Below the pieces are notes generated by a model. The model was not told the origin of the DNA and made no database searches. It saw only the letters and a program-made list of their open reading frames with translations. From contig NZ_KE384553.1 in NCBI RefSeq assembly GCF_000426685.1, forward strand, positions 328,906 to 392,905: a DNA stretch of 64,000 nucleotides. Reading direction: 5' to 3'. Source of the stretch: Solimonas flava DSM 18980 (GTDB taxonomy: Bacteria; Pseudomonadota; Gammaproteobacteria; Nevskiales; Nevskiaceae). Shown piece by piece: positions 1 to 64,000 of the stretch; positions within the stretch are counted from its first letter, which is position 1, and every line of letters begins with the position of its first letter. The position numbers and the translations under genes are program-made.

Positions 1-924
1 TCGACCGCGGTCGCGCGCCGCACGCAGGACTCGGTCGGCTCGGACTCGACGATCTACGCCTGCGACGATCTGATCGGCGGCCGCTGGCAGGCGGCGAGCG
101 CCGAGGGCTTCGGCTTTCGCGCCAACGTCACCGTGTTCGAGATGGCGCTGTTCGACGGCCACCTCTACGCCGGCACCGTCAATCCGGTCACCGGCCTCGA
201 AGTGTGGAAGACCCGCGGCGGCGATCTGCCGTACCGCTGGACGCGCGTGCTGACGCGCGGCGCCTGGCGCGGCAAGCTCAACGAAGTCGGCGGCAGCTTC
301 TGCGAGTTCAACGGCGCGCTGTACCTGGGCACCGGCATCGCCAACGGCGGCTACCACCGCGCCGCCAACGTCGGCCCGGGCGCGGCCGAGGTCATCCGCA
401 TCTGGCCGGACGACAGCTGGGAGCTGATCGTCGGCGAATCGCGGCTGACGCCGGACGGCGCCCGCTATCCGCTGTCGGGTTACGCGCCGGGCTTCGATTC
501 GCTGTTCAACGGCTACATGTGGCGCATGGCCGCGCACGCCGGCCATCTGTACGTCGGCACCTTCAACTGGGCCAACATGCTGCCGTACCTGCCGACCTAC
601 GTCTGGCCCGAGGACGTGGTGGCGATGATGTACCGCTGGGGCGAGGAGAACCTGATCCGCCGCTTCGGCGGCTGCGAGCTGTGGCGCACCCGCGACGGCA
701 TCCTCTGGGAGCCGGTCACGCGCAACGGCTTCGGCAACAAGTACAACTGGGGCATCCGCAATCTCGTGTCGACGCCGCACGGCCTGTTCGTCGGCACCGC
801 CAATCCGTTCGGGCCGACGGTCGCGCAGCGCATCGACGGCCACCGCTGGCAGTACGTGCACAACCCGCGCGGCGGCTGCGAGGTCTGGCTCGGCCAGCCC
901 GCGGCGGCGGAGACGCCGGCATGA
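1..924 (+). CDS. Beta-propeller-like repeat protein, 5' end outside the window
   Basis: The reading frame is open from the first base and ends at a TGA at 922-924, so the gene begins upstream of the window. At least three blade-like repeats are visible, each with a hydrophobic G-x-L-Y/F-x-G-T core followed by a G-x-E-V/L-W element (LYAGTVN, LYVGTFN, LFVGTAN; LEVWKT, CELWRT, CEVWLG). This resembles a Kelch/WD-type beta-propeller. No catalytic motif was recognised and the N-terminus, with any signal peptide, is missing. The stop overlaps the ATG of the sulfotransferase by four bases (ATGA), so the two are probably translated together. A scaffold or export role for the lipid pathway is only a guess. 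Confidence 0.6.
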   Translation, partial: STAVARRTQDSVGSDSTIYACDDLIGGRWQAASAEGFGFRANVTVFEMALFDGHLYAGTVNPVTGLEVWKTRGGDLPYRWTRVLTRGAWRGKLNEVGGSFCEFNGALYLGTGIANGGYHRAANVGPGAAEVIRIWPDDSWELIVGESRLTPDGARYPLSGYAPGFDSLFNGYMWRMAAHAGHLYVGTFNWANMLPYLPTYVWPEDVVAMMYRWGEENLIRRFGGCELWRTRDGILWEPVTRNGFGNKYNWGIRNLVSTPHGLFVGTANPFGPTVAQRIDGHRWQYVHNPRGGCEVWLGQPAAAETPA

Positions 925-1844
925 GCGCGGCGCCGCTGTTCGTCGTCGCCGCGCCGTTCTGCGGCGCCTCGCGGCTGGCGGCCGCGCTCGGTGCGCATCC
1001 GCAGCTGTACGCCGTGCCGGAAACCAATCTGTTCGTCGCCGGCACGGTCGCCGAGCTGCTGGAGATCTTCGAGCTGAGCCAGGGCAGCGACGCCGACGGC
1101 CTGCTGCGCGCGCTCGCCGAACTGGAATTCGGCGGCGAGGGCGACGAGTCCGTCGAACGCGCGCGCCAGTGGCTGGCGGCGCGCGCCGACTGGCCGACGC
1201 CGTGCGTGCTGGAGCATCTGGCGGCGCGCGTCGCGCCGCGCCGTCTGGTCGTCACCGAGACCCTGTCGGCGCTGCGGCCGCTCGACCTCGATCGCCTGTG
1301 CCGTGCCTTCCCGCAGGCCGCCGCGATCCAGCTCGTGCGTCATCCGTGGAGCCACGGCGCGCTGTTCGCCGCCTGGCTCGCCGACCGACTGTTCGTCGCC
1401 GCCGATTACCGCGACCACAGCCGCGATCTGGCGCCGATCGACCCGCAGCTCGCCTGGCTGCGTGTCAACGGCAATGTCGAGCGCGTGCTGGCGCCCGTCT
1501 ACGGCGAGCGCCTGCTGCGCGTACGCGACGAGGATTTTCGCGGCGAGCGTCTGGCGACGCTGGCAGCGATCGCCCGCCACGCCGGCGTCGCCGCCGATGC
1601 GCTGACGGTTTCCGCCCTGCAGCCGCAGGCCTGGACCTTCCACGGCTACGGCCCGCCGGCCGCGCCCTACGGTCTCGACGCCGAGCTGCTCGAGGATCTG
1701 GTGCCGGACGATGCCTCGGCCCGCCTCGACGGGCCGCTGCCGTGGCGCGGCGACGGCGTCGCGTTCGCCGCCGAGGTCGTCGCGAGTGCGCGCGCCTGCG
1801 GCTACGGGCCAGAAGAAAATCCGTCTTCGCAGAATCCGGCCTAG
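921..1844 (+). CDS. Sulfotransferase family protein
   Basis: A 307-residue protein whose N-terminus (FVVAAPFCGASRLAAALG) has the position and spacing of the PAPS 5'-phosphosulfate-binding loop of Sulfotransfer-type enzymes. A later QLVRHPW segment matches the conserved RxP region that contacts the 3'-phosphate in the family. Such enzymes move a sulfuryl group from PAPS to a hydroxyl or amine of a lipid, sugar or peptide; the acceptor cannot be told from sequence. The ATG at 921 is inside the stop of the upstream propeller gene. The stop codon lies in the first unit of a 14-15 bp tandem repeat. The adjacent lipid-synthase cluster makes a lipid or glycolipid acceptor a reasonable inference. Confidence 0.7.
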   Translation: MSAAPLFVVAAPFCGASRLAAALGAHPQLYAVPETNLFVAGTVAELLEIFELSQGSDADGLLRALAELEFGGEGDESVERARQWLAARADWPTPCVLEHLAARVAPRRLVVTETLSALRPLDLDRLCRAFPQAAAIQLVRHPWSHGALFAAWLADRLFVAADYRDHSRDLAPIDPQLAWLRVNGNVERVLAPVYGERLLRVRDEDFRGERLATLAAIARHAGVAADALTVSALQPQAWTFHGYGPPAAPYGLDAELLEDLVPDDASARLDGPLPWRGDGVAFAAEVVASARACGYGPEENPSSQNPA

Positions 1845-1905
1845 AAGAATCCGGCTCGAAAAATCCGGCTCGAAGAATCCGGCGTAGAAGAATCCGGCCG
1901 TGAGA
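1831..1905 (+). repeat. Five-unit 14-15 bp tandem repeat at the sulfotransferase 3' end
   Basis: Five imperfect copies of a unit based on GAATCCGGC plus a variable 5-6 base tail (CTAGAA, TCGAA, TCGAA, GTAGAA, CGTGAGAA) run head to tail. A decayed sixth copy is visible just upstream at 1813-1830. The first unit supplies the stop codon of the sulfotransferase, and two units carry in-frame TAG triplets. Repeat function is unknown. It may be a slippage-prone array that alters the C-terminus or simply 3' untranslated DNA. Confidence 0.8.
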
Positions 1906-2071
1906 AGCCGCCGCCGGTCCGGGCTCCGGTAGTAAAAATCGCTGGGTCCGGCGCGCCGTCACGAGCCTGTCGGCTGGCGCCCGTACACTGCGGCGCAGGC
2001 GGCCTACGGGGGCGGGCGGCGTGTTGCGGCGTGCGCTCCGGGCCGCGCCCACCCGCTCTCGGATTCCTCGC

Positions 2072-4018
2072 ATGGCCCCGCCGCTCGACCGTCGTCATTT
2101 CCTCAAGGGCGCCGCGGCGCTCGGTGCCGCGCCGCTGATCGGCGGACTGCAGGCCTGCGGCGGCAGCGACGCCGCGCCGGCGTCCGGCAACCTCGACGAA
2201 AGCGCCGGGTTTGACTATCCGCTGGCGCTGCCGCTGCCGTTCGCGCACGGCGTCGCCAGCGGCGATCCGCTGCGCGACCGCGTCATCATCTGGACGCGCA
2301 TCACCGAGACCACGCCGTCGGCCGACGAGATCGCGGTGCGCTGGGAGGTGTCGGAGACGCCGGACTTCGCGCGCGTGCTGCGTTCCGGCACGCAGCGCAC
2401 GAACGCGGCGCGCGACTGGACGGTGAAGGTCGACGTCACGCAGCTGGCGCCGGCGAGCAGCTACTACTATCGCTTTCACGCCTTCGGCCGGACCTCGATC
2501 ACCGGCCGCACGCGCACCGCGCCGGATACCGCGGTCGATTCGCTGCGCATCGCCGTGCTGTCGTGCTCCAGCTACTGGTCGAGCTGGTGGAGCGGCCTCG
2601 GCCATCTCGCCGACCGCAACGACCTCGATCTGGTGATCCACTGCGGCGACTACATCTACGACTTCGTCGATCAGGACGAGGAAGTGCGCGCGCGCAAGGA
2701 CGCCAAGGATACGGCGCTGCCGGACTACCGCGACTGGCTGAACATCGACGAACTGCGCCGCCGCTACGCGCTGTGGCGCTCGGACCCCAACAATCTGCGC
2801 GCGCACCAGCAGCATCCGTGGTTCATCGTCTGGGACAACCACGATCTCGACGAGGACTACGGCAACGAGCTGGCGACGCCGTTCGACGGCCAGCAGAGCA
2901 CGACCACGCTGGCGCAGACCACGCAGGTGTTCTGGGAGTGGACGCCGTCGCGGCCGGTCAAAGCCGGCGGCTCCGGCGAATTCATCCTCGTCGACGACGG
3001 CTCGTATCCGGCGCCCGAGGACAGCCAGCTCGTCTGGCGGCGCCTGCCGTACGGGCCGCTGCTCGACGTGTTCGGCGTCGATACGCAGATCGGCCTGCCC
3101 GGCCACGGCCTGACGATGGACGCCTCGCACCTGCCGTCCGGTAACAGCCTGATGGGGCGCACGCAGTTCGAGTGGCTGACGCAGTCGATGCGCGCCTCGG
3201 CGGAGGGCGGCGTCACCTGGCGTCTGGTCAACAACCAGACCTGGCTGGCGCCGGCCGACGTGCCGGATCTGGTCGAGGGCCTGCCGCCGCTGCCGAAGAT
3301 CGGCATCAGCCGCTGGACCGACTATCCGGAGGAACGCGCCGCGTTGCTGCAGAACCTGCGCGGCGACAATGGCGCCGGCTCGCGCGTGCGCAATAACATC
3401 GTCGTGTCCGGCGACGCGCACGGCAATCTCGCTTCGGACCTGATCGAGAGCACCGCCCTGCTCAGCGCCTACATTTCCGGCCTGCCGGTGCCGAACCCGC
3501 GCTCGGGTTCGACGGCGGCGAACGTGCTCGCCGGCTTCGGCCGCGCGACCACCGGCAACCTCGGGCCGCTGAACCTGCGCGACGCCTCGGTCGGCGTCGA
3601 GTTCGCGCCGACGTCGATGGGCCGCGGCGGCGGCGACGAACTGCTCGCCAACGCCCTCCAACTCGAACCCGGCTCGGCGGCGACGGTCGCCGGCACGCGC
3701 CTGCTCGAACTGGCGCTGATCTCGCTGAACAAGAACATCCAGTTCATCGAATGGGTCGACCACGGCTACGGCATCGTGCACCTGACGGCGGACCGCGCCG
3801 TGTTCGAATACTGGTGGCAGGACAAGCTGACGCCGGGCTCGCCCGACGTGCTTGGCCGGCAGATGATCGCCTGGGCGCAGACCGACAGCAGCGGCCTGGT
3901 CGCGCGCTTCCAGGACCAGATCGACGACGTCGCTGCGCACGGGCTCGCGGTCGCGCCGACGAGCGGCACGCGCGTCGCCGAGCCGGCGCCGCTGACGCAA
4001 ACCCTGGCGCCGCGCTGA
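2072..4018 (+). CDS. phoD: PhoD-like alkaline phosphatase/phosphodiesterase, Tat-exported
   Basis: The 648-residue product starts at the ATG 2072, chosen because it places a twin-arginine signal (DRRHFLKGAAALGAAPLIGG) at residues 5-24. A lipobox-like LQAC follows. An N-terminal PhoD domain (HGVASGDP, IIWTR) precedes the metallophosphatase core. Visible metal-site motifs are HCGDYIYD near residue 193, DNHD near 255-258 and SGDAH near 446-450. PhoD enzymes release phosphate from phosphodiesters outside the cytoplasm and normally use iron and calcium. A longer in-frame start at 2021 exists but would bury the Tat signal. The gene converges on the CoA-transferase. Whether it belongs to the lipid cluster or is a phosphate-scavenging neighbour is unclear. 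Confidence 0.88.
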   Translation: MAPPLDRRHFLKGAAALGAAPLIGGLQACGGSDAAPASGNLDESAGFDYPLALPLPFAHGVASGDPLRDRVIIWTRITETTPSADEIAVRWEVSETPDFARVLRSGTQRTNAARDWTVKVDVTQLAPASSYYYRFHAFGRTSITGRTRTAPDTAVDSLRIAVLSCSSYWSSWWSGLGHLADRNDLDLVIHCGDYIYDFVDQDEEVRARKDAKDTALPDYRDWLNIDELRRRYALWRSDPNNLRAHQQHPWFIVWDNHDLDEDYGNELATPFDGQQSTTTLAQTTQVFWEWTPSRPVKAGGSGEFILVDDGSYPAPEDSQLVWRRLPYGPLLDVFGVDTQIGLPGHGLTMDASHLPSGNSLMGRTQFEWLTQSMRASAEGGVTWRLVNNQTWLAPADVPDLVEGLPPLPKIGISRWTDYPEERAALLQNLRGDNGAGSRVRNNIVVSGDAHGNLASDLIESTALLSAYISGLPVPNPRSGSTAANVLAGFGRATTGNLGPLNLRDASVGVEFAPTSMGRGGGDELLANALQLEPGSAATVAGTRLLELALISLNKNIQFIEWVDHGYGIVHLTADRAVFEYWWQDKLTPGSPDVLGRQMIAWAQTDSSGLVARFQDQIDDVAAHGLAVAPTSGTRVAEPAPLTQTLAPR

Positions 4019-4080
4019 AGGCGCGCGTGCGAAGCCCGATCGCTCTGCGAAGCGCGCCGCCGCGACGCGCGCGGCCTGAT

Positions 4081-4097
4081 GCCGCGCGTTGCGCGGC
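4081..4097. terminator. GC-rich inverted repeat between convergent genes
   Basis: A perfect 7 bp stem (GCCGCGC/GCGCGGC) with a three-base loop lies in the 95 bp gap between the convergent phoD and CoA-transferase genes. There is no T-tract on either strand, so intrinsic termination would be weak. Position is the main argument. Confidence 0.3.
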
Positions 4098-4113
4098 GCC
4101 GCTGCCGCAGCTT

Positions 4114-6387
4114 CTACTGGAAGGCGGTTCCGAGGCGGTCCGGCGCCAGCGTGTCGCCGAGCGCGAGATCGCCGTAGGCAGCGAAGTGCGCGTTGTCGCG
4201 GCCGAGGTCCGGGCCGCGCCAGCGCAGCACGCCGCCGCCGCGGCGCATGCGGAACGGAAAGCCGGGCAGGCGGATGCCGTCGACGCTCTGGAACCACTGC
4301 CGCGCCGCGAGCTGCGGATCGACGGCGAGGTCGCGCGCGTTGCAGACCAGGCCGGCGGCGATGCCGGCCGCCTGCAGGCCCCGCATCGCTTCGTCGGCCT
4401 CGTGCTCGCGCGTCCACGCGGCGATGCGGGCGTCGAGTTCGTCGTGCGCGGCGCGGCGCTGTTCGACGCTGGCGTAGCGCGGGTCTTCGGCGAGCGCCGG
4501 GCCGCCGACGATGAGCGCGAGGCGCCGCCACTGCGCGTCGTCGGCGACGCTCAGCGTCAGCCAGCGGTCGCTGCCGGCGGCCGCATAGCAGCCCTGCGGC
4601 GCGTGGCGCGCGTGGCGGTTGCCGAGCACCGGCGGCTCGCGGCCGCTGGCCGAGGCCTGCGCGAAGAACTCGCCGACCGTCCAGCAGCAGGTTTCGGTTT
4701 CCGACAGGTCGATCCACTGGCCGCTGCCGCCGCGCGCGCGGTGCAGCAGCGCGGTCAGCGCCGCGCAGCTGCCGAAGATGCCGTTGAGCACGTCCATCTC
4801 GCGCACGCGGAACGCCGGACCGGACGCGTCGTAGCCGGTCAGCGCCTGCAGGCCGCTGATCGCCTCGATGGTGCCGCCGTAGCCGGCGAAGCGCGCGTAC
4901 GGGCCGTCGGCGCCGAAGGCCGACATCGAGACCATGACGATCCGCGGGTTGATCGCGCGCAGCGCCTCGTAGCCGAGGCCGAGCTTGTCCATCACGCCCG
5001 GCCGCGAGTTCTCGAGGACCAGATCGCTGTCGGCGGCCAGGCGCTTGCAGAACGCCAGATGGTCCGGGCGCTCCAGATCGAGCGTCAGCGAGCGCTTGTT
5101 GCGGTGCAGCTGCCAGAAGCGCGCGAAGTCATTGACCTTCGCCGGATAGCCGCCGCGCATGCCGTCGAGGCGCTTCGGGTATTCGACCTTGATGACTTCG
5201 GCGCCGTAGTCGGCGAGCACCCGCGCCGCGTGCGGGCCGGCCCAGTCGTGCGTGAAGTCGAGCACGCGCAGGCCGGCGAGCGGCGTGTCGACCCGCTCGC
5301 CGTTGGCGGCCGCTGCGGCCGCGCTGCGCGGAGGCGCGTCGTCGTCATCGTTCCAGCGCGTGGCGGTGCCGCGGAACGGCGCGCCGGGCACGCGGCAGGC
5401 GCGGCCGTCCGGCAGCGTCGCGTCGACGAAGAACTGCCGCGCCACGTTCTGCGGGTCCTGCAGGGCGTCGAGCATCGTCGCCAGATACGACCAGGCCAGG
5501 CCGCAGCGCTGGCCGGCGAGGAAGATCTCGCGCTTGTCGTGCGCTTCGAGCCAGGGCCGCAGCAGCGCCTCGAACTGCTTGCGCTCCTTGATGCGCTGGT
5601 CCATGCGCGCATAGCGCTCGATCTCGGCGTTGCCGAACAGCGCCGCGGCCTTGCTCCAGTTGCGGATCGGCCCGCCGATGATCGCCGCCTCGCCGTCGGC
5701 GCAGCGGTAGGTGCGCCACGGCACCATGTTGTGCTCGTCGCCGTTGCGGCGCGGGATGTTGCCGGCGTGCAGGTGCTCGGCGATCGCGTTCTCGTAGTTC
5801 TCCATCGCCGCTTCGCGGATCGACAGGTCGATGAAGTCGCCGAGGCCGTCGCGCTCGCGGCGCAGCAGGGCCATGACGCTGGCGATGTAGGCGTAGAGGC
5901 CGGCCGTGACCTGGGCGATCTTCGGCTGCGCGTTGAGCGGCTCGCGCGTGCCGTCGCCGGTGCTCGTCATCAGGCCGCTCATCGCGTACAGCGTGATGTC
6001 CTCGGCGGCGTGGTCGCGGTACGGCCCGTCGAGGCCGAACGGCGTGATGCGGCAGACGATCAGGCGCGGATGGCTCGCGGTCAGCGTCTCCGGCTCGGCC
6101 GGGCAGGGGCCGGCGTCGGCAGCCGCGCGCGCGTCGATCAGCACGTCGGTCTGCTGCAGCAGGCGCGCCCAGGCCTGGGCGGCGTCGGCCGCCGACCAGT
6201 CGAACGGCAGGCGCCCGCGCTCGACCTCGTACCAGGCCATTTCTTCGCCGCTGTAGTCGGGCGTCGCCGCATCGGCCGGCACCACGCTGTGCACTTCGGC
6301 GCCGAAGCCGGCGAGCAGCTTGGTGCAGTAGGCCGCGCCGAGGCCGTCGCCGATGCGCAACACGCGAATCCCGCCGAGTGACTTCAT
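4114..6387 (-). CDS. Double-domain class III (CaiB/BaiF-type) CoA-transferase
   Basis: The 757-residue protein contains two family III CoA-transferase domains, about residues 1-370 and 385-757. Both open with the typical segment (VLRIGDGLGAAYCTKLLAGFGA; VLDFTHDWAGPHAARVLADYGA). Family III enzymes move CoA between carboxylic acids through an aspartyl-CoA anhydride. The C-terminal half keeps the expected aspartate (MDVLNG, Asp532). In the equivalent N-terminal segment (AQVTAG) a glutamine (Gln159) takes its place, so the first half may be structural or regulatory. The ATG is fixed by an AAGGAG nine bases upstream and overlaps the stop of the glycosyltransferase by four bases. It is the last gene of the minus-strand lipid cluster and could activate or off-load an acyl chain. 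Confidence 0.88.
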   Translation of the reverse strand: MKSLGGIRVLRIGDGLGAAYCTKLLAGFGAEVHSVVPADAATPDYSGEEMAWYEVERGRLPFDWSAADAAQAWARLLQQTDVLIDARAAADAGPCPAEPETLTASHPRLIVCRITPFGLDGPYRDHAAEDITLYAMSGLMTSTGDGTREPLNAQPKIAQVTAGLYAYIASVMALLRRERDGLGDFIDLSIREAAMENYENAIAEHLHAGNIPRRNGDEHNMVPWRTYRCADGEAAIIGGPIRNWSKAAALFGNAEIERYARMDQRIKERKQFEALLRPWLEAHDKREIFLAGQRCGLAWSYLATMLDALQDPQNVARQFFVDATLPDGRACRVPGAPFRGTATRWNDDDDAPPRSAAAAAANGERVDTPLAGLRVLDFTHDWAGPHAARVLADYGAEVIKVEYPKRLDGMRGGYPAKVNDFARFWQLHRNKRSLTLDLERPDHLAFCKRLAADSDLVLENSRPGVMDKLGLGYEALRAINPRIVMVSMSAFGADGPYARFAGYGGTIEAISGLQALTGYDASGPAFRVREMDVLNGIFGSCAALTALLHRARGGSGQWIDLSETETCCWTVGEFFAQASASGREPPVLGNRHARHAPQGCYAAAGSDRWLTLSVADDAQWRRLALIVGGPALAEDPRYASVEQRRAAHDELDARIAAWTREHEADEAMRGLQAAGIAAGLVCNARDLAVDPQLAARQWFQSVDGIRLPGFPFRMRRGGGVLRWRGPDLGRDNAHFAAYGDLALGDTLAPDRLGTAFQ

Positions 6388-7469
6388 GGTCGTACGCTCC
6401 TTGTCTTTTCTTTTTCCTGCTGCGGTCGCGCGTCGCGCGCCGGCGGCGATGCCGCGCCCGGTCCGGGCGCGGCCGGCGCCGCGTAATACGTCGCCAGCAT
6501 GTCGCGCAGCCGCGCGGGCGCGAAGCGCGCCTCGATCGCCTGCCGCGCGTTGCGGCCGATGCGCTCGCGCAGCGCGGGGTCGTCGCGCAGGCGGCGCAGA
6601 ATCTCGATCGCCTCGCGCTGTTCGTCGAACACGAAACCGGTCTGCCCGTGCACGATGTGGTCGGCGTGACCGGCGAAGCGGTGGCAGACGACCGGCAGGC
6701 CGCAGGCCATCGCTTCCCAGACCACGCGCGCGGCCGGGTCGTAGAACGTGCCGGTGCGGTAGAAGAACACGTCGAGCCCGCGCAGGAAGCCGGCGACCTC
6801 GACCTCGCCTTCCGGGCGCAGGCGGATCGCCGGGTGCGGCGCGACCAGCGGCGCCAGGCTGCGCGCGCCGAGCAGGTCGAACTCGATGCTCTCGCGCGAC
6901 AGCAGCGCGTAAAGCTCGGGATCGTAGAGGGCGTGATGCTTGTCGAGCGCGTCGCGGCTGCAGCGCCCGACGCGCAGGCGTCCGGCGACCGCCGCCGGGC
7001 GCGCCGGTTCGGGCGCGAAGCGCTGCAGGTCGATCGGCGACAGATGGATGTCGCCGTCGACGCCGTGCGTGCGCCGTTGCAGCTCGCAGGTGTAGACGAA
7101 GCGCACCGCCGGACAGATGCGCCGGTACAGCGGCAGGAAGTTCGCGAAGCGCTGCGGCTCCATGGTGTTGACGACCACCGTCAGCTGCCGCGGCCGTGTC
7201 AGGCGCAGCAGGCGGCTCGGCTTCCAGAACGTGCCGACGAAGACGAAGCTGCCGTCGAGGCCGAGGTGCCAAGGCAGGAACAGGCGGATGCCGTGCCGGC
7301 GGCGGAACGCGGCGCGCGAGCGCGACGAGGTCGCCCACAGCTGCGCGTCGGCGCCGCACAGCTCGCGCAGCTGCCGCGTGATTTCGAGCGCGCGCATTTC
7401 CGAGCCGCCGACTTCGGTGGCGTACGGAAAGAACACGTGCACGCGGGGGCGCTCGGCGACATCCGTCAT
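6384..7469 (-). CDS. Glycosyltransferase, GT4/GT-B type
   Basis: A 361-residue protein with a GT-B layout. The N-terminal domain begins VHVFFPYATEVGGSEMRALE, where GGSE is the usual acceptor-side loop. The C-terminal domain holds VVWEAMACGLPVVCHR, the E-x7-E-like nucleotide-sugar region of GT4 enzymes. The C-terminal 30 residues are Pro/Ala-rich and charged. It probably transfers a sugar from a nucleotide sugar to a lipid intermediate on the cytoplasmic face. The donor and acceptor are not determined. The start at 7469 has a GGAG about nine bases upstream, and the stop overlaps the next ATG (ATGA), which ties it to the CoA-transferase. Confidence 0.82.
   Translation of the reverse strand: MTDVAERPRVHVFFPYATEVGGSEMRALEITRQLRELCGADAQLWATSSRSRAAFRRRHGIRLFLPWHLGLDGSFVFVGTFWKPSRLLRLTRPRQLTVVVNTMEPQRFANFLPLYRRICPAVRFVYTCELQRRTHGVDGDIHLSPIDLQRFAPEPARPAAVAGRLRVGRCSRDALDKHHALYDPELYALLSRESIEFDLLGARSLAPLVAPHPAIRLRPEGEVEVAGFLRGLDVFFYRTGTFYDPAARVVWEAMACGLPVVCHRFAGHADHIVHGQTGFVFDEQREAIEILRRLRDDPALRERIGRNARQAIEARFAPARLRDMLATYYAAPAAPGPGAASPPARDARPQQEKEKTRSVRP
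6397..6402 (-). promoter_or_regulatory. Shine-Dalgarno site fixing the CoA-transferase start
   Basis: AAGGAG on the minus strand, nine bases before the ATG at 6387, lies inside the end of the upstream glycosyltransferase gene. It rejects the longer in-frame opening that runs to 7359 and supports coupled translation. Confidence 0.8.
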
Positions 7470-7560
7470 CGGCGGCGCTCCGGCGCGCGGGCGGTCGGCG
7501 GCTTCCGGCGGGGCCGGACGGCGGCGGTCGATGACGGCATGCGGGTGTCCGGGCGCAGGC

Positions 7561-8433
7561 TCAGGCCACCGCGCGCTGCGGTTCGAGGAAGGCCATCAGC
7601 TCGTCGATCACGCGGCGCGCCTGGCTGACCGGGAAGAAATGGCCGGCGTTGGCGACGCTGAGGTAGCGCGCCTGCGGCAGCAGCTGGGCGAGCTGGCGGC
7701 CGGAGATCTCGCAGCGCGAGTGCTGCGCGTACATCAGCAGCACCGGCATCGGCAGCGCCGCGATCGCCTCGCGGCTCGCGCCCGGCTGGTTGAACTCGGC
7801 CGGCGCCGCGGTGCCGTCGAGCAGGCGCAGCCATTGCTGCGCGGCACGCAGTGCGCCGCGGCCCTCGCCGAACGGCGTGAACTCGTCGCGCGCGTCGTTG
7901 ACGGTGCCGGCCGCGCGCAGGCGCGCCGCCGCTTCGAGGAAGCGCAGACCGACCTGGGTTTCGCTTTCCCAGTCGTAGCCGAAGGCGGCGCTGCTGCGTG
8001 CCGCGACTTCGCGTTCGAACGCCGACAGCTCGGTGACGTCGTGCAGGCGCATTTCCGGCTGCAGGCGGTTGACGCGCGTGTCGAGCAGGCCGAGATGGCT
8101 GAAGCGCCGCGGTGCCGCGACTGCGGCTTCCAGCGCGCAGGCGCCGCCGAAGCTGTGGCCGACCAGCGCCGCGCGCTCGATGCCGGCCTGATCCATCAGC
8201 TCGACGATGCCGTGGCCGAGCGCCGTCGCCGAATAGCCCTGCGGCGGCATCGCGCTGTAGCCGTGGCCCGGCAGGTCGAACAGGGTGACGCGGAAACGGT
8301 CGCGCAGGCCGCTGGCGACGCCGCCGTACCAGAACGCGCGATTGGTCGCGAGCCCGTGCACGAGCACGAGGTCGGGGCCTTCGCCCATCTGCTGCCAGGC
8401 GATCTCGGCGCCGTTGATCGTCGCGCTGGGCAT
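7561..8433 (-). CDS. Alpha/beta hydrolase
   Basis: A 290-residue alpha/beta-hydrolase fold protein. HG (LVLVHGLATN) provides the oxyanion region near residue 25, GHSFGG carries the nucleophilic serine near residue 93, and NAGHFF near the C-terminus carries the catalytic histidine. Its place ten bases downstream of the stand-alone ACP gene suggests a thioesterase or acyl-transfer role on ACP- or CoA-bound acyl chains, but the family is too broad to name a substrate. It has no signal peptide, so it should be cytoplasmic. Confidence 0.8.
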   Translation of the reverse strand: MPSATINGAEIAWQQMGEGPDLVLVHGLATNRAFWYGGVASGLRDRFRVTLFDLPGHGYSAMPPQGYSATALGHGIVELMDQAGIERAALVGHSFGGACALEAAVAAPRRFSHLGLLDTRVNRLQPEMRLHDVTELSAFEREVAARSSAAFGYDWESETQVGLRFLEAAARLRAAGTVNDARDEFTPFGEGRGALRAAQQWLRLLDGTAAPAEFNQPGASREAIAALPMPVLLMYAQHSRCEISGRQLAQLLPQARYLSVANAGHFFPVSQARRVIDELMAFLEPQRAVA

Positions 8434-8443
8434 CGGTTCGCGC

Positions 8444-8725
8444 CTATTTGACGTAGGCGACGAGGAAGTCGGCGAGCTGGCCGAGCGCGAGGTCGTCGAC
8501 GTAGCGACCGTCCTTCATCAGCAGCTTGTCGAACGGCGTCTTGAACAGGCCGAGGTCTTCCTCGATCGCGACGATGAACTGGATGATGTCGATCGACTCG
8601 AAGCCGAGGTCGCCGAGCAGCTTGGTGTCGCGCCCGTACTCGCCCTCGAACTCGTTATCCCAGTCCTGCGTGAAGTCTTGGAGAGTGGTGATCAGCTTGC
8701 TCAGGATCTCGTCGCTGGTGGCCAT
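8444..8725 (-). CDS. Stand-alone acyl carrier protein
   Basis: A 93-residue acidic helical protein with the phosphopantetheine attachment motif LGFESIDI, the serine being the expected 4'-phosphopantetheine site. It carries ESI where the usual carrier has DSL, as in some specialised polyketide or lipid carriers. Its start codon lies 71 bases inside the upstream acyltransferase gene in another frame, and only a poor Shine-Dalgarno is present, so translation is probably coupled. It may carry a starter unit or accept the finished chain from the two synthases upstream. Confidence 0.88.
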   Translation of the reverse strand: MATSDEILSKLITTLQDFTQDWDNEFEGEYGRDTKLLGDLGFESIDIIQFIVAIEEDLGLFKTPFDKLLMKDGRYVDDLALGQLADFLVAYVK

Positions 8726-9521
8726 GGGGATCTAGTCGGTCTTTGAAGTACAGAGGTTCGGAAAGTTGTTCGATGCGAAAGCCGCCGCCGCGGCGCTCGA
8801 CGCGATAGGTGTCGGGGCGCAGTTCCGGCAGGCGGCCGTCGGCGGCGCGTTCTTCGAGGAAATCGAGCGCCGCCTCGACCTTCGCGAAGTCGATGTCGCG
8901 CTTGTACGGCGCCAGATCGTAGCGCCACCACTGCAGCTTGAGGAGGCGCTCGACGGTGCGCTCGGCGAAGCGCATGCGGATCACGCGCGCCGGACTGCCG
9001 GCGACGATCGCGAACGGCGGCACGTCACGCGTCACGACGCTGCCGGCGCCGACCACGGCACCGGCGCCGACCGTGAGGCCGCGGCGCACGACGGTGCCGG
9101 CGCACAGATACGCTTCGTGGCCGATGTAAGTCTCGCTCGGCACGCTGTCGACGTACGAAGGCTCGTCGCTGTCGTCCGGGGCGAGCCGGGCGAAGTCCGG
9201 CAGCTGGTAGAGGTTCGGCATGTACTGCGGCCGCGTGAACGCGAACGGGTGCGAGCTGAACCAGTCGAGCGGGTGCTCCGGCGCGCCGACGATCACCGAC
9301 TCGGCGATCTGCACGAAGCGGCCGAAGTGGGTGCGATAGGCGCTCGTCACGCCGGCCGTATTGAAGTACGTGAACGCGCCGACCGTGCAGCTTTTCAGCC
9401 GGTGCGTGTACACGTAGGCCGGCCGTTCGTAGACCAGCCCGCCGATCAGGTGCCCCGTGGGGCTCGCGATCAGGCCTCGTTCCTTGAGTTCCGCGATGGC
9501 TTCCGCCGTCAATCCGTTCAT
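8655..9521 (-). CDS. Hexapeptide-repeat (XAT/left-handed beta-helix) acyltransferase
   Basis: A 288-residue protein whose middle carries hexapeptide turns (GAFTYFNT, VGAGAVVGAGSVV) and the typical end of this class, VTRDVPPFAIVAGSPARVIR. Such enzymes move acetyl or longer acyl groups from CoA or ACP to hydroxyls or amines of sugars and antibiotics, using a histidine at the trimer interface. The ATG 9521 is preferred over 9644 because GGGGA lies five bases upstream and the longer form would be low-complexity Arg/Pro. The last 24 residues overlap the ACP gene and look unlike the rest of the family. The role may be to acylate the head group. Confidence 0.82.
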   Translation of the reverse strand: MNGLTAEAIAELKERGLIASPTGHLIGGLVYERPAYVYTHRLKSCTVGAFTYFNTAGVTSAYRTHFGRFVQIAESVIVGAPEHPLDWFSSHPFAFTRPQYMPNLYQLPDFARLAPDDSDEPSYVDSVPSETYIGHEAYLCAGTVVRRGLTVGAGAVVGAGSVVTRDVPPFAIVAGSPARVIRMRFAERTVERLLKLQWWRYDLAPYKRDIDFAKVEAALDFLEERAADGRLPELRPDTYRVERRGGGFRIEQLSEPLYFKDRLDPHGHQRRDPEQADHHSPRLHAGLG

Positions 9522-9654
9522 GCGTCCCCGATCTGCTGTCGTCCGGCGGCGCCGCGGTCGTGGCCGCGGGCTCGCCCCTGAGGTTCGCGTCCACCGTCCG
9601 GATCGCGCGTTCCTCCGCGCGCGGTCCGGACGGACCCGTGTCATGCCGCCCGGC

Positions 9655-11274
9655 TCATTCCATGTAGCCGAGCATTTGCAGCTGCTCGATCATCTTCTGC
9701 TTTTCGCCGGCGTCGAGGTCGTCGGTCTTCTCGCCCTCGCGCTCCAGGCGCGTCTTGGCGCCCTTCTTGACCGGATGCTCGGCCCACCATTCGGGCGTGA
9801 AGAACGAGGCCGGCACTTCGCCTTCGAGATCGGACGGGATCGAGGTGCCGAGGCTGTAGAGCAGCGTCGAAGTGACGTCGACGATCTGGCGGCGCTCGAC
9901 CATGCCGGCCTTGGCGATGCCCTTGCCGTAGGCGACGAAGATGCCGTCCGGGTGGTGCGTGCCGGCGGCGTGCGGGCGCTGCACGACGACCGGTTTCAGG
10001 TTGCGGATCGACACGAAGCCGCTGTCGCGCAGTACCAGCGTCAGATCGCAGGCGCGCTCCATGTGCGGGCCCGGGAACCATTCGTCGCGCTTGAGCACGT
10101 CGACAACGACCGGCTCGCCGAATTCGTTGCGCAGCTTCTTGAGGTCGGCGATCAGCTTCTCGCGGAAGGCCTCGTACTGCTCGGGCGGCACGCCGTGGTC
10201 GCCCGGCTTCTCGGCGACGCGGATGTGGATGCCGTTCGACGAAGGTGTGCGGCAGTAGGCCGTGGTGCCGCTCCAGTCGAGATTCGCGAAGTTGGCGGCC
10301 TCGCGGCGCAGCGCCATCTCCGAGCCGTCGGACTGCGCCCACTTCAGATAGCCCAGCTCTTCGAGGTAGGCGTTGATGCGCAGCACTTCGGTCGAGGCCG
10401 TGAAGCCGTGGTCGGAGGCGAAGAAGACCTGCGCGTCCGGGCCGGCCAGCGTCACCAGCGTTTCGATGTAGCGGTCGAGGTTGCGGAAGTACTCCAGCAC
10501 GACCTCGCGCATCTGCTGGTCGTGCGCGCTCGGCTCGGCCTTCAGCAGCTCGGGGTCCAGCCACGGCCAGGCCTGGTGCTGGATCTTGTCGGTGCCGTCG
10601 AACATCACCGCCATCAGGTCCGGCGCGTCCTCGCGCAGCACGTACTCGGCGATGCGGAACCACTGCTCCTCGCGCGGCAGGTGGTAGCGCACCCACTTGT
10701 GCGTCTCCTCCGGCGACAGCGAGTCCATCGCCTGCTGCTCGTTCTCGAAGTCCCAGGCCAGCTCCTTCGGATCGAAGCCGGCGACGTCGTTCTTGAGGCG
10801 CTCGAACAGCTCGCGCGGATGCGTGTTGCGGCGCAGGTGCTTGGCCGACGTGAAGCCGGGGATCACGGCGCCGTTGATGTTCTTCGGCGGCGGTGCGGTC
10901 AGCGGAAAGTTCAGCGCCGCGCAGCTCATCTTCTTGCGGCTGACCATCGACCAGATCATTTCGCTGTCGACGTCGCGCGAGTCGTACAGCGTCCAGTAGA
11001 CCTCGCCGCCCTTGTCCTCGGCGCGGATGAAGTCGAACACGCCGTGCACGCCGGGACCCTTGCCGGTCATCAGCGAGGTCCAGGCCGGCGGCGTCAGCGG
11101 GTTCGGCGTCGAGCGCAGCTTGGCGCGCACGCCGTTGTCGAGGATCGTCTTCATGAACGGCATCGTCACGCCGACGCCGGGCAGATCCTTCGTCATCTCG
11201 TCGAGCACGGTGAAGGTGCAGCCGTCGAGGCCGATGAACAGGGTCTTGGTCTTGCGGGGAAGTGCGGCGTTCAT
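9655..11274 (-). CDS. Alkaline-phosphatase-superfamily (type I phosphodiesterase/NPP-like) protein
   Basis: The 539-residue product has the metal- and substrate-site pattern of nucleotide pyrophosphatase/phosphodiesterases. Visible are FIGLDG (Asp17), the nucleophile segment PPAWTSLMTG (Thr66), MFDGTDKIQH, ASDHGF and GTHHPDG. No signal peptide is seen, unlike most exported family members, so it may act in the cytoplasm. The family includes phosphodiesterases, phosphomutases and head-group transferases. Its position 43 bases after the KS-AT-PPTase gene suggests work on a phosphorylated lipid intermediate. GGAA precedes the ATG by five bases. Confidence 0.8.
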   Translation of the reverse strand: MNAALPRKTKTLFIGLDGCTFTVLDEMTKDLPGVGVTMPFMKTILDNGVRAKLRSTPNPLTPPAWTSLMTGKGPGVHGVFDFIRAEDKGGEVYWTLYDSRDVDSEMIWSMVSRKKMSCAALNFPLTAPPPKNINGAVIPGFTSAKHLRRNTHPRELFERLKNDVAGFDPKELAWDFENEQQAMDSLSPEETHKWVRYHLPREEQWFRIAEYVLREDAPDLMAVMFDGTDKIQHQAWPWLDPELLKAEPSAHDQQMREVVLEYFRNLDRYIETLVTLAGPDAQVFFASDHGFTASTEVLRINAYLEELGYLKWAQSDGSEMALRREAANFANLDWSGTTAYCRTPSSNGIHIRVAEKPGDHGVPPEQYEAFREKLIADLKKLRNEFGEPVVVDVLKRDEWFPGPHMERACDLTLVLRDSGFVSIRNLKPVVVQRPHAAGTHHPDGIFVAYGKGIAKAGMVERRQIVDVTSTLLYSLGTSIPSDLEGEVPASFFTPEWWAEHPVKKGAKTRLEREGEKTDDLDAGEKQKMIEQLQMLGYME

Positions 11275-11317
11275 GTCGGTTCCTGCAAACTGGATGCGGA
11301 CGGTTTGGTAATGAGGT

Positions 11318-14300
11318 TCAGGCGAGACAGAGCGCGAACACTTCGCGCCCCTCGATGAAGTGGATCATGACGGCGTAACGCTGGCCGCCGTGTTCGACGT
11401 CGGCGCCGGCGATCGTCGCATCGCCGGCGTAGCGAATCACGTGCCAGTCCTGCGGGCGGCCCTGCAGGCCGAGGCCGGATGCCTTGGCGGCGGCCTCCTT
11501 GGCGCTCCACAGGGCGGCGATCGCGCGTGCCCGCGCCGCGCCGGTCTGGGCGGCGATCAGGGTCTGCTCGGCAGCGTTCAGCGCGCCGCGCGCGACGGCT
11601 TCGAGGTCGATGCCGTCGAGGCGCTGGTAGTCGATGCCGAGGCGCGCGCCGGGCGGCGCGACGGCGGCGACGCCCCAGCGGCGGCTGTGGCTGATCGACA
11701 CCGCCGGCGTCGGGCCGGGGTGCGCGCCGATGCGCAGCTGCGGCGCGCCGGCCGCGTCGCTGGCGACGTGCACGTCGGCGGCGGCGAGCGCCAGCGGCAG
11801 CGCGGCCAGCCACTGGCGCGCGGCGTCCTTGGCGGCGACGCGGCCCATCAGCCATTCCTCGCGGCGCGGGCCGCTGGCCGGCAGCGCGTAGAAGGTCTTC
11901 AGCTCGGCGGCGTCGAGCACCATGTGCGCGAGCACGCGCTTCCAGATCGCGAAGCCCTGGTCGAGGAAGCCCTCGTCGAACGGTTCGAGGCGGCGGGCGA
12001 CGACGCCCGGCGGCAGCAGGCCTTCGAGCAGCGGCTCGGACAGCATGCGCGCCGGCGGATCGAGGCGGTAATGCAGGAAGCGCTGCGGCGTCGGGAACTT
12101 GCGGTCTTCCCAGTCGTCGGCGCGCATCAGCACGCGGCCCTGCGCGTCGGCGACGTCGAAGTCGGCGGCGACGATCGTCTCGCCGACCAGGCGCACGTCA
12201 CCGCGGCAGCGCACGCGCGTGCCGGCCGGCGGCGGCGGCGCGTACAGCGTGAAGCGGCCGAGGCGGAACGGGAAGCAGTTGTAGGCCCAGGCGAACTTCT
12301 CGGTGACCCAGTACGCGGCGAGCGCGCCGACCGCGTCGAGGATCGCGGCGTCGTACTCGAAGCGCGGCGCCGTCGTGAAGTCGAAGTAGTCGTGCGTGGC
12401 GATCGCCTCGACGTCGGCCTCGATCGAGCGCTCGCCCCAGCGCGCGATGTGCTTGACGCCCTGCAGGCGCGGGCCGTGGAACATGCCGCGGCTGTAGATC
12501 TCGCCGTCCGGATTGGCGCGCGCCGGGTGGGCGTCGGCCGAGGCCCAGGGCCGCATCGGCGGCGGCGGCGGATAGTGCGTGGCGAGCAGCACGGTGGTTT
12601 CGAACACCAGCGTGCCGCCCGGCGGCCCGCCGCTCTTGCCGAGGGCAAAGATGCGGCCGGCGACACGCTCGTGGCCGTCGCGCGCGGCTTCGCGTTCGAC
12701 GACCAGGCGCACGTCGAGCACCTCGCCGTCGAGGGCCAGCCAGCGGCTGCCGCGCGACTCCTCGAAGCCGGTGACGACCAGCTCGTCGCGGCCGAGCAGC
12801 TGGACCGCGGCTTCGGCCAGCATCTCCATGCTGAAGGTGAACGGCACCACGGTCAGCGGCAGCAGGCCGGCGTCGCGCCGGCTCGGCGTGCCGCCGATCG
12901 CGTGATCCTGCAGGAACAGATCGTGGTGATGGTCGAGCGTGCGTTCGCAGACCAGCTTCTGCGCGCTCTGCTCGACGATGCGGCCGAGCATCGGCAGGCG
13001 CCGCGGCGCGCCGGCCGGCGCTGCGCCGGCCGCCGCCGGCATGGCCGGCGGACCGGGCATCGTCAGCGGCGGCAGCGGCGCGGTGCCGGTCATCGCCGCC
13101 AGCACCCGCGACTGGCTGTCGAGAAAGTCCTGCATCAGCGAGAAATGCGTGCGCAGCAGCTCGCTGCGCGGATCGGCGGCGGCTTCGGCGACCGCGACGG
13201 CCGGCGCCGCTTCCGGGCGCTTCAGCGGCACGACTTTGGGATGCGCCGGATCGGCGGCGGCAGCCGGCGCGGCCGGCGTGGCCTGCAGCTGGCGCCGCAG
13301 CGGTGCCCAGTCGGCCGGCAGGCTCAGCTCCGGCATCTGCAGCGAGATCGTGATGCCGCGGCGGCCGGCGGCGCGCGGCGCCGCCATCAGGTCGAGCGTG
13401 TCGATGTCGCGATGCGCGTACAGCGCCGCCGGTTCGAAGGCGACGCCGGCGGCGTAGAGCTGCGCCAGCGCGTGATGCAGCTGCGTGACGCCGTGGCGGC
13501 GGCGGCTGTTGGTGGCGACCGCGACGACGTCGTCGTGCGCGCGCAGCGTGTCGGACGCGAACGAGGTCAGGTTGCCGCTCGGGCCGACCTCGACGAACAC
13601 GCGATAGCCGTCTTCGTAGAGCCGCTGCAGGGTCTCGGTGAAGCGCACCGGGTTTTCCCACTGCTGGGCGGCGAGTTCGCGGATCGCGTCGCCCTCGGCC
13701 GGGAAGCGGCCGACCGCGCGTGCGCTGTACAGCGTGCAGCGGCCGGGACCGAAGTCCAGCGACTTGAAGTACTCGCGCAGCGCGTCGGCGAACGGCTTGA
13801 ACAGCGGCGTGTGATAGGCGCGGCCGAACGGCAGCGCCACGCAGATGACGCCTTCGGCGGACAGCTTTTCGCGCAGCGCCTCGGCGGCGGCCGGCGGCCC
13901 GAACAGCACCAGTTGGTTCGGGCAGTTGTCCATCGCCACGATCATCTCGCCGGGGTCCTTCAGCAGCGCTTCGCGCAGCGGCGCCTTCAGCGCGCCGAGC
14001 GTCAGCAGCGTGCCCTCGGCGATGCGGCCTTCGGCTTCGAGACGGCGCGACAGATCGTTGAGCGTGCGAATCGATTCGGCGATTTCCTCGCGGCGCTCGG
14101 TGCGGCGCACGCGGCTGACGGTCAGCGCGGTGTTCTCGCCGGTGCTGTGGCCGAGCATCGCGTCCGGCGCGAAGTCCATGGCGTCGAGCAGGGCCTGCAG
14201 GCCGAGCGCGGCCGAGAACACGCTCTCGGCGGCAACGTCCATGCCGTAGAGGCGTTCTTCGAGCGCCTTGCGGGCTTCGTCGTCGAGGCCGGTCGGTGCC

Positions 14301-16171
14301 GGGAACACGATCGGCGCGCGCGCCGGCATGCCGCTGGCGAGCCCGGTCGACTCCATGAAGTCGAAGGCCTCGCGCACCTGCGGGAAGTGCAGCGCGAGGT
14401 CGGCCAGCATGTTCGGGTACTGCGCGCCTTCGCCGGGGTAGAGGAAGCAGAGCTTGCCCGGCGCGTCGCCGCGGCCGTAGAACACGCCGCCGCGCGTCTT
14501 GTACGGCCTGGCGTCGGCGCGCTGCAGTTTCTCCTGCGCCTGCTCGAGCTTCTTGACGAGATCGGCTTCGCTGTCGGCGACGATCGCCAGACGATGCGAG
14601 CCGCGCGCGAGGCTGGCGCTGGCGCGCGCGACTTCGGCGAGCGTCGCCGCCCGCGGCGCGCGCAGGTGCAGCAGCGTCTGCTCGATCTTGGTGAGCAGCG
14701 CCGGCACCGTGTCGCCGCCGAGCGTGACCAGCTCCGACGGCGTCGGCCGGTGCAGCACGCCGACCTGGGTGCGGCGGCGTTCGCGATGCTCTTCGAGGAT
14801 CACGTGCGCGTTGATGCCGCCGAAGCCGAAGGCGTTGGCGGCGGCGCGGCGTGGATGCGCGGCGCCATGCACCCAGGGCCGCGCCTCGTTGTTGATGTAG
14901 AACGGCGTCTCGTCGAGATGCAGATTCGGATCGGGCTCCGCGCAGATCATCGGCGGCAGCACCTTGTGGTGCAGCGCCAGCGCGGTCTTGATCAGCGAGG
15001 CGCTGCCGGATGCCGGCAGGCAGTGCGCGATCATCGACTTCACCGAGCCGACCGCGATCTGCGCGCCGCGGCCGCGCGCGCCATAGATATGGCGCATGGT
15101 CTCGATCTCGGTGCGGTCGCCGATCTCGGTGCCGGTGCCGTGCGCCTCGATCAGGTCGATCGTCAGCGGGTCGATGCCGGAGCTTTCGTAGGCGCGCTGC
15201 AGCGCCAGCACCTGGCCTTCGAGGCGCGGCGAGAGCAGGCCCTTGGCGCGGCCGTCGGACGAGGTGCCGACGCCCTTGATGACGGCGTAGATGCGGTCGC
15301 CCGCGGCCTCGGCGTCGGCGAGGCGCTTGAGCACCAGCATGCCGACGCCCTCGCCGAGCAGGATGCCGTTGGCGCCCTTCTGGAACGGCCGGATGTCGCC
15401 GTGCGACAGCGCCTGGATCTGGCAGAACTGGATGTACAGCTGCGGCGGCGTCTGCGAATGCACGCCGCCGGTGATCATCAGGTCGCAGCGGCCGGTGACC
15501 AGCTCGCGGACCGCGGCGTCGAGCGCGATCAGGCTCGACGAGCAGGCGGCGTCGACGATGAAGTTCGGCCCCATCATGTTGAGGCGGTTGGCGATCAGGC
15601 CGGCGATCACGTTCGGCGTCAGCACGCCGACCATGTCGGCGTTGTAGACCGGCAGCTGCCTGCGGAAGTGATCGTGCAGCTCGCGCAGCTCGGCTTCCGA
15701 CAGGTCCGGCCGCAGGCCGCGCGCGAGCGCGATCGCCTGGTCGGCGAACAGGCCGCGCGCCAGCACGCTGGCCATGCCGCGGTTGCCGTAGGTGCCGCGG
15801 CCGATGACGACGCCGGCGCGCTGCGGATCGAACGGCTTGCGCTGTGCGCCGTAGCCGGCGTCGGCGAGCGCGTCGCGCGCGTACTTGAGGGCGATCAGGT
15901 GATCGGGGTCGCCGCCCTCGGCGAGGCTCGGCAGCACGCCGAACTCGACCGGATCGACGACGATGCTGTCGTGCAGGAAGCCGCCGCGCGTCGTGTAGAT
16001 GCGGTCGTTGGTCTTCGCGTCGGGATCGAAGTACGGCCCGGTCCAGCGCGGCCCGGCGTCGCTGACGGCATCGACCTTGTCGAGGATGTTCTGCCAGTAG
16101 CGGCGGGCATCGGTGGCGCCGGCGTAGGCGCCGGCGAGTCCGACGATGGCGATGTCGACCGGCTGGCTCAC
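11318..16171 (-). CDS. Iterative synthase: KS-AT-DH-like with C-terminal phosphopantetheinyl transferase
   Basis: A 1617-residue multidomain protein. The ketosynthase spans about 1-460 with the triad Cys210 (AACSSSL), His344 (EAHGTGT) and His383 (IAHCLP). An acyltransferase covers about 570-900 (YPGEGAQ, active Ser676 in GHSTGE). A PKS dehydratase-like hot-dog region lies about 1070-1400, with DHAIGG as a possible catalytic histidine. A Sfp-type phosphopantetheinyl transferase occupies about 1440-1617 (Asp1514 in GIDYQ; WSAKEA from Trp1555). No ACP is present, so it must work with the five ACPs of the next protein or the free ACP. The GTG start has GGAG seven bases upstream. The layout recalls PfaC/PfaB-like or HglC/D partners of PUFA-type synthases. 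Confidence 0.88.
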   Translation of the reverse strand: MSQPVDIAIVGLAGAYAGATDARRYWQNILDKVDAVSDAGPRWTGPYFDPDAKTNDRIYTTRGGFLHDSIVVDPVEFGVLPSLAEGGDPDHLIALKYARDALADAGYGAQRKPFDPQRAGVVIGRGTYGNRGMASVLARGLFADQAIALARGLRPDLSEAELRELHDHFRRQLPVYNADMVGVLTPNVIAGLIANRLNMMGPNFIVDAACSSSLIALDAAVRELVTGRCDLMITGGVHSQTPPQLYIQFCQIQALSHGDIRPFQKGANGILLGEGVGMLVLKRLADAEAAGDRIYAVIKGVGTSSDGRAKGLLSPRLEGQVLALQRAYESSGIDPLTIDLIEAHGTGTEIGDRTEIETMRHIYGARGRGAQIAVGSVKSMIAHCLPASGSASLIKTALALHHKVLPPMICAEPDPNLHLDETPFYINNEARPWVHGAAHPRRAAANAFGFGGINAHVILEEHRERRRTQVGVLHRPTPSELVTLGGDTVPALLTKIEQTLLHLRAPRAATLAEVARASASLARGSHRLAIVADSEADLVKKLEQAQEKLQRADARPYKTRGGVFYGRGDAPGKLCFLYPGEGAQYPNMLADLALHFPQVREAFDFMESTGLASGMPARAPIVFPAPTGLDDEARKALEERLYGMDVAAESVFSAALGLQALLDAMDFAPDAMLGHSTGENTALTVSRVRRTERREEIAESIRTLNDLSRRLEAEGRIAEGTLLTLGALKAPLREALLKDPGEMIVAMDNCPNQLVLFGPPAAAEALREKLSAEGVICVALPFGRAYHTPLFKPFADALREYFKSLDFGPGRCTLYSARAVGRFPAEGDAIRELAAQQWENPVRFTETLQRLYEDGYRVFVEVGPSGNLTSFASDTLRAHDDVVAVATNSRRRHGVTQLHHALAQLYAAGVAFEPAALYAHRDIDTLDLMAAPRAAGRRGITISLQMPELSLPADWAPLRRQLQATPAAPAAAADPAHPKVVPLKRPEAAPAVAVAEAAADPRSELLRTHFSLMQDFLDSQSRVLAAMTGTAPLPPLTMPGPPAMPAAAGAAPAGAPRRLPMLGRIVEQSAQKLVCERTLDHHHDLFLQDHAIGGTPSRRDAGLLPLTVVPFTFSMEMLAEAAVQLLGRDELVVTGFEESRGSRWLALDGEVLDVRLVVEREAARDGHERVAGRIFALGKSGGPPGGTLVFETTVLLATHYPPPPPMRPWASADAHPARANPDGEIYSRGMFHGPRLQGVKHIARWGERSIEADVEAIATHDYFDFTTAPRFEYDAAILDAVGALAAYWVTEKFAWAYNCFPFRLGRFTLYAPPPPAGTRVRCRGDVRLVGETIVAADFDVADAQGRVLMRADDWEDRKFPTPQRFLHYRLDPPARMLSEPLLEGLLPPGVVARRLEPFDEGFLDQGFAIWKRVLAHMVLDAAELKTFYALPASGPRREEWLMGRVAAKDAARQWLAALPLALAAADVHVASDAAGAPQLRIGAHPGPTPAVSISHSRRWGVAAVAPPGARLGIDYQRLDGIDLEAVARGALNAAEQTLIAAQTGAARARAIAALWSAKEAAAKASGLGLQGRPQDWHVIRYAGDATIAGADVEHGGQRYAVMIHFIEGREVFALCLA

Positions 16172-16244
16172 GGGCGTGCTCCGCGCGGGCCCGCGCTCGT
16201 GGGCTGCCGGCGACGGGCGGCGGTCGCGGCGGGCATCGGCGCGT

Positions 16245-19200
16245 TCAAGCGATCAGCCCCGAGACGAAGTCGCGATGGTTCGGCGCGAGCTTGTTGAGGC
16301 CGGCGCTCATCGTGCTGGTGCCGTCGACGATGGCGATGCGCACGCGGCCCTGCGCGTCGATGATGTCGGCGTCGTAGGCGATCGCGTGCTCGTGCGGCGC
16401 TGGCTTGAGGCGCATCACCAGCTTCAGCGGGCCGGACAGCGGTTCGCGGCCGTAGCGCGACACGCTGCCGAAGCCGGCCGGCAGCGCGCCCTTGTCCTGC
16501 TGCACGCGCGCCCAGACGAAGGCCAGCTGCGGCGGCACGTCCATCAGGCCCATGTCGAACACCCAGCGGCCACCGGCGGCGCCGACGAAGCCCTCGATCG
16601 GCGAGGGTTTGACGGCGACGGCGATGCCGCCGCCGTGCAGCTTGTCGATGCGCTCGATCAGGCGGAAGCGCGGACCGTGGAACAGATGCTCGCGATAGGC
16701 GTCGGCGGCCTCGATGGCGATGCCTTCGCCCGGCAGCACCGGTGCCTGCGCCAGCGTCGCTTCCGGCAGCTCCTGCAGCAGCACCGCGGTGGCGCGGTAG
16801 AACGGCAGCTTGCGCTGCGGGTCGATGATCTCGACCGTCACCGTCTGGCCGTGCAGATCGGAGTGCGAGGACGCCCGCGCGCGCAGCTGCACGGCGCGCG
16901 AACCGCCTTCGAGCACGATGCCGTTCATCTGCCGCACGTCGCGCATGCCGACCACGTGCCAGCCCGGCCACGCGGCGCCGACGAACTGCGCCATGTACTC
17001 CAGTGCGCCGGCTGCCGGCACCACGGCCTTGCCGTCCATGCAGTGGTCGATCAGGTACGGATCGCTGGCCAGCGTGAAGACGTGGTCGAGCGTCATGTTG
17101 CCGCCGGGGCCCATGCGCAGCGCGTCGCGGATCAGCGGATAGCCGCTGCCGCCGCTGCCGCTGCCGGCCGCCGGCGGCGCCGTGTCGGCGCTGGCCGGCG
17201 TCGGCCCGAACAGGCGCCACGGTCCGTAGCCGGCGACGATCTCGACGTCCTGGCGCGTGCCGTAGGCGAGCTCGTCGGCGAAGAAGCGGCGGCCGGCGGC
17301 GACCGGGATCGGTTCCATGCCCTTGTCGCGGAACGCGCGCTTGACGCCGTCGCTGGCCATGCCGGCATCCCACGGTCCCCAGTTGACGGCGAACACGCGC
17401 GTCTGCGGCCAGGCGCGCGACAGCGACCAGGCGATGCGGTTCAGCGCCTCGTTGGCGGCAGCGTAGTCGCTCTGGCCGCGGTTGCCGTAGCGGCCGGCGA
17501 CCGAGGTGAAGAACGACAGCCACTTCAGCGAGTCGGCCTTGAGCTTGTGCTGCAGCACGAACACCGGATCGAGCTTGGTGCCGAACACGCGCGCGAACGA
17601 TTCCGGCGTCTTGTCCTTGAGCAGCTTGTCCTCGATCACGCCGGCGCCGTGGATCACCGCGTCGATGCGGCCATGGCGCGCGTAGACCTCGTCGATCACC
17701 GCGCCGAATGCCTCGGCTTGGCGCACGTCGCAGGCGAGGTATTCGACCTCGGCGCCGCGGGCGCGCAGGCGGGCGAGGTTGGCGCGGATCTCGCGCTCGA
17801 CGAGCGTGGCGGCAACGGCGCGGTCGATCTCGACCGGCTTCGGCTTCTCGCCGCGCGCGATCGCCGCTTCGAGCAGCGCCTTGCGCAGCGCCGCGGCGTC
17901 GGCCAGCGCCGCGGTCGCGGGGCTTTCGGCAGCCGGCTCGGCGGTGCGGCCGAGCAGCACGTAGCGCAGGCCCGGCACGGCCAGCTCTTCGAGAATCTCG
18001 GCGGTGATGCCGCGCGCGCCGCCGGTGACGAGCAGCACCCAGCCGGCTTCCGGCTTCAGGTTCGGTGCGAAGGCGTGCTCGGTCGCCGCCTGTTCGACGG
18101 TGACGCTGCCGTAGCGCTCGCCGCCGATCCAGCCGGCTTCCGGCTGCGGGTCGTTGGCGAGCAGCTCGGCGACCAGCTCGGTGGCGATTTCGTCGTCGCT
18201 CTGGCCGTCGAAATCGACGCTGCGGATCTGCGCGTCCGGATACTCGTGGCGCAGGCAGTTGGTCAGGCCGGTCACGCCGCCGGCGATCGGCGCGCCGCTG
18301 CCGAAGGCGTCGCGGCCCAGCGTGCCGCCGAGGCGCGTCGCGGCGATCAGGCGGATCTGCGCCAGCTGCGGTTCCAGCGCCTTGGCGGCGAGGAACAGGC
18401 TGCCGACGCAGCGCGCGCCGAGCCGCTGCCAGTCGGCGGCGCTGGCGGCTTCCTCGCCGACCAGACCGTGCAGATGCAGCACGGCGCGCGCCGGCCCGTG
18501 TTCGGCCTGCGCGCCGGCGAGCGCCGCGGCGAGGCTGTCGTCGAAGGCGTCGATGAAGACCGGCGTCAGGCCGCGCGCGGTGAGGATCGTCTGCAGCGCG
18601 GTGCGCACGCCTTCGGGGCCGCCCAGCACCACGGTCAGACCCTGCAGCTCGGCGTTGCCGGCCGCCAGGGGCATGGCCTGCGACTTGATCAGATAGCGCG
18701 GGATCGTCGTCGCCGGCGCTTCGACCGCGGCGTCGTCCGCCGGCACGGCGGCCAGCGGCGCTGCGGCACCAGCGCCGGCCGACAGCTCGGCGTAGGCGGC
18801 GACGATCGCGCTCAGGCTCTTGGCCTTGGTGAAGCGCTCCATCTCCGTCTGCATGCGCGCCGCTGCCTCGGCCGTCAGCAGTTTCTGGAACGCGCCGAGG
18901 ATTTCGACGCGCTTGATCGAGTCGATGCCGAGGTCGGCTTCGAGGTCGGCGTCGAAGGCAAGCATGTCCTGCGGATAGCCGGTGCGTTCGGCGACGATCG
19001 CGAGCAGCTGCGCGGAGACGTCGAGGCTGACCGCCGCGGCCGTGGCGACCGCGACCGGCGCCGTCGCCGCCAGCGTCGCGGCCGCCGCTGCCGGCGCGCC
19101 GCTGCCGGCGATCGTGGCGAATTCGTCGAGGATCGCACGCAGGCTCTTGGCCTTGGTGAAGCGTTCCATGCGGCCCTGCATCGTCTCGGCGAGCGCGGCC

Positions 19201-22200
19201 GGCAGCAGCTTCTGCAGCGCACCGAGGATTTCGACGCGCTTGATCGAATCGATGCCGAGATCGGCTTCGAGGTCGGCGTCGAAGGCGAGCATGTCCTGCG
19301 GATAGCCGGTGCGCTCGGCGACGATTTCGAGCAGCGTGCGTTCGGCGTCGAAGCCGGCCGCCGGTGCGCTCACCGCCACGGCGACCGTCGTCGCGACGGC
19401 CGTCGCGACCGGGGCCGCGGCAAGTCCGCCGAGCGTGCGCGCTTCGGCGAGGATGGCGTTCAGCGACTTGGCCTTGGTGAAGCGCTCCATGCCGCCCTGC
19501 ATCTGCGCGGCGGTTTCGGCCGGCAGCGCTTTCTGCAGTGCGCCGAGGATTTCGACGCGCTTGATCGAGTCGATGCCGAGGTCGGCTTCGAGATCGGCGT
19601 CGAGGGCGAGCATGTCCTGCGGATAGCCGGTGCGTTCGGCGACGATGCCGAGCAGCAGCGCCTGCAGATCGAGCGCCGGCGCGGCGACGGCGATGCTCGC
19701 AACGCTGAGCGCGAGTGCCGGCGCGGCCGCTGCGACGCCGGCCGGCGCGAAGGCGCGCGCCTCGGCGAGGATGGCGTTCAGCGACTTGGCCTTGGTGAAG
19801 CGTTCCATCGCCGCCTGCATGCCGCTGCCGGCGTCGCCGGGCAGCGCCTTCTGCAGTGCGCCGAGGATTTCGACGCGCTTGATCGAGTCGATGCCGAGGT
19901 CGGCTTCGAGATCGGCGTCGAGCGCGAGCATGTCCTGCGGATAGCCGGTGCGTTCGGCGACGATGCCGAGCAGCAGCGCCTGCAGATCGAGCGCCGGCGC
20001 GCTCGGCGTCACGGCTGCGAGCGGCGCGGCGACGGCGGCGGGGCTCACCGCGCCCGCCGCCGGCAGGAAGGGCTGGGCCTCGGCGAGGATGGCGTTCAGC
20101 GACTTGGCCTTGGTGAAGCGCTCCATCGCCGCCTGCATCGCCGTGCCGGCGTCGCCGGGCAGCGCCTTTTGCAGCGCGCCGAGGATTTCGACGCGCTTGA
20201 TCGAGTCGATGCCGAGATCGGCTTCGAGATCGGCATCGAGCGCGAGCATGTCGTGCGGATAACCGGTGCGCTCGGCGACGATGTCGAGCAGCAGCTTCTT
20301 CGCATCGAAGGCGGGGGCCGCGACCGGCGCGCGGGTGACGACGGCGGGCGCGGCCGCAACCGGCGCGCTCGGCGGCGGCGCGAAGCTCGGCTGCGTCGGC
20401 GCGACGACGGGCGCCGCGACGGCGGGCGCCGGCGCCGCGACCGGCAACGCCGGCATCTGCGGCAGCGACGGCATCGCCGCCGGTGCGCCGCCGAGGAACT
20501 GCTGCATCACGCGTTCCTGCAGCGCGAGGAACTGGCGCATCGTCTGCTGGTAGGCCTGCATCGCCTCGTTGCCGAGCGCCGGCGGCAGCGCCGCCAGCCC
20601 CGGTGCCGCGAGCGGTGTGGCCGGCAGCGCGACGGGCGCGGCCGGCGGCGTGCGCGCCACGGCGAGCCGGGTGTCGCGCTCGGCCTGGGCGCGGGCGATC
20701 GCCGCGTCGGCGGCGGCCTTGTCGAGCTGCGGCTTGGCGCCGGTGCGGTACTGCGGATCGTCGAGCGGGCGCGCACAGCCGCCGCTGACCATCCAGATGT
20801 GCTTCGGCAGCGCCTCCGGCCGGGCGCGCGCCGCGAACTGCGCCGGCTCGACCGGCGCGATGTCGCGGCCTTCGAACAGGCGCGTCAGCGTCAGCGCGAC
20901 GCCGGCGGCCGTCAGCTCGGCGAGGCCGAGCAGCAGGCCGCGCAGGCCGCCGCCGCTGCCGTCGAGCGAGACCGCGACGTGCGGCTTGCCGGCCAGCGTC
21001 TGCCGGGCCATGTTGCTGCAAATGCCCTTCGGGCCGAGTTCGACGAACACGCGGCTGCCGGCGGCGTACATCGCCTCGATCTCGGCGACGAACTCGACGC
21101 TGCTGAGCAGGTGCGCATCGAGCTGGCGCTGCATGTCCTGCGGCTTGGCCGGGTAGGGCTGCGCCGTGCTGTTCGAATACACCGCGAACGCCGGCTTGGC
21201 GAAGGCGGTGGCCTGGATCGCCTGCGACAGCGGCGGCTGTGCGCCGGCGACCAGCTCGGTATGGAACGCGCCGGACACCGCCAGCAGCGTCGCCCGCATG
21301 CCGGCGGCGTCGCAGGCCTTGGCGGCCGCGGCGACGGCGTCCTTGGGACCGGAGATCACGGTCTGCTCGGGCGCGTTGTGGTTGGCGACCTTGACGCCTT
21401 CATAGGGCGCGATCATCGCGGCGATCGCTTCGCGCTTGCCCTGCACCGCGGCCATGCCGCCGGGCACCGAGGACTGCGCGGCGCTGGCCATCGCCGCACC
21501 GCGAATCGCCGACAGTTTCAGGAAGTCCGTCGCGCCGAGCACGCCGGCCGCCATCAGTGCGGCGTATTCGCCGTAGCTGTGGCCGGCCGCGGCCTGTGCC
21601 GACAGGCCCAGGCGCGTCGCCAGCCGGTGATAGCCGAGCGCAAGCGCGCCGATCGCCGGCTGCGCGATGCGCGTGTCGGTCAGCTCGGCGGTCTGGCGCT
21701 GCTCGGTTTCGGAATCGAACGCGGCCGGCGGCAGGATCCGGCGCGACAGCAGGCCCGGGATTTCGTCGCGCAGCGTGCGGTCGGCAAGCTCCAGCGCCTC
21801 GCGCACCTCGTCGAAGTAGAGCGCCGCTTCGCGCCCCATGTTGACGTACTGCGCGCCCTGGCCCGGGAACAGCAGCGCGACGGCCGGCGCCTCGGCCGGC
21901 GTCGCGCGGTTGAGGCGGATGTGGGCCGGCAGCGGCTTGCTTTGCGTCAGATGCGCGAGCACCGCTTCGAAGTCGGCGGCGAGGCCCTGCAGGCTGCCGG
22001 CGACGATCGCCAGCGTCAGTGCCTGGCCGCGGCGGGCGTCGGCCTCGCGCGCCAGCGCCAGCGCCAGCTCGGCGAGCGTCAGCTTGCCTCCCTGCGTGCT
22101 CAGCGCCGGCAGCAGCTTGTCGATCGCCTGCTTGAGTGCCGCGTCGTCGGCGGCGCGTAGCACGCAGAGTTCCGACGACCAGCGGTTCGCGCCGCTGGCG

Positions 22201-25200
22201 GCGCTGCTGCCGCCGTTCGCCGGACGGTATTCCTCCAGCACGGCGTGGAAGTTGGTGCCGCCGAAGCCGAAGGCCGAGACGCCGCCGCGGCGCGGATGAT
22301 CCGGATGCGCGATCCACGGCCGCGCGTCCTTGAGCAGGTACACCGCCGAGTTCGGGTCGGCGATCGTGTCGATCGGCTTGTCGACGCCGTAGTGCGCCGG
22401 CAGCACGCGGTGGTACAGCGACAGCGCGACCTTGATCAGGCCGGACACGCCGGCGCTGGCCTTGGTGTGGCCGATCAGCGTCTTCACCGAGCCGAGCGCG
22501 ACGCTCTTGGCCGGCGCGTGTTCGTCGGCGAGCGCGCGCGTGATGGTCTGCGCTTCGGCGCGGTCGCCGACCGCGGTGCCGGTGCCGTGCGCTTCGGCCA
22601 GCGCCAGCGTCGCCGGCGAGAAGCCGGCCTTGGCGTAGGCGCGGCGCAGGGCGCGGATCTGGCCCTCGGGGCGCGGCGCGGTGAGGCCGAGCGCCTTGCC
22701 GTCGGACGAGCCGGACGCCGCCTTGATGACGGCGTAAATGCGGTCGCCGTCGCGTTCGGCGTCGGCGAGCCGTTTCATGACGATGACGGCGAGACCTTCG
22801 CTGATGGTGATGCCGTCGGCGCCCTGGTCGAAGGTCTTCGGCTGGCCGGTCGGCGACAGCGCCTGCGTCTTCGAGAAGCACAGGAAGCCGAACGGCGACT
22901 GCACGGTGTCGACGCCGCCGGCCAGCACCATCGCGCTGCGGCCCGATTCGAGTTCGTTGACGCCGATGCTGATCGCCGCGAGCGAGGACGCGCAGGCGGC
23001 GTCGACGGTGAAGTTGATGCCGCCGAAATCCATGCGATTGGCGACGCGGCCGGCGGCGACGTTGAGCAGCGAGCCGGAGAACGACTCCTCCGTCCATTCC
23101 GGCAGACGTTCCCAGACCGACGGGTCCGGGTTTTCGACGAAGCGCGGCAGCTCGGCGCGCACGCCGTACTGCAGGCCGAGGTCGCCGAGACCGCCGCCGG
23201 CGCCGAGCACGATCGAGGTGTTGGCGCGGTCGTAGCCGCCGTCGCCATAGCCGGCGTCGGCGACCGCGCGGCGCGCGACCTCCAGCGTCAGCAGCTGCAT
23301 GGGATCGATCGCCTTCATCGACTTCGGCGGGATGCCGAAGCGCATCGGGTCGAAGGCGACCTCGTCGAGGAAGCCGCCCCAGCGCGAGTAGACCTTGTCG
23401 CGCGCCTTGCGGTCGCCGTCGAAATACAGCGTCCAGTCCCAGCGCGTCTTCGGCACTTCGCCGAGCGCGACATCCTTGTGCAGCACGTGATACCAGAACT
23501 CGTCGGCGCTGCCGGCCTTCGGCAGCAGCGTGCCGATGCCGATGATGGCGACGTCGGACGGCTGCGCCTTGACCGCGCGCTCGACGCGCACCGCCGACAG
23601 CGTTTCGAGCAGGCGCTGGCCGGCGTTGCAGACGTCGTCGTGCAGCGCTTCGACCTTGACCGGCTCGCGACGCAGGGTCGCGACCTGGCCGATCATGTAC
23701 ATGCCGTCGCTGAGCTGGCGGTCGGCGCCGATCTCGACGACCTTGCCGCTGTCGTCGCGGTTGACGCCCTTGGAGGCGATGCGCAGGCGCCCGAGGTTCA
23801 GCTCTTCGAGGATGTCGCGGATTTCCTCGGCGCTCCGGCCTTCGCGGATCAGCTGGCGGCGCTGTTCGAAGAAGTCATGCGCGAACTGCGTGTCCGCGCA
23901 GCGCGTCGAGTGGCCGGGGCCGGTTTCGAGGTTCTTGGTGCGTTCGCAGAGCAGGGCCTGCTGCTGGAAGCCCGGCACCACCGCGCCGCTCGTCACGATC
24001 TCCTCGCTGAACAGGTAGGCGGTGCCCATCAGCGCGCCGACCTTCATGCCGCGCGCCGCGAGCGGCGCCGTCATCGCGGCGACCATCGCGCCGGAGCGCG
24101 CATCGTGAATGCCGCCGGCGAACAGCAGATGCACGTCCTTGGCCTCGGCCGGCGGCACGTGCTCGAGCAGCACGTCGATCATTTCCTCCCACAGCGTGAA
24201 GCTGGCGAGCGGGCCGATGTGGCCGCCGCATTCGCGGCCCTCGAACACGAAGCGGCGCGCGCCCTGTTCGAGGTACATCTTCAGCAGCGCCGGCGCCGGC
24301 GCGTGGATGTAGGTCTTGATGCCGCGCTTCTCGAACTCTGCGGCCTGGTCCGGGCGGCCGCCGGCGATCAGTGCGAACGGTGGCTTGCACTTCCAGATCG
24401 CTTCGCACTGCTCTTCGCGCAATGCATGCGGGATGAAGCCGAGCATGCCGACGCCCCACGGCCGGTCGCCGATCGTCGCCGCCGTCTGTTCGAGCATCTC
24501 GCGCACCTGCTCGCCGCGCATCAGGGCGAGCGCGAGGAAGGGCAGCGCGCCGCCCTTGGCCACTTCGACGGCGAAGGCCGGCGAGTCGGAGACGCGCGTC
24601 ATCGGCCCCTGCGCGAGCGGGAAGCGCGTGCCGTGCGAATCGGCCAGCGCGCCGTGCTCGGCGAGGAAGCGCAGCTCGGCGGCCTGATCGATCTGCTTCA
24701 GGCTTTCGCGGCGCACGGCCTGCACGAGCTTGGCGACGCTGCCGTAGCGGCGGCGGAACGTGCCGGCGAGGCCGATGCCCTGGCCGAGCGGCAGCAATGT
24801 CGAGCCGTCGGCGGACCAGGCGACGCGCGCCGCGGTCTGCTCGCGCCAGGCGTCGAGGGCCAGCAGGCCACCTTCGGACTGGCGATTGTCTTCCTCGGCC
24901 GCTTTCATCACCGCCGAGGCGGGGCGCGCATAGACGCGGCAGCTGGTGTCGAGCAATTCGCCGAGCAGCTTGGTTTCGGCGCCGTTGAGACGGCCGAGCT
25001 CGTTCTGCAGCGACATCGGCAGCGGCGATTCGGCGAGCAGCAGCAGCTGGTCGTCGTAGATCACGCCGGCGGCCCCGGCGGCGCGGCAGGCGGCGGCGGA
25101 ATGCACGCCGACGCCGCCCTGCACGACCAGCGGCAGCTCCGTCCGTCCGGCCAGCTTCTGCAGCAGGATGTAGCTGGTGTATTCGCCGACCCAGCCGCCC

Positions 25201-25613
25201 GATTCGTGGCCGCGCGCGACGACGGCATCGCAGCCTTCGATCGCTGCGAGCTGCGCCGGATCGGTGATCTCGGCCCAGGCGCGGTCGCCGGCGCGCAGGC
25301 CGGCGTCCTTGCGCAGTTTCTTGTAGCTGTCGGTTCCGGCCAGCACCACCGTCAGCGCGCGGCCTTCCGCCTGCGCGAGCAGCTTGCGGGCGAGCTTGGC
25401 GCTGTCGGGCGTGACGCGCAGACCGATGCGCGCATCGGACGACACGCACAGCTGCACGAAGTTGCGCTGGATCAGCTCGCCGTCTCGGGCGAACTCGAGA
25501 TCGAGCAGGCCGATGCCGCCGGCGCGTGCGACGGCGGCGGCGATGCCGGCGTGCGGCAAGTCGGCGGCCTGCAGGCCGATGACATCGAAGGTCTTGGCAG
25601 GGGCAATGCTCAC
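16245..25613 (-). CDS. PfaA-like megasynthase: two flavin ER-like domains, KS, AT, five ACPs, KR, DH
   Basis: A 3122-residue protein. Residues 1-645 contain two nitronate-monooxygenase/PfaD-like halves (GHESGGWVG near 135; GRECGGHIG near 459), probably FMN-dependent enoyl reduction. The KS (about 687-1140) has Cys874, His1009 and His1049. The AT (about 1245-1560) has Ser1346 in GHSYGE. Five tandem ACPs have LGIDSIK attachment serines at 1804, 1910, 2016, 2123 and 2232. The KR has TGGARGI at 2530 and Tyr2717. The C-terminal dehydratase has the HxxxGxxxxP motif at His2857. PUFA and heterocyst-glycolipid synthases share the KS-AT-multi-ACP-KR core and work iteratively. The start is GTG, with AGAGG five bases upstream. 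The sulfatase-like gene lies 57 bases before it. Confidence 0.92.
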   Translation of the reverse strand: MSIAPAKTFDVIGLQAADLPHAGIAAAVARAGGIGLLDLEFARDGELIQRNFVQLCVSSDARIGLRVTPDSAKLARKLLAQAEGRALTVVLAGTDSYKKLRKDAGLRAGDRAWAEITDPAQLAAIEGCDAVVARGHESGGWVGEYTSYILLQKLAGRTELPLVVQGGVGVHSAAACRAAGAAGVIYDDQLLLLAESPLPMSLQNELGRLNGAETKLLGELLDTSCRVYARPASAVMKAAEEDNRQSEGGLLALDAWREQTAARVAWSADGSTLLPLGQGIGLAGTFRRRYGSVAKLVQAVRRESLKQIDQAAELRFLAEHGALADSHGTRFPLAQGPMTRVSDSPAFAVEVAKGGALPFLALALMRGEQVREMLEQTAATIGDRPWGVGMLGFIPHALREEQCEAIWKCKPPFALIAGGRPDQAAEFEKRGIKTYIHAPAPALLKMYLEQGARRFVFEGRECGGHIGPLASFTLWEEMIDVLLEHVPPAEAKDVHLLFAGGIHDARSGAMVAAMTAPLAARGMKVGALMGTAYLFSEEIVTSGAVVPGFQQQALLCERTKNLETGPGHSTRCADTQFAHDFFEQRRQLIREGRSAEEIRDILEELNLGRLRIASKGVNRDDSGKVVEIGADRQLSDGMYMIGQVATLRREPVKVEALHDDVCNAGQRLLETLSAVRVERAVKAQPSDVAIIGIGTLLPKAGSADEFWYHVLHKDVALGEVPKTRWDWTLYFDGDRKARDKVYSRWGGFLDEVAFDPMRFGIPPKSMKAIDPMQLLTLEVARRAVADAGYGDGGYDRANTSIVLGAGGGLGDLGLQYGVRAELPRFVENPDPSVWERLPEWTEESFSGSLLNVAAGRVANRMDFGGINFTVDAACASSLAAISIGVNELESGRSAMVLAGGVDTVQSPFGFLCFSKTQALSPTGQPKTFDQGADGITISEGLAVIVMKRLADAERDGDRIYAVIKAASGSSDGKALGLTAPRPEGQIRALRRAYAKAGFSPATLALAEAHGTGTAVGDRAEAQTITRALADEHAPAKSVALGSVKTLIGHTKASAGVSGLIKVALSLYHRVLPAHYGVDKPIDTIADPNSAVYLLKDARPWIAHPDHPRRGGVSAFGFGGTNFHAVLEEYRPANGGSSAASGANRWSSELCVLRAADDAALKQAIDKLLPALSTQGGKLTLAELALALAREADARRGQALTLAIVAGSLQGLAADFEAVLAHLTQSKPLPAHIRLNRATPAEAPAVALLFPGQGAQYVNMGREAALYFDEVREALELADRTLRDEIPGLLSRRILPPAAFDSETEQRQTAELTDTRIAQPAIGALALGYHRLATRLGLSAQAAAGHSYGEYAALMAAGVLGATDFLKLSAIRGAAMASAAQSSVPGGMAAVQGKREAIAAMIAPYEGVKVANHNAPEQTVISGPKDAVAAAAKACDAAGMRATLLAVSGAFHTELVAGAQPPLSQAIQATAFAKPAFAVYSNSTAQPYPAKPQDMQRQLDAHLLSSVEFVAEIEAMYAAGSRVFVELGPKGICSNMARQTLAGKPHVAVSLDGSGGGLRGLLLGLAELTAAGVALTLTRLFEGRDIAPVEPAQFAARARPEALPKHIWMVSGGCARPLDDPQYRTGAKPQLDKAAADAAIARAQAERDTRLAVARTPPAAPVALPATPLAAPGLAALPPALGNEAMQAYQQTMRQFLALQERVMQQFLGGAPAAMPSLPQMPALPVAAPAPAVAAPVVAPTQPSFAPPPSAPVAAAPAVVTRAPVAAPAFDAKKLLLDIVAERTGYPHDMLALDADLEADLGIDSIKRVEILGALQKALPGDAGTAMQAAMERFTKAKSLNAILAEAQPFLPAAGAVSPAAVAAPLAAVTPSAPALDLQALLLGIVAERTGYPQDMLALDADLEADLGIDSIKRVEILGALQKALPGDAGSGMQAAMERFTKAKSLNAILAEARAFAPAGVAAAAPALALSVASIAVAAPALDLQALLLGIVAERTGYPQDMLALDADLEADLGIDSIKRVEILGALQKALPAETAAQMQGGMERFTKAKSLNAILAEARTLGGLAAAPVATAVATTVAVAVSAPAAGFDAERTLLEIVAERTGYPQDMLAFDADLEADLGIDSIKRVEILGALQKLLPAALAETMQGRMERFTKAKSLRAILDEFATIAGSGAPAAAAATLAATAPVAVATAAAVSLDVSAQLLAIVAERTGYPQDMLAFDADLEADLGIDSIKRVEILGAFQKLLTAEAAARMQTEMERFTKAKSLSAIVAAYAELSAGAGAAAPLAAVPADDAAVEAPATTIPRYLIKSQAMPLAAGNAELQGLTVVLGGPEGVRTALQTILTARGLTPVFIDAFDDSLAAALAGAQAEHGPARAVLHLHGLVGEEAASAADWQRLGARCVGSLFLAAKALEPQLAQIRLIAATRLGGTLGRDAFGSGAPIAGGVTGLTNCLRHEYPDAQIRSVDFDGQSDDEIATELVAELLANDPQPEAGWIGGERYGSVTVEQAATEHAFAPNLKPEAGWVLLVTGGARGITAEILEELAVPGLRYVLLGRTAEPAAESPATAALADAAALRKALLEAAIARGEKPKPVEIDRAVAATLVEREIRANLARLRARGAEVEYLACDVRQAEAFGAVIDEVYARHGRIDAVIHGAGVIEDKLLKDKTPESFARVFGTKLDPVFVLQHKLKADSLKWLSFFTSVAGRYGNRGQSDYAAANEALNRIAWSLSRAWPQTRVFAVNWGPWDAGMASDGVKRAFRDKGMEPIPVAAGRRFFADELAYGTRQDVEIVAGYGPWRLFGPTPASADTAPPAAGSGSGGSGYPLIRDALRMGPGGNMTLDHVFTLASDPYLIDHCMDGKAVVPAAGALEYMAQFVGAAWPGWHVVGMRDVRQMNGIVLEGGSRAVQLRARASSHSDLHGQTVTVEIIDPQRKLPFYRATAVLLQELPEATLAQAPVLPGEGIAIEAADAYREHLFHGPRFRLIERIDKLHGGGIAVAVKPSPIEGFVGAAGGRWVFDMGLMDVPPQLAFVWARVQQDKGALPAGFGSVSRYGREPLSGPLKLVMRLKPAPHEHAIAYDADIIDAQGRVRIAIVDGTSTMSAGLNKLAPNHRDFVSGLIA
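18790..20315 (-). repeat. Five tandem ACP-coding repeats, about 320 bp each
   Basis: Five consecutive copies of a carrier-protein module encode VAERTGYPQDML-like and LEADLGIDSIK segments separated by Ala/Pro-rich linkers. Attachment serines are spaced 106, 106, 107 and 109 residues apart. Copies two and three are the most alike. The high DNA identity makes copy number prone to change by recombination. Confidence 0.92.
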
Positions 25614-25670
25614 GGGACCTCTCCAGCGTTCAGTCAGTTGCTTCGCGAAAAAATGCGCCGGGGCCAGCCG

Positions 25671-26486
25671 TCAGCGCTTCTTGCCTTCGAGGAACGGCAC
25701 TTCGAGCACCTTCTCGTGCACGATCGGCCCGTGGCCGAAGTAGCCGTTCTCGCCGAAGCACTCGCCATGGTCGGCGGTGATGATGAAATGCGTGTTGACG
25801 GGTGCCTTGGCGATCAGCGCGTCGAGCACGCCGTCGACGTATTCGACGGTCTTGATCTGCTGCTGGTGCAGGTCGCGCATCTGCTTCTCGTCGAAGAACT
25901 GGTCTTCAGTGTCCTGGCCCAGCGTGTCATCCATGCGCTTGAACACGCCGTGCACCCCGGAGATGTGCGGCAGCGACTTCGGGTCGAGCATGTACGGATA
26001 GTGCGTTTCGCCGAGATTCAGGAAGTGGAAGCTCGGTTCGTCCTCGTCGAACTCGATCTCCTCGACCATGCCGGCGAAATCGTTGTGGTTCGACATCAGC
26101 TTGTAGTCGTCGAAGTGACGGTTCAGGTGGCTGGCCGGGTTCAGCACCGGCATCGACACGCGACCCACCGTGCGGTAGCCCTGGTCCTGCAGCACCTTCG
26201 GCAGCGACAGGTTGGGGATGAAGCTCTTGAACGACAGGCCGTCGATGCCGAGGCGATCAACCCACTTCACGAAGTCCTTCTTGTAGACCTCGGAGGCAAA
26301 AACATGCTGCGGGCTGTCGTGCGGGACCATGCCCATCAGATAGGTGTAGTGCGAAGGGCTGGTCCAGGACGCGTACGCGAAGCGGCGTTCGCCGGCGCCG
26401 ATACGGTCCATGTTCGGGGTCTTGGCGGCGCTGTAGCTGTCGAAGCGGCAGCTGTCCATCACGATGAAGACGAGGTTGTGGCTCAT
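25671..26486 (-). CDS. Short sulfatase-fold protein without a formylglycine motif
   Basis: A 271-residue member of the sulfatase/alkaline phosphatase fold. Asp11 (IVMDSCRFD) and TADHGECFG near the C-terminus match metal-binding segments, and GHGPIVHEKVLEVPF matches the following strand. In place of the sulfatase C/S-x-P-x-R motif it has T-S-P-S-H (residues 42-46). Formylglycine formation is therefore unlikely, and a threonine nucleophile as in phosphatases or phosphotransferases is more probable. It ends soon after the DHG region, roughly 150-200 residues shorter than common sulfatases. It is the first gene of the minus-strand lipid cluster and so marks the promoter-proximal end. No clear Shine-Dalgarno is visible. 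Confidence 0.78.
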   Translation of the reverse strand: MSHNLVFIVMDSCRFDSYSAAKTPNMDRIGAGERRFAYASWTSPSHYTYLMGMVPHDSPQHVFASEVYKKDFVKWVDRLGIDGLSFKSFIPNLSLPKVLQDQGYRTVGRVSMPVLNPASHLNRHFDDYKLMSNHNDFAGMVEEIEFDEDEPSFHFLNLGETHYPYMLDPKSLPHISGVHGVFKRMDDTLGQDTEDQFFDEKQMRDLHQQQIKTVEYVDGVLDALIAKAPVNTHFIITADHGECFGENGYFGHGPIVHEKVLEVPFLEGKKR

Positions 26487-27123
26487 GGCAGTCGGTCAAA
26501 GGGGAAGGGCGGCTTGGCTCCGCCATGTGTCAAGAAATAGAACGAATGGTCAAATCGGAACAGCCCTAAACGGCTGAAGGTGCGACGACGCGGCTCAGGA
26601 TGGGCGGCGCAGGACGTCAGCGACGCCCGCTCGCGGTGGCAGCAGCGCATATCCCGGCTGGTCATCGTGTCTGTCATCCCCCTCAATCCGCGCGAGCGCG
26701 TACGCCCAGGCACTGGCTTTCGCCATGACCGTCTCCTCCCGTTCATGGCCTCCGGTCGTGTCGGAGCTTGGAAAGCCGGCTTACTGCTATTCCGGTCTTT
26801 CCTTATCGTTGGTAGTGCTTAGGTACCACGCGTTTGCCAACAGCAGCTATCAGAAATTTCCGGCTCTTAGCTCAGGGTTTGCAGACAGGACTTTGCGATG
26901 CGACATAAGTCGTCGGTTTGTGTAGGAAAAACGACAGCGACTGACACATTGTGACGTCATGTGCCATTCACTGACGGCTTGCAGATTTGGCCTGAAACTG
27001 GCGGCCGTTCGGTCGCCGGGGCCGAGCATCGAGCAAAATCTTTGATGGTCCCTGCAAGCGGCGTGCAAGGTCCGGCAAGGATGCGGCTCGCCAAGGGCCC
27101 CACCCGATCGGGGGGCTCAGCGC
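26487..27123. other. 637 bp non-coding gap, lower GC, probable promoter region of the lipid cluster
   Basis: No convincing gene was found; short open frames here (for example 26725-26925) have no family features and no ribosome site. Base composition is visibly less GC-rich than the flanks between about 26770 and 27050. A TGACGTCA palindrome at 26952-26959 lies within a looser CACAT/ATGTG inverted repeat (26945-26963). On the minus strand TTGACA occurs near 26530, but no good -10 follows. The stretch is the likely site of transcription start and control for the nine-gene minus-strand cluster, since apaH ends into it from the other side. Confidence 0.45.
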
Positions 27124-27966
27124 CTATGCCGGTGTCGGTACGCGTTCGGCGCGTTCGGCTGCGACGGAGAACAGGCGGCGGTCATCGAGCCGCAATGCCG
27201 TGAGGCTGCCGCCCCAGAGATAGCCGGTGTCCAGGCCGTACACGCCGTATTCGGGCCAGTGCACGGTGCCCAGCGTCGACCAGTGTCCGAAGATCAGCGT
27301 CGAGCGTCGTGTGCGGCGTCCCGGCACCGAGAACCAAGGCATCAGGCCGGCGGGCGCGTCGGAGGGGCCGCGCTTGTAGCGGTAATCGAAGTTGCCGTCG
27401 GCATCGCAGACGCGGGCGCGGGTCAGGACATTGACGATCGCGCGCAAGCGCTCGCTGCCTTGCAGCGTGTCGCGCCAGCGGCGCGGCTCGTTGCCGTACA
27501 TCGTGGCGAAGAACGCACGATGGCGACGGTCGTCGCCGAGAACCGCTTCGGCCTCGCCCGCCAGCGCCAGCGTCTGCCGCTGGGTCCATTGCGGGGCCAC
27601 GCCGGCGTGGATCATCAGTACGCGGTGTTCGGCGTCGCGGTAGGCGAGACGCTGGCCGCGCAGCCAGTTCAGCAGCCTTCCGGCGTCCGGGGCGCCGAGG
27701 ACGGCGTCGAGGCGATCGGCCGGGTCGCCCGGCTCGCCCTTCTCTGCGAGCGCCAGCAGATGCAGATCATGATTGCCGAGCACCGTGACCGCGCGTGCGC
27801 CGAGACCGGAGACGAAGCGCAGCGTTTCCAGCGAGTCTGGCCCGCGTGCAACCAGATCGCCGGTCAGCAGCAGCCGGTCGTGGCGCCGGTTGAAGCGGAC
27901 GAGGCCGAGCAGGTCCTGCAGCCCCTGGAAACAGCCTTGGATGTCGCCGATCGCGTAGGTGGCCAT
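27124..27966 (-). CDS. apaH: Symmetrical bis(5'-nucleosyl)-tetraphosphatase
   Basis: A 280-residue protein matching ApaH along its length. It has the calcineurin-type motifs GDIQGC, GDLVARGPDSLE, GNHDLH, IHAG and FGHWSTLG, and ends near the usual family length. ApaH splits Ap4A into two ADP and acts on Np4A caps of RNA. In many gammaproteobacteria it follows ksgA and apaG. Here it stands alone, divergent from the flp pilin gene and about 13 kb from ksgA. An inverted repeat rich in G and C after the stop (about 27094-27120) could slow transcription, but it has no T-tract. Confidence 0.95.
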   Translation of the reverse strand: MATYAIGDIQGCFQGLQDLLGLVRFNRRHDRLLLTGDLVARGPDSLETLRFVSGLGARAVTVLGNHDLHLLALAEKGEPGDPADRLDAVLGAPDAGRLLNWLRGQRLAYRDAEHRVLMIHAGVAPQWTQRQTLALAGEAEAVLGDDRRHRAFFATMYGNEPRRWRDTLQGSERLRAIVNVLTRARVCDADGNFDYRYKRGPSDAPAGLMPWFSVPGRRTRRSTLIFGHWSTLGTVHWPEYGVYGLDTGYLWGGSLTALRLDDRRLFSVAAERAERVPTPA

Positions 27967-28013
27967 GGAATAATGAAAAAAGTGGAAACCGCCGGCGCCA
28001 CAATACCGTGATA

Positions 28014-28031
28014 TGTAAGAGATTTCTTACA
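28014..28031. promoter_or_regulatory. Perfect 7-4-7 palindrome between apaH and flp
   Basis: TGTAAGA and TCTTACA flank four bases, 48 bp before apaH and 208 bp before flp. The shape (TGTAAN-spacer-NTTACA) is that of a dimeric activator or repressor site and resembles TyrR/PhhR-type boxes. The regulator is not identified. Confidence 0.45.
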
Positions 28032-28095
28032 TTGGGCGTGTCGAGGCGGGATGAGCGGCGTAATTCGGCGGGACGAAGGAAATTTAACCGATGAA

Positions 28096-28200
28096 CGGTA
28101 CTGAAGGAGCCGTCAACGCGCTTTGACGGTGGAGAGGGCGAAACTCATAGTACCGCCACGGTCGGTGGTGACCGGGGAAAGCGGGACCAGGAAAGTCCCG
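28096..28200 (+). promoter_or_regulatory. Structured leader upstream of the Flp pilin
   Basis: Several perfect stems lie one after another. An outer 7 bp pair CGGTACT (28096-28102)/AGTACCG (28149-28155) encloses CCGTCAA (28110-28116)/TTGACGG (28123-28129). CGGTC/GACCG (28159-28174) and CGGGAC/GTCCCG (28182-28200) follow. The last stem ends about 38 bases before the pilin ATG. The arrangement suggests a folded 5' untranslated region that may affect stability or translation of the abundant pilin mRNA. It does not match any riboswitch consensus that I can recall. Confidence 0.45.
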
Positions 28201-28238
28201 ACTTCGGGTTCAGGAAGCGGTTCTCAGGAGCGAAACCA

Positions 28239-28427
28239 ATGTTGAACAAGATGATGAATTTTCTGCGCGACGAAGAAGGTGCGAGCGCGGTCGAGTACGG
28301 CCTGATCGTCGGCCTGATCGCGGTGGCGATCATTGCAATCCTGCTGACGACTGGGACCAATCTCAGCGCGCTGTTCAAGAAGGTCAGCGATCAGCTTTCG
28401 ACCGTGGTGGGCGGCGCCGCCGCCTGA
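28239..28427 (+). CDS. flp: Flp-type pilin prepeptide
   Basis: A 62-residue Flp/Fap prepilin. The short basic leader ends at the Flp processing motif G-ASAVEY, cleaved after the glycine by the TadV-type peptidase. A hydrophobic stretch (GLIVGLIAVAIIAILL) forms the pilin core helix. AGGAG eight bases before the ATG is a strong ribosome site. It is the major subunit of the Tad pilus encoded downstream and is expected to be the most highly expressed gene of the locus. The long structured leader before it may serve that purpose. Confidence 0.95.
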   Translation: MLNKMMNFLRDEEGASAVEYGLIVGLIAVAIIAILLTTGTNLSALFKKVSDQLSTVVGGAAA

Positions 28428-28769
28428 CCTCTGATCATGGGGCTCTGTGGGCTTGAGAGCCGTATGACGAGGGGTATGCGACCAGGCGCCGAGATCCTAC
28501 TGAGTTGACCAAGGATTTCGGCAGCTTGGTGAGCTTCCTCGGTCTCCCGGGCTTTTGAGGGATTCAAAAAGGCAATGGGGCAGGGCGGTGGCTGTGATTG
28601 CGGTCAGACGGAAGACATAGCCTCTTCTTTCGCTGGCGGTTGCCAAGGTTGGGGGCTGGCTTGTCTGGTCTTAATGAGAGCTCGGAGCCAGTGCGGGTGC
28701 CCTGCTTTGCGGTGTGTTCACGATCAGCACGCATATTGAGGACGGGTTGTAGTAGCCAAGGGATATGGC
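28428..28769 (+). other. 342 bp gap between flp and the prepilin peptidase gene
   Basis: No supported gene. A GGCTCT/AGAGCC stem (28441-28461) directly after flp lacks a T-tract, but could act as a processing or attenuation structure that keeps pilin mRNA more abundant than the downstream assembly genes. The remainder shows no clear promoter or repeat. A 75-codon open frame at 28598-28822 overlaps the next gene and looks accidental. Confidence 0.4.
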
Positions 28770-29210
28770 ATGGTTGTCGTGGGGCTCTTAATCGTATGGA
28801 CTGCCTGCATCGCGTGGTATGACTTCAGGCAGCGGCGGGTTCCTAATGTTTTGCTAATCCTGGCGGCAGTTCCGGCGCTCTTGGCATTGATCGTCAACGG
28901 CGTGGGATTGCTGGGCGAGCGTTGGGGCAGTAGCGTCGGTGGAATGGCCCTAGGTTTTGCGCTTACGATTCCGGGCTACGCTCTGCATCGCTTCGGCGCG
29001 GGCGACGTGAAGTTCGCAGCGGTGCTCGGCTTGCTGCTGGGCGTCGGACGCGGATTCGAAATGGTGCTCGGCGCGTCGATTTTGATGGGCGTTGCGGCGC
29101 TCTTCTTGCTTGCGCTGCACAGGCAGATGCAGGCTCGGTTCCCGGCGGCGCCGATGTTGGGCGCGGCCTTCGCGGTGGAAATGATGTGGGGGCCGCTCCT
29201 GATCCGGTAG
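28770..29210 (+). CDS. tadV: Prepilin peptidase, A24 family (TadV/CpaA)
   Basis: A 146-residue membrane protein with several hydrophobic helices. It has the two catalytic aspartates of type IV prepilin-like peptidases: one in YDFRQRRVPN and one in the GxGD motif (FGAGDVK). It lacks the N-methylation domain, which is normal for the small TadV/CpaA form. It removes the leader of the Flp pilin and of TadE-like pseudopilins at the inner membrane. AAGGGA about eight bases before the ATG supports the start. tadE follows 12 bases after the stop. Confidence 0.92.
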   Translation: MVVVGLLIVWTACIAWYDFRQRRVPNVLLILAAVPALLALIVNGVGLLGERWGSSVGGMALGFALTIPGYALHRFGAGDVKFAAVLGLLLGVGRGFEMVLGASILMGVAALFLLALHRQMQARFPAAPMLGAAFAVEMMWGPLLIR

Positions 29211-29222
29211 CGGAAATATGGA

Positions 29223-29726
29223 ATGAACAAGAATGATCGGCGGCAATGCAGGGGGCGCCAGACCGGCGCGGCAGCGATCGAGTTCGCCTTCGTTTTTCCG
29301 CTGCTGCTGGCGCTGGTGTATTGCGTGATCGTCTACGGATACCTGTTCGTCGTCAGGCAGTCGATCGAGTTCGCGGCACACAAGGGGATCGAAGCTGCAA
29401 TCGCAGTGGATCCCGCCGCAACGGATGCGCAGACGCAGCGCCAGACCCAGGCGAAACTGGCGGCGAATTGCGCTTTGCAGTGGTTATCCGGCACGTGCAC
29501 GGCTGCAGTGGCCAACAACGCCCGCGTCGTGCCCCAATACACTTTGTGTGCGGGGACCGGTACGACGGCTTGCCCGGCTGGATACGGGCTTGTGACGGTA
29601 ACCTACAAAGTCAACAACGGTGGCAGCTGGATCTTTCCGAAGCTGCTCGGCTTGCCGATGGTCGGCACGATTCCGCCGATGCCGGAAACGATGGTGGCGA
29701 CCGCCATCGCTAAACTCGAACCATGA
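29223..29726 (+). CDS. tadE: TadE-like pseudopilin
   Basis: A 167-residue protein with the TadE pattern: a basic start, then GAAAIEFAFVFPLLLALVYC with the glutamate typical of prepilin-like processing at the head of one transmembrane helix, and a periplasmic tail. Two cysteines around residues 100-120 could form a disulfide. TadE is a minor pilin needed for Flp pilus assembly. No TadF or TadG gene is present beside it, so this one protein may carry out that role. Confidence 0.88.
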   Translation: MNKNDRRQCRGRQTGAAAIEFAFVFPLLLALVYCVIVYGYLFVVRQSIEFAAHKGIEAAIAVDPAATDAQTQRQTQAKLAANCALQWLSGTCTAAVANNARVVPQYTLCAGTGTTACPAGYGLVTVTYKVNNGGSWIFPKLLGLPMVGTIPPMPETMVATAIAKLEP

Positions 29727-29824
29727 ATGACAGGATTACGCAGCCATCCCGCTGATGGCCGCGTGATCGAAGCTTTGCAGTCGGTGACAGGACGCCACCG
29801 GTTCGGTGGGGAAGGGGATTGAAG

Positions 29825-30748
29825 ATGAGCAGTACCGCTTTGAAGATTTTCGCGGCGGTTTCCGTGCTGGCGGCCATCATCCTGGCAGCGGTCGGCTACC
29901 GCATGAGCCGCGAATACGCGCAGAAGTCCGAATCGGCGCAGCAACAGGTCAAGCAGCAGGAGGCCGAACAGACGCTCGCCGTGGTCGCGGTCAAGCCGCT
30001 CGAGGCTTACAAGCCGATCGCGCGCGACGCCGTGGCGCTGGTTCCAGTCTCGGTCAAGCCGGCCGATCCGTTCACGACGATTGATGAGGTGGTCGGCAAG
30101 CAGCCGCTCGTCGATGTCGATGCCGGTGCCCCGGTCACGCGTCGCTATTTCCGCGAGGGCAATCTGCTCGCCCGCGCCATCCCCGCGGGCTTCCAGGCGG
30201 TGTCGATTTCGGTCACCGACGTCCTGGCGGTCGGCGGATTCCTGCGGCCGGGCGATATCGTCGACATCCTGATCTACCTGCGCGGATCCGACGGCATCGA
30301 CAAGCCTCAGTCCCGCGTGCTGCTGAAGGACGTCCGCGTGCTCGCCTATCTGGAGCAGGTCGTCGATCGTCCCGAGGGCGTGCAGGACGACCAGCAGCGC
30401 CAGCAGCAGCGTCAGCAGCGTACGGCGGTCCTGGCGATTGCCGACAAGGACACGACCAAGCTGATGCTCGGCGCCAGCCTGGGTGAACTGCGGCTGGCGC
30501 TGCATGGCCAGAGCGACGAACCCGCAGTTGAGGGCACCGACGTCGCGGCGGCGCCCGAGGGCGCCGTGCCGGAGACGGCCGCGGTTGCTGCGCCCGCTGC
30601 CGCTACGGCTGCTGCCAAGCCGTCCCCGGAAAAGGTCATCACGGCCGAGGAACTGGGACGCGTCAAGCCGCCACCGCGTTCGGCTGTGCCGGTGACGCGC
30701 GTCGAGATCATTCGTGGCAACGATCGTAGCGCCGTGACGACGAAGTAA
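29825..30748 (+). CDS. cpaB: Flp pilus assembly protein CpaB/RcpC
   Basis: A 307-residue protein with one N-terminal membrane helix (IFAAVSVLAAIILAAVGY), a short Gln-rich coil, and a SAF domain (VAVKPLEAYKPIARDAV) followed by the CpaB core (ISVTDVLAVGGFLRPGDIVD). The C-terminal third is Ala/Pro-rich. The ATG at 29825 is preferred to the TTG at 29819 because AAGGGG is then seven bases upstream. CpaB is periplasmic and supports the secretin CpaC encoded 12 bases downstream. Confidence 0.92.
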   Translation: MSSTALKIFAAVSVLAAIILAAVGYRMSREYAQKSESAQQQVKQQEAEQTLAVVAVKPLEAYKPIARDAVALVPVSVKPADPFTTIDEVVGKQPLVDVDAGAPVTRRYFREGNLLARAIPAGFQAVSISVTDVLAVGGFLRPGDIVDILIYLRGSDGIDKPQSRVLLKDVRVLAYLEQVVDRPEGVQDDQQRQQQRQQRTAVLAIADKDTTKLMLGASLGELRLALHGQSDEPAVEGTDVAAAPEGAVPETAAVAAPAAATAAAKPSPEKVITAEELGRVKPPPRSAVPVTRVEIIRGNDRSAVTTK

Positions 30749-30760
30749 GGACGAGCCTCC

Positions 30761-32155
30761 ATGAACAACAAACAAGCGCTTCGTACGATGAACTCCCGCT
30801 TCGGTCTCGTGCTGCTGCAAATCCTGCTGTTGCTCGGCGCCTGGTTGGGTAGTGTGCCGAGTCGGGCCGACGACACCGCGCCGAGCGCGGTGGTCATCGT
30901 CGAGCAGGGCACGCACAAGCTGATGCGCGCCAATGCCGACGTCACGCGGGTCGCGGTCGGCAACCCGGCGACCGCCGACGTCAGCGTCGTCAACCGCCGC
31001 GATCTGTTGCTGAACGGCAAGGCGGTCGGCATCACCAGCCTGATGATCTGGGTGAAGGGGGCGACGCAGCCGCGCCAGTACATCGTCCGCGTGCAACTGC
31101 CGATCGACCCGCTGAAGGCCAGCGTGCCGGATCCGGAGCTCGGCAACGCCGTCGTCGATCCGGGCCGTGGTGTCGAAGGCAAGCTGCCGAACCTGCTGGC
31201 CCATCGCCGCGCTCAGCTCGGCGCTTCCGCGCCGAAAGAAGGTGCGATTACCGATCGCAGCAGCATCGAGCTCGAATCGCAGGTGCTGACCGAGGTCAAG
31301 ATCGCCGAGGTGTCGCGCAAAACCATGCAGCGCTACGGCTTCAATTTTGTGCTGAGCAACCCGGGCGCCTCGCAGACTTCCGGCGGCATCTTCGGCTCCG
31401 GCACGACCAGTGGCGTCGATTTCTCCCCCACGGGCGCCGGCCTCGAAGGCACGCTGAAGAGTGCGCTGTCCGATGCATTCAGCATCGTTGTGACCGACGC
31501 CAGCAGCAACATCACGGCGCTGCTGAACATGCTGGAAGGCAAGGGGCTTTCGCACACGCTGGCCGAGCCGAGCCTGCTCGCGACCAGCGGCCAGACGGCG
31601 AGCTATCTCGCCGGCGGCGAATTCCCGGTGCCGGTCAGCCAGGGCGGCGGCGGGACCAGCAGCAACGCCGCGATCACGGTGCAGTACAAGGAGTTCGGCG
31701 TGCGGCTGTCGCTGACGCCGACGGTGCTGGCGCGCGACCGTATCGCGCTGAAGGTGGCGCCGGAGGTCAGCGATCTCGACTTCTCGGCAGGCATCCAGAT
31801 CGGCGGTGTTGCGGTTCCGGCGCTCACGGTACGTCGCACCGACACTTCGATCGAACTTGGCGACGGCGAGACCTTCGTGATCTCCGGCCTTGTCAGCACC
31901 AGCCTGACCGACAGCGTCAACAAGGTGCCGTGGCTGGCCGACATTCCGGTGCTCGGCGCGTTCTTCAAATCGACGACGCTGGACCGCACCGACAAGGAGC
32001 TGATCATGGTCGTGACCCCGCATCTGGTGCGCCCGGTCGCCAAGGGTGTTGCGCTGCCGAAGCTGCCGGGCGATCAGTACAACGGCAAGACGCCGAGCCC
32101 GGCTTACAACATCTTCCTCGAACGCGGCAAGTTTGATTCCGGCTTCAGCCGCTGA
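30761..32155 (+). CDS. cpaC: Tad secretin CpaC/RcpA
   Basis: A 464-residue outer-membrane secretin. A signal sequence (VLLQILLLLGAWLGSVPSRA) is followed by the pilus-formation N-domain (VIVEQGTHKLMRANADVTRVAVGNP region, residues about 45-115). The C-terminal secretin domain has the conserved closing segment VPWLADIPVLGAFF. It forms the outer-membrane channel for the Flp pilus. The short N-terminal extension before the signal might be trimmed if an internal ATG at residue 10 is used. No separate CpaD/RcpB pilotin gene is found in the locus. Confidence 0.94.
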   Translation: MNNKQALRTMNSRFGLVLLQILLLLGAWLGSVPSRADDTAPSAVVIVEQGTHKLMRANADVTRVAVGNPATADVSVVNRRDLLLNGKAVGITSLMIWVKGATQPRQYIVRVQLPIDPLKASVPDPELGNAVVDPGRGVEGKLPNLLAHRRAQLGASAPKEGAITDRSSIELESQVLTEVKIAEVSRKTMQRYGFNFVLSNPGASQTSGGIFGSGTTSGVDFSPTGAGLEGTLKSALSDAFSIVVTDASSNITALLNMLEGKGLSHTLAEPSLLATSGQTASYLAGGEFPVPVSQGGGGTSSNAAITVQYKEFGVRLSLTPTVLARDRIALKVAPEVSDLDFSAGIQIGGVAVPALTVRRTDTSIELGDGETFVISGLVSTSLTDSVNKVPWLADIPVLGAFFKSTTLDRTDKELIMVVTPHLVRPVAKGVALPKLPGDQYNGKTPSPAYNIFLERGKFDSGFSR

Positions 32156-32207
32156 TGAAAGATCAGCAGCTAGAATCACAGGCTGACCTTCGCTCACGGA
32201 AGAGACA

Positions 32208-33395
32208 ATGAAAACGCAGGCTGTCGTCGTCGCCGACGATCCCGTCTATCTGAGCTGGCTCGAGAACGCCGCCGGGGCCAACGCCGAGTTCTCGCTGATC
32301 CGGCCGCTCGATGCCGAAGATCTGATCGAGCGCGTGCAGATGATGGGGCGGGTCGATGCCGCCTTCTTCCAGTTCGAGCGTGCCAATCTCGATGCACGCC
32401 TGTCGATGATGGAGCGTCTGGTCGAGCGCATGCCGGATGTCGCCGTCGCCGGCCTCGGCGCCGACAGCAACCCGGACGTGGTGCTGGCGGCGATGCGTGC
32501 CGGCGCGCGCGACTTCTTCGTGCTGCGGCGCGACGAGGCCGACGTGGCCGCCCTGCTGTCCAAGCTGCTGCGACGCAGCCAGACGGTCACGCGCGCCCAG
32601 CAGAAACAGGGCCGGCTGTTCAGCGTGTTCGCGAGCCAGCCGAACGACTCGATCGCCTTCGTCGCCGAGCATCTTGCGCTGGCCTGCGCCGCGCAACTGC
32701 CGAAGAGCGAGCCGACGCTGCTGATCGACATCGCGACGCCGCCCGGAGCCGCAGCGATCTTTCTCAACATCAGCCAATCGTACAGCCTGCTCGATGCGGT
32801 CAACGACGTCTATCGCTGTGACCAGACGCTGGTCGATACGGCGTTCTCGCGCCACGCCAGCGGTCTTTACCTGCTGAGCCTGCCGGAGGACCTGATCGGC
32901 CGTCCGCAGTTTGTGTTCGATGATTTCCTGAAGTTGCTGCAAGTGGTTCGCGGCCTGTTCGGCTGCGTGGTGGTGGCTTTCGACGCGCACTGGCCGATCG
33001 ATTGCCTCACCGGCGTTCTCGGGCAGGCGGAGCGCTCGCTGTTGCTGTCCGATCAGTCGATCATCAAGTCGCGTCACAGCAAATACCTGCTGCGCGCGCT
33101 GCGCCTCGACGATTGTCCGCTCGACCGTACCGCCCTGCTGGTCGACCACTATCGCAAGCGTCTCGGGCTGGAGCCCGAGAATCTCGCCGAGATCCTTGAC
33201 CTTCCGCTGTACGGGCGCCTGTCGGCGAGCGTCGGGCACGGTCGCGTGCAGGCCATGAATGCCGGCGAGCCGATGTTCAGCGTCGCGCCGAAAGAGCCGT
33301 TCTGCACCGATATGCGCGCGCTTGCATCGGCCCTGCTTGGCTCGCAGGAGCGCATGGAGGCACCGAAGGCCGGACTTGCCCGGCTGTTCGGCTAG
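32208..33395 (+). CDS. tadZ: TadZ/CpaE-like localisation protein with a degraded P-loop
   Basis: A 395-residue protein with an N-terminal atypical receiver domain (about 1-125) and a ParA/MinD-like domain (about 135-360). TadZ/CpaE proteins place the pilus machine at the pole. At the expected deviant Walker A site, where relatives have KGGxGxT, this protein reads ASQPNDSIAF with no lysine or glycine pattern. ATP binding by the usual mode is unlikely. The later DIATPP and VVVAFDAH strands are recognisable. The gene lies between cpaC and cpaF as usual, which supports the assignment despite the loss. Confidence 0.82.
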   Translation: MKTQAVVVADDPVYLSWLENAAGANAEFSLIRPLDAEDLIERVQMMGRVDAAFFQFERANLDARLSMMERLVERMPDVAVAGLGADSNPDVVLAAMRAGARDFFVLRRDEADVAALLSKLLRRSQTVTRAQQKQGRLFSVFASQPNDSIAFVAEHLALACAAQLPKSEPTLLIDIATPPGAAAIFLNISQSYSLLDAVNDVYRCDQTLVDTAFSRHASGLYLLSLPEDLIGRPQFVFDDFLKLLQVVRGLFGCVVVAFDAHWPIDCLTGVLGQAERSLLLSDQSIIKSRHSKYLLRALRLDDCPLDRTALLVDHYRKRLGLEPENLAEILDLPLYGRLSASVGHGRVQAMNAGEPMFSVAPKEPFCTDMRALASALLGSQERMEAPKAGLARLFG

Positions 33396-33422
33396 GTCGT
33401 GGGGCATTCGGATCGCACCAGC

Positions 33423-34649
33423 ATGAGCACGACACCGGACGCGCAGGTCGCCCGCTTCCGGCTGTCGGATCAGTACCTGCAGCTGAAGAACAGCTTTCAC
33501 CGGCACCTGATCCAGCAGATCGACGAGCGCAATCTCGACATCGACCAGTGGGACACGGATCAGATCGAGCGCTTCGTGCTCGAACAGATCCGTCGCTATG
33601 TCGTCGATCAGCGCCTGCCGATCAATCAGCGCGAATCCGAGGCGCTCGCGCGGGACGCCAAGGACGAGCTGATGGGCTACGGGCCCATCCAGAATCTCAT
33701 CGACGACGACAGCGTCAACGATATCGTCGTCAACGGACCGAACCGGGTTTTCGTCGAGCGGGCCGGACGTCTCTACAGCGTGCCGGTGCGCTTCTTCAAC
33801 GATTCGCACGTGATCCGCGTGATCCAGCGCATCCTGGCGCCGATCGGGCGTCGCGTCGACGAGTCGACGCCGATGGTCGACGCCCGCTTACCGGACGGTT
33901 CACGCGTCAACGCCATCATTCCGCCGATCGCGCTCGACGGCCCCTGTATCTCGATCCGCAAGTTCCGCAAGACCCCGTTGTCGGCCGATGATTTGCTGCG
34001 TTACGGCACGATTAGCCCGGCCGAGCTCGACTATCTCAAGCAGCGCGTGGCCGGGCGCACCAATCTCATCGTCGTCGGTGGTACCGGTTCGGGCAAGACC
34101 ACCTTCCTCAATCTGCTGTCGCAGTGGATTCCGGCCGACGAGCGCGTCGTCACCATCGAGGATGCGGCGGAGCTGCGCTTCGATCACGGACACGTCGTGC
34201 GGTTGGAGACGCGGCCGCCGAACCTGGAGGGCGAGCGCGCCGTCAGTGCCCGCGACCTGGTCCGCAACGCTTTGCGCATGCGCCCGGATCGCATCGTCGT
34301 CGGCGAGGTGCGCGGCGACGAGGTGCTGGACATGCTGCAGGCAATGAACACTGGTCACGACGGATCGATGACCACGCTGCACGCCAATTCGACGCGCGAT
34401 GCGATCCATCGTCTCGAACTGCTCGCCGGATTCGCGGGCTATACCGGCAGCGAGCTGACGTTTCGTGGCCAGATCGCCGCGGCGATCCAGCTGATCGTCC
34501 ACGTCAGCCGACTCAAGGGGGGCGAGCGTCGGGTGATGTCGGTGACCGAGATTGCCGGCTTGTCGGGGCATGAGCTGGTCATGCGCGACATCTTCCGCTA
34601 CGACAGCGAGCGCGGCGAACATCTCGATCTGCGCGGGGAACATACATGA
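33423..34649 (+). CDS. cpaF: Tad secretion ATPase CpaF/TadA
   Basis: A type II/IV secretion ATPase of about 408 residues. Walker A is GGTGSGKTT, the Asp box region [11 protein letters not shown] follows, Walker B is RIVVGEVRG, and the His box is [14 protein letters not shown]. It hexamerises at the inner membrane and powers Flp pilus extension and retraction. The start is uncertain: GTG 33399 would add eight residues, and neither candidate has a good ribosome site. Its TGA overlaps the tadB ATG by four bases. Confidence 0.96.
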
Positions 34650-35575
34650 GCCTGGTCATCGTCCTGTTATTCGCAGTGGTGCTGTTCGCCGCAGCCGTCG
34701 TGCTGGTCCTGCGGGCATCGGAGCGCGAGCGCCAGGAAGACGTCGGCCTGCGCCTGCGCGTGCTCGGTGGCGGCGAGGAGGCCGCGAGTACGCTCGTGCA
34801 GATGGATGCCGCGCGCCAGATTCGCAATCCGGTTCTGCGTTGGGCTTGCCACCTGATCTGGCGCACAGGCGTGGAGCTGACGCCGACGGCGGTGCTGCGC
34901 ATTCTGATCGCGCTTGTCCTGCTGGTTCCGCTGGCGCTGCTCGCGTTCGGGCTGCTGGCGGGATTGGCGCTGGTCGCCATGCTGCTGGTGATCGGCTGGT
35001 TCCTGCTGGTGCAGAAGGCCGCGCGCCGGCGCGCCAAGATCATCGAACAGCTCCCGGCCTTTCTTGAGAACACGATTCGCGTGCTCGCCGCCGGCAACAC
35101 GCTCGACGAGGCTTTATCCTCGGCCAGCCGCGAGGCGCCGGACCCGATCAAGCCGCTGTTCGTCAGCATCGGGCGCCAGGTACGTCTCGGCGCTCCGCTG
35201 GAAGCGGTCCTGATGGAAACGGCCGAAATCCACCAGCTGCGCGATCTCAAGATCATGGCGCTGGCTGCGTCGATCAACCGCAAGTTCGGCGGTTCGCTGC
35301 GCAATGTGTTGCGCAGCCTGATTGCGGGCATTCGGGCGCGAGAGAATGCGGCCCGCGAGCTGCGTGCGCTGACGGCCGAAACGCGCTTTTCGGCGCTGGT
35401 GCTTGCGTTCATTCCGGTCGCGCTGATGTTCTACATCGTCTGGCAGAACCCGCACTACTACGTGCAGATGTGGGCAGAGACGAGCGGACGAGGTCTGCTC
35501 GCGGGCTCGGTCATCCTGCAAATTGTGGGTGTGCTGGTGATCTGGCGCATGATGAAATCGACGGAGGATGCCTGA
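34646..35575 (+). CDS. tadB: Tad inner-membrane platform protein TadB
   Basis: A 309-residue T2SSF-type platform protein. One N-terminal membrane helix, a central pair of helices (about 85-125), and a C-terminal pair bracket the T2SSF domain (IIEQLPAFLENTIRVLAAGNTLDEAL). It forms the inner-membrane platform with TadC. It starts inside the cpaF stop, and its own stop shares one base with the tadC start (TGATG), which indicates tight translational coupling. Confidence 0.94.
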   Translation: MSLVIVLLFAVVLFAAAVVLVLRASERERQEDVGLRLRVLGGGEEAASTLVQMDAARQIRNPVLRWACHLIWRTGVELTPTAVLRILIALVLLVPLALLAFGLLAGLALVAMLLVIGWFLLVQKAARRRAKIIEQLPAFLENTIRVLAAGNTLDEALSSASREAPDPIKPLFVSIGRQVRLGAPLEAVLMETAEIHQLRDLKIMALAASINRKFGGSLRNVLRSLIAGIRARENAARELRALTAETRFSALVLAFIPVALMFYIVWQNPHYYVQMWAETSGRGLLAGSVILQIVGVLVIWRMMKSTEDA

Positions 35576-36516
35576 TGAGTCCGACGCTCTTCGCGACGGT
35601 TATCGCCGCGGCGATCATCGTTTGCGTGCTGGCTCTGGCGGCGCTCGCGTACCTGCTGGTACGTACGCGTGAGGAATCGGCGGTGCGCCGCCGCCTCGAT
35701 CCGCAGGCGGCGGCGGCTTCGCGCGATTTCAATGCCACCGGCAACGCGCCGATCATCGAGAGCATGGCGCGCAGCGGCAAGGCCATCGAGCAGATGGTCG
35801 ACACCGAGGGAGAAAGTGCGCAGCTCATCATTCAGGCCGGTTGGCGTTCGACCAAGGCGCGCCTGTTCTGGTACGCATTTCAGGCAGCTCTGCCTGTGGT
35901 GCTGTTCGCTGGCGTTGCTGCATTCTGGACATTCAGCGACTCGCCGCAACGGGCCTTGAGTGGGCTTCTGCTGGGTGTTATTGCCGCAATCCTGAGCTTT
36001 CTGGCTCCTCGCTGGATATTGCGCTCTGTCGCCGAAGGGCGGCGGAAAAAGGTACAGCACGAAGTTCCGCTATTCATTCATCTTCTGGTGCTGCTGTTCG
36101 AGTCCGGTTTGTCGACTCGCCAGGCGCTGGCGAGCATCGTTCGTGAAAGCGGGGGCGTGTTGCCCGAGCTGGGTGGGGAGTTGGATCTGGTTTTGCGACA
36201 GGTTGAGGCCGGTGCCGAGGCCGGAGACGCGCTCAAGAACCTTGGCGCAGCGCTGGGCGTCGAGGACCTGACGACGGTGTTGGGGGTGCTGCGTCAGGTC
36301 GATCGCTACGGCGGCGAGCTGCGCGAGCCGCTGCTCGAAACGCTGCAGGTGATCGAGGAGCGTCGCGGCTACGAGATCCGCGAGAAGGTCAACCTGATGT
36401 CCGGACGCATGACGGTGGTCATGGTGTTGTTCTTCTTTCCAGCCTTGATGATCTTCGTCGCCGGTCCGGCATTTCTTTCCATTATCACTGCGTTAACCGA
36501 TATCAATGCTCGGTAA
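35575..36516 (+). CDS. tadC: Tad inner-membrane platform protein TadC
   Basis: A 313-residue second T2SSF platform protein, with membrane helices at the N-terminus, centre (about 100-150) and C-terminus (MTVVMVLFFFPALMIFV). The domain core reads EVPLFIHLLVLLFESGLSTRQAL. The ATG at 35575 is chosen over 35470 because GGAGGA lies upstream and it is coupled to tadB. The coding stretch between about 35830 and 36200 is somewhat less GC-rich than the neighbours. Confidence 0.94.
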   Translation: MSPTLFATVIAAAIIVCVLALAALAYLLVRTREESAVRRRLDPQAAAASRDFNATGNAPIIESMARSGKAIEQMVDTEGESAQLIIQAGWRSTKARLFWYAFQAALPVVLFAGVAAFWTFSDSPQRALSGLLLGVIAAILSFLAPRWILRSVAEGRRKKVQHEVPLFIHLLVLLFESGLSTRQALASIVRESGGVLPELGGELDLVLRQVEAGAEAGDALKNLGAALGVEDLTTVLGVLRQVDRYGGELREPLLETLQVIEERRGYEIREKVNLMSGRMTVVMVLFFFPALMIFVAGPAFLSIITALTDINAR

Positions 36517-37213
36517 TCGACTGCCGTGGTTAAAGCTCCTGTCAGGTGGAGTGCTTGTGGTGCTGCTCGCCGGCTGCGCCGGCGGCTTCGGCCGCACGAA
36601 CGCGGCATCGCCGAATACGCCCGAGGAACTCGAATCCACCGACAAGTCCATGCACGTCGACCTGATCCGCAAGATGCTCGATCAGGAGCAGTACTACGCG
36701 GCGCTCGCCCATATCCAGCAGCAGCAGCGCAGCAGTGGCAACAGCGACGAACTGCGTTACCTCGAGGCGGAGGCGCGGCGTCAGCTCGGCGAGGATGCGG
36801 CGGCGGAAAAGCTCTACCGCGAACTGCTCAGGGGCCGTCTGGCCGGCGACGCCTATCATGGGCTCGGCCTGCTCTACGCGCCGCGCAATCTGGCCACTTC
36901 GATTCAGTATCTGCGCGAGGCGGCAGCGCGCGCGCCGACCGATGCCAGGGTGCGCAACGATCTCGGCTATGCGCTATTGCGGGCGGGTCGTTATGCGGAG
37001 GCGATGCCGGAGCTGTCGACGGCCGTCGAGCTCGACCCGGCCAACGACAAGGCACGCAACAATCTCGTACTGCTGTTGATGGTGACGCGTGACGAGGAAG
37101 GCGTGCAGCGCGTCATCGACCAGGCGGGCATCGCGCCCGAAACCGTTGCCCGCCTGCGCAGCGATGCGCAGGCTTTGCAGGCCCGCGCCGCGGGCTCAGG
37201 AGTGAGGAAATGA
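36506..37213 (+). CDS. tadD: TadD-like TPR lipoprotein
   Basis: A 235-residue lipoprotein. A hydrophobic signal ends in the lipobox LLAGC (Cys24), followed by several tetratricopeptide units (for example NDLGYALLRAGRYAEAM and ELDPANDKARNNL). In Tad systems TadD assists secretin assembly and pilus function from the periplasmic side. Its start lies 11 bases inside tadC, and its stop overlaps the next ATG, so it is cotranslated. Confidence 0.9.
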   Translation: MLGNRLPWLKLLSGGVLVVLLAGCAGGFGRTNAASPNTPEELESTDKSMHVDLIRKMLDQEQYYAALAHIQQQQRSSGNSDELRYLEAEARRQLGEDAAAEKLYRELLRGRLAGDAYHGLGLLYAPRNLATSIQYLREAAARAPTDARVRNDLGYALLRAGRYAEAMPELSTAVELDPANDKARNNLVLLLMVTRDEEGVQRVIDQAGIAPETVARLRSDAQALQARAAGSGVRK

Positions 37214-37548
37214 AGAAGAAGCTCGCGTGGATCGGCGCTGCGCTGACTTGCGCCATGTCGGCTGCTTTTGCGCAGGACGCGGTGCCGGCGCCGGATGACA
37301 CGGCAGCGGCGCCGGCAGCGGCCCAGCCCGTCGCCGAGGCGGCTCCATTGCCGCAGATCGGGGGCGACACGCGCTCCTGGCTGGCCATGCAGAAGGACGC
37401 CGCCGCGCAGACGCCGGATTTGCGCCCGGTACCCGGCGAGATTGCCGAGCAGGTCTACCAGCGCTACGTCAACAGCTTCAAGCACCCGATTCCCGAGGAG
37501 TTCAAGCGCGACAGCTTCGTGGAAAGCGGCGGCGGCGGCGGGTCTTGA
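37210..37548 (+). CDS. DUF3613-family protein of the Tad locus
   Basis: A 112-residue exported protein: signal peptide to AFAQ (residues 1-22), an Ala/Pro-rich spacer, then the family core GDTRSWLAMQ and EVYQRYVNSFKHPIPEEF-like segment, ending in a Gly-rich tail. DUF3613 proteins are commonly coded at the end of Tad loci; their biochemical role is unknown. The overlap with tadD (ATGA) makes it the last member of the translationally coupled set. Confidence 0.85.
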   Translation: MKKKLAWIGAALTCAMSAAFAQDAVPAPDDTAAAPAAAQPVAEAAPLPQIGGDTRSWLAMQKDAAAQTPDLRPVPGEIAEQVYQRYVNSFKHPIPEEFKRDSFVESGGGGGS

Positions 37549-37592
37549 TGCACGAATCGGCGGCCGCGTCGCTGTGGGCGCTGTGTTGAACG

Positions 37593-40500
37593 ATGCGCAC
37601 GACCGATGCCGGCAAGCGCTGGCCGCGACGTCAGGCGGCATATGGTCTGCTGCTGCTGCAAGCCGTGCTCCTGCTGGCGCTCGGCTTTTCCTGTCTCGCG
37701 TACGGCGGCGGCTTGCAGGCGCGCGCCGCGCGGACCTTGGCGGCGGCGGCCGTTCCGGATGCGTTGCGGTCGGAGCTGCAGCGAAGCCGACGCTCCGCCG
37801 CGGAGATCGGACGCCTTGCGCGAGCGCTTACGGCCCAGGGTGGCGAGGGAGCGCGCCGCTGGGGGCTTTGCCGGCTGGTGGTGCTCGACGCCGACGGCCT
37901 GCTGCTCGCGCGCGCCGGGCGCTATGACGACCTGAAACTGTCGGGGGCATTCGGCGCCGCCATCGAGGACTGGCTGTATCGCGTGCGCGCCGTGCGCGCC
38001 AGCGCGCTGATCCAGACCGAAGATGGCCGCGTGCTGGGTCGTGCCGAGTTCGACCTGATTCCTTCCGAAGCGGCGGCGATCCACGACGACGCCGTTGCCC
38101 GGCTGCGTGCGACCGGCTATGCCTTGCTGTTGCTGGGCGGTTTGCTGGCGCCGATCTGGTGGTGGCTGCTGCGGCGTCAGGCGCGCCGTCCGGAGTGGAT
38201 GCGCCGCGCTGATCCGCATGCCCCGGGAGCGCCGAGCGCGATGATCGACGCGGCGACTGCAGCCGAGTTGTTCCGCGAGCGCGCCGGCACGGTCATGGAC
38301 GCGCTCGGCTACGGCATGGTCACCGCCGACCGCGACGGCCGCATCCGCTATCTGAATGCCACTGCCGAGCGCCTGAGCGGCTGGCCGCTCGCGGCGGCGC
38401 GCGGGCGCATGGCGTATTCGGTCTTCCACCTCAACGATCGCCACGACGCGCCGCTGCAGAGCGCGCTCGAGCTGGCGCTGCAGCGTGGCGGCGATATTCC
38501 CGCGCAAAGCGCCTGGCTGCGCGCCCGTGATGGCATGCGGCGGCCCGTCGAGCTGCTTGCATGCGTGATCCGCAACCGCGACGGCAGCGTCGACGGCGTC
38601 GCCATGCTGTGCCGCGACGTGACACGGCACGCGGCCGAACTGGACGCGCTCAGGCACGAGGCGCAATTGTCGCAGGCGGTCGTCGATCATCTCGAGGAAG
38701 GCGTGCTGATGACCGATCCGTCGGGCGTCGTCCGCTTTGCCAACGCGCGCGCCGAACGCATGTTCGGTTACGCCCGTGACGAACTGCAGGGCTTCACGAT
38801 CACCAAGCTGATGCCGGTGCCGTTCCTCAACACGCCGGGTATTCGCATCACCGACTACGTCGGCACGGCCGCGCAGCGCAGCGACGCGGCGCTGCCGAAG
38901 ATCGTCGGCTGGCGCAAGGACGCCACCACGTTCCCGGTCGAGATCTGGGTGCAGCCGCTGCAGGTCGAGCAATCGTCGGGGCTGGTCGTCATCGTGCGCG
39001 ACATCAGCGAGCGCCTGCGTGGCGAGAACCTTGCCAGCCGTCTCGGCCGCCTGCTCGACGCCGCGGTCGAGGAGGTCTACATCTTCGACGCGCAGACGCT
39101 GGCCTTGCTCGACGTCAATCGCGGCGCGCGGCGCAACCTCGGCTTTCGCATCGAGGCACTGCTGCGCATGACGCCGCTCGATATCAGCGAGCAGCTCGAT
39201 GAAGCCGTGTTCCGCCAGTATCTGCTGCAGCTGCGCGGCGGCGAGCACGACCACCTGATCTACCGCTGCCGGCATCGCCGCGCCGACGGCAGCAGCTATC
39301 CGGTCGAGGTGAGGCTCAACTTCTCGCGCGACGAGGAGCCGCCGGTCTTCATGGCGATCGCCGTCGACATCAGCGAGCGCATCGAGGTCGAGCAGAGACT
39401 GCAGCAACTGGCGCATTACGACGTGCTGACCGGGCTGCCGAATCGCGCGATGCTGCAGGATCGCCTGCAGCAGGCCTGGCTCGCCGCCCAGCAGCGCGGC
39501 GCGCGTGCGCTCGGCGTGCTGTTCCTCGATCTCGACCGTTTCAAGGAGATCAACGACCGGCACGGCCACGAGGCCGGGGATCTGGTGCTGAAGGCGACCG
39601 CCGACCGCCTCCGCGCGGCGCTGCGCGAATCCGACACCGTTGCGCGTCTGGCCGGCGACGAGTTCGTGATCGTCGCGCCGGGCCTGCGCTCGATCGAGGA
39701 CGCCGCGCAGCTCGCGCAAAAGCTGCTCGACCGGTTCGCGCATCCACTCGACATCCCCGGACATCGCATCCAGATGCGGCTGAGCATCGGCGTCACGCTC
39801 TATCCGCTCGACGAGAGCGACGCCGAGGGTTTGCTGCGCCATGCCGACGCCGCGATGTACGAGGCCAAGCAGGCGGGACGAGGCTGCTACCGGATCTTCT
39901 CCACCGAGATCGACGCCGACCGCCGCCGCCGCCTCGACCTCGAGCGCGAGATTCATGCAGCGGTCGCGCTCAACCAGCTGCATTTGCTCATGGAGCCGGT
40001 GCTCGATATCGAGCATGGCGCGGTCAAGGCGATTCGCGCTTCACTGTACTGGCAGCACCCGCGCTTCGGTCGTATCGCGCAGGACGAGCTGCTGCGCGCC
40101 GCGGCTCGCGCCGGCCTGATCGGCGATCTCGAACTGTGGCAGATCACGCACGCCTGCGAGCATCATCTCAGCGCCCGCCGTCACGGCCTGCCGGCGCTGC
40201 CGTTCATCATCGACGTGTCCGGCTGGCAGCTGCGCAGCGGCGAATTCGCGCGCCATGTCGACGAGCTGGTGCGGCGCTACGACGTGGCGGCCGACCGCCT
40301 GATCCTGGCGCTGAATCCCGACGGCGTGCTCGACGCAGCGACGCTGCATGCCGATGCCGCCGCCCTGATCGGGCGTGGTCTGCGCCTGGCGCTGCGCGAC
40401 TTCAATCTGCCGCTGCCGGACTTCGGTCCGTTGCCGATCCGGCTGCTGCTGGCTTCCGATACCTTGACCGACGCGGCGGACATGGCGACGGCGACGGCGC

Positions 40501-40664
40501 AAGCACGCGGGCTTCTGCTGATCGCGATGCAGGTCGACGAGAGCCAGCACGCGCGCTGGCGCGAAGCGGGATGCCGCTGGTTCGGCGGCGAAGCCGTGCG
40601 TGCGCCGATGGAAGCCGCCGAGGCGATCGGCTGGCTCGAAGACCGCGAAGTGCAGCCGCTCTGA
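37593..40664 (+). CDS. Membrane PAS-GGDEF-EAL protein with a defective EAL domain
   Basis: A 1023-residue signalling protein. Helices near residues 10-35 and 168-190 frame a short periplasmic sensor. Three PAS-like domains follow (about 225-345, 355-480, 485-600). The GGDEF domain (about 608-770) has AGDEF at 687-691, a variant still compatible with diguanylate cyclase activity. The C-terminal EAL-type domain has RAS (815-817) where Glu-Ala-Leu is expected, and lacks a clear DDFG motif, so c-di-GMP hydrolysis is unlikely. It begins 44 bases after the Tad operon, and c-di-GMP control of the pilus is a reasonable inference. The EAL domain could be a sensor for the ligand. Confidence 0.9.
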   Translation: MRTTDAGKRWPRRQAAYGLLLLQAVLLLALGFSCLAYGGGLQARAARTLAAAAVPDALRSELQRSRRSAAEIGRLARALTAQGGEGARRWGLCRLVVLDADGLLLARAGRYDDLKLSGAFGAAIEDWLYRVRAVRASALIQTEDGRVLGRAEFDLIPSEAAAIHDDAVARLRATGYALLLLGGLLAPIWWWLLRRQARRPEWMRRADPHAPGAPSAMIDAATAAELFRERAGTVMDALGYGMVTADRDGRIRYLNATAERLSGWPLAAARGRMAYSVFHLNDRHDAPLQSALELALQRGGDIPAQSAWLRARDGMRRPVELLACVIRNRDGSVDGVAMLCRDVTRHAAELDALRHEAQLSQAVVDHLEEGVLMTDPSGVVRFANARAERMFGYARDELQGFTITKLMPVPFLNTPGIRITDYVGTAAQRSDAALPKIVGWRKDATTFPVEIWVQPLQVEQSSGLVVIVRDISERLRGENLASRLGRLLDAAVEEVYIFDAQTLALLDVNRGARRNLGFRIEALLRMTPLDISEQLDEAVFRQYLLQLRGGEHDHLIYRCRHRRADGSSYPVEVRLNFSRDEEPPVFMAIAVDISERIEVEQRLQQLAHYDVLTGLPNRAMLQDRLQQAWLAAQQRGARALGVLFLDLDRFKEINDRHGHEAGDLVLKATADRLRAALRESDTVARLAGDEFVIVAPGLRSIEDAAQLAQKLLDRFAHPLDIPGHRIQMRLSIGVTLYPLDESDAEGLLRHADAAMYEAKQAGRGCYRIFSTEIDADRRRRLDLEREIHAAVALNQLHLLMEPVLDIEHGAVKAIRASLYWQHPRFGRIAQDELLRAAARAGLIGDLELWQITHACEHHLSARRHGLPALPFIIDVSGWQLRSGEFARHVDELVRRYDVAADRLILALNPDGVLDAATLHADAAALIGRGLRLALRDFNLPLPDFGPLPIRLLLASDTLTDAADMATATAQARGLLLIAMQVDESQHARWREAGCRWFGGEAVRAPMEAAEAIGWLEDREVQPL

Positions 40665-40682
40665 AACTTCCGCGCGGTCGCC

Positions 40683-41111
40683 TCAGACGTGCAGTGCGAG
40701 CACGTCGCAGTGCGCACGCGTGACCACGTTTTCCTCGGTGTGGCTGAACCAGGCGGCGAGGCCGTGCCGCGGATGGTGGCCGAGCACGATCAGATCGATC
40801 TGCAGCGATTCGGCGAGCTGCTGGATCTGCGGCGTCACCGGCCCGCTGGCGGTATGTAGATCAGCGGCCGGGATCGAGAATTCCGCGCACAGCGCTTCGA
40901 GCTGGTGACGCGACTGTTCTTCGAGCTGCTGCGTCAGGTCGACCGGCGCGCTCATCAGCAGCTCGCCGCTTTCGATCGGGATGTACTCGACGACGTGCAG
41001 CACCGACAGATGGGCTCCGAAGTGCTGGGCCAGCGCCTGCGCGCGTGCCAGCACGGCGCGCCCGCTCGGATCGAGGGCCACTGCGGCAAGGATGTGGCGG
41101 TACAGGCTCAT
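40683..41111 (-). CDS. Universal stress protein
   Basis: A 142-residue UspA-fold protein starting MSLYRHILAAVALDPSG. The C-terminal LIVLGHHPRHG-x-TEENVVTRAHCDVLAL segment is a variant of the nucleotide-binding G-x2-G-x9-G region, in which the glycines are partly replaced by histidine and serine. ATP binding is therefore uncertain. The ATG 41111 is favoured by GGAG eight bases upstream. The longer opening to 41300 is antisense to ksgA sequence. It converges on the GGDEF gene. Confidence 0.88.
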   Translation of the reverse strand: MSLYRHILAAVALDPSGRAVLARAQALAQHFGAHLSVLHVVEYIPIESGELLMSAPVDLTQQLEEQSRHQLEALCAEFSIPAADLHTASGPVTPQIQQLAESLQIDLIVLGHHPRHGLAAWFSHTEENVVTRAHCDVLALHV

Positions 41112-41172
41112 GCGCGACTCCGGGGCGTGAACACTCGGGTGAGACCGCAGTATCGCGCGGCAGCCGCCGGCG

Positions 41173-41988
41173 TCAACCGGCGGCGGACGGTGCCGAGGCT
41201 CTCGCGTGCAGCAGGTTGGCCAGGCGTGCGAAGTCGCGCGCATGCAGGCGCTCGGCGCGGATCGCCGGCTCGATGCCGGCCGCGGTGATGGTCGCGGCAT
41301 CGGCGACGCCCTTGAGCGCGTTGGCGAGCGTCTTGCGGCGCTGCGAGAAGGCGGCGGCGACGACGCGGTCGAACAGCGCCAGATCGTCGATCGCGTATTC
41401 CGGCGTGCGCGGGCGCAGGCGCACGATCGCCGAGTCCACCTTCGGTGCCGGCCGGAACGCGCCCGGCCCGACGTTGAACAGGTGCGCCACCTCGCAGCGC
41501 GCGGCGAGCGCGACCGTCAGGCGACCGTAGTGCTCGCCGCCGGGCTCGGCGCACATGCGCTCGACGACTTCCTTCTGCAGCATGAAATGCATGTCGGTGA
41601 TCGCGTCGGCCTGTTCGAGCAGGTGGAACAGGATCGGCGTCGAGATGTTGTACGGCAGGTTGCCGATCAGGCGCAGGCGCTTGCCGGGTTCGGCGAATTG
41701 CCGGTAGTCGACCGTCAGCGCGTCGGCCTGGGTGATCTGCAGGCCCGGCGCGTGGCCGGTCGCTTCGAGCAGGTGCGGGATCACGTCGCGGTCGATCTCG
41801 ACGACATGAAGCCGGCCGGTCTTTTCGAGCAGCGGCACGGTCAGCGCGCCGAGGCCGGGGCCGATCTCGACGAGCACGTCGTCGGCCTGCGGATGGATGG
41901 CGCGCAGGATGCGGGCGATGACCTGCGGATCGTGCAGGAAGTTCTGGCCGAAGCGCTTCTTGGCCTGGTGCGGGGCGTGTTCGTTCAT
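41173..41988 (-). CDS. ksgA: 16S rRNA dimethyladenosine transferase
   Basis: A 271-residue RsmA/KsgA methyltransferase. Visible are FGQNFLHD, the SAM-binding [10 protein letters not shown], and the catalytic NLPYNIST (N-L-P-Y). It dimethylates two adjacent adenines near the 3' end of 16S rRNA late in 30S assembly. The start overlaps the pdxA stop by four bases. In many relatives apaG and apaH follow; here usp comes next after 61 bases. Confidence 0.97.
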
Positions 41989-42977
41989 CGCGTGGCGAGT
42001 TCGATGGCCAGGCGCAGCGCGGCGCGCAGGCTGCCGGCGTCGGCGCGGCCGCTGCCGGCGAGGTCGAGCGCCGTGCCGTGGTCGACCGAGGTGCGCACGA
42101 TCGGCAGGCCGAGCGTGATGTTGATGGCGGTGCCGAAGCCGGCGTACTTGAGCACCGGCAGTCCCTGGTCGTGGTACATCGCCAGCACGGCGTCGGCGCC
42201 GGTGAGGTGCTGCGGGGTGAACAAGGTGTCGGCCGGCAGCGGCCCGCGCGCGCCGATGCCTTCGGCTCGCGCCGCGGCCAGCGCCGGCTCGATGCGCTCG
42301 ATCTCCTCGCGGCCCAGATGTCCGGACTCGCCGGCGTGCGGATTGAGCCCGCAGACCAGGATGCGCGGTGCCGCGATGCCGAAGCGCGTGTGCAGATCGT
42401 GAGCCAGGATGCGCAGCGTCGCCAGCACGCGCTCAGCGCTGATCGCGTCGGCGACTGCGCGCAGCGGCAGGTGCGTGGTGACCAGTGCCACGCGCAACGG
42501 CCGGTCGCCGCCGGTCGCCAGCATCATCACCGGCAGCGCCGCGCCGCAGCGCTCGGCCAGAAACTCGGTGTGGCCGCTGAAGGGCACGCCGGCGTCGTTG
42601 ATGGCGCTCTTCTGCACCGGGCCGGTGACGAGCGCGCCGGCCTGGCCGGCGCAGCAGGCGTCGGCGGCGCGGCGCAGCGTTTCCAGCACGTAGGTGGCGT
42701 TGCGCGGATCGAGCCGGCCGGCCGCGGTCGGTGCGGCGCGCGCGACGGGCAGCACCGCCAGCGCGCCGGCCGGGCGCAGCCGCGGCGGTGCCGACAAGTC
42801 GACGGTTTCGAGATGCAGCGGCAGTTGCAGCGCCGCGGCGCGCTCCTGCAGCAGCGCCGGATCGGCGACGGCGACCAGTTCGGCCGGCCACGACGCCTGC
42901 GCGATCGCACAGGCGAGGTCGGGGCCGATGCCGGCCGGCTCGCCCGGCGTCAGGACGATGCGCGGCGGCGGTTTCAT
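41985..42977 (-). CDS. pdxA: 4-hydroxythreonine-4-phosphate dehydrogenase
   Basis: A 330-residue PdxA. It has [14 protein letters not shown] at the N-terminus, SGHTEFLAE and THLPLRAV with metal/substrate histidines, and the C-terminal [11 protein letters not shown]. The enzyme oxidises 4-phosphohydroxy-threonine in pyridoxal phosphate synthesis. The gene sits between surA (26 bases upstream) and ksgA (overlap), the classic lptD-surA-pdxA-ksgA order. Confidence 0.97.
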
Positions 42978-43003
42978 GGCGGGTCGGGGCGCGGGCGCGT
43001 CGT

Positions 43004-44341
43004 TTACGACAGCTGCGCGGCGGCTTCGGCATCCGCGGGCACGCGGTACTCGATGTAAGCCTCGTTGCGCAGGCGGCGCAGCCAGATGTCGTATTCCTCG
43101 GCGGCCTTGCGCGTGCCGATCGCGGTGCGCGCGCGGGCGCGCTTCTGCTCTTCGGTGATGTCGCGCTCGCGGCGTTCGAGCAGCTGCGCGATGTGCCAGC
43201 CGAACTGGGTGCGGAACGGCGGCGAGATCTCGTCCGGCTTGAGCTGGTCGAGACGCGACTGGAATTCCGGCACGAACACGCCGGGCGGCTGGAAGCCGAG
43301 GTCGCCGCCGCTGTTCTTGGAGCCCGGGTCGTCCGAGTACTCCTTGGCGAGCTTGGCGAAGTCCTCGCCGGCCTGCAGCCGGGTATACAGCTCGCGCGCC
43401 TGGGCGCGGGCCTGTTCGTCGTCGCGGATCGCGTTGGTCTGGATCAGGATGTGACGGGCGTGCGTTTCGGTGACGGTCTTGCGCTCGTCGCCGCCGCGCA
43501 TGTCGGCCAGCTTGATGAGGTGATAGCCGCTGCCGGTCTCGAAGACCTCGCTGGTCTCGCCGACCTTGAGCTTGCCGGCGGCGCTGGCGAACGCGCTCGG
43601 CAGGTCGCCGCCCTTGCGCCAGTCGAGATCGCCGCCCTGCAGGGCCTGCTGGCCGTTGGAGTTGGCGATCGCCAGCTGCGCGAAATCCTCGCCGGCGCGG
43701 ATGCGCTTGAGCAGGTCGGCGATCTTGGCGCGCGCCTGGTCGCGGACCTGCTGGCTGGCGCCGTCCGGCACGGCGATCAGGATGTGCGACAGGCGGTATT
43801 CCTTGTCGCTGTTGGCGCCTTCGCTGGCCAGGAAGGCATCGACGTCCTGTTCGGTGACGACGACGCGGCTGTCGACTTCGCGATTGCGCAGGCGCTGCAG
43901 CGTCACCTCGTCGCGGATCTGCTCGCGCAGATTGAGATAGTCCAGGCCCTCGCTGCGCACCGCCTCGGCGAAGGCCGCCAGGCTCAGGCCGTTCTGCTTG
44001 GCGATGCTGGTCAGCACTTCGTTGAGCTCGCGGTCGTCGATGCGGATGCCGGCCTGCGTGGCGCGCTGGGTCTGTACCCGCGTCAGGATCAGACGCTCGA
44101 GCACCTGCGCGCGCAGCGCCGCCTCGGGCGGCGACGACAGGCCGCGCTTGCTGATCTGCAGGCGCGCGTCGTCCATCGCCTGATCGAGTTCGCTCTGCAG
44201 GATCACGCCGTCGTTGACGACGACGATGATGCGGTCGAGGTCCTGGGACGCGGCGTGGGCGGCCGGCGCGAGCGCCAGCGCGGCGGCAAGCGACAGCAGG
44301 AACGAGAACACAAGGCGCAGCGGAATGGGACGCGACGGCAT
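43004..44341 (-). CDS. surA: Periplasmic chaperone and peptidyl-prolyl isomerase SurA
   Basis: A 445-residue SurA. The ATG 44341 gives a clear signal peptide ([21 protein letters not shown]). The SurA N-domain ([20 protein letters not shown]) is followed by two parvulin domains ([12 protein letters not shown] near 190; [12 protein letters not shown] near 300). It escorts outer-membrane proteins, including LptD coded just upstream, to the BAM complex. A longer in-frame start at 44443 would place 34 residues before the signal and is rejected. Confidence 0.96.
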
Positions 44342-44426
44342 GGTGGGACCGTTGGCTGGAAAGACGGAATGGGAACGCAAGTCGGGGATTATCGCCCAGA
44401 GCCGGCGGCGATACCTACTGCCGGTC

Positions 44427-46646
44427 CTAGTAGACATCGTCATCGACGCGAAGGTTCGGGAAACCGGAGCCGATCTGGCCCAGGCCCTTGAGTTCGAGCT
44501 GGGCGTAGATGCCGGTGTTGAAGGTGCCGCGCGAGTCGGAAATGTAGCGCCGCGCGGCGACGTCGATCGCCCAGCAGCAGGTGTCGTAGCGCAGGCCGAC
44601 GTAGGTATCGAGCGTCTTGGCGTCGCTGACCGAGTAACGCCAGCGCCCGGCGGCGCTGATCGCCTTGTAGATCGGCGTCATCATCACCAGATCGGTCTGC
44701 TCGAGCTGGTCGCGGCGGTAGCGGTAGGCGGCCTCGAACAGGCGCCGGTGATCGTCGCGGTAGCGCACGGCGATGCCGGTGCGGCTGAATTCGTTCTGCT
44801 CTGGCGACCACTGCGCGAGCAGGCGGGTGCCCCAGTTCTGCGACAGGTTGTAGTCGAATTCGCCGATGAAGTCGGTCGCACCCTTGTCCGGGGCGGCCGC
44901 GTCCGGCAGGGTCACGCGCGGCGCCTCGAAGCGGTAAAGCTGGCCGATCGCCACCGAAGCCTTGACCGCGCCGGTGTCCGGATCGAGCTGGCGGCCGGTC
45001 AGCGCCAGCGTCAGCTCGTTGGCATCCGAGATGCGGTCGAGGCCGGAGAAGCGGTTGCGCGCGAACAGCTGCGTGAAGTCGAAGTCCGGCTCGCCGCTGT
45101 CGAACACCGGCAGATCGCTCTGGCTCTCGTAGGGCACGTACAGGTAGAAGAGCCGCGGTTCGAGCAGCTGCGGCGTGCCGTCGGCGAGCATGCGTTCGAA
45201 GCGCAGGCCGTATTCGGTGCTGAACATCGGCAGCGCGCGGTCCGGCGAGTTCGACTGTCCGGCCGTTGTGTCGGTCAGCTCGTAGGCGGTGTAGTGGAAG
45301 TCCAGCTGCGCCTTGCTGAACCAGGCGATGGTGTCGCGCTCGATCCTCAGGTACGGATCGAGGTCGATGCGCTGGCCCTGCACCGAGTCGGCGCGGGCGA
45401 AGTTGCTGTACTCGCCGGTGAAACCGGCGCGCGTATAGAGATAGGTGTTGCGCGTCTGCGCGTTGACCAGCACCTGCGGCAGGCGCCGGTACGGTTCTTC
45501 GAGCGAGGTGATGTTGCTGTTGATCTTCTGGTAGTCCTGCACCAAGGCCTGGATCGAATACTCGGCCGGCGACTGGTAGGTCAGGCGCGCGCTGCGGTCG
45601 AGGAACGAGATCGAGCTCAGGTCGACGTTGCCGCCGAGGTCCTCGAAATAGGCCGGGTCGCTGACGTTGGCGTAGTGCAGCGCCATGCTCATGCGCTGGT
45701 TCAGCAGGCCGCGATGCTCGAACGACACGTAATCGCGCTTCTCGCCGGTGACATCGTCCTTGTCGAGGTATTCGTAGCCGAGATTGCCCTCGGACTGCTC
45801 GAACAGGTAGCGGCCGGCGAGATCGAGCTGCGTGCCGCGCTTGGACATGTAGCGCGGCGTGAACGTCAGGTCGTAGTTCTCGGCGAGGTTGATGTACAGC
45901 GGCTGGCGGATATCGAGGCCGGTCTTCTTGGTGTCGGCGACGATCGGGTACAGCAGGCCGGTGCGGCGACGGTCGTCGATCGGGAACTGCAGCCACGGCG
46001 AGTAGAAGATCGGCACGCCGAGGAAGCGCAGGCGCGCGTTGCTGGCGCTGCCCAGGCCGGCGTCGTAGTCGAGCTTGATCTTGCTCGCCTCCAGATACCA
46101 GCTGTCGTCGCCGGGCGCGCAGCTGGTATAGGTCGCCTCCTGCATCGACGCCGTCTTGTCGGCGTTGACCTGCAGCTCGCGGGCGTTGCCGCGCGCGACG
46201 CGCGCGGTCAGCGTGAAGGCGTTGTCGCTGAAGATGCCGGTCTGGTCGTCGAGGTCGAACTGCGCGCGCTGCGAATCGACGACCACGTCCTGGCTGCGGA
46301 ACAGCGATTCGTTGTTGATGATGACGCGCTTCTGCGCCGCATCGTAGTCGAGCTGGTCGGCGCTGATCTCCTTGTCGCCCTGGCGCAGCTTGACCGAGCC
46401 GAGCAGCTTCGACAGGCCTTCCTGCTGCAGGTCGACCTGATCGGCCGTCATGCGGATCTTGTCGTCGGTTGCCGGCTCCAGCGGCGGCAGCGTGTCGCTG
46501 ATCTGCGGGCAGGTCGACGGCATCAGGTCGTGCCGGTCGCGCGTGTAGTCCGAACGGGTCGGCAGCGTGCTCTGCGCGTGCGCCGGTGCGGCCATGGCGC
46601 AGCAGAACCCGAGCAGGAAGGCGAACGGACGCTGGGAAAGGAACAA
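44427..46646 (-). CDS. lptD: LPS-assembly protein LptD, probable TTG start
   Basis: A protein of about 739 residues. An OstA-type periplasmic domain (RMTADQVDLQQEG to about residue 170) is followed by the large C-terminal barrel. The disulfide-forming cysteines are recognisable: STCP and TSCAPG near the N-domain, and the adjacent pair in DTCCW near the C-terminus. LptD inserts lipopolysaccharide into the outer leaflet with LptE. Only a TTG at 46646 gives a complete signal peptide (RPFAFLLGFCCAMAAPAHA). The first ATG, at 46595, would begin inside the signal. No strong ribosome site is seen for either. Confidence 0.92.
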   Translation of the reverse strand: MFLSQRPFAFLLGFCCAMAAPAHAQSTLPTRSDYTRDRHDLMPSTCPQISDTLPPLEPATDDKIRMTADQVDLQQEGLSKLLGSVKLRQGDKEISADQLDYDAAQKRVIINNESLFRSQDVVVDSQRAQFDLDDQTGIFSDNAFTLTARVARGNARELQVNADKTASMQEATYTSCAPGDDSWYLEASKIKLDYDAGLGSASNARLRFLGVPIFYSPWLQFPIDDRRRTGLLYPIVADTKKTGLDIRQPLYINLAENYDLTFTPRYMSKRGTQLDLAGRYLFEQSEGNLGYEYLDKDDVTGEKRDYVSFEHRGLLNQRMSMALHYANVSDPAYFEDLGGNVDLSSISFLDRSARLTYQSPAEYSIQALVQDYQKINSNITSLEEPYRRLPQVLVNAQTRNTYLYTRAGFTGEYSNFARADSVQGQRIDLDPYLRIERDTIAWFSKAQLDFHYTAYELTDTTAGQSNSPDRALPMFSTEYGLRFERMLADGTPQLLEPRLFYLYVPYESQSDLPVFDSGEPDFDFTQLFARNRFSGLDRISDANELTLALTGRQLDPDTGAVKASVAIGQLYRFEAPRVTLPDAAAPDKGATDFIGEFDYNLSQNWGTRLLAQWSPEQNEFSRTGIAVRYRDDHRRLFEAAYRYRRDQLEQTDLVMMTPIYKAISAAGRWRYSVSDAKTLDTYVGLRYDTCCWAIDVAARRYISDSRGTFNTGIYAQLELKGLGQIGSGFPNLRVDDDVY

Positions 46647-46769
46647 AGGTGGGCCGGTTTCGGGGATCGGGGCGCAAGTATCGGCGGACGTTTGCGCCCG
46701 GTGCAATCGTCGGCGGCACGGCCGTTCGGTTAAGCTGCGGCGCCCGTCTCGTCCCGCCCCGGCCCCGCC

Positions 46770-47792
46770 TTGTCCAATACGCCCCCCGTTGTCGAACTCG
46801 ATGCCCGCGCCGCCGCCGGCCGCGACTGGGCGCTGCGCCAGCTCGGGCTCGCCGATGCCCGCTTCGCGCCGGCCTCCGCCGACGCCAGCTTCCGGCGCTA
46901 TTTCCGCCTCGAATCCGGCGCCGACAGCTGGGTGCTGATGGATGCGCCGCCGGCGCGCGAAGACTGCACGCCGTTCATTCAGGTGGCGCAGCTGCTGCAC
47001 GAGGCCGGCCTGCACGTGCCGCGCATCGTCGCCCGGGACCTCGCGTCCGGCTATCTGCTGCTGACCGACCTCGGCCGCCAGACCTATCTGCAGCGGATTC
47101 GCGAGGGCGGAGCGCAGGTCGACGCCGACGCCCTGATGGAGGATGCGATCGACGCCCTGATCCGCTGGCAGCTCGCCAGCCGCCCGGGCGTGTTGCCGCC
47201 GTACGACGCGGACCTGCTGCGGCGCGAGCTGCAGCTGTTCCCGGACTGGTATGTCGCCCGCCACCTGCAGACCGCGACCCGCATCGAGCAGGCCGCCGCG
47301 CTCGAAGGCATCGAGCGTCTGCTGGTCGACTCGGCGCTGGCCCAGCCGCGCGTCTACGTGCATCGCGACTACATGCCGCGCAACCTGATGGTGTCGGCCC
47401 CGAACCCGGGCATCCTCGACTTTCAGGACGCCGTCGAGGGGCCGCTGACCTACGACGTCGTCTCGCTGTTCAAGGATGCCTTCCTGAGCTGGCCGGCCGA
47501 GCGCGTCGAGCGCTGGCGCCGGCTCTATGCCGAGCGCGCGCGCCGGGCCGGCCTGCCGGTCGCCGACGAGGCCGAGTTCGCGCGCCAGTTCGACTGGATG
47601 GGCGTGCAGCGTCACCTCAAGGTCATCGGCATCTTCGCCCGCATTCACTATCGCGACGGCAAGGCGCACTACCTGGCCGACGTGCCGCGCTTCATCGGCT
47701 ACGTGCGCGACGTCGCGCAGCGTTACCGCGAGCTGGCGCCGTTGCTGCGCCTGTTCGACGAGCTCGGCCTGCACGACGGCGCCGCCGCGTGA
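46770..47792 (+). CDS. amgK: Cell-wall sugar kinase AmgK (aminoglycoside phosphotransferase fold), TTG start
   Basis: A 340-residue APH-fold kinase with the catalytic loop VHRDYMPRNLMV and the metal-binding ILDFQDA. AmgK phosphorylates the anomeric position of N-acetylmuramic acid/N-acetylglucosamine in the peptidoglycan recycling route that bypasses de novo UDP-MurNAc synthesis. The partner murU follows with a GTGA overlap, and the pair is divergent from lptD as in pseudomonads. The start appears to be TTG 46770; no in-frame ATG precedes the conserved region. Confidence 0.92.
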   Translation: MSNTPPVVELDARAAAGRDWALRQLGLADARFAPASADASFRRYFRLESGADSWVLMDAPPAREDCTPFIQVAQLLHEAGLHVPRIVARDLASGYLLLTDLGRQTYLQRIREGGAQVDADALMEDAIDALIRWQLASRPGVLPPYDADLLRRELQLFPDWYVARHLQTATRIEQAAALEGIERLLVDSALAQPRVYVHRDYMPRNLMVSAPNPGILDFQDAVEGPLTYDVVSLFKDAFLSWPAERVERWRRLYAERARRAGLPVADEAEFARQFDWMGVQRHLKVIGIFARIHYRDGKAHYLADVPRFIGYVRDVAQRYRELAPLLRLFDELGLHDGAAA

Positions 47793-48511
47793 CGGTACGC
47801 GCCTTCATCCTCGCCGCCGGCCGCGGCGAACGCATGCGGCCGCTGACCGATGAGACGCCCAAGCCGCTGCTCGAAGCGGGCGGTCAGGCCCTGATCGAAC
47901 ATCAGCTGCGCGGACTGGCCGCGGCCGGCGTGCGCGAGGCCGTCGTCAACCTCGGCTGGCTCGGCGCGCGCATCGCCGGGCGGCTCGGCGACGGTTCCCG
48001 TTACGGCCTGCGCATCGCTTACTCCGACGAAGGCTGGCCGGCGCTGGAGACCGGCGGCGCCTTGCGCCGCGCGCTACCGCTGCTCGGCGAGCGGCCGTTC
48101 CTGCTCGTCAACGGCGATGTCTACACGGACTACGCCTGGCCGGCGCTGCTGGCCCGGGCCCGGGACTGGCCGGATGCGTGCCGGGCGCACCTGGTGCTGG
48201 TGCCGAATCCGGCCCACCATCCGCGCGGTGATTTCACGCTCGCCGACGGCAAGCTCGTCGAACCGCCGGGCGCGGCGCGGCTGACCTTCAGCGGCCTTTC
48301 GATCATCGACCCGCGCCTGCTCGACGAGGCTCCGGACGCCGGCGCGTTTCCGCTGGCACCGCTGCTGCGTGCGGCGGCGCGCCAGGGCCGCGTCAGTGCC
48401 GAGCTGCACGCCGGCCTGTGGTCGGACGTCGGCACCCCCGAACGCCTGCAGGCGCTGCAGGCCCTGCTGGCGCCCCCCTTGCAGACCGGGCCCGCCGCCC
48501 ATAAGCCTTGA
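47789..48511 (+). CDS. murU: N-acetylmuramate-1-phosphate uridylyltransferase
   Basis: A 240-residue nucleotidyltransferase with the signature LAAGRGERMRPLTDETPKPL at its start and LVNGDVYTD for metal binding. MurU joins UTP to MurNAc-1-phosphate from AmgK to give UDP-MurNAc, which lets recycling bypass MurA and so affects fosfomycin sensitivity in species that have it. The GTG start is inside the amgK stop, and the two are certainly translated together. Longer in-frame openings upstream are antisense or out-of-frame artefacts. Confidence 0.93.
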   Translation: MTVRAFILAAGRGERMRPLTDETPKPLLEAGGQALIEHQLRGLAAAGVREAVVNLGWLGARIAGRLGDGSRYGLRIAYSDEGWPALETGGALRRALPLLGERPFLLVNGDVYTDYAWPALLARARDWPDACRAHLVLVPNPAHHPRGDFTLADGKLVEPPGAARLTFSGLSIIDPRLLDEAPDAGAFPLAPLLRAAARQGRVSAELHAGLWSDVGTPERLQALQALLAPPLQTGPAAHKP

Positions 48512-48515
48512 GACC

Positions 48516-49880
48516 ATGAGCATGAATCCGAGTCCGATGCCCGCCGCCGATTCCGGTCTGCCGTCTGCCGAGCTGCTGCAGGCGCGCCTCGACGTGGCCC
48601 TGTCCCATGCGCGCCGCGGCGGTGCGAGCGCCGCCGAAGCCAGCGTTTCGGCGAGCCGCGGCCTGACCGTCAACGTCCGCCAGAAGGAAGTCGAGAGCCT
48701 GGAGTTCCAGCAGGACCGCGAGCTCGGCCTGACGGTCTACATCGGCCAGCGCAAGGGCCATGCGACGACCGGCGACTGGAGCGACGCCGGCATCGCGCAG
48801 GCGGTCGACGCGGCGCTGGCGATCGCCGCCGCGACCGGCGAGGACCCCTGCAACGGCCTGGCCGATCCGGCGCTGATGGCGCGCGAGTTCCCGGACCTCG
48901 ATCTCGATCATCCCTGGGATCTGTCGGCCGAGGCGGCCGTCGATCTGGCGCGTGCCTGCGAGGCCGCCGCATTCGCCGCCGATCCGCGCATCACCGGCAG
49001 CGAGGGCGCCAGCGTGTCGAGCCATCGCGGCATCTCCGCCTACGCGAACACGCATGGCTTTTTCGGTGCGCGGCGCGGTACGCAGCACAGCCTCAGCTGT
49101 GCGGTCGTCGCCAGCGCCGGCGAGGACATGCAGCGCGACTACTGGTACAGCAACGCCCGCGTGCCGGGCGAGCTGATGACGCCGGAGGCGATCGGCGACA
49201 AGGCCGGCCGCCGTGCGGCGGCGCGCCTCGGCGCGCGCAAGCTGGCGACCCGGCGCGCGCCGGTGCTGCTGCCGCCGGAGCTGGCGCGCGGCTTCTGGGG
49301 TCATTTCACCGGCGCGATCTCCGGCGGCGCGCTGTATCGCAAGGCCAGTTTCCTGGTCGACAAGCTCGGCGAAACCGTGTTCTCGCGCGCCGTCACGTTG
49401 CGCCAGCAACCGCAGCTGCGGCGCGGCGCGGCGAGCGCCGCGTACGACCACGAGGGCGTCGCCACGCGCGAGCGGACGCTGGTCGAGCAGGGCCGCCTCG
49501 AAGGCTGGCTGCTGTCGAGCTACTCGGCGCGCAAGCTCGGCCTGCAGACGACCGGCAATGCCGGCGGCGTGTTCAACCTCGTCGTCGAGCCGGGCGCGTT
49601 CGATCTGCCCGGGCTGCTGCTGGAAATGCGCGAGGGTCTGCTCGTCACCGAGCTGCTCGGTCACGGCGCCAATCTGGTCAGCGGCGACTATTCGCGCGGC
49701 GCGGCCGGATTCTGGATCGAGAACGGCGAGATCGCCTATCCGGTCGACGAGCTGACGATTGCCGGCAATCTCGCCGAGATGTTCCGCGGCGTCGTGGCCG
49801 TCGGCCGCGATGTCGATCCGCATGCCGGCATCCGCACCGGCTCGGTGCTGATCGACGGCATGACGATCGCCGGGCACTGA
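48516..49880 (+). CDS. pmbA: Metalloprotease subunit PmbA/TldE
   Basis: A 454-residue PmbA/TldE, recognisable from LTVNVRQKEVESLEFQQDRELGLTVY-type sequence in the N-domain, and from GGVFNLVVEPG, LLVTELLGHG and AGFWIENGEIAYPVDELTIAGN near the end. With TldD it forms a protease that matures microcin-like peptides and helps degrade CcdA. The subunit itself usually lacks the catalytic HExxxH of TldD, and none is visible here. No tldD gene is in the window. The ATG 48516 follows murU by four bases. Confidence 0.95.
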   Translation: MSMNPSPMPAADSGLPSAELLQARLDVALSHARRGGASAAEASVSASRGLTVNVRQKEVESLEFQQDRELGLTVYIGQRKGHATTGDWSDAGIAQAVDAALAIAAATGEDPCNGLADPALMAREFPDLDLDHPWDLSAEAAVDLARACEAAAFAADPRITGSEGASVSSHRGISAYANTHGFFGARRGTQHSLSCAVVASAGEDMQRDYWYSNARVPGELMTPEAIGDKAGRRAAARLGARKLATRRAPVLLPPELARGFWGHFTGAISGGALYRKASFLVDKLGETVFSRAVTLRQQPQLRRGAASAAYDHEGVATRERTLVEQGRLEGWLLSSYSARKLGLQTTGNAGGVFNLVVEPGAFDLPGLLLEMREGLLVTELLGHGANLVSGDYSRGAAGFWIENGEIAYPVDELTIAGNLAEMFRGVVAVGRDVDPHAGIRTGSVLIDGMTIAGH

Positions 49881-49911
49881 CGGGCGTGCCGGTGCCCGCC
49901 GCGGCTGAGCT

Positions 49912-50724
49912 TCAGCGCGGCCGCGCGGCGTTCGATCTGCCCCGCGGCGCCAGCGGCGTGACTTTGGCGGAGTCCGGCTCGCCTTCGTGCAGCTCGGCCC
50001 AGCGGACGATCTCGATGCGGCCGTTGAGGTCCTCGGCCAGCGCCGTGCAACTCTCGACCCAGTCGCCGCAGTTGTAGTACTGGATGCCGTGGACACGCCG
50101 GATCTCGGCGTGGTGGATGTGGCCGCAGATCACGCCGTCGAGCTGCCGCCGGCGGCAGTCGCGGGCCACCGCGTCCTCGAAAGCCGAAACGAAGTTCACC
50201 GCGCGCTTGACCTGGTGCTTGGCGTAGGCCGACAGCGACCAGTGCGGCTTGTCGAGTCGGGCCCGGACGCGATTGATCAGCACGTTGGCGCGCAGCAGCG
50301 TCTGGTAGGCCGCGTCGCCGGCGACGGCGATGCGCCGGAAATAGCGCGTGATCATGTCGAAGGCGTCGCCGTGCAGGACCAGCAGGCGGCGGCCGTCGGC
50401 GGTGTGGTGAATTGCTTCGTTGGCGATCGAGATATTGCCGAAGTGCATCGCGTGGTCGACGTAGCGGCGCAGGAACTCGTCGTGATTGCCGGTGATGTAG
50501 TAGACGGCGGTGCCGGCTTCCGCCTTGCTGAGGATCTCGCGCACGACATTGGCGTGCGCCTGCGGCCAGTACCAGCTCTGGTGCAGCTTCCAGCCGTCGA
50601 TGATGTCGCCGACCAGATAGAGCCGCTCGCAGTCGTGGCGGCGCAGGAAATCGGCGAGGAGCTCGGCCTGGCAGCCGGGCCGCCCGAGGTGGACGTCGGA
50701 AACCCACAGCGTGCGATAGCGCAT
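49912..50724 (-). CDS. LpxH-like metallophosphoesterase, copy 1
   Basis: A 270-residue calcineurin-fold enzyme with SDVHLG, GDIIDGWK, GNHDEF, VLHGDAFD and CGHIHH, the full metal ligand set. It resembles the enlarged LpxH relatives that hydrolyse UDP-2,3-diacylglucosamine in lipid A synthesis, though a role as a general phosphoesterase cannot be excluded. It is a close relative of the next gene and lies directly after it on the same strand. The ATG 50724 is preferred over 50796 since the sequence before it is low-complexity and GGGGG precedes it. Confidence 0.85.
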   Translation of the reverse strand: MRYRTLWVSDVHLGRPGCQAELLADFLRRHDCERLYLVGDIIDGWKLHQSWYWPQAHANVVREILSKAEAGTAVYYITGNHDEFLRRYVDHAMHFGNISIANEAIHHTADGRRLLVLHGDAFDMITRYFRRIAVAGDAAYQTLLRANVLINRVRARLDKPHWSLSAYAKHQVKRAVNFVSAFEDAVARDCRRRQLDGVICGHIHHAEIRRVHGIQYYNCGDWVESCTALAEDLNGRIEIVRWAELHEGEPDSAKVTPLAPRGRSNAARPR

Positions 50725-50868
50725 CGTGCCCCCGCTTCCGCCGCGGCCCGGCGCAGGCCGCGTCAGTCTGGGGCGAGCAAGTTCCTTGCCATGCAAGCGC
50801 GCGGATAGGGCGGGGCCGGCACCGGCCGTGATGCGCCGCTCACTCGGCGGCGTGCCGTGCGGGCCGGA

Positions 50869-51714
50869 TCAGGCGGTCGCGCGGCGCCGCAGCGGGGTGA
50901 CCGTCGAGCTCTGGTTGAGGTGGTCGAGTTCGACCCAGCGAATGACATGGATGCGGCCGTTGAAGTCTTCGGCCAGCGCCGTGCAGCTCTCGACCCAGTC
51001 GCCGCAGTTGTAGTACGTCACGCCCTCGATGTCGCGCGCATCGGCGTGGTGGATGTGGCCGCAGACGACGCCGTCGAGCTCGCGGCGGCGGCATTCGCGG
51101 GCCAGCGATTCCTCGAAGGTCGAGACGATGTTGACCGCCGTCTTGACGTGCTGCTTGGCAAACGCCGACAGCGACCAGTAGCGCATGCCGAGCAGCGAGC
51201 GGCCGCGGTTGAACCAGTAGTTGAAGCGCATCGTGCCTTCGTAGAGCGCGTCGCCGGCCAGCGCGATCCACTTGTGGTAGCGCGTGATGACGTCGAAGAA
51301 ATCGCCGTGCACGACCAGCAGCCGCCGGCCGTCGGCCGTCTCGTGCACGTGCTCGTTGACGAGGCGGATGTTGCCGATTTCGAGCTCGTAGCCGACGAAC
51401 TTGCGCAGGAATTCGTCGTGGTTGCCGGTGACGTAGAAGACCTGGGTGCCGCGCTTGGCCTTGGTCAGGATCTTGCGCACGACGTTGGTGTGCTCCTGCG
51501 GCCAGAACCAGCCGGAACGCAGCTTCCAGCCGTCGATGATGTCGCCGACCAGATACAGCTTCTCGCAGCTGTTGTGCTTGAGGAAGTCGGCGAGATGCTC
51601 GGCCTTGCAGCCCGGCGTGCCGAGGTGGACGTCGGAGATCCAGAGCGTGCGGTAGCGGTGCTTGCCGTCGTCGGCAGGCTTGCGGGACTTGGCTTTGCGC
51701 GGAGCGTCTTTCAT
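50869..51714 (-). CDS. LpxH-like metallophosphoesterase, copy 2
   Basis: A 281-residue paralogue of the downstream gene. It shares SDVHLGTPGC, LYLVGDIIDGWK, GNHDEFLR, HGDFFDVITRY and CGHIHHA, and a nearly identical CGDWVESCTALAED segment. It has a short basic N-terminal tail (MKDAPRKAKSRK) that copy 1 lacks. The two arose by tandem duplication and have since diverged. One may be the lipid A enzyme, and the other may act on a different nucleotide-lipid, perhaps a product of the lipid cluster; this is speculative. Confidence 0.85.
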   Translation of the reverse strand: MKDAPRKAKSRKPADDGKHRYRTLWISDVHLGTPGCKAEHLADFLKHNSCEKLYLVGDIIDGWKLRSGWFWPQEHTNVVRKILTKAKRGTQVFYVTGNHDEFLRKFVGYELEIGNIRLVNEHVHETADGRRLLVVHGDFFDVITRYHKWIALAGDALYEGTMRFNYWFNRGRSLLGMRYWSLSAFAKQHVKTAVNIVSTFEESLARECRRRELDGVVCGHIHHADARDIEGVTYYNCGDWVESCTALAEDFNGRIHVIRWVELDHLNQSSTVTPLRRRATA

Positions 51715-51795
51715 GGCGCGTGCGACTGTCGCGCCGCGCAATGATCCGCAGATTACGACGCGATGAAGCTTTGGTGACGCGGCCGGATGACGGAC

Positions 51796-51826
51796 AAAAA
51801 AAGGGCGCGGCGTCGCCGCCGCGCCC
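51796..51826 (-). terminator. Intrinsic terminator after the lipoprotein gene
   Basis: A perfect 10 bp stem (GGGCGCGGCG/CGCCGCGCCC, loop TCGC) at 51803-51826, followed on the minus strand by seven T residues (complement of 51796-51802), 19 bases after the lipoprotein stop. It ends the ompA-lipoprotein transcript. Confidence 0.92.
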
Positions 51827-51844
51827 CAGGGGAAAAGCGCTGCC

Positions 51845-52645
51845 TCAGGTGCTCGGCGCCGTCACGAACTTGCCGCCCGTGCACAGCTCGTGCACGTGCA
51901 TGGCATCGCCGACGTCGACGCTGAGCAGTCCCGGCGTCAGGCCGATCGTGACGCGATCGAAAGCCTTGTGCGACTTCAGGCCGATGAACGCCGGCTGGTC
52001 GGCGGTCAGGCCGAGCAGGTCGAGATCGGACTGCGAGTAGGTCGTCGTTTCCTGCTCGGTGTCGCCGAGGTAGGTCGTCACCGAGATCTGGTTGAACAGG
52101 CTCAGATCGACGGTCGCGGTCGGGAACGAGACGCCGAACACGGCGAAGGTTCCGGCCGGCACCTGCGACGGGAACACCACCGATTCGTCGACCGAACTGA
52201 GCAGGCCGCCGAGCAGGCCGAGCGTGAGGCTGAACGTCGAATAGGTGGCCAGATGGCCGTCGACCGCGTAATCCTTCTCGGTGACGCTGTTCAGCAGCGT
52301 CGTCACCGTGTTGCCGCCGAGCAGGTTCAGCAGCGTGCTGAGCAGGCCGCCGACCAGACCGTTCGCGCCGACTTCGGTCGTGACATCGCCGTAGGCCTTG
52401 GCGCCCTGCAGGCAGACGAAGTTGCCGCTGATGGTGGTGTCGGTCTGGCCGTCGCCGTCGGTGTCCTCGCCGACCGTGGTCGGCGTGGAACCGTCGTTGG
52501 AGCCGAAGCCGCCGTTGTCGCCGCCGTCGTCGACGATGCCGCCGCTCTCGACGCCATCGCCGTCGGCCGAGCAGGCGGCCAGGCCGAAGCTCGTCGCGAC
52601 CATCGCGGCAAGCAGGGTTTTCTTCAGAAGATCAAACGTGTTCAT
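51845..52645 (-). CDS. Hypothetical lipoprotein
   Basis: A 266-residue predicted lipoprotein of unknown function. The signal peptide ends at FGLAAC (lipidated Cys25). An acidic Asp/Gly-rich linker follows (about 27-70, with DTDGDGQTD resembling a calcium-binding loop). A globular part then contains repeated LLGGLLS/LLNLLGG hydrophobic segments. GGAG is nine bases before the chosen ATG; an alternative ATG at 52660 would add five residues. It starts 20 bases after the OmpA-family gene and ends at a strong terminator, so the two form one operon. A possible role is envelope structure or adhesion. Confidence 0.7.
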   Translation of the reverse strand: MNTFDLLKKTLLAAMVATSFGLAACSADGDGVESGGIVDDGGDNGGFGSNDGSTPTTVGEDTDGDGQTDTTISGNFVCLQGAKAYGDVTTEVGANGLVGGLLSTLLNLLGGNTVTTLLNSVTEKDYAVDGHLATYSTFSLTLGLLGGLLSSVDESVVFPSQVPAGTFAVFGVSFPTATVDLSLFNQISVTTYLGDTEQETTTYSQSDLDLLGLTADQPAFIGLKSHKAFDRVTIGLTPGLLSVDVGDAMHVHELCTGGKFVTAPST

Positions 52646-52665
52646 TACGGGGGACTCCATCGTCC

Positions 52666-53799
52666 TTAGTTCAGGATGCGCAGTTCGACGCGGCGGTTGA
52701 GTTCACGGCCTTCGTCGGTCTTGTTATCGGCGATCGGCTGCGACTCTCCATAGCCCTTGGCCGTCAGCTGCGATTCCGGCACGCCGTGCTCGACGAAGTA
52801 CTGCATCACGGACTGCGCGCGGCCTTCCGAGAGCTTCTGGTTGTACTCGTCCGAGCCGATGCTGTCGGTGTGGCCGGCGATCTCGACCTGCATGTCCGGA
52901 TACTTCTTCAGCACGCCGACCGCCCAGTCGAGGATGGTCTGCGCGTCCGGACGCAGGCGCGTCTTGTTGAACTCGAAGGTCACGCCCTTGAGATTGATGA
53001 CCTTCTCGAACGGGCAGCCGTCGCCGTCGACGCGCGAACCGGCCGGGGTATCCGGGCACTTGTCCTTCTCGTCGACCACGCCGTCGCCGTCGCTGTCGGT
53101 CAGGCCGGTCGGCACTTCGACGATCTTGGTCGTCTCGGTCGCCGCCGCCATCTCGATCGCTTTTTCCTTGAACAGCGGGATTTCGATGCCGAGCGCGTAG
53201 CGGATGTCGCCGTAGCCGTCGGCGAAGCCGTCGTACACGTAGCGGACTTCACCGCGCAGACGCAGCTGGCCGACCTTGGTGAACGGTCCGGTCACGAAAC
53301 CGACGCCGCCGTTGGCGAACCAGTCGTAACCGTCGTCTTCGGCGCCGTTCGGGTAGATGTCGTTATAGGTCGCGCCGCCGCCGATCAGGATGAACGGCGT
53401 GAAGTGCGAGCGGTCGCCGAAGGCGTAGAACAGGTCCGCGCCGAGGCCGTAGTGGTAGAAATCGGTGCGCAGGGTGTCGCCGGTCTCGAAGGTCTGCGCC
53501 CAGCCGTGCAGTTCGTAGCCCCAGCGCTTCTGGCTCTGCCAGCCATAGAGCAGGTCGATGCCGACGCCGCGGTTGATGTCGGCGAGGCCGAAGCTGCGGT
53601 CGCTGTCCGGATCGGTGTACAGACCCTGGATGCCGATGTAGCTCGGCGCGACCAGCTCGGTCGTTTCGACCGTCGTCGTGCTGGTGTCGGTGCTTTCGGC
53701 GCCGCTTTCCGCGAGCGGGTCGGTGGCGGCGTCCTGCGCGTAAGCCGACGCGGCCGCCAGAACCGCCGCCGCACCCAACAAGCCATATGCAGTCTTCAT
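52666..53799 (-). CDS. OmpA-family outer-membrane protein with a calcium-binding linker
   Basis: A 377-residue protein: signal peptide to SAYA, an eight-strand-type beta-barrel domain (about 55-215), a thrombospondin type 3-like linker (DSDGDGVVDEKDKCPDTPAG), and a C-terminal OmpA domain. The last has EFNKTRLRPDAQ and the peptidoglycan-binding IAGHTDSIGSDEYNQKLSEGRA. GGAG five bases before the ATG 53799 fixes the start, and the opening to 53850 is rejected. It anchors the outer membrane to the cell wall and may also be a slow porin. Confidence 0.93.
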   Translation of the reverse strand: MKTAYGLLGAAAVLAAASAYAQDAATDPLAESGAESTDTSTTTVETTELVAPSYIGIQGLYTDPDSDRSFGLADINRGVGIDLLYGWQSQKRWGYELHGWAQTFETGDTLRTDFYHYGLGADLFYAFGDRSHFTPFILIGGGATYNDIYPNGAEDDGYDWFANGGVGFVTGPFTKVGQLRLRGEVRYVYDGFADGYGDIRYALGIEIPLFKEKAIEMAAATETTKIVEVPTGLTDSDGDGVVDEKDKCPDTPAGSRVDGDGCPFEKVINLKGVTFEFNKTRLRPDAQTILDWAVGVLKKYPDMQVEIAGHTDSIGSDEYNQKLSEGRAQSVMQYFVEHGVPESQLTAKGYGESQPIADNKTDEGRELNRRVELRILN

Positions 53800-54126
53800 G
53801 AGAACTCCACTGTTCCTTGGGGGATTCCCCCGTTTGCCGGCGGACATCACTGTCCCCGGGCGAACCCGATGCCGGCGTGTGACTTCGTTTGTTGCAACTC
53901 CCTGAGCCGAGGGCGTCCCGAATGTTCAGCTGCAAAGAACTCGATGCGCTTCACCGCGGGGCGCTAAAGAAATTCGCACCAATGAGGAGCAAATCTCCCT
54001 GGCTTTCGGCCCATTTATGGCCGCTATGTAAATTTTAGATGAAAAGAAGAGCGGCTCAGGTAGGAAAAAGCTGACATTAATGCTGGGAATGCGCCGATAA
54101 ACATGTTGCAGTGCGATACGGCGCAC
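53800..54126 (-). other. Gap upstream of the OmpA-family gene, lower GC
   Basis: No supported gene. A 66-codon minus-strand open frame (53926-54126) has no family features. From about 53930 to 54120 the base composition is clearly more A/T-rich than elsewhere. A CGGCC/GGCCG stem-loop lies around 54017-54034. The stretch probably contains the ompA promoter and a long leader, but no confident -35/-10 pair was found. Confidence 0.4.
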
Positions 54127-54163
54127 AAAAGAAAAACCCGCCGCGCGTATCGCGCGGCGGGTT
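54127..54163 (-). terminator. Strong intrinsic terminator after the DUF1302 gene
   Basis: A perfect 13 bp stem (AACCCGCCGCGCG/CGCGCGGCGGGTT, loop TAT) at 54135-54163, with a minus-strand T-rich run (complement of 54127-54136), 18 bases beyond the DUF1302 stop. Confidence 0.94.
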
Positions 54164-54180
54164 GCTCTCGAACCGCTGGT

Positions 54181-56697
54181 CTAGAACTGGACGCGGAAGA
54201 AAGCTTGGGCGAAATCGCGGTCGCGCAGCAGGTTGTTGTCGCCGCCGCCGAAGAACCAGGTGTAGCCGAGCGTCAGCGACAGGAAGTCCTTGTAGCGGGT
54301 TTCGACGTTGGCGATCATCGACTTGCGGCCTTCGACGAAGTTCTCCGCCGGGCCGGGCGAGGTGCCCTTGACGTCCTGCGACCAGACCAGGAACGGCTGC
54401 AGGCTGATGCCCGGCAGCACGCTCTCGTACTTGATGATGTTGATCAGGCGATAACCCCACGAGAACTTGTCGACGAAGGCGTCGAGATCGGCCTGGTGCG
54501 GGTTGAAGCGCAGGCCGTCGCCGCCGATCGCGCAATACTGGTTGGTCGAGCAGGCCTGGCGCGAGCCGTCGGCGCCGCTGCCGTCGGCGCCGGCCGAGGC
54601 ATGCAGGTAGACGCCCGGCGCGTCGATCTGCAGGCGATCGAGGCTCGGCAGACCCGGAATCCAGGTCGCGCCGAATTCGCCGACCATCTGGATCTGGTCG
54701 GCACCGATGAAGTTGTCGGTGGCGCCGAGCACGCGCGTGAAGCCGAGGTTGAACTGGTAGACCTCGAACTCCTCGAAGCCGCGGATATAGCCCGGGTTCT
54801 TGCGGTTCAGCGGCTTGCTGTAGTCGGTGCCCGGATTCTCGCCGACCGTGCCGCCACGGTAAGGGATGATGAAGCTCGGGTACGAGCGAGCCGAGCCGGG
54901 CAAATGGCCGACCAGCAGGTTGATCGTATCCGGATGGGACGGATCGACGTCGCTGCTGCCGTAGTACGTGCGCGTTCCGTCCTCCGCCCAGCCGTAGCCG
55001 GCGGTCGTGCCGCGGCAGTTGCCCGTGTTGCCGCAGCTGTTGAGCGTCGGGGCGAGCGCCGCGAAGCCGAGGTCGGCGATCGACACCTGCAGCGGCAGGT
55101 TCGGGCGATAGGCGACTTCACCCTGGATCGAGTAGTCGCCGATCGAGGTATTGAAGCTCAGGCCGAACAGGTGGATGTTTTCCGGATACTCGAAAAAGAC
55201 GCGCGGATTGTCGAGTTCGGCGCTGTCCGAGAACGTGGCATTGGGATCGCCGCCGAGCAGCAGGCCCTTGAGCGTTTCGAGGCCGGCGATCGGGTTGCTC
55301 AGGGCGCCGAGGTCGCCGAGCACGCCGGGGCGGTTGGCGATCAGCGTCAGGGTGTCGACCGTCAGCTGCTGGCGGGCGTTGGCGTCGGCGACCGCCGGGA
55401 TATTGCCGCAGGACTGGAAGAAGGTGACGGTGTTCCTGACGCCCGCCTGGTGACTGCACGAGGTCGGCGCCGAGAAGAAGCTGACGTACGGCAGCTTCGA
55501 GTGGTAATTCATGAAGTACGCGCCGAACTCGGTGCCGCTGCCGAGGTTCTCCGCGTAGTACTTGAACGCAGCGCCCCACTGGCCCTGATTGCTGGCATCC
55601 ATGTCGCGCTCGCGCAGCAGCGTGCCGGTGGTCGGCGTGATCAGCGTCAGCGGGTTGTCGAGATAGCCCTTGCGGCTGTTCGCGGTATCGCCGTCGAACG
55701 CGCGATACGGATCGTCGGCGGTGGCGCCGAAGCTGAAGTTCACCGAGCGGCCGGCGTTCTTGGTGCCGAGGTCGTTGGTCGCGAAATAGCTGCCCGGCGG
55801 CGGCGCGTCGAGCGGCTGCCATTCGAACTGGTAGAAGGCTTCGATCGTCGCGTTGCTGAACGGCTCGATGCTCGCGAAGGCCATGCCGACCGGCGTGAAC
55901 ACTTCCTCGACCTGCGTGCCGACGCGGTACAGGTTGTTGGCGTTGACCGGATTGGCCTGGTTGATGCTGTTGATCGCCAGCAGCGTCGACTCGCCCCAGT
56001 TCACCGTCTGGCGGCCGATCTTGAAGCTCAGCTCGTGGTCTTCCCAGCCCGGGATCGGCACGCGGCCGAAGACGTTGATGTCGAGCAGCTGGAAGTCGGT
56101 GCCGATCTGGCGCAGCGTCTCGCCGTCGTTGCGCTTGATGCGCTCGCGGGCGCCGGGCCCGTAGACGTGCGTGAAGTAGCGGTTGGCGATCGGATCGCCG
56201 GTGCGGCCGACGCGGTCGACGTTTTCCGGCGTGATGATATTCGGATGCGTCTCGGTGAAATCGTTGTTGACGAAGTCATAGAAGTACAGCCACTTCGCGA
56301 AGAAGCCGTAGTCCTGCCAGTTCAGCGTGAGGTCCTGGGTGACCTTGGCGACGGCCTGCGTGAGGTCGTGCTTGTCGTAGTTCAGGTTGCCGTCGTCGGC
56401 TCGCATCGAGTACTGGCCGCGCATGCGTGCCAGCTGTTCCGCCGGATAGGTCTGCTCGGCGAACAGACCCTGACAGGTCTGGAACTGGCGGCCGCAACCG
56501 TTGGGGTCGAGGCTTGCCTTGCCGATGAGATCCTTCGACTGCTTCTCCATGCGCATCGCGGCGCCGAAGCTGGCCGTGGTGTTCAAGGTGCCGGTAACGT
56601 CACCGTCGAACAGGTCGAAGCCGAGTGCGAACGCCGGCGCGCTGGCACAGGCCAGGATCAGGCCCGAGCAGCGGACGGTCGCTTTCCATGCGTCCAT
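54181..56697 (-). CDS. DUF1302-family outer-membrane protein
   Basis: An 838-residue protein with a signal peptide ending at ASAPAFA and a long beta-rich body ending in FFRVQF, the aromatic C-terminus typical of outer-membrane barrels. Family segments are visible (IGRQTVNWGESTLL, NPVNANNLYRVGTQVEEVFTPVGM, GEVAYRPNLPLQV). DUF1302 proteins are often paired with DUF1329 proteins and are linked to lipid or steroid handling in proteobacteria; the partner is not adjacent here. GGGGAG nine bases before the ATG 56697 fixes the start and rejects an opening to 57162. It has its own terminator. Confidence 0.88.
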   Translation of the reverse strand: MDAWKATVRCSGLILACASAPAFALGFDLFDGDVTGTLNTTASFGAAMRMEKQSKDLIGKASLDPNGCGRQFQTCQGLFAEQTYPAEQLARMRGQYSMRADDGNLNYDKHDLTQAVAKVTQDLTLNWQDYGFFAKWLYFYDFVNNDFTETHPNIITPENVDRVGRTGDPIANRYFTHVYGPGARERIKRNDGETLRQIGTDFQLLDINVFGRVPIPGWEDHELSFKIGRQTVNWGESTLLAINSINQANPVNANNLYRVGTQVEEVFTPVGMAFASIEPFSNATIEAFYQFEWQPLDAPPPGSYFATNDLGTKNAGRSVNFSFGATADDPYRAFDGDTANSRKGYLDNPLTLITPTTGTLLRERDMDASNQGQWGAAFKYYAENLGSGTEFGAYFMNYHSKLPYVSFFSAPTSCSHQAGVRNTVTFFQSCGNIPAVADANARQQLTVDTLTLIANRPGVLGDLGALSNPIAGLETLKGLLLGGDPNATFSDSAELDNPRVFFEYPENIHLFGLSFNTSIGDYSIQGEVAYRPNLPLQVSIADLGFAALAPTLNSCGNTGNCRGTTAGYGWAEDGTRTYYGSSDVDPSHPDTINLLVGHLPGSARSYPSFIIPYRGGTVGENPGTDYSKPLNRKNPGYIRGFEEFEVYQFNLGFTRVLGATDNFIGADQIQMVGEFGATWIPGLPSLDRLQIDAPGVYLHASAGADGSGADGSRQACSTNQYCAIGGDGLRFNPHQADLDAFVDKFSWGYRLINIIKYESVLPGISLQPFLVWSQDVKGTSPGPAENFVEGRKSMIANVETRYKDFLSLTLGYTWFFGGGDNNLLRDRDFAQAFFRVQF

Positions 56698-56860
56698 CAA
56701 GTTTTCTCCCCAATTTTGTCCCAGGATTCTGCGCGCCGCGGGCGAGGGACTGCACCGCGGTAATGTTCTGAACGTAGCATGGACGACGGTCAAAAAAAAT
56801 GGCCGTACGCGTGCGTGCGCGTGGCGCCGCGGCAGTCGCGACGCCACGCGCCGTGTCTGC

Positions 56861-57748
56861 CTACAGTCCGTGCCGGCGCAGGAAACGCAGGACGGTGTCG
56901 GCGGTGCTGCGCGGGTCTTCCTGCATGAAGCAGTGGCCGCCGGGCTGTGTGTGCACTTCGATCGACGGCAGTCGGCGACGCGCGAGACGGGCCGCTCCGG
57001 CGACGAACGGATAGGTCTGCTCGCCGTGCAGGAACAGCACCGGGCAGCGCAGTTCGCGCAGGCCGGACCACGGATAGGCCGGGTGATCGAAGATTTCGGC
57101 CTCGAGCCATTTCGGGCACGACAGCGCGCGCTCGCCGCCTTCGTCGTGCGTCGCATAGTCAATGAAGCAGTCGAACGCGGCGTCGAGCCAGTCGTGATAG
57201 ATGCCGCGATCGTGCAAGCGGTCCCAGGCGGCCTGGCGCGACGGCCAGCGGTCGCGCCGGCGGCGCGCGCCGCGCGACAGCGGATTGCGCCGCGTCAGCG
57301 CGAGCAGGCGCGTCAGCGCGTACATCGGCCCCGGCATCAGGATCGGGTCGAGCAACACCAGCGCGCGGAACAGGTCCGGCCGGGCGATCGCGGCCAGCAC
57401 CGTCAGGGCCGCGCCGTAGCTGTGGCCGACGCCGATCAGCGCGCCCGACGGCAGACGCTGTTCGGCGATCACCTGCGGGATGCGCGCGGCCAGCGCCGCA
57501 GGGCCGGCGAAACGCTCGGGCGCGGCGCTGTTGCCGTGACCTTCGAAATCGTGGCAGAACAGCCCGTACTCGGCGGCGAGCGGGCGCAGCAGCGGCCAGT
57601 AGACGCCGCCGCAGAAGCCGTTGCCGTGCACGAAGTGCAGGGTCGTCGGCGGGCCGTCGTGGCGGCGGCCGCGCAGGATCGGGCCTGCGCCGGCCGATGA
57701 TTGCCAGGCGCTCAGTTCGTGGAAATGCTCGGGAACGGGGTGGTTCAT
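56861..57748 (-). CDS. Alpha/beta hydrolase
   Basis: A 295-residue alpha/beta-hydrolase. FVHGNGFCGG is the oxyanion region, GHSYGA carries the nucleophilic serine near residue 109, and GGHCFMQED carries the histidine near the C-terminus. A run of basic residues (ARRRRDRW, about 165) lies in the lid. There is no signal peptide. The 163 bp to the DUF1302 gene means separate transcription is possible. The family is too varied to name a substrate. Confidence 0.8.
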   Translation of the reverse strand: MNHPVPEHFHELSAWQSSAGAGPILRGRRHDGPPTTLHFVHGNGFCGGVYWPLLRPLAAEYGLFCHDFEGHGNSAAPERFAGPAALAARIPQVIAEQRLPSGALIGVGHSYGAALTVLAAIARPDLFRALVLLDPILMPGPMYALTRLLALTRRNPLSRGARRRRDRWPSRQAAWDRLHDRGIYHDWLDAAFDCFIDYATHDEGGERALSCPKWLEAEIFDHPAYPWSGLRELRCPVLFLHGEQTYPFVAGAARLARRRLPSIEVHTQPGGHCFMQEDPRSTADTVLRFLRRHGL

Positions 57749-57893
57749 GGCGGGCCATCGACAGGGGCGCGCAGCCTAGCAAATCGCTGCCGGCTTATGC
57801 CGCCCGGCGCTATGCTTAGAGCGCTTATGGCGAGAACGGGAAAATGCCCGGTTCGTCCCCATACTGCAGAGGTCGTTTTCGCCGGAGCTTACG

Positions 57894-58514
57894 ATGTCGT
57901 CCGATCTCTTCGCCCTGAATACACAGCGTCCTGCCGAGGCCCTGGCGCTGATCGGCGACTGCCTGCGTAGCGGCGAGCCGGCGATCGTGACCAGCAACTT
58001 CCGGCCGTTTGCCGCCGTCATGCTGCATCTGGTGACGCGGGTTGCCCCGGACATTCCGGTGGTCTGGATGGACAGCGGCTACAACAGCGCCGAGACCTAC
58101 CGGCATGCCGAGGCGCTGCGCCGGCAACTGGGCCTCAAGCTGCACGTCTATACGCCGCGCCGTACGCGTGCGCGGCGCGAAGCGCTCGAAGGGCCGCCGC
58201 CGGGCGCCGACGATCCGCGCTTCGACGCGTTCGTGCACGAGGTCAAGCTGGAGCCGTTCGAGCGTGCGCTCGCCGAGTTCAGGCCGAAGATCTGGTTCAA
58301 CGGCGTGCGGGCCTCGGATACCGCGCAGCGCGCGGCGATGGAGCAGGTCGCGCGCAATGCCGACGGCATTCTCAAGGTGGCGCCGCTGCTGCACTGGACC
58401 TCGCGCGAGCTGCACCATTATCTGCAGCAGAACGGCTTGCCGAACAACTGGGACTACGTCGACCCGACCAAGCCCGATCCGGCGCAGGAGTGCGGGCTGC
58501 ACGTCGCCCATTAG
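57894..58514 (+). CDS. cysH: PAPS-reductase family protein without an iron-sulfur site
   Basis: A 206-residue protein aligned with PAPS reductases: TSNFRPFAAVMLHLV replaces the PP-loop region, followed by WMDSGYNSAETYRHAE and IWFNGVRASDTAQRA. The catalytic motif ECGLH sits six residues from the end. Only two cysteines are present, so the CC/CxxC iron-sulfur site of APS reductases is absent and the thioredoxin-dependent PAPS form is indicated. It is about 40 residues shorter than E. coli CysH. It stands alone rather than beside cysI/J or cysDN. It may feed sulfite for assimilation and compete with the sulfotransferase for PAPS. Confidence 0.8.
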   Translation: MSSDLFALNTQRPAEALALIGDCLRSGEPAIVTSNFRPFAAVMLHLVTRVAPDIPVVWMDSGYNSAETYRHAEALRRQLGLKLHVYTPRRTRARREALEGPPPGADDPRFDAFVHEVKLEPFERALAEFRPKIWFNGVRASDTAQRAAMEQVARNADGILKVAPLLHWTSRELHHYLQQNGLPNNWDYVDPTKPDPAQECGLHVAH

Positions 58515-58574
58515 GGAAGGCCTGCATCCCGACGTTATCGCGAGGCCGCGCAACGGCCGTGGCGATCCGGAGGC

Positions 58575-58604
58575 GCCATCCGGCGTCGTGCGCCGCCGGA
58601 TGGC
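58575..58604. terminator. Inverted repeat between convergent cysH-like and hydrolase genes
   Basis: A perfect 10 bp stem (GCCATCCGGC/GCCGGATGGC) with a 10-base loop, 60 bases after the cysH-like stop and 89 bases beyond the hydrolase stop at 58693. No T-tract follows on either strand. It could slow transcription from both sides. Confidence 0.4.
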
Positions 58605-58692
58605 TTCGTCGCCCGCGGCGCCTCGCCCTGACGATGGATGCGCTTTTGCAGGGGCTTCCCCGGCGGCGGGGGCGGTGCGCCGCCGCGGCGCT

Positions 58693-59622
58693 TCAGCGGC
58701 GCAGGAAGTCCGCCATCAGCTCACCGGTGCGTTGCGGCGCGTCGAAGTGCAGCATGTGGCCGGCGCCATCGACGAACACCTCCTCGCGTTGCGCGAAGCA
58801 GGCACGGCGGGCCTGGCGCTCCTCGGCGCTGATCAAGGCGTGCAGGTTCGAGGCGCCGCCGTCGATGAACAGCGTCGGGGCGCGAATCTGGCGCCAGATC
58901 GACATCGACTCGGCGGCGCGGTACAGCGTCGGCATATTGAGGCGATGCCGCGGGTCGGCGAGCAGGCGTACGCGGCCACGGCCGTCGGCGGCGGCCCAGC
59001 CGCGGGCGACGAACAGGGCCTGGGGCGGGCTGAGCTGTGGATGCTGGATGCGGATGCGCTCGGCGAGCGCTTCGAAGGAGGCGTAGGTCTTGGCGCGCAT
59101 CGGCAGGCGCAGCTGCCGCAGCCAGCGGCGATAGCGGTCGGCGGCCAGCGCCGGCGGCATGTCCGGCGTGAACAGGCCGTCGAGCAGGATCAGCCGGTCG
59201 ACGCGTTCCGGGCGCAGTCCGGCATAGAGGCTGGCCACTTGCGCGCCCATGCTGTGTCCGGCCAGCCAGATCGCTGCCGATTCGCCGGCGTAGTGCTCGA
59301 CCAGCGCGTCGAGGTCGGCGACGTAATCGGCGAACCAGTAGCCGTCGGCGGGCCACTGCGTGTAGCCGAGGCCGCGCCAGTCGGGCATCAGTACCTGGCA
59401 GACCTCGAGCAGCGGCGGCACCAGCGGCGCGAACGTCGCCGAGGCGTCGAGGAAGCCGTGGCCGAGGATCAGCAGCGGACGGTGCGGCTCGCCCCAGCGG
59501 CGGACGTGGTAACGGAGGCCGCGGATGCGGATGAACTCGGAGCGACTGGCGGGCACGGCGCGGTGGTCATGGTCATCGGCGAGGCGACAGTATAGAAGGC
59601 GTGCGGTGCCGGACCATGGCAT
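58693..59622 (-). CDS. Alpha/beta hydrolase
   Basis: A hydrolase of up to 309 residues with LILGHGFLDAS (oxyanion region), DWRGLG, GHSMGA (nucleophilic serine near residue 122) and GAGHMLHFD (histidine). The start is unsure: ATG 59622 has no ribosome site and adds 22 weakly typical residues, whereas GTG 59556 (VPASRSEF) begins closer to the fold. It is divergent from the transglutaminase gene, 38 bases away at the longer start, so the two promoters must overlap. Confidence 0.8.
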   Translation of the reverse strand: MPWSGTARLLYCRLADDHDHRAVPASRSEFIRIRGLRYHVRRWGEPHRPLLILGHGFLDASATFAPLVPPLLEVCQVLMPDWRGLGYTQWPADGYWFADYVADLDALVEHYAGESAAIWLAGHSMGAQVASLYAGLRPERVDRLILLDGLFTPDMPPALAADRYRRWLRQLRLPMRAKTYASFEALAERIRIQHPQLSPPQALFVARGWAAADGRGRVRLLADPRHRLNMPTLYRAAESMSIWRQIRAPTLFIDGGASNLHALISAEERQARRACFAQREEVFVDGAGHMLHFDAPQRTGELMADFLRR

Positions 59623-59660
59623 CGCTTTTGCCAGCAGATTCGCCGAAACCGAAGAGAGCC

Positions 59661-62600
59661 ATGTCGATCCACGCCGCGTTGCACCACAAGACGATCTATC
59701 GCTATGACCGGCGGGTCTCGCTCTCGCCGCAGCTGATCCGTCTGCGCCCGGCGCCGCATACGCGCACCGAGGTGCTGAGCTACTCGCTGAAGGTGCAGCC
59801 CGATCCGCACTTCCTGAACTGGCAGCAGGACCCGTTCGGCAACTGGCAGGCGCGCGTCGTCTTCCCCGAGCAGGTGACCGAATTCGAGGTCACGGTCGAT
59901 CTGGTCGCCAATCTCGCCGTCATCAATCCGTTCGATTTCTTCGTCGAGAAATACGCCGAGACGTATCCGTTCGAGTACGAGCCCGGCCTGAAGACGGAGC
60001 TCAAGCCCTACCTGCGTCCGGACCCGGCTGGTCCGCTGCTGGCGCAGTACATGGCCGCGGTGCCGCGCGAGGCGACGTCGATCGTCGACTTCATCGTCGA
60101 GCTCAACCGCAAGCTGCAGCAGCACATCGGCTACCTGATCCGCATGGAGCCCGGCGTGCAGACGCCGGAGGAAACGCTGGAAAAGCAGTCCGGTTCGTGT
60201 CGCGACTCGTCGTGGCTGCTCGTGCAGATACTGCGCCAGCTCGGCCTGGCGGCGCGCTTCGTGTCCGGCTATCTCATCCAGCTCAAGCCCGACGTCAAGC
60301 CGCTCGAAGGCCCGGCCGGTGCCGAGGAGGATTTCACCGATCTGCACGCCTGGGCCGAGGTCTACATCCCGGGCGCCGGCTGGCTCGGGCTCGATCCGAC
60401 CTCCGGCCTGTTCGCCGGCGAGGGGCACATTCCGCTGTCGGCGACGCCGGAGCCGTCGTCGGCCGCGCCGATCACCGGCCTCGTCGACGAGTGCGAGGTC
60501 GAGTTCGGCCACGAGATGGGCGTGACGCGCATCTTCGAGACGCCGCGTGTCACCAAGCCGTACAGCGATGGCCAGTGGCAGGCGATCGATGCGCTCGGCG
60601 ATCGCGTCGACCATCAGCTGCGTGTCGACGACGTGCGCCTGACGATGGGTGGCGAGCCGACCTTCGTCGCGGCCGACGACCCGCAGGGCGAGGAGTGGAA
60701 CACCTCGGCCGTCGGTCCGACCAAGTCGAACCGCGCGCTCGATCTGGCCTTGCGCCTGCGCAATCATTACGCGCCGCAGGGCCTGCTGACCTATGGCCAG
60801 GGCAAGTGGTATCCGGGCGAGTCGCTGCCGCGCTGGGTCTACACGCTGTACTGGCGACGCGACGGCCAGCCGCTGTGGCGCGCACCGGTCGTCCGGCCCG
60901 ACGCGGCGCACCCGCCGACCTTGCTGCAGGCCAACCAGTTCACGCTGAGCCTCGCCGAACGTCTCGAAGTCGATCCGCGCAACGTGGTCGAGGCCTACGA
61001 GGACGCGCTGCATTACATGGTCCGGGAGCGCAAGCTGCCGATCAATCTCGATCCGACCGACAGCCGCCTGAAGGACCCCGAGGAGCGTGCGCGCCTGACG
61101 CAGGTTTTCGAACGCGGTCTCGGCACGCCGCGCGGCTACGCGCTGCCGGTCCAGCGCTGGCAGGCGGCCGCGCGCTGGATGAGCGAGCGCTGGCTGCTGC
61201 GCACCGGCAAGCTGTTCCTGATTCCGGGCGACTCGCCGATCGGCCTGCGCCTGCCGCTCGAATCGCTGCCGGCCACGTCGAGCGGCGGCGTGCCGGTGAC
61301 GTACCCGGCCGATCCGTACTCGGTGCCGGAGTTGCTGCCGGCAACCGATCCGCGCCGCCAGCCGTTCCTGCAGCTGCAGGGTCGCGAGGAGCCGCCAGCG
61401 CTGGCCGGCGGCCAGCGCTGGCGGCCGGAGCAGCCGCCGCAGCGCGCGAGCGGCATGTTCCTCAACGGCACCAATGTGCGCACCGCGCTCGCGGTCGAGC
61501 CGCGCGAGGGCTGGATCAACGTCTTCCTGCCGCCGGTTTCGCGCACCGAGGATTTCCTCGATCTGGTCGCGGCGATCGAGGACGTCGCCGCCGAGACGCG
61601 GCTGCCGGTGCGCATCGAAGGGTATGCGCCACCGCACGATCCGCGCCTCGAGATCCTCAAGATCACGCCCGACCCTGGCGTCATCGAGGTCAACGTGCAG
61701 CCGGCCCGCTCGTGGCCGGAACTGCGCGACAACACCATCACGCTGTACGAGGCCGCGTTCCAGGCACGGCTGTCGACCGAGAAATTCCTGATCGACGGTC
61801 GTGCGGTCGGCACCGGCGGCGGCAATCACGTCGTCGTCGGCGGCGCGCGCACCGAGGATTCGCCGTTCCTGCGCCGGCCAGACGTGCTCGGCAGCATGAT
61901 CCGCTACTGGCAGAACCATCCGTCGCTGTCGTATCTGTTCTCCGGCCTGTTCATCGGCCCGACCTCGCAGCACCCGCGCGTCGACGAGGCGCGCGATACG
62001 CAGCTCTACGAACTGGAGATCGCGCTGTCGCAGCTGCCGGCCAAGGGTTGGCAGGTGCCGCAGTGGATCGTCGACCGCACGCTGCGCAACCTGCTGGTCG
62101 ACTTGACCGGCAACACGCACCGCGCCGAGCTCTGCATCGACAAGCTGTACTCGCCGGACAGCCCGACCGGCCGCCTCGGTCTGGTCGAGCTGCGCGGCTT
62201 CGAAATGCCACCGCATGCGCGCATGAGCCTCGTCCAGCAGCTGTTGGTGCGTGCGCTGATCGCCTGGTTCTGGCGCGAGCCGTACACGAAGCCGCTGATC
62301 CGCTGGGGTACCGCGCTACACGACCGCTGGATGCTGCCGTACGACAACTGGCGCGATCTCGGCGAGGTCGTCGCCGACCTGGGCCGTGCCGGTTTTGCCT
62401 TCGAGCACGACTGGTTCGCGCCGCACTTCGAGTTCCGTTTCCCGCGCCACGGCGTGTTCCGCTACGAGGACGTCGAGGTCGAGCTGCGCCACGCGCTCGA
62501 GCCCTGGCCGGTGCTCGGCGAGGAGCCGGGCGGCGGCGGCACGACACGCTTCGTCGATTCCTCGGTCGAGCGCCTGCAGATTCGTGCCAAGAACCTGATT

Positions 62601-62978
62601 CCGGGCCGCTACGTCGTGGCCTGCAACGGTCGGCCGCTGCCGATGCGCGAGACCGGCGTGCGCGGCGAGACCGTTGCCGGGCTGCGCTACCGTGCCTGGC
62701 GGCCGTATGCCTGCCTGCATCCGACGATCGGCGTGCACACGCCGCTGGTATTCGATCTGTACGATCGCTGGAGCGGCCGCGCGCTCGCCGGCTGTACCTA
62801 CCACGTCGCGCATCCGGCCGGCCGCAACTACGACACCTTCCCGGTCAATGCGTTCGAGGCCGAGGCGCGCCGCATCGCGCGCTTCGAGGCGATCGGCCAT
62901 ACGCCGGGCCGTTACGCGCTCGGCGTCGAGAGTCCCAATCCGGACTTCCCGTGCACGCTCGACCTGCGCCGGCCGTAG
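59661..62978 (+). CDS. Transglutaminase-like protein with DUF2126 domain
   Basis: A 1105-residue cytoplasmic protein. The N-terminal part has a bacterial transglutaminase-like domain with a visible Cys-His-Asp triad: Cys180 in GSCRDSSW, His229 in LHAWAEV and Asp245 in GLDPT. The remaining two-thirds match the large DUF2126 region (for example MGGEPTFVAADD, TYGQGKWYPGE, NVFLPPV, GGNHVVVGG). Such proteins are usually coded beside circularly permuted ATP-grasp and alpha-E proteins, which are not in this window. The family may carry out peptide ligation or proteolysis. The ATG 59661 is chosen over 59601 because GAGAG precedes it and the domain begins straight away. Confidence 0.92.
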   Translation: MSIHAALHHKTIYRYDRRVSLSPQLIRLRPAPHTRTEVLSYSLKVQPDPHFLNWQQDPFGNWQARVVFPEQVTEFEVTVDLVANLAVINPFDFFVEKYAETYPFEYEPGLKTELKPYLRPDPAGPLLAQYMAAVPREATSIVDFIVELNRKLQQHIGYLIRMEPGVQTPEETLEKQSGSCRDSSWLLVQILRQLGLAARFVSGYLIQLKPDVKPLEGPAGAEEDFTDLHAWAEVYIPGAGWLGLDPTSGLFAGEGHIPLSATPEPSSAAPITGLVDECEVEFGHEMGVTRIFETPRVTKPYSDGQWQAIDALGDRVDHQLRVDDVRLTMGGEPTFVAADDPQGEEWNTSAVGPTKSNRALDLALRLRNHYAPQGLLTYGQGKWYPGESLPRWVYTLYWRRDGQPLWRAPVVRPDAAHPPTLLQANQFTLSLAERLEVDPRNVVEAYEDALHYMVRERKLPINLDPTDSRLKDPEERARLTQVFERGLGTPRGYALPVQRWQAAARWMSERWLLRTGKLFLIPGDSPIGLRLPLESLPATSSGGVPVTYPADPYSVPELLPATDPRRQPFLQLQGREEPPALAGGQRWRPEQPPQRASGMFLNGTNVRTALAVEPREGWINVFLPPVSRTEDFLDLVAAIEDVAAETRLPVRIEGYAPPHDPRLEILKITPDPGVIEVNVQPARSWPELRDNTITLYEAAFQARLSTEKFLIDGRAVGTGGGNHVVVGGARTEDSPFLRRPDVLGSMIRYWQNHPSLSYLFSGLFIGPTSQHPRVDEARDTQLYELEIALSQLPAKGWQVPQWIVDRTLRNLLVDLTGNTHRAELCIDKLYSPDSPTGRLGLVELRGFEMPPHARMSLVQQLLVRALIAWFWREPYTKPLIRWGTALHDRWMLPYDNWRDLGEVVADLGRAGFAFEHDWFAPHFEFRFPRHGVFRYEDVEVELRHALEPWPVLGEEPGGGGTTRFVDSSVERLQIRAKNLIPGRYVVACNGRPLPMRETGVRGETVAGLRYRAWRPYACLHPTIGVHTPLVFDLYDRWSGRALAGCTYHVAHPAGRNYDTFPVNAFEAEARRIARFEAIGHTPGRYALGVESPNPDFPCTLDLRRP

Positions 62979-63011
62979 GGCCGCGCGCGGGCGCGGCGTC
63001 GGGCACTGCGC

Positions 63012-63521
63012 TCAGCGCACCGGGATCGAGGCGACGAACGCGCCCTCCGGCAGCGGGAAGCTGAGCGTCGACATCGGCGTGACGTGGGATTTGGCGATCT
63101 TCCAGCGCCCGTCCTCGATCACGTAGGTGTCGCGGTACTCCATCGACAGCTGCGTGACGGTCTTGTCCTGGTTGTTGACCTGCATGAACCACAGTGTCCA
63201 CTCGCCGGTGGCGCTGCGCTCGTCGATCAGCTCGACCGTCGGATGCTTGCCGTGATGGATGTCGTGCACCAGCCAGGTCCCCTGCGCGGTCCGGGCGGTC
63301 GCGATCTGGGCGAAGACCTGCACCAGCGGCTCGCGGTCGCTGAACTTGCCGATGACGCCGTAGTCGATGTCGGCGCCCTCGCGGACGAAGCACTCGCGGA
63401 AGGCATCCGGATCCTTGCGGTCGCAGGCACGCCAGTAGCGATACTTCAGTTGCTCGATCTCGTGGATCGCCTCGAGGCGCTGGATGCGGCGCAGCAGGTC
63501 GGCGGTTTCAGTGGCGGTCAT
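63012..63521 (-). CDS. SnoaL-like (NTF2-fold) protein
   Basis: A 169-residue NTF2-fold protein. It has the typical opening IHEIEQLKYRYWRACDRKD, a strand-turn HDIHHGKHPTVEL, and a C-terminal sheet (WTLWFMQVNN, YRDTYVIEDGRWKIAKSHV). SnoaL_4-type proteins include hydratases, isomerases and non-catalytic members; a steroid- or polyketide-related role is common but not shown. It converges on the transglutaminase gene, with 33 bases between their stops. Confidence 0.82.
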   Translation of the reverse strand: MTATETADLLRRIQRLEAIHEIEQLKYRYWRACDRKDPDAFRECFVREGADIDYGVIGKFSDREPLVQVFAQIATARTAQGTWLVHDIHHGKHPTVELIDERSATGEWTLWFMQVNNQDKTVTQLSMEYRDTYVIEDGRWKIAKSHVTPMSTLSFPLPEGAFVASIPVR

Positions 63522-63681
63522 GCGGTCTCCTCGTGTTCTGGCGCCCGATGTCCGTCCCGGACGCGGCTCGCAAGGACCTTAGCGGGCGTGCCGGATGCCG
63601 GCACAGTCCAAACGGATGACGGGGCGAGCGCGGCGATCTTGTTGTTTAGTTTTTCTAAGCATCGAGGCAAGAAAAAATCAA

Positions 63682-63710
63682 TTGTTGCGACGCAGCAAGC
63701 GCGCTTTAAT
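63682..63710 (+). promoter_or_regulatory. Possible sigma-70 promoter for a small RNA
   Basis: TTGTTG (63682-63687) and TTTAAT (63705-63710) are 17 bp apart. The -10 matches consensus at five of six bases, the -35 at three. Transcription would begin near 63717, about 100 bases before a strong terminator. Confidence 0.4.
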
Positions 63711-63716
63711 ACTCCC

Positions 63717-63825
63717 ACGCCAGCCGGATGGCACTTCGAAACGAAGCCTCCCGCTGCCAACGGTCTCCTCCAGATCCCACAAGGGGTCTCTTTAAAGCCA
63801 CCTGACTCAGGTGGCTTTTTTTTAT
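63717..63825 (+). ncRNA. Candidate intergenic small RNA, about 105 nt
   Basis: The stretch lies between a promoter-like site and a perfect intrinsic terminator and contains no open frame. Internal structure includes CTTCG/CGAAG (63734-63746, loop AAA) and GCC-GGAT-GGC just upstream, which exposes a GGA as in CsrA/RsmA targets. The 3' hairpin with a T-run is of the Hfq-binding kind. It does not look like tmRNA, 6S or RNase P RNA. Evidence is structural only. Confidence 0.45.
63794..63823 (+). terminator. Strong intrinsic terminator
   Basis: An 11 bp perfect stem (AAAGCCACCTG/CAGGTGGCTTT, loop ACT) merges into eight consecutive T residues on the plus strand. No plus-strand protein gene ends nearby: the transglutaminase stop is 800 bases upstream, beyond an oppositely oriented gene. 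It must therefore end another transcript. Confidence 0.93.
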
Positions 63826-64000
63826 TCTCCGTCCGGATCACTCTGGATCTTCCTCCGAAGAATCAATGCTCTGCCGAAGTTCAGGCACGGGCGTCGACGG
63901 GCGTTGACGGACATCGATGCGGGCTCCGGAGCCGGTGCGCAGCGCTTTGTCCGCGAAGGAAGCCGTAGCCGCGATGGGGCCCTCCGCGCAGCGACACATG
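63826..64000. other. Window end, no feature recognised
   Basis: No gene, repeat or clear regulatory site was seen. The last 100 bases return to the GC-rich composition of the coding regions, so a gene may begin just beyond the edge. Confidence 0.3.

Follow-up and report, generated by a model that had tools for sequence, protein, structure and literature searches.

A short sulfatase-fold protein with threonine at the formylglycine position that co-occurs with a PfaD-fused polyketide synthase in Solimonas flava and other bacteria

Closest described systems and the locus in Solimonas flava

Type I sulfatases carry the motif C/S-x-P-x-R, in which formylglycine arises only from cysteine or serine, and a second acidic residue (DD) follows the aspartate of their first strand. 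In a Mn-dependent arylsulfatase the first-strand pair is Asp20-Gln21; the C61A variant is dead, the C61S variant retains 20–35% of activity, attributed by the authors to serine oxidation, and mutants of Q21, R65 and other pocket residues are dramatically reduced or worse (PMC12421950, in the part available). For MCR-1, the available part of PMC5031297 describes a conserved zinc with phospho-Thr285, Glu246, Asp465 and His466, and with His395 and His478 nearby. STM4013, which gives its name to a family of short proteins with the same type of fold (STM4013/SEN3800, NF038075), has one mention, a table row, in the accessible text of PMC3844500. Among secondary lipid synthases, Type O clusters were reported from Dinoroseobacter, Parvularcula and Gloeobacter (Shulse and Allen 2011, PMC3098273, part of the text). 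The words sulfatase, phosphatase, phosphodiesterase, glycosyl and sulfotransferase have no mention in the accessible text of that paper, and sulfatase, phosphatase and sulfotransferase have none in PMC13291983. The gene or cluster described here is not named in the titles or abstract openings that searches of the open-licence PMC literature brought up, and the types of Shulse and Allen may include related clusters.

The window, i.e. the whole stretch of 64,000 nucleotides that was analysed, comes from the 4.46 Mb genome of Solimonas flava DSM 18980 (Table 1). The gene for the 271-aa protein heads a run of genes on the minus strand that continues through both polyketide synthase (PKS) genes to the CoA-transferase frame, and PKS 1 starts 57 bases past its stop codon. 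The sulfotransferase gene and a gene designated c3_500 lie beyond this run on the plus strand. A scan of 25500–27123 gave no promoter-like sites and one terminator-like site against 1.4 expected, and so provided no operon evidence; a tRNA scan of the window detected none. The closest named locus among the best 80 of 138 candidates was that of Solimonas variicoloris, with 99% over the 271-aa protein.

Parts of the cluster recur together elsewhere. One genome (G311) holds the sulfotransferase, a relative of the 271-aa protein, the CoA-transferase, c3_500, the hydrolase, a 539-aa-type protein and both PKS in one region of <30 kb, and a 10-kb contig of another (G326) holds the sulfotransferase, c3_500, a 539-aa-type protein, the hydrolase and a 271-aa relative. 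The 539-aa protein has L-T-P-P-A-W-T at its likely nucleophile, as judged by eye, and relatives in G311 and G326 and at loci L054, L058 and L084. Between its gene and PKS 2, a 194-aa ORF (11271–11855, minus strand) is Arg/Ala-rich, has no family match and probably represents a spurious frame that overlaps PKS 2. The c3_500 protein (also at L081:12125–13609) has ~500 aa, no Pfam match and a predicted beta-propeller fold (pLDDT 87); the missing Pfam match and the propeller prediction apply to the Roseovarius copy. Similarity searches with c3_500 matched many unrelated propeller-type proteins and did not reveal its chemistry.

Table 1. Features of the window and of the 271-aa protein, with positions counted from the first letter of the window
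Feature	Position	Strand	Basis
Short alkaline-phosphatase-superfamily protein, 271 aa, ATG start	25671..26486	(-)	ORF, Pfam, fold model
D11 codon; proposed metal ligand, at the MCR-1 Glu246 position	26454..26456	(-)	Invariant in 80/80; alignment ends and PMC5031297 (part)
T42-S-P-S-H46, at the sulfatase C/S-x-P-x-R position; T42 proposed nucleophile	26349..26363	(-)	Conservation
D239-H240-G241; proposed metal ligands, H252 further on	25764..25772	(-)	Conservation, EptA alignment
PKS 1: PfaD-like part (~aa 1-650, named from sequence, no Pfam match), KS, AT, five PP-binding stretches, KR, DH	16245..25613	(-)	Pfam
PKS 2: KS, AT, DH, 4'-phosphopantetheinyl transferase	11318..16171	(-)	Pfam
Second alkaline-phosphatase-superfamily protein, 539 aa (PF01663), phosphodiesterase-type	9655..11274	(-)	Pfam
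Hexapeptide-repeat protein (PF00132, 27.6 bits vs 27); true start probably further in	8655..9644	(-)	
Alpha/beta hydrolase	7561..8433	(-)	
Glycosyltransferase group 1	6384..7469	(-)	
Open frame containing two stretches of CoA-transferase family III; its beginning overlaps the glycosyltransferase and is probably non-coding	4114..7359	(-)	
Sulfotransferase family (PF13469, 42.2 bits vs 27, obtained with the longer frame 204-1844); start chosen by eye	921..1844	(+)	
C-terminal part of c3_500; 48% identity to the Roseovarius copy over 31-894	1..924	(+)	

Family, fold and candidate active site

The top Pfam family for the 271-aa protein was Sulfatase (PF00884, 42.9 bits, cut-off 25), followed by Phosphodiest (PF01663), barely above its cut-off (24.4 vs 23), and by PF01676 below its cut-off (22.1 vs 24.3). 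NF038075 was the closest NCBIfam model, with 77 bits, or 66.7 bits in a six-frame search, against a cut-off of 250. Profile score and fold both place the protein in the alkaline phosphatase superfamily and in PF00884.

The family sample consisted of the best 80 of 138 confirmed candidates, found with the scan seeds HNDFAGM and ETHYPYM, so that conservation in those columns is biased. By label, 37 loci form a Nevskiales block (L010–L046, four labelled otherwise or more broadly), and the remainder comprise 12 loci from Alphaproteobacteria, nine from Cyanobacteria, eight from Pseudomonas, three each from Burkholderiales and Competibacteraceae, and eight from other Proteobacteria. The Verrucomicrobia label of L027 is probably wrong, as its genome (G459) shares PKS coordinates with G397, which is placed in the family of the window genome. 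The contig NZ_AKGD01000001.1 of Hydrocarboniphaga effusa contains the locus twice (L024 and L026) with the same ORF pattern over the stretch read, reflecting either a duplication or an assembly error.

Conservation was concentrated in a set of charged and polar residues. D11, C13, R14, D16, T42, P44, H46, N157, G159, E160, T161, H162, D239, H240, G241, G251, H252, G253 and H257 were identical in 80/80 relatives, S45 and K259 were each present in 79/80, and S12 was found in 79/80 with Arg in the other one. Cys or Ser at position 42 was found in 0/80. Three distant relatives, from a Mesorhizobium plasmid (46–48% identity), the Agrobacterium Ti plasmid (32–35%) and the STM4013 family (26%), all retain D11, R14, D16, T42, H46, H162, D239, H240, E246, H252 and H257. 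In a second cyanobacterial subfamily (54–55% identity, two copies read), the one copy that was read for these features shows T-A-P-A-H at the motif and ends in the same way.

The predicted structure of the 271-aa protein had a pLDDT of 83.5 and a pTM of 0.86, with residues 180–187 below 50. The best VIA-align matches were EptC (4tn0, Z 17.2, rmsd 3.4, 218 aligned) and EptA (5fgn, Z 16.6, rmsd 3.3, 218 aligned), in alignments spanning the whole length of the model (1–271), with the sulfatase 6hhm at Z 16.5; the 50 matches listed range from Z 14.3 to 17.2, and gaps of less than 1 are to be read as ties. Sulfatases head the Foldseek list by E-value. LtaS and OpgB have no entry among the structural matches listed, which says nothing against kinship. 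Searches of the PDB by phmmer and by profile gave weak local matches that do not fix residue correspondence. Comparison by hhalign with the EptA of the same genome aligned DHGE...HG, equally spaced in both proteins (42 columns, probability 88.9); in this comparison and in that with the 539-aa neighbour the DHG region alone was aligned.

The residue set resembles the active site of the EptA/MCR type. Several MCR-1 alignments pair residues 236–500 with model residues 1–271, which would place D11 at Glu246 if gapless, and D239-H240 and H252 are spaced as Asp465-His466 and His478 of MCR-1. T42 would correspond to Thr285 by order and by fold, and H162 to His395 by order, rather than by residue-level overlay. 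The residues of that site (Thr, an acidic residue, Asp, His and two more His) appear to be present as a set with DHG...H spaced alike, again as read along the chain. The first core strand of the model starts at residue 5, leaving little room for a signal peptide, and the model has neither the N-terminal membrane domain of EptA/MCR nor the membrane anchor of LtaS/OpgB. As no signal or membrane segment fits, the protein is probably cytosolic.

A preliminary description of this DNA had reported a sulfatase-fold protein, unlikely to be a sulfatase, with T-S-P-S-H in place of the formylglycine motif and a short C-terminus. The fold is borne out by the PF00884 score and by the structural matches to sulfatases, and the motif, with both Cys/Ser and Arg gone, was present as described (A-S-W-T42-S-P-S-H46) and is family-wide. 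The protein ends 30 residues past G241 with EVPFLEGKKR; relatives, in all 80 cases 269–285 aa long as extended by script, end ~30–45 residues past DHG, and the C-terminal subdomain that type I sulfatases have after the DHG/DN strand was looked for and is absent from all 80. Since all 80 relatives keep them, T-x-P-S-H and the short C-terminus are family features. A frameshift or truncation of a longer sulfatase at this gene was considered and ruled out, because 80/80 relatives end near the same place; on sequence comparison the short C-terminus is a normal feature of the family, common to the STM4013-family member L114, with no loss peculiar to the S. flava gene. The doubt about sulfatase activity is also upheld: no formylglycine Cys/Ser, no second acidic residue or Gln (D11-S12 instead) and no C-terminal subdomain was found, and the positions taken to correspond to C61, Q21 and R65 of the arylsulfatase are Thr, Ser and His. 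Proteins of this type are annotated as sulfatase-like.

Association with polyketide synthase and sulfation genes

Presence at the 80 loci was counted by tblastn, as greedy ORF choice found the family in 72/80 loci, with other frames displacing it in eight. PKS thresholds were E ≤ 1e-60 in the class, order and cyanobacterial samples and E ≤ 1e-40 in a retest of 21 genomes. Among 369 genomes of the class, a 271-aa relative was detected in four (S. flava included), the PfaD part of PKS 1 in eight and c3_500 in five; all four genomes with the relative have both PKS and c3_500, and the fifth with c3_500 (G025) has the PKS and lacks the 271-aa gene. Among 85 genomes of the order, the relative was detected in 46 (S. 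flava included) and the PKS in 54, and 46/46 with the relative have the PKS, with matches of only 43–47% in G397. The hypergeometric values (9e-8 for the class, 4e-16 for the order) are too small, since the genomes are kin and not independent.

In 237 cyanobacterial genomes a relative was found in 18. The 10 strong matches (E < 1e-140) all fall among the 12 genomes with the PKS, and the two genes are >360 kb apart on one contig in five of these, on different contigs in three and within 25 kb in two. None of the eight genomes with a weaker relative (E near 1e-107) is among the 12 PKS genomes (E ≤ 1e-60). These eight (8/237) carry the second cyanobacterial subfamily, and both of its loci that were read (L130:7965–8861 and L131:8080–8976) contain no sulfotransferase. 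Each of these two copies comes after a short hydrophobic ORF.

Across the family sample, 79/80 loci lie in a genome with a PKS match (59 at the locus and 20 of 21 retested). The 61 PKS-positive loci include two edge matches (L058 and L081), which were retested by whole genome; in 20 of the 21 genomes whose locus had no clear PKS, one was found elsewhere or just past the flank, in one case as a 129-aa piece. The PKS is the neighbour of the 271-aa gene in 36/37 loci of the Nevskiales block. Distances between 271-aa proteins correlate with those between PKS parts (Spearman 0.85 over 58 loci and 0.63 over the 22 outside the Nevskiales block), in a comparison made with no control gene. PKS genomes without the 271-aa gene numbered 14 (4/8 in the class, 8/54 in the order and 2/12 in cyanobacteria); one of them, G025, also has c3_500, so that some form of the pathway, whether the same or a variant, occurs where the 271-aa enzyme is missing. 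These 14 genomes, the eight cyanobacteria without PKS and the copies in Mesorhizobium and Agrobacterium oppose an exclusive tie to the PKS pathway. On the Mesorhizobium huakuii plasmid (L126) the relative follows a BtrH_N-like gene whose Pfam match is below cut-off, and the surrounding cluster also contains radical SAM, aminotransferase, transketolase, TldD-like and P450 genes; on the Agrobacterium fabrum Ti plasmid (L127) it precedes a GTP cyclohydrolase II-like gene, with an MFS transporter further on.

Sulfation genes were the other recurrent neighbours. A sulfotransferase match was found in 28/43 loci outside the Nevskiales block and 0/37 within it, where the downstream flank is mostly PKS sequence in 36 of 37 loci; the window shows that a sulfotransferase can be further off. 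In 22/80 loci, going by coordinates, a sulfotransferase match on the same strand starts no more than ~220 bases downstream. Eight Pseudomonas loci have a CysNC-type gene (one copy identified by Pfam) on the same strand ~3 kb downstream, and a Rubrivivax MAG has one on the opposite strand ~6 kb upstream. A CysD-like gene, recognized by eye without a family search, stands beside the CysNC-type gene in 6/9 of these loci, including 5/8 from Pseudomonas. Another full APS-kinase match was detected elsewhere in 8/8 Pseudomonas genomes and only a marginal one in the Rubrivivax MAG. This suggests that the extra APS-kinase gene at the Pseudomonas loci provides extra PAPS, and the product of the PKS pathway may perhaps be sulfated. 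In one cyanobacterium (G492) the PKS lies megabases away and the 271-aa relative is near sulfotransferase, TPR and HlyD-like genes.

Proposed function and comparison with known systems

The reading we favour, at a probability of roughly 0.6, is that the 271-aa protein is a cytosolic threonine phospho-hydrolase or phospho-transferase serving the PKS lipid pathway, as judged from its sequence and predicted fold. It would be a catalytically competent member of the alkaline phosphatase superfamily with a threonine nucleophile and one core metal site, acting on phosphate rather than sulfate. T42 would attack a phosphate ester or diester and carry the phosphate as a phospho-threonine intermediate next to a metal coordinated by D11, D239 and H240, with substrate bound by H162, H252 and H46, and the phosphoryl group would then pass to water or to an acceptor. 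The main clade would be specialized in modifying or releasing what a PUFA-synthase-like (PfaD-fused) PKS makes, in pathways that often also have a PAPS-type sulfotransferase. The protein thus probably serves a sulfated-lipid pathway without itself being a sulfatase, and the product of the cluster is probably an undescribed, perhaps sulfated, long-chain lipid, made in Solimonas with relatives in other bacteria. The preliminary description had suggested a phospho- or phosphoglycerol-type transferase or an inactive partner. A phospho-type transferase is within the class best supported by the MCR/EptC-like residues and the fold, although sulfatase folds score equally and the membrane anchor of phosphoethanolamine transferases, LtaS and OpgB is absent.

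The frequent proximity of sulfation genes admits other substrates. A phosphatase for PAP (3'-phosphoadenosine 5'-phosphate) or a related nucleotide, keeping a PAPS-dependent step going, would suit the loci with a sulfotransferase directly downstream and the Pseudomonas loci with CysNC-type and CysD-like genes. However, the PKS and not the sulfotransferase is the neighbour throughout nearly all of the Nevskiales block, relatives exist with no sulfotransferase match nearby, and CysQ, the dedicated PAP phosphatase, has another fold, which also counts against this rather unlikely reading. The strong co-occurrence with a PKS bearing five carrier domains, and the position of the Mesorhizobium relative after a BtrH_N-like gene, would agree with an enzyme whose target is the synthase's carrier arm and which might, for instance, cut a phosphopantetheine, acyl-phosphopantetheine or CoA phosphodiester in chain release. 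We consider this improbable, given that relatives also occur in genomes without the PKS and that we know of no enzyme of this fold acting on carrier arms.

The arylsulfatase variants (PMC12421950, available part), Ser12 after the first aspartate and the threonine at the formylglycine position in 80/80 all argue against a formylglycine-free sulfatase or a sulfo-group transferase acting on the sulfated lipid itself, and little weight is given to this reading despite the fold and the sulfotransferase and APS-kinase genes nearby. The presence of a longer second protein of the superfamily in the cluster and the departure of the motif from sulfatases could point to a protein that has lost catalysis and plays a structural part alongside the PKS or the 539-aa protein. 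This is very improbable, and the earlier idea of an inactive partner is not sustained, because 80/80 relatives and the three distant ones all keep the putative catalytic residues.

For the favoured phospho-enzyme, sequence suggests phosphate chemistry and neighbourhood suggests sulfation, which together define a concrete step in an orphan lipid pathway common to Solimonas, Pseudomonas, Rhodobacteraceae and Cyanobacteria. As one type of PKS accompanies the gene even where the two are distant, a substrate search is realistic. A tentative extension, which we regard as possible and no better than that, is a class of undescribed sulfated long-chain lipids across Proteobacteria and Cyanobacteria, built by a PfaD-fused PKS and a sulfotransferase, in Pseudomonas with a dedicated PAPS supply; a threonine-using, formylglycine-free enzyme of sulfatase fold could then take a key step, such as the transfer or removal of a phosphate by which the lipid is made ready for sulfation or release. 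If the enzyme is ordinary, the finding is an uncharacterized subfamily.

Compared with described systems, the 271-aa protein has a known superfamily and fold, and its score does not reach the threshold for the only short family that has a name. STM4013/SEN3800 resembles it in being short (a 261-position model) and of the same fold, and the one member read (L114) has T-F-S-A-H, with Thr and His at the motif places, DHG, a later His and the same end; identity, however, is 26% and the model score falls far below its cut-off. Type I sulfatases (PF00884, S1) share fold and Pfam family but differ in having C/S-x-P-x-R, the second acidic residue and a longer C-terminus. The catalytic domain of EptA, EptC and MCR-1, which was the top fold match (tied), appears to share a threonine nucleophile, a metal site of acidic residue, Asp and His, and two more His. 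Unlike these enzymes, the 271-aa protein lacks a membrane domain, begins with the first core strand and stops before the end of the catalytic domain; relative to MCR-1 it has Asp for Glu, and H46 is additional. The cluster resembles secondary lipid synthase clusters, possibly Type O, in its pfaA/pfaD-like domains, as compared by text (PMC3098273, part of the text), and the hosts of the 271-aa family, which are partly Rhodobacteraceae, Parvularculaceae and Cyanobacteria, recall the Type O hosts given there.
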